This document shows, piece after piece, positions 1 through 34,171 of a stretch of DNA of 34,171 bases (within the stretch, counting starts at the first letter, position 1; every line of letters begins with the position of its first letter). Under the pieces are notes generated by a model, which saw only the letters and a list, made by a program, of their open reading frames with translations, had not been told where the DNA came from and ran no database searches. Made by a program: the position numbers and the translations under genes. This stretch comes from a bacterium (GTDB lineage: Bacteria > Myxococcota_A > Bradymonadia > UBA7976 > UBA1532): the NCBI GenBank assembly GCA_030426085.1, contig JAUHYW010000092.1, positions 1 through 34,171 of the forward strand, read 5' to 3'.

Positions 1-392
1 TCGCCGCAGCCGACCATGGCCGACTGGTCGACGGTGGTCGGGATCGCGAGGCTGTTCACCCGGGCGATGGGGCCCCAGTCGCCGCTGGCGGCGCCGGCGG
101 GCAGCGGGTCGGTGTCGGCGTCGGGGTTCATGCAGGTCGCGGGCTCACCTTCGCCCTCGCCTTCGCCTTCGCCCTCGCCCTCACCTTCGCCCTCGCCTTC
201 ACCCTCGCCCTCGCCTTCACCCTCGCCTTCGCCTTCGCCTTCGCCCTCGCCTTCGCCCTCACCTTCGCCCTCGCCGCCCATCATCATGTCGGGCTCGGGG
301 TCGCTGCCGCTGTCGCTGTCGTCACAAGCGGTGGTGAACATCAGTGAGCCACAGGCCATGGCAATCACGAGCAGGTCGCGCAAACGCATCAT
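1..392 (-). CDS. Lipoprotein with (Glu-Gly)22 linker, C-terminus beyond window
   Basis: Partial gene: the start is inside the window and the 3' end is cut by the left edge. Two ATGs stand side by side, preceded on the minus strand by a GGGGAGAG ribosome-binding site. The first ~24 residues form a basic, then hydrophobic signal peptide ending in a lipobox-like FTTAC, so the product is probably a lipoprotein. A short acidic stretch (Asp/Ser/Glu/Met) is followed by 22 Glu-Gly dipeptides, and then by a normal-complexity domain containing CMNPDAD and ending at the edge near VGCG. Low-complexity Glu-Gly linkers usually separate a membrane anchor from a surface domain. The visible part of the downstream domain is too short to classify. 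The gene lies 211 bp downstream of the sigma-54 activator on the same strand. Confidence 0.8.
   Translation of the reverse strand, partial: MMRLRDLLVIAMACGSLMFTTACDDSDSGSDPEPDMMMGGEGEGEGEGEGEGEGEGEGEGEGEGEGEGEGEGEGEGEGEGEGEPATCMNPDADTDPLPAGAASGDWGPIARVNSLAIPTTVDQSAMVGCG
145..276. repeat. 22-copy imperfect hexanucleotide repeat coding (Glu-Gly)n
   Basis: The plus strand carries 22 consecutive hexamers of the form TC(G/A)CC(C/T/G). Read on the minus strand they encode alternating Gly and Glu in the lipoprotein linker. Variation is confined to synonymous positions, which suggests the dipeptide pattern is maintained or that slipped copies have since diverged. Because the unit is 6 bp, copy-number change would lengthen or shorten the linker without shifting frame. 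Confidence 0.93.
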
Positions 393-461
393 CTCGTCTT
401 CTCTCCCCAGTGAATGGTACCGGTCGCCCCCGGTGACGCCGCTCGTCATGTCCGGGTCTCG

Positions 462-505
462 GCGACGGCGGACGCTTTTTAGCAGAAGGGTCGAAGCCGT
501 CGCAA
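462..505. other. Inverted repeat in 211-bp intergenic gap (393-603)
   Basis: An exact 8-bp inverted repeat (GCGACGGC at 462-469, GCCGTCGC at 498-505) has a 28-nt loop that includes a short T run. It lies after the stop of the sigma-54 activator and before the start of the left-edge lipoprotein, both on the minus strand. It could be an operator or part of a terminator, but the long loop makes either weak. Nothing else was recognised in this gap. Confidence 0.25.
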
Positions 506-603
506 AGGGCAAAATCGGCGGAAAGCCGCGCTCTCAGCGGCCTCTGGGCGCTGCGGGGCGGGGTTTTGAGAGGAATCGGGGGCGGCGGCGACCCGGCGGG
601 TCC

Positions 604-2409
<1,806 letters not shown>

Positions 2410-2410
2410 T

Positions 2411-2425
2411 CACTCGCTCCGAGTG
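2411..2425 (-). promoter_or_regulatory. Hairpin displaying the ribosome-binding site in its loop
   Basis: On the mRNA of the sigma-54 activator, CACTCG-GAG-CGAGTG forms a perfect 6-bp stem with a GAG triloop, one base before the ATG. The ribosome-binding GGAG overlaps the loop and the last stem base. This could limit or present the site for translation initiation. Six base pairs can also arise by chance in such GC-rich DNA. Confidence 0.35.
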
Positions 2426-2534
2426 GGCTGGACCGTCGGCGGACCCTAACCCGAATCGCCGCCCCCCGCCAGCGCCCCGTGTGCCCGATCGCGCCGCCCG
2501 CGGATGCCGGCGATATGTCGGTGATGCAGGTGAA

Positions 2535-2553
2535 ATGCCCGTGCAATGGGCAT
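2535..2553. promoter_or_regulatory. Inverted repeat, possible operator between divergent genes
   Basis: ATGCCC and GGGCAT form a perfect 6-bp inverted repeat with a 7-nt spacer. It lies in a noticeably less GC-rich stretch (about 2505-2600) between the divergent sigma-54 activator (start 2409) and the operon starting at 2619. Two GATAT boxes flank it. No convincing sigma-54 or sigma-70 promoter was found by eye. It could be a protein-binding site in the shared control region. Confidence 0.3.
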
Positions 2554-2618
2554 CGATATCTGGAAATGTCAGCATCCGATCGCTGCGATGCTGCGGCCAT
2601 GGGACGCAAGGACTTCGG

Positions 2619-3332
2619 ATGAGTCAGCAGGGCATTCTCGGGGGGCTGGACCCCAACCGCAAGCTGGAGGTGTCGGGCGGGCAGGGGCTGCGGGTGCTCT
2701 TCGAGCGCCGACGCATGAGCGGTGACCGGCGCGAGCGGCCGGGCGTCGGCGGCGGACGACGCGGCCCCGAGCCGGGCCGCGCCGAGGTGGCCCGCTTCGA
2801 CGAGGCGCCGGCCGAGACGACCGACATGCTCCTGCTCGCGGCGGGCGACGCGCCCATCGAGCTGGACGTGGGCCCGACCCGTCGGGTGGAGCCGCAGCGG
2901 GAGCTGCTGATGATCCGCTCGGGGGTGCTCGACGAGCTGTCGGCCGGGCTGCCGGCGGTGTCGGCGGTGGTGGTCGAGGTGCTCGATCTGCGCCGGCTGC
3001 GCCACGACGGGCGGGCCCGGGCCAAGGCCTTGCCCCACGAGCCCCGGCTGCTGACCGGGCCCCGGGAGGCGACGTGGGTCGAGGTGGACCTCAACGAGGT
3101 GCCGGGCGCGGTCTTCGTGGGCGACGCGATCGGGGTCGTGCTGCACCGGCCGGTGGGCGACGCGCTGCGGGTGCAGTGGCTGCACCGGGCGCCGGAGGAC
3201 ATCCTGCACGGGGCCCGCCCGGGCGAGCGCATCCGCCTGGAGCGGCCGGACAAGCTCACCCGCCCGGGGCCGTGGTTCATCGCCGGTCACGACATGACGC
3301 CGCCCGCCGGGGCGCTGCCCGCGCCCAAGTGA
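2619..3332 (+). CDS. Unknown protein coupled to the kinase-FGE gene
   Basis: A 237-residue protein of no recognised family. The ATG at 2619 has AAGGA six bases upstream, and third positions are almost uniformly G/C from there on, supporting real coding. There is no signal peptide or membrane segment, so it is predicted cytoplasmic. It begins LGGLDPNRKLEV and has an Arg/Gly-rich, probably disordered stretch at ~28-55. A denser region follows (~70-235) with repeated hydrophobic-acidic strands, including WVEVDLNEVPGAVFVGD and WLHRAPEDILHG. Its stop overlaps the next gene's GTG start as GTGA, so the two are translationally coupled. It may be a substrate, adaptor or regulator of the following kinase, but that rests on position alone. 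The start could lie further upstream in the same frame, although no better ribosome-binding site is seen there. Confidence 0.75.
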   Translation: MSQQGILGGLDPNRKLEVSGGQGLRVLFERRRMSGDRRERPGVGGGRRGPEPGRAEVARFDEAPAETTDMLLLAAGDAPIELDVGPTRRVEPQRELLMIRSGVLDELSAGLPAVSAVVVEVLDLRRLRHDGRARAKALPHEPRLLTGPREATWVEVDLNEVPGAVFVGDAIGVVLHRPVGDALRVQWLHRAPEDILHGARPGERIRLERPDKLTRPGPWFIAGHDMTPPAGALPAPK

Positions 3333-6067
3333 ACCCGCCCGACACCCGGCCCCCGGGCGCCCTCCGGCCTCCGCCCGAGACCCGGCCGCCGACGGGCTGC
3401 CCGCCGCCGGCCGACGCCGGGCCGGTCGAGCCGCCGATGCCTCCGCGGCCGACCGGGGCCCCGCCGCCCGCGCCGGCCGACACGGTCACCTCGGCCCGGC
3501 GCCCGCCCGAGATGACGGGCCGCCGCCTGCGTGATCGCTACGCCCTGCGTCGGCGCATCGGCGCGGGCGGCTTCGCCGAGGTGTGGGAGGCCCACGACGA
3601 GAAGATCCACGAGACGGTGGTGGTGAAGATCACCCGGCTGGCCGATCCCGAGGCCGGCCGGCGGCTGCTCGAGGTGGCCCCGATCGAGGTGCAGCTCCGC
3701 CACCCGGGCATCGTGCCGGTGCTCGATCGCGACATCGACGGCGATACGCTGTGGATGGTGATGGAGAAGGTCGAGGGGCACACCTTCGAGCAGCTCGTCG
3801 CCGAGCTGCACGATCGGGCTGATCCCGGGGCCCGGTCGACGGTCGATCCGGCGGCGGTGGTCGTCGAGGGGGCCGCCCGGCCCCGCTTCCCCGAGGGGGT
3901 GGGCGATCTGGGCGAGGCGTGGCTGACCCACATGGTCGACGCGCTGCGCCTGCTGGTGCAGGCGGCGAACGCGGTGGGGGTGGCCCACGATCGCCACATC
4001 GTGCACCGCGACCTCAAGCCCAACAACATCATGTTCGAGTCGCGCCCCGAGGGCCGGGTGGCCCGGGTGATCGACTGGGGGCTGGCCCGGGTGCTGCCGA
4101 GCGCCCGCGAGGCGGACAGCGACCGGGTCGACATCGACGCGCTGCACCCCGACGCGGGCTCGGTGGGGGTGCCCGACTTCCTGGCCCCGGAGCGGCTGCT
4201 GGGCGCGGCCGGGGCCGACGGGCCGCCGGCCGATGTCTACGCGCTGGGCGCCATCCTCTACCGCATGCTGTCGGGGCGGCTGCCCCGCGCCGGGCGCTCG
4301 ATGCGCGACGTGCGCCGTCAGGTGGCCCGTGATCCCCGGGTGCCGCCGCCCCACGCCCCGCTGATCCACGCCCGGGCGCCGGAGTGGCTGGCGGTGTGCG
4401 CTCAGGCGCTGGACCCCGATCCGGCGCGGCGGCCGCCCCACGGGCGGGCGTTCGCCGAGGCGCTCGAGACGGCGCTGTGGCGCAACCGGCTGGCGCGCTA
4501 TCGCAGCCACTACGATCGGGCGATGGCCCTGCGGGCCGAGGCCGAGGCCCAGCGGGCCGACGCGCTGCGCCGGCTGGCCACGGTGCGCCCCTGGGAGGGG
4601 GTCGAGAGCCGCCGGGGGGCCTGGACGCTTCAGGACGAGGCCGACGAGCTCGACGCCGACGCGTCCCGGCTGATGGCCCGCTGGCGCAAGGAGGTCGAGG
4701 GCATCCTGCACGCCCGGCCGTTCCTGCCCGAGGCCCACGTCCTGCTGGCCGAGGGCCACGCGGCGGCCCTGCGGGCGGCGGAGGCCGCCGGTGATGCGCG
4801 GGCGGAGCGGGAGGCCCTCGGCGCGCTGGAGCAGGCGTGCGACAAGGTCGCGCTGGGGCTCGAGCTGAGCACGGCCCCCGGCGAGCGGGCCCCGGTCGAC
4901 GCCAGCGCCGATCCGGGGGTGCCCGACCGCCTCGCGGCGCTGCGGCTGCTCGTCTCGGGTCAGGCGACCCTGACCCTGGTGACCGATCGGGCGGGGGTGC
5001 AGGTGGACTGCGCGCCCATCGAGTCGGTCGAGCGGCGGTGGCTGCCCGGTGAGTGGCGGTCGCTGGGGTGCACCCCGCTGCGGCGGCTGCCGATGAAGCG
5101 GGGGCGGGCCCTGTTGCGGTTGACCGCGCCGGGGTGCGCGCCGGTGTCGTATCCGATCCACGTCACCCGGGCGGCCCACTGGGACGGGGTGCCGCCCGGC
5201 GAGAGCGGGCCCCTGCCTGTCCCGATGCCTCCGGAGCGGGCGCTGGGCCCGGGCGATGTCTACGTGCCGCCGGGTCCGGCGCGGGTGGGGGGCGATCCGG
5301 TCGCCACCGACGCCATCAGCGGCCGCACCCTCTGGGTCGATGGCTTCGTCATGCGCCGCGATCCGGTGACCCATCGGGATTACATCGCCTTCCTCAACGC
5401 GCTGGTCGAGAGCGGGCTGCCCGACGCGGCCGAGCGTCACGCCCCGCGGCACCTCGAGGTGGATGATCGGTCGAGCGGCTTCTCCTACGCCCGGGGCTGT
5501 GACGGCCGCTACTCGGTGGGGGATGTGCACCCCGACGCGCCGGTGTGCCTGGTCTCGTGGTTCAGCGCCCGGGCCTACGCCGCGTGGTACGCCGCCCGCG
5601 AGCAGCGGCCGTGGCGCCTGCCGAGCGAGTGGGAGTACGAGAAGGCGGCCCGGGGGACCGACGGGCGGCGGCTGCCATGGGGCGATCACATGGAGGCGTT
5701 CCGCAGCCGGCTGGCCAACGCGGTGCCCGAGGCGGCTTGCCCGGCGCCGGTCGATCGCTGCACCGACGACGTCAGCCCGTATGGCGTCCGCTGGCTGGCC
5801 GGCAATATGCGCACCTGGTGCCTCGACGCCTGGGCCGGCGAGGGGCCGGCCGCCGGCAGCCGGGTGCGGGTGCCCCGGCCCGACCCCACCGGGCCCCAGC
5901 CGCTGCGGGTGATGCGGGGCGCCTACTGGGCCTCGCCGCCCCGCAGCACCTCGGCCGCCAGCCGCTTCGCCGATCCGCCGGTCTGCCGGCTGGTCACCTG
6001 CGGCCTGCGGCTGGTGTATTCGTGCCCCCGGGGGTGGGATCCGGCGACCGGGCGGCCGGTGGGGTGA
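3329..6067 (+). CDS. Ser/Thr kinase fused to an FGE-sulfatase-like domain
   Basis: A 912-residue protein starting with GTG, overlapped as GTGA by the preceding stop. A Pro-rich N-terminus (~1-60) is followed by a Hanks-type kinase (~70-390) with glycine loop GAGGF (78-82), Lys100, catalytic HRDLKPNN (227-234) and an APE-like APE triplet. The metal-binding DFG is DWG (249-251). A helical, Arg/Ala/Glu-rich region (~400-530) and a beta-rich PEGA-like segment (~545-630) lead to a formylglycine-generating-enzyme-like domain (~640-912). That domain shows the family's WLPSEWEYEKAARG-type signature (here starting RLPSEWEYE) and a C-terminal CGLRLVY. The paired catalytic cysteines of true FGE are absent around residues 864-880 (AYWASPPRSTSAASRF), so it is probably a ligand- or protein-binding version. 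No transmembrane helix is obvious. Kinase-FGE fusions are known in myxobacteria and planctomycetes; the ligand is unknown. Confidence 0.93.
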   Translation: MNPPDTRPPGALRPPPETRPPTGCPPPADAGPVEPPMPPRPTGAPPPAPADTVTSARRPPEMTGRRLRDRYALRRRIGAGGFAEVWEAHDEKIHETVVVKITRLADPEAGRRLLEVAPIEVQLRHPGIVPVLDRDIDGDTLWMVMEKVEGHTFEQLVAELHDRADPGARSTVDPAAVVVEGAARPRFPEGVGDLGEAWLTHMVDALRLLVQAANAVGVAHDRHIVHRDLKPNNIMFESRPEGRVARVIDWGLARVLPSAREADSDRVDIDALHPDAGSVGVPDFLAPERLLGAAGADGPPADVYALGAILYRMLSGRLPRAGRSMRDVRRQVARDPRVPPPHAPLIHARAPEWLAVCAQALDPDPARRPPHGRAFAEALETALWRNRLARYRSHYDRAMALRAEAEAQRADALRRLATVRPWEGVESRRGAWTLQDEADELDADASRLMARWRKEVEGILHARPFLPEAHVLLAEGHAAALRAAEAAGDARAEREALGALEQACDKVALGLELSTAPGERAPVDASADPGVPDRLAALRLLVSGQATLTLVTDRAGVQVDCAPIESVERRWLPGEWRSLGCTPLRRLPMKRGRALLRLTAPGCAPVSYPIHVTRAAHWDGVPPGESGPLPVPMPPERALGPGDVYVPPGPARVGGDPVATDAISGRTLWVDGFVMRRDPVTHRDYIAFLNALVESGLPDAAERHAPRHLEVDDRSSGFSYARGCDGRYSVGDVHPDAPVCLVSWFSARAYAAWYAAREQRPWRLPSEWEYEKAARGTDGRRLPWGDHMEAFRSRLANAVPEAACPAPVDRCTDDVSPYGVRWLAGNMRTWCLDAWAGEGPAAGSRVRVPRPDPTGPQPLRVMRGAYWASPPRSTSAASRFADPPVCRLVTCGLRLVYSCPRGWDPATGRPVG

Positions 6068-6122
6068 GATGGGGTGCCATGAGGACGCATGGCGGACGAC
6101 GTGATTCGGGAGGATGAGACCG

Positions 6123-7091
6123 ATGGCATTGCTGCAAGCCGATGACGGGCGCACGTTCGAGTGCGACAAGAACATCATGGTGGGTCGGGGGCTGCTGGAA
6201 GGCATCTCGTTCGACGAGCCCGACGGGCTCGATCTCGAGGTCTCTTCGCTGCACGCCTCGGTGACCTGGAACCCCAAGGTCCGCCGGTGGGAGCTGCGCG
6301 ATCTCGGCAGCCACAACGGCACCTTCGTCGACGGGGATCGGGTCGTGCCCGGGCAGCGGGCGCCGCTGCTCGAGGGGTCGCGGGTGGTCTTCGGCCGCCT
6401 CGGCCTCGACGTGATCGACGCCGCGCCGCCCCCGGCGCATGCGATCTGCCGCCTCACCGGCGATGTGCGGGTGGGGCGCAACGGCGCGCTGCTGCTGCCC
6501 GACGAGGGCGCGCCCGAGGTGGTGATCCTGCGCACCGATCACGGCTGGCAGCTCGGTCCGCCGGCGCTGCTCGCCGACGGGGACGACGCCGCGGCCGAGG
6601 CGGTCGAGGGGCTCGTCGAGGTGACGGCCGGGCAGCGTACGTGGCAGGTGCGGGTGCCGTCCCACACCCGGCAGACGGTGCGCAGTCAGCGGTCGCTGCG
6701 GGACTTCACCCTGGTCGTCGAGGTGCGCGAGGGCGGGGATCGCATCAGCCTGATGCTCGAGCACGAGGAGGGCTGCATCGCCCTGCCCGGGCGGGCGCAT
6801 CACGAGGTGCTGTGGATGCTCGCCCGCCGGCGGCTGACCGACATCGAGGCCGGCAAGCCCCGGGCGCAGCAGGGCTGGGTCACCCAGGAGGAGGTCATCC
6901 GGGACATGCGCTCGGGGGCGGCCGATCCGGTGTCGCACCTCAACGTCCTCGTCTTCCGGGCCCGGCAGCAGCTCGAGCCCCACGCGCCGGCGGACTACAA
7001 GAGCCTCGTGGAGCGATCCTCGGCGCGCACCGGCGTGCTGCGCATCGGCTCGGAGCGCCTGCGCATCGACGACTTCGGCGCCTGGGGCTGA
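6123..7091 (+). CDS. FHA domain plus winged-helix protein
   Basis: A 322-residue predicted cytoplasmic protein. The ATG at 6123 is preferred because GGGAGG lies 9 nt upstream; the in-frame ATG at 6114 abuts the same site with no spacing. The N-terminal FHA domain (~1-95) keeps the phosphothreonine-binding residues: VGRG, SSLHAS and GSHNGTFVDG. A middle beta-rich region (~105-215) is unassigned. The C-terminal ~100 residues resemble an OmpR/EmbR-type winged helix: VLWMLARRRL, GWVTQEEVIRDM, HLNVLVFRARQQL, then a hairpin-like TGVLRIGSERLRI. If it binds DNA, this is FHA first and winged helix last, the reverse of EmbR. It follows the kinase-FGE gene by 55 bp on the same strand, so that kinase is a likely source of the phosphothreonine signal (inference). 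DNA binding is less certain than the FHA call. Confidence 0.88.
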   Translation: MALLQADDGRTFECDKNIMVGRGLLEGISFDEPDGLDLEVSSLHASVTWNPKVRRWELRDLGSHNGTFVDGDRVVPGQRAPLLEGSRVVFGRLGLDVIDAAPPPAHAICRLTGDVRVGRNGALLLPDEGAPEVVILRTDHGWQLGPPALLADGDDAAAEAVEGLVEVTAGQRTWQVRVPSHTRQTVRSQRSLRDFTLVVEVREGGDRISLMLEHEEGCIALPGRAHHEVLWMLARRRLTDIEAGKPRAQQGWVTQEEVIRDMRSGAADPVSHLNVLVFRARQQLEPHAPADYKSLVERSSARTGVLRIGSERLRIDDFGAWG

Positions 7092-7123
7092 GCACCCGGC
7101 CGCCTTTCATCCCCCCGCCGTGA

Positions 7124-7135
7124 GCCCGATCGGGC
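7124..7135. other. 12-bp perfect palindrome downstream of the FHA gene
   Basis: GCCCGATCGGGC is a perfect palindrome 33 bp after the FHA-winged-helix stop. It could be a protein-binding site or the core of a weak hairpin; no T tract follows. The rest of 7092-7341 contains no gene I can support. Confidence 0.25.
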
Positions 7136-7282
7136 CCCGCCGACACCCTGCATGCGATCCGAGTCGACGTCGAAGCCGAGCCGCACCGGCATGGCTCGAG
7201 TCATGCGGGCGATGACTGTCCGCGAATGGCTGTGAAATGTCCCGGGGCGCCGAAGAGTGGCATGATCGATGGACCCGGCATG

Positions 7283-7297
7283 GGATCGGGGCGATCC
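7283..7297. promoter_or_regulatory. Inverted repeat upstream of small unknown gene
   Basis: GGATCG-GGG-CGATCC is a perfect 6-bp inverted repeat about 45 bp before the ATG at 7342. Its spacing fits an operator near a promoter, but no clear -35/-10 pair was identified. The call rests on symmetry and position only. Confidence 0.25.
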
Positions 7298-7341
7298 GCC
7301 GGAGACACCCAGGGGAGGAGAGAGAGGATGAGGCAACACTC

Positions 7342-7845
7342 ATGAACTGCGACAGACCCGGCTCCCCGAGCCGCGGGTCGGCCTGCGCGGCGCCGAACGC
7401 CGTCTTGCGCGGGGCCGACGGCCGCATCGGGCGGTTCACGTCCGACCGCCCGTCGGAGAGCCACCGATGGGAGTGGAGCGGTGATCCCTGGCCGATCGAC
7501 GGCTTCACCCTCGAGCCCGATACGGGCGGGCGGGCCGCGGTGGCCGCCTGGAGCGACATCTACGGCGTGCCGCCGCCCACCGCCCGCCGGATGCGCAGCG
7601 TGGCCCGGGCCGCCCGCCGGCTGTACGACGTGATCGTCGAGGAGGCGGTGGTGGCGGTCCTCGCGGTGTGCGGCGCCGGCTTGCACTGGATCGAGGTCAC
7701 CCCGGGCACGCTCGATCGCATGGGCACCGAGCCGGTCGCCTTCCGCCCCCGCTCGAGCGCGGGCATGCGGCCGGCGGACTGGAGCCTCTGTCAGCGCCCC
7801 CGGGCCCTCGGCGCCTCGTGCGGGCCGTGGCCCGAGCGCGCATGA
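7342..7845 (+). CDS. Small unknown protein
   Basis: A 167-residue protein of unrecognised family. The ATG at 7342 follows a purine-rich GAGGATGAGG ribosome-binding region, and the frame shows near-complete G/C at third positions throughout (clear from about 7480), so coding is likely. It has no signal peptide. The central part (~50-115) looks folded: a WSDIYGVPPPTARRM stretch, then an Arg/Ala-rich helix and a hydrophobic VIVEEAVVAVLAVCGAG segment that may be a buried helix rather than a membrane span. The C-terminus is Pro/Arg/Ser-rich with two further cysteines. The helix-rich middle hints at a DNA- or protein-binding fold, but no function is assigned. It converges on the kinase gene at 7865 with only 19 bp between the stops. 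Confidence 0.6.
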   Translation: MNCDRPGSPSRGSACAAPNAVLRGADGRIGRFTSDRPSESHRWEWSGDPWPIDGFTLEPDTGGRAAVAAWSDIYGVPPPTARRMRSVARAARRLYDVIVEEAVVAVLAVCGAGLHWIEVTPGTLDRMGTEPVAFRPRSSAGMRPADWSLCQRPRALGASCGPWPERA

Positions 7846-7848
7846 GGC

Positions 7849-7858
7849 GGCCGCGGCC
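7849..7858. terminator. Palindrome between convergent stops
   Basis: GGCCGCGGCC is a perfect palindrome centred in the 19-bp gap between the convergent stops at 7845 and 7865. It may help end transcription in both directions, but there is no U tract and the stem is short with no loop of its own. Confidence 0.2.
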
Positions 7859-7864
7859 GGGCGG

Positions 7865-9262
7865 TCACTCCTCGACGCTGTCGAGCTGCCCCGATCCGAA
7901 TGACTCGTCGACCGTCGAGCCGGTGATCTCCATCGGGTCGGCCAGGGCTTCGCCCCGGGCGAGGCCGTCGGCGCTCGGCACGCTGTCGGTGATGGGGCGG
8001 TCGCCGAGCGCGGCGGGCACCCCCGGCGCGGTGTCGCGGGCGGGTTCGCTGCGCGGCTCACCGCTCGCGGCGACCCAGGTCGGCGGGTGGTGGTCGCCGG
8101 TCCACGCGTCGCCCGCCCCCGAGGGGCCCCGGGGCTCGTCCCCGCCGCGGCGGGCGGCGAGCCAGGCGTCGATCTCGTCGAGCAGCTCGCTCTCGCTGGC
8201 GTCGGCGCCCCCGTCGACCGGGGTGTCGTCGCCGTCCTGGCCCACCAGCCGGGTGTACGTGGCGCCCGAGCCGGTCGGGGTGCGGTCGGAGAGGGCCCGA
8301 TCGTCGAACGAGCGGTACAGCGCCTCGGCCTCGGCGAGCTCCTGGGCGAACATCTGCCGCACCCGGGCCGCGGCCGCCGCCCGCCCGTCGCCGGCCCCCT
8401 GCGCCCGGCGCCAGTCGGCGAGGGCGTCGGCGAACGCCGCCGCGGTGGGGAAGCGGTCGTCGGGGTCCTTGGCCAGCGCCCGGGCGACCACCGCGTCGAA
8501 CGCCCCGTCGAGCCCCTCGGGGCGCACCGCGCTCGGCGGGTGGGCCGCCGCCCGGCGCACGGCGTCCATCACCCGGTTGTCGTCGTCTCCCCGAAACGGC
8601 AGCCGCCCGGTCACCGCGAAGTAGAGCACCACCCCTGCCGCGAAGACGTCGGACCGGCGGTCGAGGGCCGCCGAGCGGGTCTGCTCGGGGCTCATGTAGC
8701 GCACCTTGCCCTTGATGAAGCCGGCTCGGGTGCGGGCCTTGTTGAACCGGGCCTTGGCGATGCCGAAGTCGGTCAGCTTCACCGATCCGTCCTCGCCGAC
8801 GAGGATGTTCGACGGGCTGAAGTCGCGGTGCACCAGCTTGAGCGGGCGGCCGTCGTCGTCCCGGGCCTCGTGGGCGTGGTGCAGCCCGCGCAGGGCCCGC
8901 TCGACGATCCAGGCGGCGGTGGTGGCCGGCAGGGCCTCCCGCCGCTCGCCGGCCCGGCGGATGATCGCCCGCAGGTCGACCCCCGGGACGTACTCCATCG
9001 CCAGGAAGTACTGCCCGTCGACGACCCCGAACTCGAGGGTCCGGGTGATGTTGGGGTGGTCGAAGAGCGCGGTGATGCGGGCCTCGTCGGTCAGCATCAC
9101 GATGAACTCTTCGTCGTCGTTGTAGACCGGCAGCGGTCGCTTGAGGGCCACCTCGCGGGCCTCGCCGCCGACGTATTGCCGGGCGCGGTACAGCTCGGCC
9201 ATGCCGCCGGACGCGACCCGGTAGAGCAGCAGATAGGGACCGAAGGGGCGAGGGCGTCGCAC
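7865..9262 (-). CDS. Soluble Ser/Thr protein kinase (Hanks type)
   Basis: A 465-residue kinase starting with GTG. The kinase domain (~8-285) has a slightly degenerate glycine loop (VASGGMAELY), ATP-binding Lys41, a probable C-helix Glu60, catalytic HRDFSPSN (145-152), DFG (165-167) and SPE (191-193). It should therefore be active and phosphorylate Ser/Thr. The C-terminal ~170 residues are Asp/Ala/Pro/Gly-rich and look mostly disordered, with a short helix (LLDEIDAWLAARR) and many Thr/Ser that could be autophosphorylated and read by FHA domains. There is no transmembrane segment, unlike the two kinases at 14530 and 18443. No Shine-Dalgarno sequence precedes the GTG; a -10-like box lies 6 nt upstream, suggesting a leaderless message. 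It is divergent from the lipoprotein-prkA group. Confidence 0.94.
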   Translation of the reverse strand: MRRPRPFGPYLLLYRVASGGMAELYRARQYVGGEAREVALKRPLPVYNDDEEFIVMLTDEARITALFDHPNITRTLEFGVVDGQYFLAMEYVPGVDLRAIIRRAGERREALPATTAAWIVERALRGLHHAHEARDDDGRPLKLVHRDFSPSNILVGEDGSVKLTDFGIAKARFNKARTRAGFIKGKVRYMSPEQTRSAALDRRSDVFAAGVVLYFAVTGRLPFRGDDDNRVMDAVRRAAAHPPSAVRPEGLDGAFDAVVARALAKDPDDRFPTAAAFADALADWRRAQGAGDGRAAAAARVRQMFAQELAEAEALYRSFDDRALSDRTPTGSGATYTRLVGQDGDDTPVDGGADASESELLDEIDAWLAARRGGDEPRGPSGAGDAWTGDHHPPTWVAASGEPRSEPARDTAPGVPAALGDRPITDSVPSADGLARGEALADPMEITGSTVDESFGSGQLDSVEE

Positions 9263-9268
9263 GCTCGG

Positions 9269-9297
9269 ACGATAGGCGGTGACGCGGCGGAAGTCGA
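9269..9297 (-). promoter_or_regulatory. Candidate promoter for leaderless kinase mRNA
   Basis: On the minus strand, TCGACT (9292-9297) and TATCGT (9269-9274) are separated by 17 bp. Each matches four of six sigma-70-type consensus bases. The usual 7-nt step from the -10 box puts the transcript start at or beside the GTG at 9262, and no ribosome-binding site is present. Confidence 0.4.
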
Positions 9298-9407
9298 GCC
9301 CGGGGGCGGCGGGTTGCAGGCGGCGACGCGGCGCGCCACGGGGCCCCGCGGACGGCGCGGGCGCGGTTGCAATCGCCCGGTGCCGGTGCTAGTCCTGACG
9401 AAGCCTC

Positions 9408-9430
9408 CCGGGGGGCGGATGACCCCCCGG
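9408..9430. promoter_or_regulatory. GC hairpin ahead of lipoprotein gene
   Basis: CCGGGGGG (9408-9415) and CCCCCCGG (9423-9430) form a perfect 8-bp stem with a 7-nt loop, about 40 bp before the ATG at 9470. A weak extended -10-like TGCTAGTCCT with TTGCAA 17 bp upstream (9367-9395) would put the hairpin in the 5' untranslated region. It could stabilise the transcript or attenuate it; there is no T run. Confidence 0.3.
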
Positions 9431-9469
9431 AGCGATTGCCTGACCGGCGATGGCCGGTGGGAGTGAGCC

Positions 9470-9994
9470 ATGATGTTCCGGTCGAACCCGTTCCTCTCCG
9501 TCGCCTGGGCCCTGCTCGTCGGGGGGCTCGCCCTCGCCGGTTGCGAGAAGCCGGCCGACGAGGCCCCGCCCGAGGCGAAGGCCGCCGAGGCGGCCCCGAG
9601 CACCGCGACCCCGCCTCCGGCGGCGAAGAAGGGGGCCGCGCCGGCTCCGGTCGCCCAGACCTACAAGATCCGCATCACCCCCGGCGAGGCCGCCGCCGGC
9701 CAGCAGGCGACGAGCGTGATCGAGGTCACCCCGATGCCGGGCTACAAGATGAACAAGGACTTCCCCTCGCGGCTGGCGCTCGACCCGGCCGAGGGGGCGA
9801 CCCTGACCAAGACCGCCTTCGAGAAGGGCGACGCCGAGCTGTCCGAGGAGATGCTGCGCTTCGAGATCCCGTTCACCGCGGCGGCGGCGGGCAAGCTCGA
9901 CCTCAGCGGCATGGCCGACTTCAGCGTGTGCAACGAGAACGCCTGCAAGCTCATCCGCGATGAGAAGGTGGCCTGGCAGGTGGCGGTCCGCTGA
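9470..9994 (+). CDS. Lipoprotein with DsbD-alpha-like CxxxxC domain
   Basis: A 174-residue lipoprotein. The signal peptide ends in the lipobox LAGC (Cys25). An Ala/Pro/Lys-rich linker (~28-64) precedes a single beta-sandwich-like domain (~65-174). The domain has charged strands, a conserved-looking MPGYKMN turn, and near its end two cysteines, Cys154 and Cys159, in VCNENACK. This resembles the alpha domain of DsbD and related thiol-handling modules, where such a pair moves electrons in the periplasm; the assignment is tentative. The ATG follows GGTGGGAG. The gene lies 51 bp before prkA on the same strand, so the two may share a transcript. It could equally be a structural lipoprotein whose Cys pair forms a disulfide. 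Confidence 0.85.
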   Translation: MMFRSNPFLSVAWALLVGGLALAGCEKPADEAPPEAKAAEAAPSTATPPPAAKKGAAPAPVAQTYKIRITPGEAAAGQQATSVIEVTPMPGYKMNKDFPSRLALDPAEGATLTKTAFEKGDAELSEEMLRFEIPFTAAAAGKLDLSGMADFSVCNENACKLIRDEKVAWQVAVR

Positions 9995-10045
9995 GGCCGG
10001 CCGGCCCTCCACCGCTCGCCTCCTCGCCCACCGAAGGGAGCGCTC

Positions 10046-12286
10046 TTGACCTCGCCCACCGAGCGGCCCGACCCCGCCGAGTTCCTCACCCGCACCGTCG
10101 AGGCGACCCGCCGCGACTTCGAGTCCCGGGCGACCCTGCTCGGCTTCGCCGAGTACCTCGATCGGGTGGCCGCCGAGCCGGCGGCGCACCTGCGCGACGC
10201 GGCGATGTACACCCGCGACGCGATCCGCTCCTTCGGCACCGAGCGGGTCGACCGCCCCTACGGGCAGTTCACCCGCCACCGCATCTTCGACGCGGCCTTC
10301 GACGACGGCCGCGATCCGGTCATGGGTCACGAGCCGGTGCAGCAGGCGGTGGTGGGCCTGCTGACCGACTTCGTGCGCGCGGGGCGGGTCAACCGGCTGG
10401 TGCTGCTCAACGGGCCCAACGGCAGCGCCAAGAGCAGCTTCGTCGCCTGCGTGATGCGGGGGCTCGAGCACTACTCGGGTCAGCCCGAGGGCGCGCTGTA
10501 CACCTTCAACTGGGTCTTCCCCAGCGCCCGCTTCGAGAAGAGCGGCATCGGCTTCGGCAGCCCCCGGGGGGTGGACGAGCTGGAGACGTTCGCCCACCTC
10601 AAGGAGGGCGATGTCGACGCCCGCATCCGCTGCGAGACCCGCGATCATCCGCTGCTGCTGCTGCCCCGGGCCGAGCGGCGGGCGTTCATGCGGGCGGTCG
10701 TCGGCGCGGACGCGCCGCTGCCGTCGAGCCTGACCGAAGGCGAGCTGTCGCCCAAGGCCCGCCAGATCCGCGACGCGCTGCTCAAGGCGTATCAGGGCGA
10801 TCTGGGCGAGGTGCTCAAGCACGTTCAGGTCGAGCGGTTCTATATCAGCCGCCGCTATCGCGAGGCGGCGGTGACGGTCGATCCCCAGATGCGGGTCGAC
10901 GCCGGGGTGCGCCAGCTCACCGCCGATCGCAGCCTGGGCGCGCTGCCCCCGAGCCTGCACAACCTGACGCTCTTCGAGCCGCTGGGTGATCTGGTCGACG
11001 CCAACCGGGGGGTGGTCGAGTACAACGATCTGCTCAAGCGCAACATCGAGGCGTTCAAGTACCTGCTGTCGACCTGTGAGACAGGCGCGGTGCGGCTCGA
11101 CACGATGGTGCTGCACCTCGACGCGGTGCTGCTCGGCACGTGCAACGCCGGGCGGCTGACCCACTTCAAGGGCAGCCCCGACTTCGCCAGCTTCAAGGCC
11201 CGCATCGAGCTGGTGACGATGCCCTACCTGCTCGACTATCGGCTCGAGGCCCGCATCTACGACGGAGTGCTGCGCGGCCTGGGGCGCGATCTGCCGGTGG
11301 GGCCGCACGTCGCCGAGGCGCTGGCCCTGTGGGCGGTGATGTGCCGGCTCGAGCCGCCGCTGGCCGAGGACGAGAGCCGGTCGGAGGGCATCCGCAAGGC
11401 GCTGGAGGGCATGAACCCGCTGGACAAGGCCCGGCTGTACGCCGAGGCCCGGGTGCCCGCGGGGGTGCCTCGGGACGTGGCCAACAGCCTGGTGGGGCTC
11501 ATCCCGGCGCTGTACCGCGAGCGGGCGAACGCCGAGATGTACGAGGGCCGCCGGGGGCCGAGCCCGCGCGCGCTCAAGGGGCTGCTGCTCTCGGCCGCTC
11601 GCCGGGCCAACGGCTGCCTGACGACGGTCGGCCTGCTCGACGCGCTGGCCGGGCTGGTCGAAGAGACGGCGGTCTACCCCTGGCTGGCCATCGAGCCCGA
11701 GGGCATGTGGCATCACCCGCGCAAGGCGATCGACCTGCTGCGGGGGTGGTACCTCGACCGGGTCGAGGAGGAGCTGCACCAGGCGATGGGGCTCGTCGAC
11801 GAGACGGCGACTACCGCGCTGATGCGGCGCTACATCGACCACGCGGTGCACTTCGTGCGGGGCGAGAAGCGGCTCAACCCGGTCACCGGGCGGGCCGAGG
11901 AGCCCGACGTGCGGCTGATGCAGGACGTCGAGAAGCGGCTGCGGGTGCCGGTGGACGGCGGCCGCGACTTCCGTGAGGGGGTGGTGCACCGCATCGCCGC
12001 CTGGCGCATGGAGCACCCCGAGGGCGCGCTGGATTACGGCGTGATCTTCCGGGAGCACATCAACCGGCTCAACGAGAGCTTCTACGAGGAGAAGCGCAAG
12101 CAGTCCACCCGCATCCGGCGCGACCTGCTGTCGTACCTCGTCGACGACGGGGCCCGGCTCGAGGCCGAGGTGCTCACGCGGGTGGAGAAGACGGTGGCTG
12201 CGCTCGAGCAGGACTTCGGCTACGACCGCGCGTGCGCGGTCGAGGTGATCGGGTTCCTGTTCCGGCAGCGGGCAGAGACCGCCTGA
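10046..12286 (+). CDS. prkA: PrkA family AAA+ serine protein kinase
   Basis: A 746-residue homologue of PrkA, an ATP-dependent AAA+ protein long described as a Ser kinase and linked to stress responses and sporulation in other bacteria. The N-terminal region has the family's F-x-x-YL and DAIRSFG features. Walker A is GPNGSAKS (123-130), and an ICDP-like AAA+ core extends to ~430. The C-terminal part (~500-746) matches the PrkA kinase-like region, including MRRYIDHAVHF and the FREHINRLNESFYEEKRKQ segment. The start is TTG, with AAGGGAG at the proper distance; no better ATG lies nearby. At 746 residues it is longer than the ~640 of enterobacterial PrkA. The usual partners yeaH/DUF444 and spoVR are not adjacent. 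Instead an envelope lipoprotein precedes it and two envelope genes follow by 25 bp. Confidence 0.93.
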   Translation: MTSPTERPDPAEFLTRTVEATRRDFESRATLLGFAEYLDRVAAEPAAHLRDAAMYTRDAIRSFGTERVDRPYGQFTRHRIFDAAFDDGRDPVMGHEPVQQAVVGLLTDFVRAGRVNRLVLLNGPNGSAKSSFVACVMRGLEHYSGQPEGALYTFNWVFPSARFEKSGIGFGSPRGVDELETFAHLKEGDVDARIRCETRDHPLLLLPRAERRAFMRAVVGADAPLPSSLTEGELSPKARQIRDALLKAYQGDLGEVLKHVQVERFYISRRYREAAVTVDPQMRVDAGVRQLTADRSLGALPPSLHNLTLFEPLGDLVDANRGVVEYNDLLKRNIEAFKYLLSTCETGAVRLDTMVLHLDAVLLGTCNAGRLTHFKGSPDFASFKARIELVTMPYLLDYRLEARIYDGVLRGLGRDLPVGPHVAEALALWAVMCRLEPPLAEDESRSEGIRKALEGMNPLDKARLYAEARVPAGVPRDVANSLVGLIPALYRERANAEMYEGRRGPSPRALKGLLLSAARRANGCLTTVGLLDALAGLVEETAVYPWLAIEPEGMWHHPRKAIDLLRGWYLDRVEEELHQAMGLVDETATTALMRRYIDHAVHFVRGEKRLNPVTGRAEEPDVRLMQDVEKRLRVPVDGGRDFREGVVHRIAAWRMEHPEGALDYGVIFREHINRLNESFYEEKRKQSTRIRRDLLSYLVDDGARLEAEVLTRVEKTVAALEQDFGYDRACAVEVIGFLFRQRAETA

Positions 12287-12311
12287 GGGGGCGGGCAGGG
12301 GAGACGGAGAC

Positions 12312-12812
12312 GTGGTGAGACGAGCGGCGATGCTGGTCGCGGCGGTTCTCGTCGGCGCGGGGCCGGCGATGGCCGAGGAGGGGGCGCGCTCGCCCCGGGA
12401 GCTGATCAAGTCCTACGAGGCCGAGGCCCAGGCGCTGAGCGAGGCCGGCAGCGGGCCTCGGGTGGCTGAGCAGATCGGGACGCTGCGGGCGTGGCTCGGC
12501 GAGGCCCGGGCCCACCTGCTCGCCGATGAGCCCGAGCGGCTGCGGCAGCAGCTCGCGCTGGCCCGGGCCCAGATCCGGTTGATCCGGGCCAACATCGACC
12601 GGGCGACGGTCGAGGCCGATGTGCGGGCGGCCCGGGATCGGGCGGCGGCCCTGTCGACGTCGGCCACCGAGCTGCGCAACGAGGCGTTCCGGCTCGAGCA
12701 GCGGCTGACCGAGCTCGAGGCGAAGGCCCGTGAGGCGGGGGCCGGCGCGACGCCGGCGCCGTCGGAGGATCAGCCCGCGCCGGTCCTGGCGCCCCCGGGA
12801 GGTGCCCCGTGA
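12312..12812 (+). CDS. Periplasmic coiled-coil protein
   Basis: A 166-residue exported protein. Tandem GTG codons open the frame after a GGGGAGACGGAG region. The first ~21 residues form a signal peptide with likely cleavage after AMA. The rest is almost entirely helical and charged (~25-140), with heptad-like Leu/Ala spacing typical of a coiled coil, and ends in a Pro/Ala-rich tail. No catalytic motif is visible. The stop overlaps the next gene's GTG start (GTGA), so it is translationally coupled to the OmpA-like lipoprotein and probably works with it at the envelope. A scaffold or spacer role is inferred. Confidence 0.85.
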   Translation: MVRRAAMLVAAVLVGAGPAMAEEGARSPRELIKSYEAEAQALSEAGSGPRVAEQIGTLRAWLGEARAHLLADEPERLRQQLALARAQIRLIRANIDRATVEADVRAARDRAAALSTSATELRNEAFRLEQRLTELEAKAREAGAGATPAPSEDQPAPVLAPPGGAP

Positions 12813-13966
12813 TCCGCCCGTGGATGCTGCGGCGCGCGCTCGCCGCCCCCGCGCTGGCCGTGGCCCTCGCCGCCTGCGGCACCCAGCCCAAGCCGGCCGA
12901 GCTGTTGACCTTCGAGCAGCTCCGCCTCGGCGAGACGGCGCTGACCGTGCAGGACCGCCAGCCCGAGCTGTACGCCGAGGCCGAGGCGGCCTACAAGAAG
13001 GCGCTCGAGGCCCACGAGGACGGCGAGGCCGAGGAGACGCTGCACTACACCCGCCTGGCCGATATCACCTGGCGCACCGCGGTCGCCCGCAGCCAGCTCG
13101 AGGATCGACGGGACGCCCTCAAGGCGGCCACCCGCGACCTCGAGGCGGCGCAGCAGGCCCACGACGACGCGCAGCAGCGCAAGGTGCTCGCCGAGGAGGG
13201 CATCGCCCGCCAGATGCGGCTGATCGAGATGCAGGCGGAGATCGCCGCGGCCGAGGTCCGCAGCCGGCAGGTCAAGCGGGCGGCCGACGCCAAGGCGAAG
13301 GTCGACGCGGCGGCGGCGGGCATCGCCGAGGCCGAGGCGGTCGACGCCGCCCGCCACGCGCCGGGCGAGCTGAACAAGGCCCGGGCCGGGCTCAAGATGG
13401 CGCTCGAGCAGCTCACCGCGGGGGACTACAAGCAGGCCGAGGCCACCGCCGGCTTCGTGGTCGCCGACGCCCAGGCGGCGATCGCGGTGGCGAAGCCGAA
13501 GTGGGCCCTCGATCAGAAGATGCGCAATATGGAGGCCCGCCTGCGGGGCATCCTCGACGCGGCGGCCACGGTGCCCGGCGCCGAGAGCCGGCTCGAAGCC
13601 CGGGGGGCGGTCATCACGCTGCGCGAGCTGTTCGCGTCGGGCAAGACGGCGATCGAGACCGACCGGCTGAGCGCGGTGCAGCAGACCGCGAAGATCGCCC
13701 GGGACTTCTCCGAGTTCCGGCTGATCGTCGAGGGGCACACCGACAACCGGGGGCGCAAGCGCACGAACCTGAAGCTCAGCGAGGAGCGGGCCCGGTCGGT
13801 GGCCGGTCAGATCCAGGGCAACGGGGTCGACGGTGATCGCATCACCGCCATCGGGCGGGGGGACGACGAGCCGATCGACGACAACGCCAGCCGCGAGGGG
13901 CGGGCCCGCAACCGGCGGGTGGACGTGGTCTTCCTCAAGCCGACGAAGGCCGAGATGGCGCAGTAG
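12809..13966 (+). CDS. OmpA-family lipoprotein with helical N-terminal region
   Basis: A 385-residue lipoprotein. The GTG start has GGGAGG six bases upstream and overlaps the previous stop. The signal peptide ends in the lipobox LAAC (Cys23). Residues ~30-140 are helical and resemble the DUF4398 type seen in OmpA-like lipoproteins. A long Ala/Glu/Arg-rich coiled coil (~95-240) follows, then an OmpA C-like peptidoglycan-binding domain (~285-378) with VEGHTDNRG, LSEERARSV and NRRVDV. The last motif contains the Arg that contacts diaminopimelate in the family. The predicted role is to tether the outer membrane to peptidoglycan. It is the last gene of the prkA-side group and converges on the response regulator. 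Confidence 0.95.
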   Translation: MIRPWMLRRALAAPALAVALAACGTQPKPAELLTFEQLRLGETALTVQDRQPELYAEAEAAYKKALEAHEDGEAEETLHYTRLADITWRTAVARSQLEDRRDALKAATRDLEAAQQAHDDAQQRKVLAEEGIARQMRLIEMQAEIAAAEVRSRQVKRAADAKAKVDAAAAGIAEAEAVDAARHAPGELNKARAGLKMALEQLTAGDYKQAEATAGFVVADAQAAIAVAKPKWALDQKMRNMEARLRGILDAAATVPGAESRLEARGAVITLRELFASGKTAIETDRLSAVQQTAKIARDFSEFRLIVEGHTDNRGRKRTNLKLSEERARSVAGQIQGNGVDGDRITAIGRGDDEPIDDNASREGRARNRRVDVVFLKPTKAEMAQ

Positions 13967-13988
13967 GGGAGGGGCTGTCGGGGAGGGG

Positions 13989-14001
13989 CCGGGCGACCCG
14001 G
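13989..14001. terminator. Short hairpin between convergent genes
   Basis: CCGGG-CGA-CCCGG forms a 5-bp stem in the 43-bp gap between the OmpA-like stop (13966) and the response-regulator stop (14010). It is a weak candidate for a shared terminator, with no T run. Confidence 0.2.
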
Positions 14002-14009
14002 GGGCCGGC

Positions 14010-14408
14010 TCAGCGCATCCGGTGCCCGCCGCGCTCTTCGAGCACCCGCCGCACCTTGCCCAGCACGTCTTCGATCTGGAACGGCTTGGTCACGTAGAAC
14101 TTGGCCCCCACGTTGATGCCTTCGATCATGGTGTGGGGGTCGCTCTTGGCGGTCAGGAAGATGACCGGGATGCCCCGGGTCTCTCGGCGGTTCTTGAGCG
14201 CCTTGGTGAAGGTCAGCCCGTCGAGGATCGGCATCATCACGTCGACGATGATCAGATCGGGGCGGTAGTCCTCGAGCGCCCGCAGCCCGTCGAGCCCGTC
14301 GACGGCCTCCCGCACATCGTAGTCGTGCTTGACGAGCAGCCGGGCGACCATCTGCCGCACGTGGGCCTCGTCTTCGATGATCAGGATGTTCTTCTTCTCG
14401 TCGGACAT
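14010..14408 (-). CDS. Single-domain response regulator (CheY-like receiver)
   Basis: A 132-residue stand-alone receiver domain. The acidic pair Glu12/Asp13, phospho-acceptor Asp56 (in IIVDVMMP), switch Thr86 and Lys108 (TKPF) are all present, so it should accept phosphate from a histidine kinase. There is no output domain, so it presumably acts by protein contacts, as CheY or DivK do. No histidine kinase is encoded in the window. The ATG follows a GAGAGG ribosome-binding site, and a good sigma-70-type promoter lies just upstream. It is divergent from the membrane kinase at 14530. Confidence 0.96.
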   Translation of the reverse strand: MSDEKKNILIIEDEAHVRQMVARLLVKHDYDVREAVDGLDGLRALEDYRPDLIIVDVMMPILDGLTFTKALKNRRETRGIPVIFLTAKSDPHTMIEGINVGAKFYVTKPFQIEDVLGKVRRVLEERGGHRMR

Positions 14409-14437
14409 CGGCGGCCTCTCGTCGGGGCGAGTCCCAA

Positions 14438-14466
14438 CTCATACATGCAACCGGGCTGGTGGGCAA
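14438..14466 (-). promoter_or_regulatory. Sigma-70-type promoter of response regulator
   Basis: On the minus strand, TTGCCC (14461-14466) is followed by 17 bp and then TATGAG (14438-14443). Each box matches four of six consensus bases at optimal spacing. The predicted transcript start, near 14431, leaves a ~22-nt leader containing the GAGAGG ribosome-binding site before the ATG at 14408. Confidence 0.5.
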
Positions 14467-14491
14467 TCTCGGCGGGTGCAATCACTTTCAC

Positions 14492-14520
14492 CTGTCGATC
14501 CGCGCCGGGCCGCGTATCAT
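14492..14520 (+). promoter_or_regulatory. Candidate promoter of membrane kinase, nearly leaderless
   Basis: TATCAT (14515-14520) matches five of six -10 consensus bases. The best -35 at 17 bp is the weak CTGTCG (14492-14497). The transcript would start about 3 nt before the ATG at 14530, and no ribosome-binding site is seen between them. Confidence 0.38.
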
Positions 14521-14529
14521 CGGAGCCCG

Positions 14530-16395
14530 ATGAACGAGCCGCGTTACGGTCGCTACACCGTCGCCGACAAGATCGGCCAGGGCGGGATGTCGGTGGTCTA
14601 TCGAGCCATCGATCCGTCGCTCGATCGCGCCGTCGCCCTCAAGGTCATGCACCCCCACCTCGCCGATCGGCCCGAGTCCCGGGCCCGCTTCGCCCGCGAG
14701 GCCCGGGCGGTCGCCCGGCTGCGCCACCCGCACATCGTCGAGGTCTACGACTTCGCCCCCGCCGAGAGCGAGCAGGCCTACATCGTCAGCGAGCTGATCG
14801 AGGGGCCGACCCTGCGGGCCTTCGCCGAAGAGCACCCCCTGCGCCACCCCGAGGCGGCGGCGCTGCTGATGCTGCCCATCGTCGAGGCGCTCGCCTCGGC
14901 TCACTCGGCGGGCATCGTGCACCGGGACGTCAAGCCGGAGAACATCATGATCCGGCCCGATGGCTCGCCGGTGCTGATGGACTTCGGCATCGCCCAGATG
15001 GTCGACACCGAGACCCTCACCGCCACCGGCACCGTGCTCGGCTCGCCGGCCCACATGGCGCCGGAGGTGATCGACGGCCACGACGTGGGCGCGCCGGCGG
15101 ACGTCTTCGCGGTGGGCACGGTGCTCTACTGGCTCGTCTGCGGCGCGCTGCCCTTCGCCGGGCCCAACCCCTCGGCGCTGTTCCGGCGCATCCTCGAGGG
15201 CCGCTTCGACCCGGTCCTCCAGCGGCGGCCACACGCTGGGCGGGCCATGGCCCGGCTGATCGAGGCGTGCCTGGTGACCGAGGCCGACGGGCGCCCCAGC
15301 GCGGCGGCGCTGGCCGAGGATCTGACCGCCCGGCTCACCGACGCCGGCCTCTCCGACCTGCGCGCCGAGCGGGTGGCCTTCGTGGCCGATCCGGCGGTGT
15401 ATCAGGACGAGCTCGGTCGGCGCCTGCTGCCCCGGCTGGTGACCCGGGCCCGGGAGGCGCTGGCCCAGCGGCGCACGGCCCGGGCGCTGGATCTGCTCGA
15501 CCGGGCGCTGGGGCTCGACGAGAACCACCCCGAGGCCCAGGCGCTGCTCGAGCGCATCGAGCGGGGGCAGAGGCTGGGGCACCGGCTGCGCATCGCGGCG
15601 GTCGTGCTGGTGGTGCTGGCCCTCGGCGGGGGCGGGTGGTGGATCGCGGCGGGCATGGTCGGGCCCGACGTGCCGGCGGCCGACGGCGGCGCGCTGGCGA
15701 CGGTCGGGCCGGACATGGGGTCGGTGCGCCCGCCCGACGCGGCGGCCGACGGCGCGCCCGACCAGGCGATGGACGCCCGCCTCGAGTCCGCGCCCGACGG
15801 CGGATCGGACGCCGGGCTCGAAGCCGACGCGACGCCCGACGCCGCCCGGGTCGCCGCCCGCCCCATCCGCACTCCGGGGCGCCGCCTGCGCCCCCGCATC
15901 CGCCCCCCGGCGCCCGAGCCCGAGCCGCCCCCGACCGCCGCCGCCCGGGTGACGATCCACGGTCAGTACAAGGGCGCCCGGGTCTTCGTCGACGGCGCGT
16001 CGAGGGGCTACCTCTACGTCATCGAGCGGGCGGGCGGCATCACGCTGCCCCCCGGGCGCCACGAGATCCGGTTCCAGAACCCGGGCTGTGCCGACCAGAC
16101 CCACACCGTCGAGATCGCGCCCGGCCAGACCCGGGCCCCGCCGGTGGTCTTCACCTGCGTGCACCGCCCGGCGACGCTGCGGGTCGAGGGGCCCGATCAG
16201 CTCGAGGTGCGCCGCACCGACGACGGGGTGCAGCTCGGCCGCACCAATCAGGACATCCGGGTGCCGGTCGACCAGCTCAAGACCCGCATCAGCTTGACCA
16301 TCGGCACCCCCGGCGATAGCGTCGAGCGGCATACGGTGACCCTCACCGCCGGCGAGCGCCAGGTCATCCGGCTCGCGCGCCGGCCCGACCCCTGA
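14530..16395 (+). CDS. Membrane Ser/Thr kinase with PEGA-like outer domain
   Basis: A 621-residue single-pass kinase. The cytoplasmic kinase domain (~7-275) has loop GQGGMSVVY, Lys38, Glu57, HRDVKPEN (131-138), DFG (151-153) and APE (177-179), all consistent with activity. A helical juxtamembrane stretch (~300-350) leads to one transmembrane segment (~354-376; AVVLVVLALGGGGWW). An Asp/Ala/Pro linker (~380-470) and a beta-rich PEGA-like region (~475-610) then lie outside the cytoplasm; the region includes GARVFVDGASRGY and PPGRHEIRFQN. PEGA domains are thought to bind surface-layer or cell-wall components, so the protein may sense the envelope. The start begins MNEPRYGRYT, usual for the family. 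It is followed by an exported TPR-like protein, an arrangement repeated at 18443-20890. Confidence 0.95.
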   Translation: MNEPRYGRYTVADKIGQGGMSVVYRAIDPSLDRAVALKVMHPHLADRPESRARFAREARAVARLRHPHIVEVYDFAPAESEQAYIVSELIEGPTLRAFAEEHPLRHPEAAALLMLPIVEALASAHSAGIVHRDVKPENIMIRPDGSPVLMDFGIAQMVDTETLTATGTVLGSPAHMAPEVIDGHDVGAPADVFAVGTVLYWLVCGALPFAGPNPSALFRRILEGRFDPVLQRRPHAGRAMARLIEACLVTEADGRPSAAALAEDLTARLTDAGLSDLRAERVAFVADPAVYQDELGRRLLPRLVTRAREALAQRRTARALDLLDRALGLDENHPEAQALLERIERGQRLGHRLRIAAVVLVVLALGGGGWWIAAGMVGPDVPAADGGALATVGPDMGSVRPPDAAADGAPDQAMDARLESAPDGGSDAGLEADATPDAARVAARPIRTPGRRLRPRIRPPAPEPEPPPTAAARVTIHGQYKGARVFVDGASRGYLYVIERAGGITLPPGRHEIRFQNPGCADQTHTVEIAPGQTRAPPVVFTCVHRPATLRVEGPDQLEVRRTDDGVQLGRTNQDIRVPVDQLKTRISLTIGTPGDSVERHTVTLTAGERQVIRLARRPDP

Positions 16396-16453
16396 GAGCC
16401 CGCCCGATGACGCCCGCCCCTCCTCCCGCTGAGCGCCCCCACCGCCCGGTCGC

Positions 16454-17287
16454 GTGAGGGTGGGGGTGAGAGGCGCGGCCTTCGCCGGCCTGATCGGCGC
16501 CGTGGGCGTGGTCTCGCCGGCCGCGGCCACCCCCGAGGACGATCTGCGCGACGCGGAGAACTCCTACCTGTATGGGGACTACCCCCGGGTCATCGCCAAG
16601 CTCGAGCCGCTCGTCGAGCCCGACATCCTGCTCGCCGCCCCCGACGAGCTGGCCCGGGCCTACGAGCTGCTCGGGCTGTCGACCTTCTTCCTCGACCGCC
16701 AGAAAGACGCCCGGATGTGGTTCGAGCGCCTCATCCGCTTCCGCCCCGACGCCCGGCTGAACCCGGTGCTGGTGCCGCCCCCCGCGGTGAGCCTGTTCGA
16801 CGAGGTGCGCGAGAGCCTCGCCGACGAGATCGCCCGCATGCAGGAGGCCCTGCGCAAGCAGCGCGAAGAAGAGGAGGAGCGCCGCCGGCTGGCCCGGCTG
16901 ACCCGGGTGCGCATCGAGACCCAGGTCAACTCCCGGCTCGTCGCCAGCGTGCCGTTCGGCGTGGGGCAGTTCCAGAACGGGCAGGATGGCCTGGGCTACA
17001 CCCTGCTCGCCAGCCAGCTCGTCGCCGGGGGCACCTCGCTGGGCTGCTTCATCGCCGTCGAGAACCTGCGCCAGAGCGACGGCTTCTTCGATCGCAGCGA
17101 CGTCGACAACGCCCGCACGCTGCAGCAGGTGCAGCTCTGGAGCGGCGGCGCGGCGCTGGTGCTGATGGTGGGCGGTGTCATCCACGCCTGGGCGACGTTC
17201 CGCGACGAGGTGCCGCTGCGCGAGACGACGCTGCCGCCGCCGGGCGGGGGGCTGCCCGGAGAGAGCCTGCTGCGCTGGACGTTCTGA
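16454..17287 (+). CDS. Exported TPR-like protein with two hydrophobic segments
   Basis: A 277-residue protein. The GTG at 16454 opens the frame, but the GTG at 16466 has GAGG at better spacing and may be the true start. A signal peptide ends near AAAT (~residues 24-26). Residues ~27-105 form TPR-like helices (NSYLYGDYPRVIAKLEPL, then ELLGLSTFFLDRQKDARMWFERLIRF). A charged Glu/Arg helix (~110-150) is followed by two hydrophobic segments (~178-202 and ~230-248), and the C-terminus is Pro-rich. It follows the membrane kinase by 58 bp on the same strand. The protein of 20024-20890 has the same order (signal, TPR, paired hydrophobic segments) behind another PEGA-like kinase. It may present the periplasmic partner or sensor surface; function is otherwise unknown. 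Confidence 0.85.
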   Translation: MRVGVRGAAFAGLIGAVGVVSPAAATPEDDLRDAENSYLYGDYPRVIAKLEPLVEPDILLAAPDELARAYELLGLSTFFLDRQKDARMWFERLIRFRPDARLNPVLVPPPAVSLFDEVRESLADEIARMQEALRKQREEEEERRRLARLTRVRIETQVNSRLVASVPFGVGQFQNGQDGLGYTLLASQLVAGGTSLGCFIAVENLRQSDGFFDRSDVDNARTLQQVQLWSGGAALVLMVGGVIHAWATFRDEVPLRETTLPPPGGGLPGESLLRWTF

Positions 17288-17302
17288 GCCGGGCGGGCTC
17301 TC
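17261..17302. terminator. Nested inverted repeats over convergent stops
   Basis: GAGCC (17286-17290) pairs with GGCTC (17296-17300), and a competing 7-bp arm pairs GAGAGCC (17261-17267) with GGCTCTC (17296-17302). These symmetric elements overlap or flank the two convergent stops, TGA 17285-17287 and, on the minus strand, 17301-17303. No T tract is present. Confidence 0.35.
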
Positions 17303-18311
17303 AGGGCGGGAAGCCCTCTTCGGGGGCCAGCGCGCAGCGGTCGATGCCCTCCCCGTGGTTCGCCTCGGGGTCGCGGTCGTCGCAGTCGACGCAGGCGTCC
17401 TCGCCGTCGCCGTCGGCGTCGACCTCGGGATCACACGGCGTCTCGCACAGCGCGTTGATCGGGTTGGCCGCGTTGTCGCCGCAGTGGTCGTCGTTCCACC
17501 CGAAGTCATCGGTCATCGGGTTGTAGAGCAGGCTGACGCAGGTCTCGCCGAGGATGACGTCGTCCGGCTCGCCGGCGCCCCAGCAGCCCCCGGCGGGCAG
17601 GGGCGGCGTCTCGGCCCGATCGGTGCGGGCGATGCTCTCGCCGTCGTCGGGCAGCCCCAGCCGCATGCCCAGCCACCACCCCCGGCCGCGGGCGTTGTTC
17701 TCCCAGATCACCGGCTCGGGCACGAGGTTGCCGGTGGCCCAGATCCACGCGCTCTCCTCGCAGGTGTCGGTCACCGCCACGGTCAGGGCGAGCGTCTGGG
17801 TGCAGGTCACGAGCGCCTCGGCCTCGGAGACCGGGCGATCACAGAAGAGGTACGACTGATGCCCCCGGTGGCGCCAGCGGCAGTGCCCGGGGATGGCACA
17901 GCGCAGGGTGTCTTCGTCGACCTCGCCGTCACAGTCGTCGTCCAGCCCGTTGCATCGCTCGTCGGGACACTGCGGGCCCAGATCGGGCGCGGGGCCGCGG
18001 TCGAGCGGGCCGGTGTCCGGTGGAGCGCCGTCGGTCTCGGGGCCCCGGTCGGCGCCCGCCGCGTCCGAGGCGTCGGGCGGGTCTCCATCGAGGTCGGCGT
18101 CGGGTCGGGCAGCGTCACCGGCGGCGTCGGGTCGCGCGCCGTCGGGGTCTGATCCCCGGTCGGGCGCGGCGCCGGGCAGCACGCACGCCCGGTCGATGCA
18201 GACCAGGCCCGCCCCGCAGGCGTCGCCGCCGATGCGGCAGGGGGGCGCCTCGTCGAACAGGCAGCCGGTCATGAGGAGGGTGATCGCCGAGGCGAGGGGG
18301 AGCATGCGCAT
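17301..18311 (-). CDS. Lipoprotein with MopE-like motifs and C-type-lectin-like domain
   Basis: A 336-residue lipoprotein starting MRMLPLA, with lipobox MTGC (Cys17). A Cys-rich segment (~24-42) and a long Asp/Ala/Pro linker (~43-115) precede a MopE-like metal-binding motif, CNGLDDDCDGEVDE (~122-135). A C-type-lectin-like domain (~150-295) follows, with WWLGMRLG, an EPDD in place of the sugar-binding EPN, CVSLLYN, and WNDDHC in place of WND. A second DCDD-type repeat (DADGDGEDACVDCDD) ends the protein. The combination points to a surface-exposed, metal-dependent binding protein; the ligand is unknown. It is convergent with the TPR-like gene and divergent from the kinase at 18443. Confidence 0.92.
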   Translation of the reverse strand: MRMLPLASAITLLMTGCLFDEAPPCRIGGDACGAGLVCIDRACVLPGAAPDRGSDPDGARPDAAGDAARPDADLDGDPPDASDAAGADRGPETDGAPPDTGPLDRGPAPDLGPQCPDERCNGLDDDCDGEVDEDTLRCAIPGHCRWRHRGHQSYLFCDRPVSEAEALVTCTQTLALTVAVTDTCEESAWIWATGNLVPEPVIWENNARGRGWWLGMRLGLPDDGESIARTDRAETPPLPAGGCWGAGEPDDVILGETCVSLLYNPMTDDFGWNDDHCGDNAANPINALCETPCDPEVDADGDGEDACVDCDDRDPEANHGEGIDRCALAPEEGFPP

Positions 18312-18317
18312 GGCGGC

Positions 18318-18347
18318 AGTGTGCCCCACTGATCGCGGGCCGGGCAA
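18318..18347 (-). promoter_or_regulatory. Weak promoter candidate for lectin-like lipoprotein
   Basis: On the minus strand, TTGCCC (18342-18347) is followed by 18 bp and CACACT (18318-18323), which ends 6 nt before the ATG at 18311. The -10 match is poor. It is listed because the geometry repeats that seen before the genes at 9262 and 20024. Confidence 0.22.
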
Positions 18348-18402
18348 CGGCCGCCGGTCGGCCCGGCGTCACGGCGTCGTTGTGGCGGCGCCCCCGACCG
18401 GT

Positions 18403-18411
18403 TGCTATGTT
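18403..18411 (+). promoter_or_regulatory. Extended -10 element ahead of kinase gene
   Basis: TGCTATGTT is an extended -10-like element (TGn plus TATGTT). The only TTG-type -35 candidate (TTGTGG, 18380-18385) is 20 bp away, longer than optimal. A start near 18418 would leave a ~25-nt leader to the ATG at 18443. Confidence 0.35.
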
Positions 18412-18442
18412 GCCCCACGTGTGAGTGACGCCCCGGTGGGAG

Positions 18443-19948
18443 ATGCATCCGCTCGTCGGCAAGACCATCAGCGATCGCTATACGCTGCACCGGCTGGTGG
18501 GCAAGGGCGCCATGGGGCGGGTCTATCTGGCGACCGACCAGCGACTGCACGGTCGCGAGTGCGCGGTCAAGATCCTCCAGGCCCACGAAGACGAGGAAGA
18601 GCGGGGCCGCTTCGAGCGCGAGCTGCGCATCGTGTCGCTGCTCAAAGGCCCCAACATCGTGCAGGTGCTCGACTCGGGGGTGATGGCGGACGGGCGGCCG
18701 TACATCGTCATGGAACTGCTCGTCGGCAACTCGCTGCACCACGTCGTGCGGCGCAAGGGGGCCATCGACCCCGCCGAGGCGATCGGGGTCGCGATCGACG
18801 TGCTGCAAGGGCTCGCCGAGGCCCACGTCTACGGCATCGTGCACCGCGATCTGAAGCCGGCCAACATCTTCCTCTGCCCGACCCACGACGATCGCATCCA
18901 GGCCAAGGTGCTCGACTTCGGGGTCGCCAAGCAGCTCCGGGGCGACGACGCCGACATCACCAAGACCCGGGCCTCGGTCGGCACGCCGCGCTACATGGCC
19001 CCCGAGCAGTTCGTGGGCGGCCCGCTGTCGGCCCGCACCGATCTGTACGGGGTCGGGGTGCTGCTCTACATCATGCTGACCGGAGAGCCGCCCTTCTCCG
19101 GCGATGAGGAGGTGCCTGAGGCCATCCGCGAGCTGCCCCTGTCGGCCCGGCTCGCGTGGCTGCATCTGCACCGCCCGCCGCCGCCGGTCGACGGGGTGAG
19201 CCCCCAGCTCGCCGGGCTGGTGGCCGAGCTGATGGCCAAGAAGGCCGCCGACCGCCCGCCGGCGGCCCGGGCGGTCATCGAGCGGCTGCGGCGATTGCCC
19301 GAGGCGGCCGACGGGCCGCGGCTGCCCCAGCTCACCGGGGGCTACGGCGCGGTGCCGCCCGACGACGCCTCGTCGGGGCCGTCCCGGGCCACCGCCTCGC
19401 TCATCCCGCCGAGCAGCCCCCGCCGCTTCTCGCTGGCCTGGGTCTACGCGCTCGTCGCCGTCGCGGCCGGCCTCGGGGTCTGGCTGGCGTGGCCCGACGC
19501 GTGCGCCCACCGGATCGAGTCGGTGCCGCCCGGCGCGGCCGTCTGGATCGACGGAGCCCGGGTCGGCGCGACGCCCTACGCCGTGCAGCGGCTGTGCGGC
19601 GAGACCCGGGCGGTGGAGCTGCGGCTGGCGGGGCACGACAGCCGGCGGGTCCTGCTCGCGCCGGGCAGCGCGGCCCGGGTCGAGGCGGTCCTCAACCCGC
19701 TGGCTGCGGTCGTCACCCCGGCGGTCGAGTCACCGGACGCGGCCGATGCGCCCGACGCGGCCGCGCCCGACATGTCGCCGTTCGACGCCGCCCCCGACGC
19801 GGGCCCGCCCGACGCCCGGCCCCGATCCCGGGGCCGGCGCCGCTCCCGCGTCCGCCGGCCGCCCCCGCCCGATCCGGCGCCCCCGCCGGTGAAGGCGCCC
19901 CCGAAGCCCGCCCCCGACGCGGGCGGGGGCAACATCCTCCCGTTCTGA
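18443..19948 (+). CDS. Membrane Ser/Thr kinase with PEGA-like outer domain
   Basis: A 501-residue kinase. The ATG at 18443 is chosen because the resulting MHPLVGKTISDRYTL is the usual opening of this kinase class; an in-frame GTG at 18425 would add six residues. The kinase domain (~14-275) has loop GKGAMGRVY, Lys43, Glu60, HRDLKPAN (134-141), DFG (158-160) and the TPRYMAPEQF activation-segment end. One transmembrane segment (~333-352; WVYALVAVAAGLGVWLAW) is followed by a PEGA-like domain (~358-425; VPPGAAVWIDGARVGATPY) and an Asp/Ala/Pro and Arg-rich tail. The organisation matches the kinase at 14530, and the next gene is again an exported TPR protein. The outer domain probably binds the envelope or that partner. 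Confidence 0.95.
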   Translation: MHPLVGKTISDRYTLHRLVGKGAMGRVYLATDQRLHGRECAVKILQAHEDEEERGRFERELRIVSLLKGPNIVQVLDSGVMADGRPYIVMELLVGNSLHHVVRRKGAIDPAEAIGVAIDVLQGLAEAHVYGIVHRDLKPANIFLCPTHDDRIQAKVLDFGVAKQLRGDDADITKTRASVGTPRYMAPEQFVGGPLSARTDLYGVGVLLYIMLTGEPPFSGDEEVPEAIRELPLSARLAWLHLHRPPPPVDGVSPQLAGLVAELMAKKAADRPPAARAVIERLRRLPEAADGPRLPQLTGGYGAVPPDDASSGPSRATASLIPPSSPRRFSLAWVYALVAVAAGLGVWLAWPDACAHRIESVPPGAAVWIDGARVGATPYAVQRLCGETRAVELRLAGHDSRRVLLAPGSAARVEAVLNPLAAVVTPAVESPDAADAPDAAAPDMSPFDAAPDAGPPDARPRSRGRRRSRVRRPPPPDPAPPPVKAPPKPAPDAGGGNILPF

Positions 19949-19988
19949 GCGCGCGCGGCCCGGCCTCTGGCCGACGGGCCCGCCGCAG

Positions 19989-20017
19989 TTCACTCGATCG
20001 CCGCGCGGTGGTAGAAC
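19989..20017 (+). promoter_or_regulatory. Candidate promoter for leaderless TPR-PEGA mRNA
   Basis: TTCACT (19989-19994), a 17-bp spacer and TAGAAC (20012-20017, preceded by TGG as an extended -10) fit a sigma-70-type promoter. The start would fall at or beside the ATG at 20024. No ribosome-binding site precedes that ATG, which fits a leaderless transcript. Confidence 0.42.
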
Positions 20018-20023
20018 GAGCCG

Positions 20024-20890
20024 ATGCGCAGCTTCCCGTTCCATGGCCTGCTCGCGGCGGCCCTCATCGCGGCCCCGCTGGCGCCCGCCGGGGCCACGCC
20101 CGCCGAGGGCGAGGCGCTGCTGATGAAGGCCGAGGCCGCCATCCGCGAGGGCGACTCGACCCGGGCGGTGCTCTTCCTCGAGCAGGCCTACGCCGCCGAC
20201 CCCGACCCGCGCTACATCGCCAACCTGGGGGTGGTCTACGAGCGCAGCGGGCAGTACGCCGAGGCGGCCGACGCCTTCGAGCGCTACCTGGCCAGCGACC
20301 CCGAGCCCAGCAAGCGGGCGGCGGCCGAGTCGGCGCTGGCCCGGCTGCGCCCCGAGGGGCTGATCGTCTCCCGCCCGTCGGGGGCCGCGGTCTTCATCGA
20401 CGGCGCGCCCGAGCCCGCCGGGCGCACGCCCCTGCGCACCCGCCTGCTGGCCGGCCCCCACACGGTGCGGCTGGCGCTCGATGGCCACCTGCCGGCCGAC
20501 GCGGCGCTGGCGGTCGAGGCGGGGCAGGGGTTCCAGCTCGAGCGGGCGCTGTCCCCCGAGCCGGTCGACGCCGGCGGCGATCGGCGGCTGGCGGGCTACC
20601 TGCTCGTGGGCGGCGGGGCGGCGGCGCTGCTGGTGGGCGGCGGCCTGGGCTGGCTCACCGCCGACGCGCTCGCCGAGCGGGACGCGGCCGCGTCGTCCAC
20701 CGCCTTCCTCGACGCCCAGAACCGGGCCAACCTCTACGGCTGGAGCGGCATCCTGGCCGGCGCCGTGGGCCTGGGCGCCGTGGCGGCGGGCAGCTACCTG
20801 CTCGTGACGCCCGCCGACGCGCCCGCCGAAGCGGGGGTCGACGCGGTCGTCGTCGGCCCGGGCGGGGTGGGGCTCACGGGGCGCTTCTGA
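20024..20890 (+). CDS. Exported TPR protein with PEGA-like domain and two hydrophobic segments
   Basis: A 288-residue protein. The signal peptide ends near AGATP (~22-25). TPR-like helices (~28-105) include AEAAIREGDSTRAVLFLEQA, split as usual into paired helices, and YERSGQYAEAADAFERYL. A PEGA-like domain (~110-180) contains SRPSGAAVFIDGAPEP and AGPHTVRLALDGH. Two hydrophobic segments (~192-212 and ~240-262) flank a DAQNRANLYGWSG loop that resembles the equivalent loop in the 16454-17287 protein. The product is envelope-located. It follows a PEGA kinase by 75 bp, although it seems to have its own promoter. The pairing suggests a sensor-partner role; no enzymatic motif is seen. Confidence 0.9.
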   Translation: MRSFPFHGLLAAALIAAPLAPAGATPAEGEALLMKAEAAIREGDSTRAVLFLEQAYAADPDPRYIANLGVVYERSGQYAEAADAFERYLASDPEPSKRAAAESALARLRPEGLIVSRPSGAAVFIDGAPEPAGRTPLRTRLLAGPHTVRLALDGHLPADAALAVEAGQGFQLERALSPEPVDAGGDRRLAGYLLVGGGAAALLVGGGLGWLTADALAERDAAASSTAFLDAQNRANLYGWSGILAGAVGLGAVAAGSYLLVTPADAPAEAGVDAVVVGPGGVGLTGRF

Positions 20891-20910
20891 CCCCGCTCAC
20901 GGCGCCCCGT
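20876..20910. terminator. 9-bp inverted repeat enclosing both convergent stops
   Basis: ACGGGGCGC (20876-20884) and GCGCCCCGT (20902-20910) are perfect complements. The 17-nt loop holds the TGA of the TPR-PEGA gene (20888-20890) and the minus-strand stop of the cytochrome gene (20897-20899). It is a good candidate for a shared bidirectional terminator, though it lacks a T tract. Confidence 0.45.
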
Positions 20911-21805
20911 CGCCCTGCCCGGCGTCGCTCGCCTGCCGCAGACCCCGCATGTGATCCAGATAGGCCAGCAGCTCGGCGATATCGGTCGGCGACAGCCCCA
21001 GGTTGGGCATCTTCGTGCGGGCCCGCACCGACGCCGGGTCGAGCAGGAACTGCGTCAGCATCGGCCGCTGCCAGTACTCGGTGACGCTGCGGGGGGTGTT
21101 CAGCTCGGGGCCGATGATCCCGCCTTCGAGGTTGATCGAGTGGCAGCCGAAGCAGGTCGTGCGGAAGCGCTCGAAGCCCCGCATCACCGCCGAGTCGGCC
21201 GCCGCGCCCCGGGGCCACGCGCCGGGGTGGGCCTCGGCGAAGTCGACGATCCGGATGGCCTCGAGCTGGAACGGCCACGGCAGGCGGCGATACGAGCCCG
21301 GCAGCGGGCTGACGACGTAGAATGGGGCCGGTGAGAGCCCCTTCAGCCGCGTCCAGCGGGCGCCGCCGGGCAGGTCGGGCTCGCCTACGGCCAGGAAGAG
21401 CTTCAGCGGCCCGACCTCGGCCGCGGGCAGGGTGGGGGTGAAGCCGTCGGCGCATTGAAACGCGAGGATACCTCGCCATCGCTCGGGCGGGCCGGCGGCG
21501 GCGAGCACGTCGGACAGCCAGAAGCCCTCGTAGCGCATGTGCCGATGGTAGACCGGGCTGTCGACCTCGATGACCGCGCGCTTGCCGGGCAGCGCCGCCT
21601 CCAGCTCAGGCACGGTCCACGCCCGGCTCCCGCCCGCGGCTCCGGTGAGCACGAGCCGCTGTGGATCGGCTTCGGATGCGGTCGCGGTCGGCGCCTCTCC
21701 GGCCGGCTCGCTCGTGGGTGGCGGGTCGGGCTGGCAGGCGACCGAGAGCAGGGCCCACGCCAGCGGCGTGAGCCGGAGGAGCGGTCGACTCGGGTGGGTG
21801 GGCAT
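20897..21805 (-). CDS. c-type cytochrome lipoprotein with SUOX-like N-terminal domain
   Basis: A 302-residue lipoprotein. The ATG at 21805 has AGGAG six bases upstream; an earlier in-frame ATG has no better site. The lipobox is SVAC (Cys24). Residues ~48-190 resemble the sulfite-oxidase/molybdopterin-oxidoreductase fold: YHRHMRYEGFWLSDVLAA, then LAFQCADGFTP and a PFQLEAIRIVDF end strand. No molybdenum cofactor ligand set could be confirmed. A class I cytochrome c domain (~205-290) has one heme site, CFGCH (218-222), and probable axial Met266 in TKMPNLGLS. The predicted role is envelope electron transfer, with the N-terminal domain as docking or substrate module. A TATCCT box at 21834-21839 may be its -10. 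No partner oxidoreductase is encoded nearby. Confidence 0.9.
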   Translation of the reverse strand: MPTHPSRPLLRLTPLAWALLSVACQPDPPPTSEPAGEAPTATASEADPQRLVLTGAAGGSRAWTVPELEAALPGKRAVIEVDSPVYHRHMRYEGFWLSDVLAAAGPPERWRGILAFQCADGFTPTLPAAEVGPLKLFLAVGEPDLPGGARWTRLKGLSPAPFYVVSPLPGSYRRLPWPFQLEAIRIVDFAEAHPGAWPRGAAADSAVMRGFERFRTTCFGCHSINLEGGIIGPELNTPRSVTEYWQRPMLTQFLLDPASVRARTKMPNLGLSPTDIAELLAYLDHMRGLRQASDAGQGDGAP

Positions 21806-21863
21806 CGTGGTCTCCTGCGCCAACTCGGCGATCAGGATACCGCGGCCCGCGCCGGATGGCCGC

Positions 21864-24788
21864 TCAGCGGGGTCGGCGCAGCCCCAGCAGCAAGCCCAGC
21901 ATCAGCAGCGCGCTCAGCGGCGCCTCCTCCGACGGCCCCGCGGCGCACGCGCAGCCCGCGCCCCCGCCGCTGCCAGAGGCGCCCCCGTCGTCCTCCAGGC
22001 CCCCGTCGGCCAGCGGCTCGGGCTCCATGCTCGGCTCGGGCTCCATGCCCGGCTCGGGATCCATACCCGGATCGAGGCCCATGTCCGGCTCGGGATCGAG
22101 GCCCCGATCGGGGCCCATGTCCGGCTCCGGCGGGGGCGTGCCGACGACCCACGTCGCCTCGGCCCGGGAACGATAGACGCCGTCGTCCACCACCAGGGTG
22201 AAGGTGTAGCGCCCGTCGGCCAGCTCGGACAGGTTCAGCGCCACGTCCCGGCTCAGCACCGCGCCGCTCTCGTCGTACCACGCGTAGTCCAGCGCCCCGC
22301 CGTCGGGATCGGCCGATCCGCTGCCGTCCAGCGTGACCACCGCCCCGCTCGCGACCATGCCCCCCGGCCCGGCGTCGGCCACCGGCGCGCGGTTGGGCGC
22401 CCGGCACCCGGCCAGCGCCTCGGCGTCGGCGGCCGGCACCAGCAGCATCGCCCCGAAGGCCTCCAGATCGACGCTGAGCTGATGCCCCACCAGCGACACC
22501 TCGCCCCCACCGAGCGCGTCGACCAGCGCCGCGTCGGCCGGCAGCCCCGTCCGGCGGGCGTCGAAGCTCACCCGCCGGGCCCCGTCGCCGTTGCTCATCA
22601 CCGCGATGGCCGGCCCGGCCTCGTCGAAGCGGGCGAAGGCGTAGGTCTCGTCGCTGTTGTGGGTGTGCAGCGTCAGGAAGGAGCCGGTGCGCAGCGCCGT
22701 CAGCCCGCGCCGCAGGCACAGCAGGCTGCGCTGATACTCCCGGGTCTGCGCCGGAGGCGCGGCGGCGTCGTCGAAGACCCGCCAGGGCATCGTCGCCCGG
22801 CCCCGCTCGTTGGAGGCGTCCCCCGGCGGGGCGTCCTCGCCGTGGGCCACCTCGTCGCCGTAGTAGATCATCGGCGCCCCGGGCAGCGTCGCCTGGAGGA
22901 ACATACCGAGCCGCTGCTTGCGGTGATCGCCCTCCACCCGCGAGGCGAAGCGGGCCGAGTCGTGGCTCGACAGCAGGTTCTGGTTGGCGAAGTACACCGC
23001 CGAGGGGTACACCCGCCGCTGCCGGGCCATGTGCCGGTCGAAGGCGTCGATGGCCGTCGGCTCGCCGCGGATCATCGCCCCGAAGGGGCCGTCGAGACAC
23101 TCCTCCATTCGGGCGTGCACCCCCAGGCCGGTGAGCAGGCACGAGACCGGCGTGGCGAAGTAGTGGTAGTTCATGACCCCGTCGTAGGTCCGCTGGCGGA
23201 ACCAGTCGCCGGCCAGCCCGCCCGATTCGCTGGCGTCGGTCCAGATCTCGCCCGAGATGTACTTGTCGGCCCCGACCGTCTTCACCGCGGTGCGGAAGCC
23301 CTGCCAGATCGTGGGATCGGTGGCGACCTTGTCGCAGCGCAGCCCCTCGAACCAGCCGGCGTTGTCCGGCACGTCCAGCCGCCAGCCGTCGAGCCCCTCG
23401 GGCATCATCACCCCGTCGGCCAGCCACTTGCCGGCCACGGTGGCCCGGGCCACCGTGGGATCGTCCGCCCGCGAGCCGCCGTACAGCCACATCCGGGGCC
23501 CGCTGTCGGCCTCGGCCGGCGGGCGATAGTCGATGTCGGGCATGAACTCCAGCCCGGCCCAGCCGCAGGTGTGGGTCGCCTCCTCGGCCCGGTCGCCGTC
23601 CCGGTCGACGTCCCACTCGTCGCGCCCGATCCACAAGGTGAACCAGTCGCTGTAGGGCGAGGCCTCGCAGCCCGACTCCGACGCCGCGAACAGCATCTCC
23701 CACGCGCCGCAGCTCCGGGGGAAGGCGTCGACCCCGGTGACCCGCCCGGTCTCGGCGTCGCGGGCGTAGTTCTGCCAGAGGTTGAAGTGCTCGCCGAGGT
23801 CGGAGACGTGGTTGAAGACCCCGTCGACGATGATGCGCAGCCCCCGGGCGTGCACCGCCTCGGTCAGCGAGGCCAGCGCGCCGGTGCCGCCGAAGCGGGG
23901 GTCGACGACGTCGTAGGTCATCGTGTCGTACTTGTGGTTGCTCGGCGAGCGGAAGACCGGGTTGAGGTACACCGCGTCGATGCCCAGATCGTCGAGGTAG
24001 GTCAGCTTCTGCTCGACACCCGGCAGATCGCCGCCGAAGTAGTCGCACGGGCCGCCGTTGGGCAGCGTCTCCCAGTCCTCGACCACCGCGCAGGTCTTCT
24101 GGCCCGGGGGCGGCTCGACGACCGTGTACGCCTCGCACTCCGGGGCGTCGCGGTCGGCGGGGGCGAAGTCGAGGTACCAGAAGCAGTCCTCGGGGTACTG
24201 CCGGTTGTTGCGCGGGGCCCCGTCGAAGAAGCGGTCGGGGAAGATCTGGTAGAACGTCGCCCCCTGGGACCACCCGGGCGTCGTCAGCCCCAGGTACAAC
24301 CGGAAGTCGAAGAAGCCCCGGTCCTCGTCGCTCATGCCCCGCACGGTCCAGTCGTCGTCGGGGTGGCCGGCGTCGTAGTAGTCGGTGTCGGCCCCGTCGG
24401 TCACCGCGAACCGGTAGTAGACCTCGGTCGCGCCGGCCGGCAGCGCGTCGACCGCGCAGCGCCAGATGTCGAACGGGCCCTCGGTGCCGGCCCGCTGCAT
24501 CGGCACCTCGACCTGCTGATCGACGCCCGCGTAGAACAGCTTGCACGTCGCCCCGGTGAGGTCGTCGGCCCAGGCCCGCAGGCGCAGGGTCAGCGGGCCG
24601 CCGGCCACCGGCGCGACCGGCTCGACGAAGCGGGCGGTGGTGTCGGCGAAGACCCCGTCCCACTCGACGTCGCCGTCGGGGGCGGCGGCCAGCGCGGGGG
24701 CGGCGCAGAGCGCCGCGCCGAGGATGATCGGCAGGCGCGCGGACCAGGCATCGAAGGCAGGCGATCGGGGCGAACACGAGGGGCGCAT
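21864..24788 (-). CDS. Surface-anchored GH13 alpha-glucan hydrolase, MYXO-CTERM-like tail
   Basis: A 974-residue exported enzyme. A signal peptide (~1-36) is followed by an N-terminal beta domain (~40-160), as in neopullulanase/cyclomaltodextrinase-type GH13 enzymes, and the catalytic barrel (~170-700). GH13 motifs are DGVFNH (322-327), GWRLD with nucleophile Asp472, ISGEIW with acid Glu514, and SSHDS with His609-Asp610, so it should cleave alpha-glucans. A PKD-like domain (~798-880) and a Pro/Glu/Asp/Met linker lead to a C-terminal GCACA, a hydrophobic helix (LSALLMLGLLLGL) and an RRPR end. That is the MYXO-CTERM plan for surface attachment. The ATG has GGAG seven bases upstream. It is transcribed away from the amylase cluster at 25620 but is probably part of the same glucan use. 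Starch, pullulan or cyclodextrin specificity cannot be settled. Confidence 0.96.
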   Translation of the reverse strand: MRPSCSPRSPAFDAWSARLPIILGAALCAAPALAAAPDGDVEWDGVFADTTARFVEPVAPVAGGPLTLRLRAWADDLTGATCKLFYAGVDQQVEVPMQRAGTEGPFDIWRCAVDALPAGATEVYYRFAVTDGADTDYYDAGHPDDDWTVRGMSDEDRGFFDFRLYLGLTTPGWSQGATFYQIFPDRFFDGAPRNNRQYPEDCFWYLDFAPADRDAPECEAYTVVEPPPGQKTCAVVEDWETLPNGGPCDYFGGDLPGVEQKLTYLDDLGIDAVYLNPVFRSPSNHKYDTMTYDVVDPRFGGTGALASLTEAVHARGLRIIVDGVFNHVSDLGEHFNLWQNYARDAETGRVTGVDAFPRSCGAWEMLFAASESGCEASPYSDWFTLWIGRDEWDVDRDGDRAEEATHTCGWAGLEFMPDIDYRPPAEADSGPRMWLYGGSRADDPTVARATVAGKWLADGVMMPEGLDGWRLDVPDNAGWFEGLRCDKVATDPTIWQGFRTAVKTVGADKYISGEIWTDASESGGLAGDWFRQRTYDGVMNYHYFATPVSCLLTGLGVHARMEECLDGPFGAMIRGEPTAIDAFDRHMARQRRVYPSAVYFANQNLLSSHDSARFASRVEGDHRKQRLGMFLQATLPGAPMIYYGDEVAHGEDAPPGDASNERGRATMPWRVFDDAAAPPAQTREYQRSLLCLRRGLTALRTGSFLTLHTHNSDETYAFARFDEAGPAIAVMSNGDGARRVSFDARRTGLPADAALVDALGGGEVSLVGHQLSVDLEAFGAMLLVPAADAEALAGCRAPNRAPVADAGPGGMVASGAVVTLDGSGSADPDGGALDYAWYDESGAVLSRDVALNLSELADGRYTFTLVVDDGVYRSRAEATWVVGTPPPEPDMGPDRGLDPEPDMGLDPGMDPEPGMEPEPSMEPEPLADGGLEDDGGASGSGGGAGCACAAGPSEEAPLSALLMLGLLLGLRRPR

Positions 24789-24845
24789 GATGGCTCCGTC
24801 CGGGTCGGGGATCCCACCCCCCGTGGCGGGGCGAGAGTGGCAGGG

Positions 24846-24875
24846 ACAATAGCGCGGGGCCCGCGATCACCACAA
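24846..24875 (-). promoter_or_regulatory. Promoter with operator-like repeat in its spacer
   Basis: On the minus strand, TTGTGG (24870-24875), an 18-bp spacer and TATTGT (24846-24851) form a plausible promoter for the GH13 gene starting at 24788, with a ~50-nt leader. The spacer contains the perfect repeat CGCGGG-G-CCCGCG (24853-24865), placed where a repressor would block polymerase. The rest of 24789-25067 shows no gene I can support. Confidence 0.38.
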
Positions 24876-25067
24876 CCGCGCGGCGCGGGTGCCGGGGCTG
24901 CAAACCGGGCTGTCGAACGCAAAACCGCCGCCGAGAGGCCACCGCCGAGGGCCCGCCACCGGCGGTCATCGCCCGGCGCAGGCCGTCAGGAGCTCACTCC
25001 CGGGTCACGGGTGGCGGCCGCCGAAATGCTCTTGCGCTGGCCGGTCCGGTCTGCGAAGTTCCGCCCC

Positions 25068-25424
25068 ATGATGACCACCATCTATCAGTACACCCGCTGT
25101 GGGACGTGTCGGAAGGCGCTCAAGTGGCTCGACGGCCGCGGGGTGACCTACGCCGCCCACGACCTCGTCGGCGAGCCCCCCGACAGCGAGACCCTGCGCG
25201 ACCTGTGGCAGCGCTCGGGGCGCCCGCTCAAGGCCTTCTTCAACACCTCGGGCAAGAGCTACCGCGAAGGCGGCTTCAAAGACCGCCTGCCCGAGATGAG
25301 CGACGACGAGAAGCTCGCCGCGCTCGCCGCCGACGGCAAGCTGATCAAGCGGCCCATCGTCGACGTGGGCGACAAGGTGCTCGTCGGGTTCCGCGAGCGG
25401 GAGTACGTCGAGACCTTCGGCTGA
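25068..25424 (+). CDS. Spx/ArsC-family thioredoxin-fold protein
   Basis: A 118-residue protein (117 if the second of two adjacent ATGs is used). It opens TIYQYTRCGTCRKALKWL, with the CxxC (Cys-Gly-Thr-Cys) of Spx/MgsR/YffB-type proteins. Downstream motifs are FFNTSGKSYREGGFKDRL, MSDDEKLAALAADGKLIKRP (the family's IKRP loop) and a VLVGF strand. The length is normal for the family. Such proteins are thioredoxin-fold reductases or redox-sensing transcription modulators; despite the ArsC name, arsenate reduction is not implied. No ars gene is adjacent, and no clear ribosome-binding site precedes the start. It is monocistronic as far as can be seen, 195 bp before the amylase cluster. Confidence 0.95.
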   Translation: MMTTIYQYTRCGTCRKALKWLDGRGVTYAAHDLVGEPPDSETLRDLWQRSGRPLKAFFNTSGKSYREGGFKDRLPEMSDDEKLAALAADGKLIKRPIVDVGDKVLVGFREREYVETFG

Positions 25425-25619
25425 GCGGCCGCCGGGCGCCCTGAGACATCGAAGTCCCACCGGGTGGGGCCGCCCCAGCCCACCCAGGCCCCGATCCATC
25501 GCCTCGCCGACCGTCACTCGCCGCTGAGCGACGCTCGCCTCCGGCGGCACGGCTCCTGCTCTCCTGCTGCTCGACCGCGCCCGTCGCTCACGATCGGGTC
25601 ACGCCCTCGGAGGTGCTCC

Positions 25620-27476
<1,857 letters not shown>

Positions 27477-27532
27477 AGCGGCGGGCTCGGGTGAGGCATC
27501 CGATCGCCACCCGCGACCGCCAGGAGTCCCCG

Positions 27533-29065
27533 ATGCCTGCCCGCCTCCTCGTCTCGCTGCTCCTCACCCTCGGGCTCTTCGCCTGCGACGACGACCCCGC
27601 GCCGGCCGAGGCGCCTGACCTCGCCGTCGACGCCGGCCCCGACATGGCGGTCGACGCGGCCGCCGCCCACTGGCAGCCCGCGCCGCCGGCCGCGACCCCC
27701 GCCGCTCTCCAGGGCGACACCTGGAAGGCCCACTTCGTCGACGACATCCTGCCCTACTGGTCGATGCCCGAGGCGCTCGGCGAGCCGGTCGGCAACTACC
27801 CCACCCACCGCGACATGGACGGCGGCCCCCGCCCGCCCACCGAGCGCCGGCCGCGCATGCTCGGCCGCCAGATCTACACCTACAGCATGGGCTACGCGCT
27901 CACCGGCGACCCCCGGCTGCTCGCGTGGGCCGACGCCGGGGTCGAGTGGATGCTGACCCACGCCCGGGACACCGAAAACGGCGGCTGGTCCCCGCTCCTG
28001 ACCGTCGACGGCGACGGCATCGGCGGGGCGAAGACCACCCAGGACACCGCCTACGCGGTCATGGGCCTCGCCGCGTACTACTTCGTCACCCGCGACCCCC
28101 GGGCCGAGGCCGAGCTGCTGGCCACCCGCGATCTCTTGTTCGGCGCCTTCCGCGACGCCGAGACCGGGCGCCTCGTCGACGGCCTGAGCGGCGACCTCCA
28201 GAGCCCGTTCGACGTCGAGGGCGACGGCGGCTGGGAGCTGGTCGCCCAGCTCGACCCCATCAACGCCTTCATGCTGCTGGTCCAGCCCATCTTGAGCGAC
28301 GCCGACCGCCGGGCGCAGCTCCTCGACGACATGCTCGGCCTGGGCGATGTCATGGTCGAACACTTCTGGGCCGATGGCATCTTCTGGGGTGTGCACGACA
28401 AGCAGGGGCAGTATGGCACCCGGCACGTCGACTTCGGGCACACGCTCAAGAGCTACTGGATGCTGTACATGCTCAGCCGCCGGGCTCCGCGCCCCGACTG
28501 GGTCGAGCTGATCGAGACCCACGGCGCCGAGTGGCTGGTGAAGGCCTACGACGCCGAGAACGGCCGCTGGGCGAAGCGCCCCACCGGGCCCGCGGCGATC
28601 GAGTACGGCTCCGACTGGTGGATCTACGCCGAGGCCGACCAGTTCGCCGCGAGCCTGTCGATGGTCGGGCTGGGCGGGGTCGACGGGGTCGATCTGGCGG
28701 CGACCGCCGGCCACTGGATCGAAGACTTCGTCGACGACGCCGGCCCGGGGGGTGTCATCCCCGGCATCGGCCGCGGGGGCCAGCCGGCGTTCGGCTGGCG
28801 GCGCAGCGACACCGCCAAGTGCAACCAGTGGAAGAGCGGCTACCACGCCACCGAGCACGCGGTGGTGCTCTACCTGCACGGCCGCGACCGCGAGGGGCTG
28901 CCGGCCACGCTGCACTTCGCCGTCGACCCGGCCGCGGTCGACGACTTCGCGGCCCGGCCCTACCTCTACGCCGGCACCGAGACCGCCCGCCGGCCGGGCG
29001 AGACGCTGACCGTCGGCGGCCGCACGCTGCGGGCGGTGGCGGTGGACTTCGTCGACATCTACTGA
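27533..29065 (+). CDS. Exported lipoprotein, AGE-family (N-acylglucosamine 2-epimerase-like)
   Basis: A 510-residue lipoprotein: lipobox LFAC (Cys18), CAGGAG before the ATG, then an Asp/Ala/Pro linker to ~residue 55. The body looks like an (alpha/alpha)6 barrel of the AGE/cellobiose 2-epimerase superfamily. Matching features are RQIYTYSMGYALTGDPRLL, ENGGWSPLL, TQDTAYAVMGLAAYY, a LDPINAFMLLVQ helix, HVDFGHTLKSYWMLYML and WWIYAEADQFAASL; the last two hold candidate catalytic His and Glu. A beta-rich C-terminal part (~455-510) is unassigned. AGE enzymes interconvert C2 epimers or aldose-ketose pairs, mostly in the cytoplasm, so a lipid-anchored version is unusual. It lies 57 bp after the lipoprotein amylase and 50 bp before a GH13 gene, suggesting action on starch-derived sugars. 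An alternative is another (alpha/alpha)6 hydrolase or lyase. Confidence 0.88.
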   Translation: MPARLLVSLLLTLGLFACDDDPAPAEAPDLAVDAGPDMAVDAAAAHWQPAPPAATPAALQGDTWKAHFVDDILPYWSMPEALGEPVGNYPTHRDMDGGPRPPTERRPRMLGRQIYTYSMGYALTGDPRLLAWADAGVEWMLTHARDTENGGWSPLLTVDGDGIGGAKTTQDTAYAVMGLAAYYFVTRDPRAEAELLATRDLLFGAFRDAETGRLVDGLSGDLQSPFDVEGDGGWELVAQLDPINAFMLLVQPILSDADRRAQLLDDMLGLGDVMVEHFWADGIFWGVHDKQGQYGTRHVDFGHTLKSYWMLYMLSRRAPRPDWVELIETHGAEWLVKAYDAENGRWAKRPTGPAAIEYGSDWWIYAEADQFAASLSMVGLGGVDGVDLAATAGHWIEDFVDDAGPGGVIPGIGRGGQPAFGWRRSDTAKCNQWKSGYHATEHAVVLYLHGRDREGLPATLHFAVDPAAVDDFAARPYLYAGTETARRPGETLTVGGRTLRAVAVDFVDIY

Positions 29066-29115
29066 TTGAGTGGGCCCGGGGCGGCCCGATCCACCGCCCG
29101 TCAGGAGCCCGCCCC

Positions 29116-30792
29116 ATGTTCTTCCTGTCCACGGTGTTCTTCCTGGCGCCGCTGCTCGTCGTCGCGCCGCCGGTCGTCGTCACCGCGGCGCCGCTCGCCG
29201 CGCTGGGCGTGCCCGCGCTGTCGCTGAACCCGACCGGGGGCTCGGCGCCCGGCCCGGCCCCCGAGGCCGAGAAGGCCGGCTGGTGGCGGGGTGCCGTCGT
29301 CTACCAGATCTTCGTGCGCAGCTTCGCCGACAGCGACGGCGACGGGGTGGGGGACTTCCCCGGGCTCACCGCCCGGCTGGACTACCTCAATGACGGCGAC
29401 CCGAAGACCGACACCGATCTGGGGGTCGACGCGGTCTGGCTCATGCCGATCCACGCCTCGCCGAGCTACCACGGCTACGACGTGCTCGACTACACCTCGA
29501 TCAACCCCGACTATGGCACCCTCGATGACTTCGACCGCTTCACCAAAGAGGCGCAGAAGCGGGGCATCCGGGTCATCATCGACTTCGTGCTGAACCACTC
29601 GGCCAAGGACCACCCCTGGTTCCGGGACGCCATGACCGGCCCCGCGGCGAAGCATCGCTCCTATTACAACTGGCGGGAGACCGACCCCGGCTGGACCCAG
29701 CCGTGGGGCGACAACGCCGTGTGGCACAAAGCCGGCGACAGCTACTACTACGGCCTCTTCTGGGGCGGCATGCCCGACCTGAACCTGGGCGAGCCGGCGG
29801 TGAAGGCCGAGCTGCTCGCCGCCATGCGCTTCTGGCTCGACCGGGGCGTGGCCGGCTTCCGGCTGGACGCCATCCGCCACCTCTTCGAGAGCCCCGAAGG
29901 CACGCTGGTCGACCTGCCCGAGAGCCACGGCCTGCTGCGCGACCTGCGGGCCGAGCTGACCCGGACCCACCCCCATGTGTTGCTGATCGGCGAGGCGTGG
30001 ACCGACACCGAGACGGTCGCCACCTACCACGGCAACGGCAACGAGCTGCACCTCGCCTTCGGCTTCCAGACCGCCGGCGCGATGCTCGAGGCCGCTCGGG
30101 ACGGGGTCCGCGCGGCCTACGACCAGGCGCAGCGGGCGGCGAAGGCGTTCGCCGACCGCAACTTCGAGGCGCCCTTCCTCGCCAACCACGACATGCCCCG
30201 CGCCATGCGCCAGCTCGGGGGCGACGCCGGGGCGATGCGGGTCGCGGCGGCGATGCTCTTCGGGCAGCCGGGCACGCCGTTCGTCTACTACGGCGAAGAG
30301 ATCGGGATGCAGGGCGGCCCCACCAAGAAGGACGAAGACAAGCGGACCCCGATGCGGTGGCGGTTCGAGGGCGGGCACGGCACCGGGCCCGGCTTCACCA
30401 CCGCCGCGAAGCCGTGGCACGACGCGCCCGAGGCCATGGGGATCAGCGTGGCCGACCAGCGGGGCAAGGCCGGCACGCTGTGGACGCTCTACCGCGATCT
30501 CATCAGGCTGCGCCACGCCCACCCCGCGCTGAGCGACGGCGCGGCCTCCCAGCCCGAGCGGGCCGGCGGCGGGCGGGGCTTCACCGCGCTGCTGCGCGAG
30601 GGCGGCGGCGAGCGGGTGCTGGCGATCTACAACGTGCACACCGCGGCCTCCGAGCCGGCCACGGTGAAGGTGCCCGGCGCGCCGACGGTGCTGATGAGCG
30701 AGGGCCTCGACCAGCCGCTCACCCGGGCCGGCCAGACTCTGCAGATCCCCCCGATGGCGCCCCGGGGCTTCGCCTTCGTGCGGCTGGACTGA
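29116..30792 (+). CDS. Exported GH13 alpha-amylase/alpha-glucosidase-type enzyme
   Basis: A 558-residue enzyme. AGGAG precedes the ATG by 8 bases. The N-terminus (~1-30) is strongly hydrophobic, a signal peptide or anchor. The barrel begins VVYQIFVRSFADSDGDGVGD (DSDGDGVGD is a typical calcium-binding loop). GH13 motifs follow: DFVLNH (156-161), GFRLD with nucleophile Asp251, LIGEAW with acid Glu293, and LANHD (His358-Asp359). A beta C-domain ends the protein. The length and the FGFQ/RTPMRW features resemble GH13 oligosaccharide-acting alpha-amylases or glucosidases, so it may process malto-oligosaccharides released by the first amylase. It is the last gene of the cluster; its TGA lies inside a hairpin shared with the convergent gene. 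Confidence 0.95.
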   Translation: MFFLSTVFFLAPLLVVAPPVVVTAAPLAALGVPALSLNPTGGSAPGPAPEAEKAGWWRGAVVYQIFVRSFADSDGDGVGDFPGLTARLDYLNDGDPKTDTDLGVDAVWLMPIHASPSYHGYDVLDYTSINPDYGTLDDFDRFTKEAQKRGIRVIIDFVLNHSAKDHPWFRDAMTGPAAKHRSYYNWRETDPGWTQPWGDNAVWHKAGDSYYYGLFWGGMPDLNLGEPAVKAELLAAMRFWLDRGVAGFRLDAIRHLFESPEGTLVDLPESHGLLRDLRAELTRTHPHVLLIGEAWTDTETVATYHGNGNELHLAFGFQTAGAMLEAARDGVRAAYDQAQRAAKAFADRNFEAPFLANHDMPRAMRQLGGDAGAMRVAAAMLFGQPGTPFVYYGEEIGMQGGPTKKDEDKRTPMRWRFEGGHGTGPGFTTAAKPWHDAPEAMGISVADQRGKAGTLWTLYRDLIRLRHAHPALSDGAASQPERAGGGRGFTALLREGGGERVLAIYNVHTAASEPATVKVPGAPTVLMSEGLDQPLTRAGQTLQIPPMAPRGFAFVRLD

Positions 30793-30811
30793 CCCCCGGA
30801 TCCGGTCAGTC
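30787..30811. terminator. 8-bp inverted repeat carrying both convergent stops
   Basis: GACTGACC (30787-30794) and GGTCAGTC (30804-30811) are perfect complements with a 9-nt loop containing GGATCC. The left arm includes the GH13 TGA (30790-30792) and the right arm the stop of the minus-strand gene (30806-30808). A bidirectional terminator is likely, though T runs are absent. Confidence 0.5.
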
Positions 30812-32170
30812 GGCCTTCGGCGTCTCGACCGGGCCGTCGATCGCCCGCCACGCGGCCAGCGAGCCGAAGCAGTTGCGCACGTCCTCATACCCCGCCCGCT
30901 CCAGCAGCGACGCGGCGATCATCGCCCGCCGGCCCGACCCGCAGAACGTCACGATGGGGCGATCCCGGGGCAGATCGTCGAGCAGCGCCGGCAAGCGCCC
31001 GAGGAAGGCGTGGCGGGCGCCGGGCACATGCCCCCGCAGCCACTCGGGCTGCTTGCGCACGTCGAGCACCCGCACCCGGTCGAGCGTGTCGTGCAGCGCG
31101 TGCACCGAGATCGGGCGGGTGCTGCCCAGCGGGTTGCCGCCCGTCTCCCACCCGGTGATGCCCGGCTGGAACCAGCGCAGGTCGTCGTAGCCCAGCCGCC
31201 ACAGGTGGGTCCGGGCCGCCTCGAGCTGGCTCCGATCCTCGGCGATGACCGTCACCGGGCGCTCGTGATCCAGGAACCACCCGGCGTAGGCCGGCAGCAT
31301 GCCCGCCGGGATGTTGACCGTGCGCGGCACATGGGACGCGGCGAACGCCTGCGGCTCGCGCACGTCGATGATCGGACCCTCACCGTCGATGGCCCGCCGC
31401 AGGTGACCGATGTGCACCGGCGCCGGCTCCCGGCGGGGCAGACCCAGCGGGGGGCCCTCCAGGTTGTACTGCTCCATCTTGCGGAAGTACGGCGGCTTCT
31501 CATGGTGCTCGTCGAGCTTGCGGGCCACGAACGCCGCCCGGTCGAGCTGAAGCGCCGGGTTGTGCCGCCGCTCGTAGCCCAGGGTCGATATGTCGCGGTC
31601 GGCCATGCCGTCGCCGCAGACCGAGCCCGCCCCGTGGGCCGGGTGCAGGATCGTGTGATCGCCCAGGGGCAGGATGTGCTCGTGGATGCTGTCGTAGAGC
31701 GCCCCGGCGTCCTCGGCCATGCGCTCGGGGTGGAAGTCGGTCCGGCCGACGTCGCCGACGAACAGCGCGTCGCCGCTGAAGACCGCCAGCGGGCTGTCGC
31801 CGGTCTCGTGGTGCCGAGCGACGAACGACAGGCTCTCGTCGGTGTGCCCCGGGGTCTCGAGCGCCGTCAGCGACAGCCGCCCGAGCACGACGCGCTGCCC
31901 GTGGCCGATGGACTCTCCATACCGGAAGTCGAGCCCCTTGCCGTGCAGGATCGTCGCCCGGGTGTGGGCCGCGAGCGCGCACGAGCCGACGACGAAGTCC
32001 TCATTGCGGTGGGTCTCGAGCACGAACCGGATCTGCACCCCCCGGCGGCGGGCGATCTCGAGGTAGGCGCGCCCGTCGCGCCGGGGATCGATCACCGCCG
32101 CGTCGTCGCCGTCGCCGACGATGTAGGAGAGGCTGGCGACGCCGGGGGTCTTGACGGTCTCGATGAACAT
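30806..32170 (-). CDS. Persulfide dioxygenase-like MBL fused to two rhodanese domains
   Basis: A 454-residue cytoplasmic protein; CGGAG precedes the ATG at 32170 by 7 bases. The metallo-beta-lactamase fold (~1-245) resembles ETHE1/CstB persulfide dioxygenases. The usual HxHxDH is HRNEDF (54-59), so only the first His is kept. Even so His54, His109 (TPGHTDES) and Asp134 (FSGDALF) preserve the three iron ligands of ETHE1-type enzymes; His179 is also present. Rhodanese domain 1 (~255-345) has no Cys in its loop (IAEDRSQ) and should be inactive. Domain 2 (~360-450) has Cys410 in TFCGSGRRA and should accept sulfane sulfur. The protein probably oxidises persulfides to sulfite and transfers sulfur during sulfide detoxification. 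No other sulfide gene is next to it. Confidence 0.93.
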   Translation of the reverse strand: MFIETVKTPGVASLSYIVGDGDDAAVIDPRRDGRAYLEIARRRGVQIRFVLETHRNEDFVVGSCALAAHTRATILHGKGLDFRYGESIGHGQRVVLGRLSLTALETPGHTDESLSFVARHHETGDSPLAVFSGDALFVGDVGRTDFHPERMAEDAGALYDSIHEHILPLGDHTILHPAHGAGSVCGDGMADRDISTLGYERRHNPALQLDRAAFVARKLDEHHEKPPYFRKMEQYNLEGPPLGLPRREPAPVHIGHLRRAIDGEGPIIDVREPQAFAASHVPRTVNIPAGMLPAYAGWFLDHERPVTVIAEDRSQLEAARTHLWRLGYDDLRWFQPGITGWETGGNPLGSTRPISVHALHDTLDRVRVLDVRKQPEWLRGHVPGARHAFLGRLPALLDDLPRDRPIVTFCGSGRRAMIAASLLERAGYEDVRNCFGSLAAWRAIDGPVETPKAD

Positions 32171-32286
32171 GCGGGCTCCGTGGGCTGGGGTGATGCCCGC
32201 GGAGGGTGCATGGATCACGCCGGGCCGCGGCCGGGCGCCCGGGCGGTGGGCTCGGGGGGCGTGCGGCGGGCGATCTGGGGCAGAAC

Positions 32287-32309
32287 GCGCCGCCTGCGGG
32301 GCGCGGCGC
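32287..32309 (-). terminator. 7-bp hairpin after the endostatin-like lipoprotein
   Basis: GCGCCGC and GCGGCGC pair with a 9-nt loop, 10 bp beyond the minus-strand stop at 32319 and before the MBL-rhodanese start at 32170. Its position fits a terminator; no T run follows. The rest of 32171-32318 holds no gene I can support. Confidence 0.35.
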
Positions 32310-32318
32310 CTCGGGGGC

Positions 32319-33290
32319 TCAGGGGGTGAGCGCGAAGCAGTAGATGCCGCCGTAGCCCCCGCCGCAGCCGATGCAGGTGCCCGATCCGGGGCCGTCCTGC
32401 ACCAGGTTCACCCCCGGGGAGCAGCCGCGCACGGTGTGATCCGAGATCCAGTGCGCGCCGCCCATGCCGCCGCCGCCCGGCCGCCCGGGGCGCCCGCCGC
32501 CGCCCATCCGGGGCCACGAGTGCCCGCACATGAGCCGGTTGGGGAAGACGTCGTCCGCGGCGCTGGTCCAGTTGTGGCAGGTGTCGCGGGGGTCGTTCGT
32601 CGCCAGCCGCCCCGCCTGGTTCGAGCCGGTGGGGATGTCGTGGGAGTCCCCCAGCACCGACAGCGGCACCCCGTACTCGTCGGGCAGATCGTTGACCGAC
32701 TGCGGATCACCCGCCGGACGATCGTCGGCGAGCAGACCGTCGATGTCCTCGGCCACCAGCCGCCCGTTGGCGTCGTACCACGGGCCCTCGCCGATGCGCT
32801 CGATCGCGTGGATCGGCTCGCCGTCCGGCCCCTCGGTGACCGACAGGAACGCCCGCCACTCCTTGTGCCCCGCGCCGACCTCCACGGCGATGGTCTGGCA
32901 GATGCCGTCGGCGCCCTCGATGCCCCCCAGGTCGCCGCCGAAGCCGTCCGGGCTGCCCGAGAGGCGCTGCATCGCGTCGAGGCTGGTCACGAAGAAGCTG
33001 AACGGCTCGTCCTCCATCGGCGCCGCGTCCGGTTCGAGGGCGGCGTCCGGCTCGGGCTCGGGGGCCGCGTCGAGATCCGGCTCGGGGGCCGCGTCCGGCT
33101 CGGCATCGAGGGCCGCGTCGTCCATGGGCGCAGCGTCCGGCTCGGGGGCGGCGTCGGCGGTCGGGGCCGCGTCGAGCGCGCCGTCGAGGGTCGCGCCGTC
33201 GGCCGGCGCGCCCGACCCACCGCCGCTCTCGGGCGTGCAGCCGGCCAGCAGGAGCAGGCCCAGGGCCCATGGCATGTGATGCGTGATCAT
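32319..33290 (-). CDS. Lipoprotein with endostatin/DUF1554-like domain (copy 1)
   Basis: A 323-residue lipoprotein with lipobox LAGC (Cys18). A long linker (~20-95) of Asp-Ala-Ala-Pro and Glu-Pro repeats precedes a domain of ~225 residues. That domain opens [12 protein letters not shown], followed by [56 protein letters not shown] and a final GIYCFALTP. The layout (Val-Thr-Ser strand, Gly-Ala-Asp-x-x-Cys helix, Trp-Arg-Ala-Phe-Leu-Ser, late tryptophan and cysteines) resembles the endostatin/DUF1554 branch of the C-type-lectin fold, so a surface binding role is likely. The ligand is unknown. It is a tandem duplicate of the gene at 33324, with a Gly/Pro/Arg-rich insert (GGGGRPGRPGGGG) that is longer here. 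Its ATG sits directly against a small hairpin. Confidence 0.9.
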   Translation of the reverse strand: MITHHMPWALGLLLLAGCTPESGGGSGAPADGATLDGALDAAPTADAAPEPDAAPMDDAALDAEPDAAPEPDLDAAPEPEPDAALEPDAAPMEDEPFSFFVTSLDAMQRLSGSPDGFGGDLGGIEGADGICQTIAVEVGAGHKEWRAFLSVTEGPDGEPIHAIERIGEGPWYDANGRLVAEDIDGLLADDRPAGDPQSVNDLPDEYGVPLSVLGDSHDIPTGSNQAGRLATNDPRDTCHNWTSAADDVFPNRLMCGHSWPRMGGGGRPGRPGGGGMGGAHWISDHTVRGCSPGVNLVQDGPGSGTCIGCGGGYGGIYCFALTP

Positions 33291-33305
33291 GACTGTCTCA
33301 CAGTC
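33291..33305 (-). promoter_or_regulatory. Hairpin with GAG triloop directly before an ATG
   Basis: On the mRNA, GACTGT-GAG-ACAGTC forms a perfect 6-bp stem whose loop carries the only purine-rich ribosome-binding candidate. It ends at the base before the ATG at 33290. It is the same design as 2411-2425. The weak GAG site suggests low or conditional translation. Confidence 0.38.
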
Positions 33306-33321
33306 CGGGGGAGCCCCCCGG
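33305..33321 (-). terminator. 7-bp hairpin between the duplicated lipoprotein genes
   Basis: CCGGGGG-AGC-CCCCCGG is a perfect stem-loop starting 2 bp after the stop at 33324 (minus strand) and abutting the hairpin at 33291-33305. It may terminate or attenuate transcription entering copy 1. No T tract is seen. Confidence 0.4.
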
Positions 33322-33323
33322 CG

Positions 33324-34171
33324 TCAGGGCTCGAGGGCGAAGCAGTACAGCGCGCCGTAGCCTCCGCTGCACCCGATGCAGACCCCCTCGCCGGGGCCGT
33401 TCTGGATCAGGTTCACCCCCGGCGCGCAGCCGCGGAGCTGGTGATCGCTCATCCAGTTGCCGCCGTTGCGCGCTGGCCGGCCGCCGGGCCCCTGGCGGGG
33501 GAAGGAGTGGCCGCACATCAGGTTGCGGGGGTTGACGTCTTCGGCGGCGCTGGTCCAGTCGTAGCAGGTGTCCCGGGGGTTGTCGCTCGCCAGCCGGCCC
33601 TGCTGGTTCGAGCCGGTGACCACGTCGTGGGAGTCGCCGATGACCGACAGCGGCACCCCGTACTCGTCGGGCAGATCGTTGATCGTGGCCGGGTCACCGT
33701 CGGGGCGCTCGCCGAGCAGGCCGGCGATGTCTTCGGCGACGAGCCGGCCGTTGGCGTCGTACCACGGCCCCTCGCCGATGCGCTCGATGGCGTGCACCGC
33801 CACCCCGTCGGGCCCCTCGACCGCCGAGAGGAAGGCCCGCCACTCCTTGTGATCCTGGCCGATGTCCTGAGCGATGGCCTGGCAGATGCGATCCGCGCCG
33901 AGGATGCCGCCGAAGTCGCCGCCGAAGCCGTCCGGGCTGTCCGAGAGGCGCTGCATGGCCTCCAGGCTGGTCACGAAGAAGCTGAACGGCTCGGGATCCG
34001 GCTCGGGCTCGGGATCCGGCTCGGGCTCGGGGGCCGGCTCGGGGTCCGGCTCGGGCTCGGGGGCCGGCTCGGGATCGGGCGTCGGCTCGGGCTCGCCGGG
34101 CTCGGGATCGGGCGTCGGCTCGGGCTCGCCGGGCTCGGGATCGGGGATGGGCTCGGGCTCGCCGGGCTCGG
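33324..34171 (-). CDS. Lipoprotein-like endostatin/DUF1554-like protein (copy 2), N-terminus beyond window
   Basis: Partial: the frame stays open to the right edge, so the start and any signal peptide lie outside. The visible part is a Glu-Pro/Asp-Pro/Thr-Pro linker (~34171-33990) and then a ~220-residue domain almost parallel to copy 1. It opens [12 protein letters not shown], then [55 protein letters not shown] and a final LYCFALEP. The six or more cysteines match in position. A GTG inside the domain (33974) is not a plausible start because it would cut the first strand. It is probably a surface-exposed binding protein like its neighbour. The linkers of the two copies are unrelated in sequence while the domains are very similar. 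Confidence 0.88.
34068..34171. repeat. 33-bp tandem repeat coding a Pro/Glu linker
   Basis: Unit 34068-34100 is repeated exactly at 34101-34133 and with a few changes at 34134-34166, and a fourth copy begins at 34167. On the minus strand each unit encodes 11 residues of the form [11 protein letters not shown]. Shorter related repeats ([10 protein letters not shown] type) continue to about 33990. The array runs off the window, so the total copy number is unknown. Confidence 0.9.

Follow-up and report, generated by a model that had tools for sequence, protein, structure and literature searches.

The stretch of DNA analyzed here (the window; 34,171 nucleotides) carries two genes for membrane Ser/Thr kinases, each followed by a gene for a putative exported TPR protein, which raises the question of whether one kinase–TPR unit has been duplicated or two units of separate origin have become neighbors, and which role such units might undertake. 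The four open frames, all on the forward strand, encode the kinase K1 (14530–16395; 621 aa), its neighbor T1 (16454–17287; 277 aa), the kinase K2 (18443–19948; 501 aa), and T2 (20024–20890; 288 aa). The preliminary description of the locus had placed these genes correctly and interpreted them as a duplicated unit, with a lipoprotein gene located between the pairs (17301–18311, reverse strand; MopE motif below threshold) as a possible third component. Altogether, four kinase-fold genes and several regulators were found in the window.

The comparison of gene neighborhoods revealed that K1–T1 belongs to a Myxococcota-wide operon comprising a membrane Ser/Thr kinase, an exported TPR–hairpin protein and, often, an FHA–GAF–σ54 activator. 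The T1 family spreads through 269 of 377 genomes and 174 of 234 genera of the phylum. A kinase gene was located directly upstream of T1 on the same strand in 61 of the 67 loci with sufficient contig, and directly upstream in 19 of 20 further loci on long contigs, compared with an adjacent kinase for 3.1% of control genes. A conserved kinase–TPR neighborhood is thus found in related genomes above the control-gene rate, and the proposal that K1 and T1 are dedicated partners is well supported by synteny. The activator was the next gene downstream of T1 in 60/76 loci and in 8/20 of the further ones, and the distances of T1 and kinase correlate (r = 0.82), with a partial correlation of 0.52 beyond the activator's. 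Two apparent fusions, kinase–T1 (L135) and T1–activator (L124), were discarded as frame errors, since each joined frame holds an out-of-frame stretch between its parts. Adjacency of this kind could also result from mere clustering of signaling genes in signaling-rich genomes, as the content of the window would suggest, but a kinase adjoins T1 in >90% of loci and T2-like genes in 45%, far above the control rate, and the same-strand order of T1 was held across families, which renders this explanation scarcely credible.

In the window, the activator gene that directly follows T1 in relatives is displaced (604–2409, reverse strand). Additional genes of the larger K1–T1 cluster were also kept within the family, namely those encoding a second kinase-fold protein (7865–9202, reverse), a small lipoprotein-like protein (9470–9994, forward), a PrkA-type protein (10046–12286, forward; retained upstream of K1–T1), and a lipoprotein-like protein with an OmpA C-terminal domain (12824–13966, forward). 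A small exported protein without Pfam match (12330–12812, forward) is also encoded in the cluster. In most relatives with sufficient contig, the OmpA gene and K1 are separated by the gene for a single-domain response regulator (14010–14408, reverse). The full-text literature covered, to which the 2005 paper on FHA activators does not belong, described neither a kinase–TPR–σ54 operon nor PEGA kinases in myxobacteria; this phylum-wide kinase–helper–gene-activator operon is largely unstudied.

Both kinases matched Pkinase (E values of 1e-48 and 2e-50 for K1 and K2), and against the whole-protein profile of PASTA kinases (NF033483) they scored 269.9 and 244.4 bits, below the curated cut-off of 450. 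The AlphaFold2 model of K1 (pLDDT 85.7) consists of the kinase domain (residues 1–270), a helical juxtamembrane part and transmembrane segment reaching to about 375, a disordered Pro/Asp-rich linker of roughly 80 residues (about 378–460), and two β domains (472–614). In the fold search with K1 the matches listed were taken up by kinase domains, PknB being the closest among them, and the two β domains received no assignment. K1 resembles the PASTA-type kinases (PknB/Stk1) in its PknB-like kinase fold, single transmembrane segment and extracytoplasmic sensor part, but has the linker and two β domains in place of PASTA repeats and, unlike them, a dedicated TPR partner gene. Both kinases had been described as PEGA-type, which holds for K2, a protein with a transmembrane segment whose PEGA match exceeds the Pfam cut-off (27.8 versus 20.8 bits), but not for K1, where the match remains under it (16.2 bits) and recurs in just 7 of 51 aligned relatives (E 0.001).

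T1 itself returned no TPR match in the Pfam search; we call it a TPR protein because TPR_2 was found in 29 of 58 relatives and its AlphaFold2 model (mean pLDDT 90.1) displays this fold, so that the earlier assignment stands by way of the family and the model. A signal peptide, as read from the sequence, precedes the TPR part (27–96), helices extending to 148, a strand (151–158), a helical hairpin (178–205 and 214–247), a second strand (252–260), and a tail ending in LLRWTF, which is modeled with low confidence. The paired hydrophobic segments already noticed in T1 thus correspond to confidently modeled helices (pLDDT about 97), and an outer-membrane β-barrel was discarded on this basis. Ahead of the hairpin, a PFGxGQFQN motif is near-invariant in the family. 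Among solved structures only the TPR part found matches, including the envelope assembly proteins YbgF, BamD, and PilF; the hairpin was unmatched, which does not make it new. The assignment of T1 as a TssQ-type T6SS lipoprotein (NF038027) was also rejected, at 19.6 bits against a cut-off of 65.

T2 matches both TPR and PEGA in Pfam (PEGA at 34.3 bits), with a signal peptide and what reads, from sequence and alignment, as a hydrophobic hairpin, and is a typical member of the exported TPR–PEGA proteins of Myxococcota. T1 has the TPR part, the hairpin and the tail in common with these proteins, but lacks PEGA, carries the PFGxGQFQN motif, and is paired with a kinase from a different group. The T1 and T2 profiles matched over 200 columns. 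The probability of the profile match was 95.9%, compared with 4.3% for the reversed control. When the C-terminal parts were aligned alone, the probability was 67.6% (5.8% when reversed, and at most 0.2% in 30 column shuffles), whereas the hairpins alone gave a weak 27.7% against 9%. The resemblance formerly attributed to the hairpin loops is hence above chance for the C-terminal parts taken together, but weak for the hairpins themselves. A clearer common feature than the loops, absent from the preliminary description, is the C-terminal strand, with the pattern GxGL-x-(F/G)-R-F (in T2, GVGLTGRF). A final Phe was observed in 56 of 78 T1 relatives and 36 of 56 T2 relatives, compared with 10 of 292 controls, and among 689 other proteins the tail motif occurred in 1, itself T2-like. 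Judged by profile and tail, T1 and T2 are alike at a deeper level, and an ancient common origin is possible.

T2-like proteins are numerous and form a multi-copy family, and their linkage to kinases has statistical support: a kinase gene adjoins 45% of them versus 3.1% of control genes, and lies within two genes of 71% versus a background of 6%. MopE-motif proteins are also commoner near T2 relatives (20% versus 0.5%), and in the sister genome the lipoprotein ortholog adjoins K2–T2, which makes the lipoprotein plausible as a third component of K2–T2. The same does not hold for K1–T1, in which the gene of the FHA–GAF–σ54 activator occupies the conserved third place. K2–T2 and the MopE-like lipoprotein are a unit separate from K1–T1 and belong to a larger kinase/TPR–PEGA system present in multiple copies.

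The phylogeny of the kinases bears directly on the proposed duplication. K1 and K2 fell into different kinase groups at a distance of 2.72, and their sister relation was rejected (AU test, p = 0.000526); a single clade of T1-linked kinases was not rejected by the same test. In the sister genome, K1–T1 resides on one contig (C35) and lipoprotein–K2–T2 on another (C74), and the synteny breaks within 11 bases (17290/17301), in the interval between T1 and the lipoprotein gene (17288–17300), left of which the window corresponds to C35 and right of which to C74. Moreover, no convincing paralog of T1 was found in its own genome, and T2 comes from a multi-copy family. The interpretation as a duplicated unit is accordingly abandoned. 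A tandem duplication followed by divergence would account for the equal gene order and strand of both pairs, the 200-column profile match and the common tail, but given the rejected sister relation, the division of the units over two contigs with the break between them, and the derivation of T1 and T2 from separate widespread families with at most a very ancient common origin, we regard it as very unlikely. The two units probably stand side by side through a recent rearrangement, later than the split from the sister species, and not through tandem duplication, a rearrangement inferred from metagenome assemblies in which a misassembly at 17290/17301 is possible.

The activator combines FHA, σ54 activator and Fis HTH domains, with a GAFTGA-type loop in 55/55 relatives. 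In its FHA domain, the phosphothreonine-contact Arg was retained in 11/55, the Ser in 3/55 and both in 1/55, in contrast with the FHA domain encoded at 6123–7091 of the window, which retains these residues. Since the activator's FHA lacks phosphothreonine-binding residues, a phosphothreonine relay through it seems unlikely. Furthermore, the activator was absent downstream of T1 in 12 of the 20 broader loci, and in many lineages the kinase–T1 pairs thus function in its absence. The FHA-domain σ54 enhancer-binding proteins known from Myxococcus (Jelsbak et al. 2005, PNAS, as cited in PMC4320627) have the same combination of FHA, σ54 activator and HTH, but here the FHA is degenerate across the 55 relatives and tied to a kinase–TPR operon. 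The Nfs-type envelope complex of Myxococcus, in which TPR and FHA proteins are encoded in one operon (PMC2875238), is comparable in this joint encoding and in its envelope context, but lacks the kinase–TPR–σ54 order, and any relation, as suggested by the literature, is tentative.

Together, these observations make it reasonably probable that K1–T1 represents a Myxococcota-wide envelope-signaling operon and that K2–T2–lipoprotein is an analogous, separate unit brought next to it by rearrangement. T1 and T2 are each likely to serve as the subunit by which the adjacent kinase senses the envelope. Exported T1 would be anchored by its helical hairpin in the inner or outer membrane, with the TPR domain presumably in the periplasm, where T1 may contact the kinase physically and either offer the periplasmic β domains of K1 an envelope ligand, or the Phe-ended tail of T1 itself, or keep it from them. 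Such an input would alter the cytoplasmic kinase activity, the signal presumably running in this direction, and the output would be transcription, with the FHA–GAF–σ54 activator of the operon as the putative target.

Two other roles for the TPR proteins deserve consideration. T1 and T2 could act at the outer membrane, the Phe-ended strand being read by the Bam machinery like a β-signal and the TPR part reaching back across the periplasm to the tethered β domains of the kinase. The alternation of hydrophobic and polar residues in the tail (consensus GxGLxFRF), its final Phe and near confinement to the two families, and the K1 linker, long enough that it could span the periplasm, agree with such a location, but there is no β-barrel, the hydrophobic part of T1 is confidently helical, the tail is poorly defined in the model, and some relatives lack the final Phe; we deem it unlikely. 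Alternatively, T1 might serve the kinase as a substrate or scaffold, or act as an envelope-assembly factor, with gene order reflecting co-expression and not regulation. TPR proteins are often scaffolds and the structural matches of T1 include assembly proteins, but these matches are generic and the fact that T1 is paired specifically with one kinase group throughout the phylum points to a dedicated function, leaving this second alternative similarly doubtful. More speculative than either, and improbable at present, is a new class of envelope sensors in which TPR–hairpin proteins with an outer-membrane-protein-like C-terminal signal would report outer-membrane protein assembly through the tail, and a dedicated Ser/Thr kinase would relay this to transcription via a phosphothreonine-blind FHA–GAF–σ54 activator; if true, the σE envelope-stress response would have a kinase-based counterpart in this tail-reporting system.

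The Ser/Thr kinase sets of myxobacteria are among the largest known in bacteria (PMC2887360). Few inputs or outputs are known for these kinases. The degenerate FHA cautions that neighboring FHA and kinase genes need not imply a phosphothreonine relay. From the phylum-wide gene order, both a sensor partner and a transcriptional output can be named as probable for one kinase group, and with a tail motif marking the partner proteins the wiring becomes directly testable.

The preliminary description was mostly right as an observation, and its four genes and the lipoprotein were all found as described. Two forward-strand kinases, K1 (14530–16395) and K2 (18443–19948), each carry a Pfam kinase domain that is PknB-like but without PASTA repeats, and are followed by the exported TPR proteins T1 (16454–17287) and T2 (20024–20890), respectively, with the MopE-like lipoprotein gene (17301–18311, reverse strand) lying between the pairs. 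The designation as PEGA kinases held for K2, in which the domain exceeded the Pfam cut-off as it did in T2, and not for K1, where it fell below it (16.2 vs 20.8 bits). T2, with its TPR and PEGA domains, belongs to the exported TPR–PEGA proteins common in the phylum; T1 itself had no Pfam match, and 29 of 58 T1 relatives matched TPR_2.

An AlphaFold2 model of T1 with 58 input sequences (mean pLDDT 90.1) comprised TPR helices at residues 27–96, further helices up to residue 148, a strand at 151–158, a helical hairpin at 178–205/214–247 and a second strand at 252–260, the tail being the uncertain part. In the K1 model (pLDDT 85.7), the kinase domain and then a helical segment crossing the membrane extend to residue ~375, followed by a disordered linker to residue ~460 and two beta domains.

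The proposal that each TPR protein is the dedicated partner of its kinase was supported. Scanning GTDB species genomes with a T1 profile yielded 255 relatives, with 79 loci kept; a same-strand kinase ended just upstream of T1 in 61 of the 67 loci with enough contig (in one more, it was masked by a frame error), and an FHA–σ54 activator, of the kind known from Myxococcus, followed T1 in 60/76. Because these loci were ranked by similarity, 20 further loci were added from long contigs in a phylum-wide search, exhibiting the upstream kinase in 19/20 and the downstream activator in 8/20. Of the 377 Myxococcota genomes sampled, 269 contained a T1-family member, as did 174 of the 234 genera. Over 40 loci, T1 distances correlated with kinase distances (r 0.82; 0.52 once the activator was controlled for), a pattern that co-inherited genes would be expected to show. 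Among the family's 13 genomes, a kinase was the neighbor of 45% of T2-like proteins (controls 3.1%) and lay no more than two genes away from 71% (controls 6.2%), and MopE-motif proteins lay nearby in 20% vs 0.5%; the controls were 194 genes from 20 arbitrarily placed regions in three of these genomes. The pairing of kinase and TPR protein is thus real. In several genera of the family, K1–T1 is also preceded by the genes at 7865–14408 (a kinase-fold protein, a lipoprotein, a PrkA-type protein, an OmpA-domain protein and a response regulator), forming a larger conserved cluster.

Duplication of the unit, as previously suggested, was not borne out. In a tree of 125 kinase domains, K1 grouped with T1-linked and K2 with T2-linked kinases, separated by a path of 2.7 changes per column; constraining K1 and K2 together with their orthologues was rejected (p 0.0005), and a single clade of all T1-linked kinases was not (p 0.83). 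T1's sole convincing match in its own genome was itself (remaining matches E 0.036 or worse); T2 has several relatives there, and the family's genomes hold 1 to 14 T2 matches each at E 1e-8. G006, a genome of the same genus, carries the two units on separate contigs: K1–T1 on C35, where T1 is immediately followed by the σ54 activator, and lipoprotein–K2–T2 on C74, the latter unit being adjoined by a second, related lipoprotein (L074:6043–6717, reverse strand). Matches between the window and G006 stop at 17290 and resume at 17301, where a misjoin is possible since the assemblies appear to be metagenome bins. On the left side, the activator block breaks exactly at the activator start codon (2409), and G006 contains no counterpart to the 2410–8006 block; therefore, more than one rearrangement event took place. 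This latter block, a lineage-specific gain or loss, encodes a fusion of kinase and FGE-sulfatase-like domain (3437–6067) together with an FHA protein of canonical type (6123–7091). The Pro/Glu-rich repeat coding sequence at 33988–34161 has many matching places in G006.

T1 and T2 are probably related at long range, judging from profile comparisons, which gave 95.9% over the full length (reversed control 4.3%; 96.2% with a larger T1 set), 67.6% for the C-terminal part (reversed control 5.8%) and less than 2% for column shuffles. TPR similarity being generic, the C-terminal tail is more telling. Both tails, compared over T1 and T2 relatives (loci L094–L172, L074–L093 and L173–L212), alternate hydrophobic and polar residues with a common consensus of roughly G-G-x-G-L-x-(F/G)-R-F. 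The final Phe occurs in 56/78 T1 relatives, 36/56 T2 relatives and 10/292 control proteins, and the strict motif in 26/78, 20/55 and 1/689 other proteins, this single one being itself T2-like. This tail resembles the last strand of outer-membrane barrels; it looks like an outer-membrane beta-signal, yet these proteins have a helical membrane part, as in the hydrophobic segments of T1. Elsewhere, a large exported protein (21864–24788, reverse strand), amylase-like by eye, ends in Gly/Cys-rich, hydrophobic and RRPR segments, in that order, which looks like a MYXO-CTERM sorting tail.

In the mechanism we propose, K1 would be an inner-membrane sensor kinase with a periplasmic head on a tether, and T1, whose hairpin anchors it in a membrane, would control or inform K1; in loci that have the σ54 activator, this would provide the transcriptional output. 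The first of these steps derive from domain architecture and gene arrangement; the contact and its direction are what we infer. The phosphothreonine-contact residues of the FHA domain in the window's FHA–GAF–σ54 activator (604–2409, reverse strand) are lost across the operon's relatives: of 55 activators, 11 retain the contact Arg, 3 the contact Ser, 1 both together and 1 the NGT Asn, whereas the neighboring gene (6123–7091) encodes a canonical FHA domain. With these residues so rarely kept, a simple relay from phosphothreonine to FHA appears doubtful, and the activator may instead respond via GAF or associate with the kinase independently of phosphate. Neither the shared tail nor an operon of kinase, TPR protein and activator was found described in the literature searched, outside which most subscription papers lay; others may therefore have come across the operon already. 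The value of these observations lies in a phylum-wide operon, a shared tail and a phosphothreonine-blind FHA domain.
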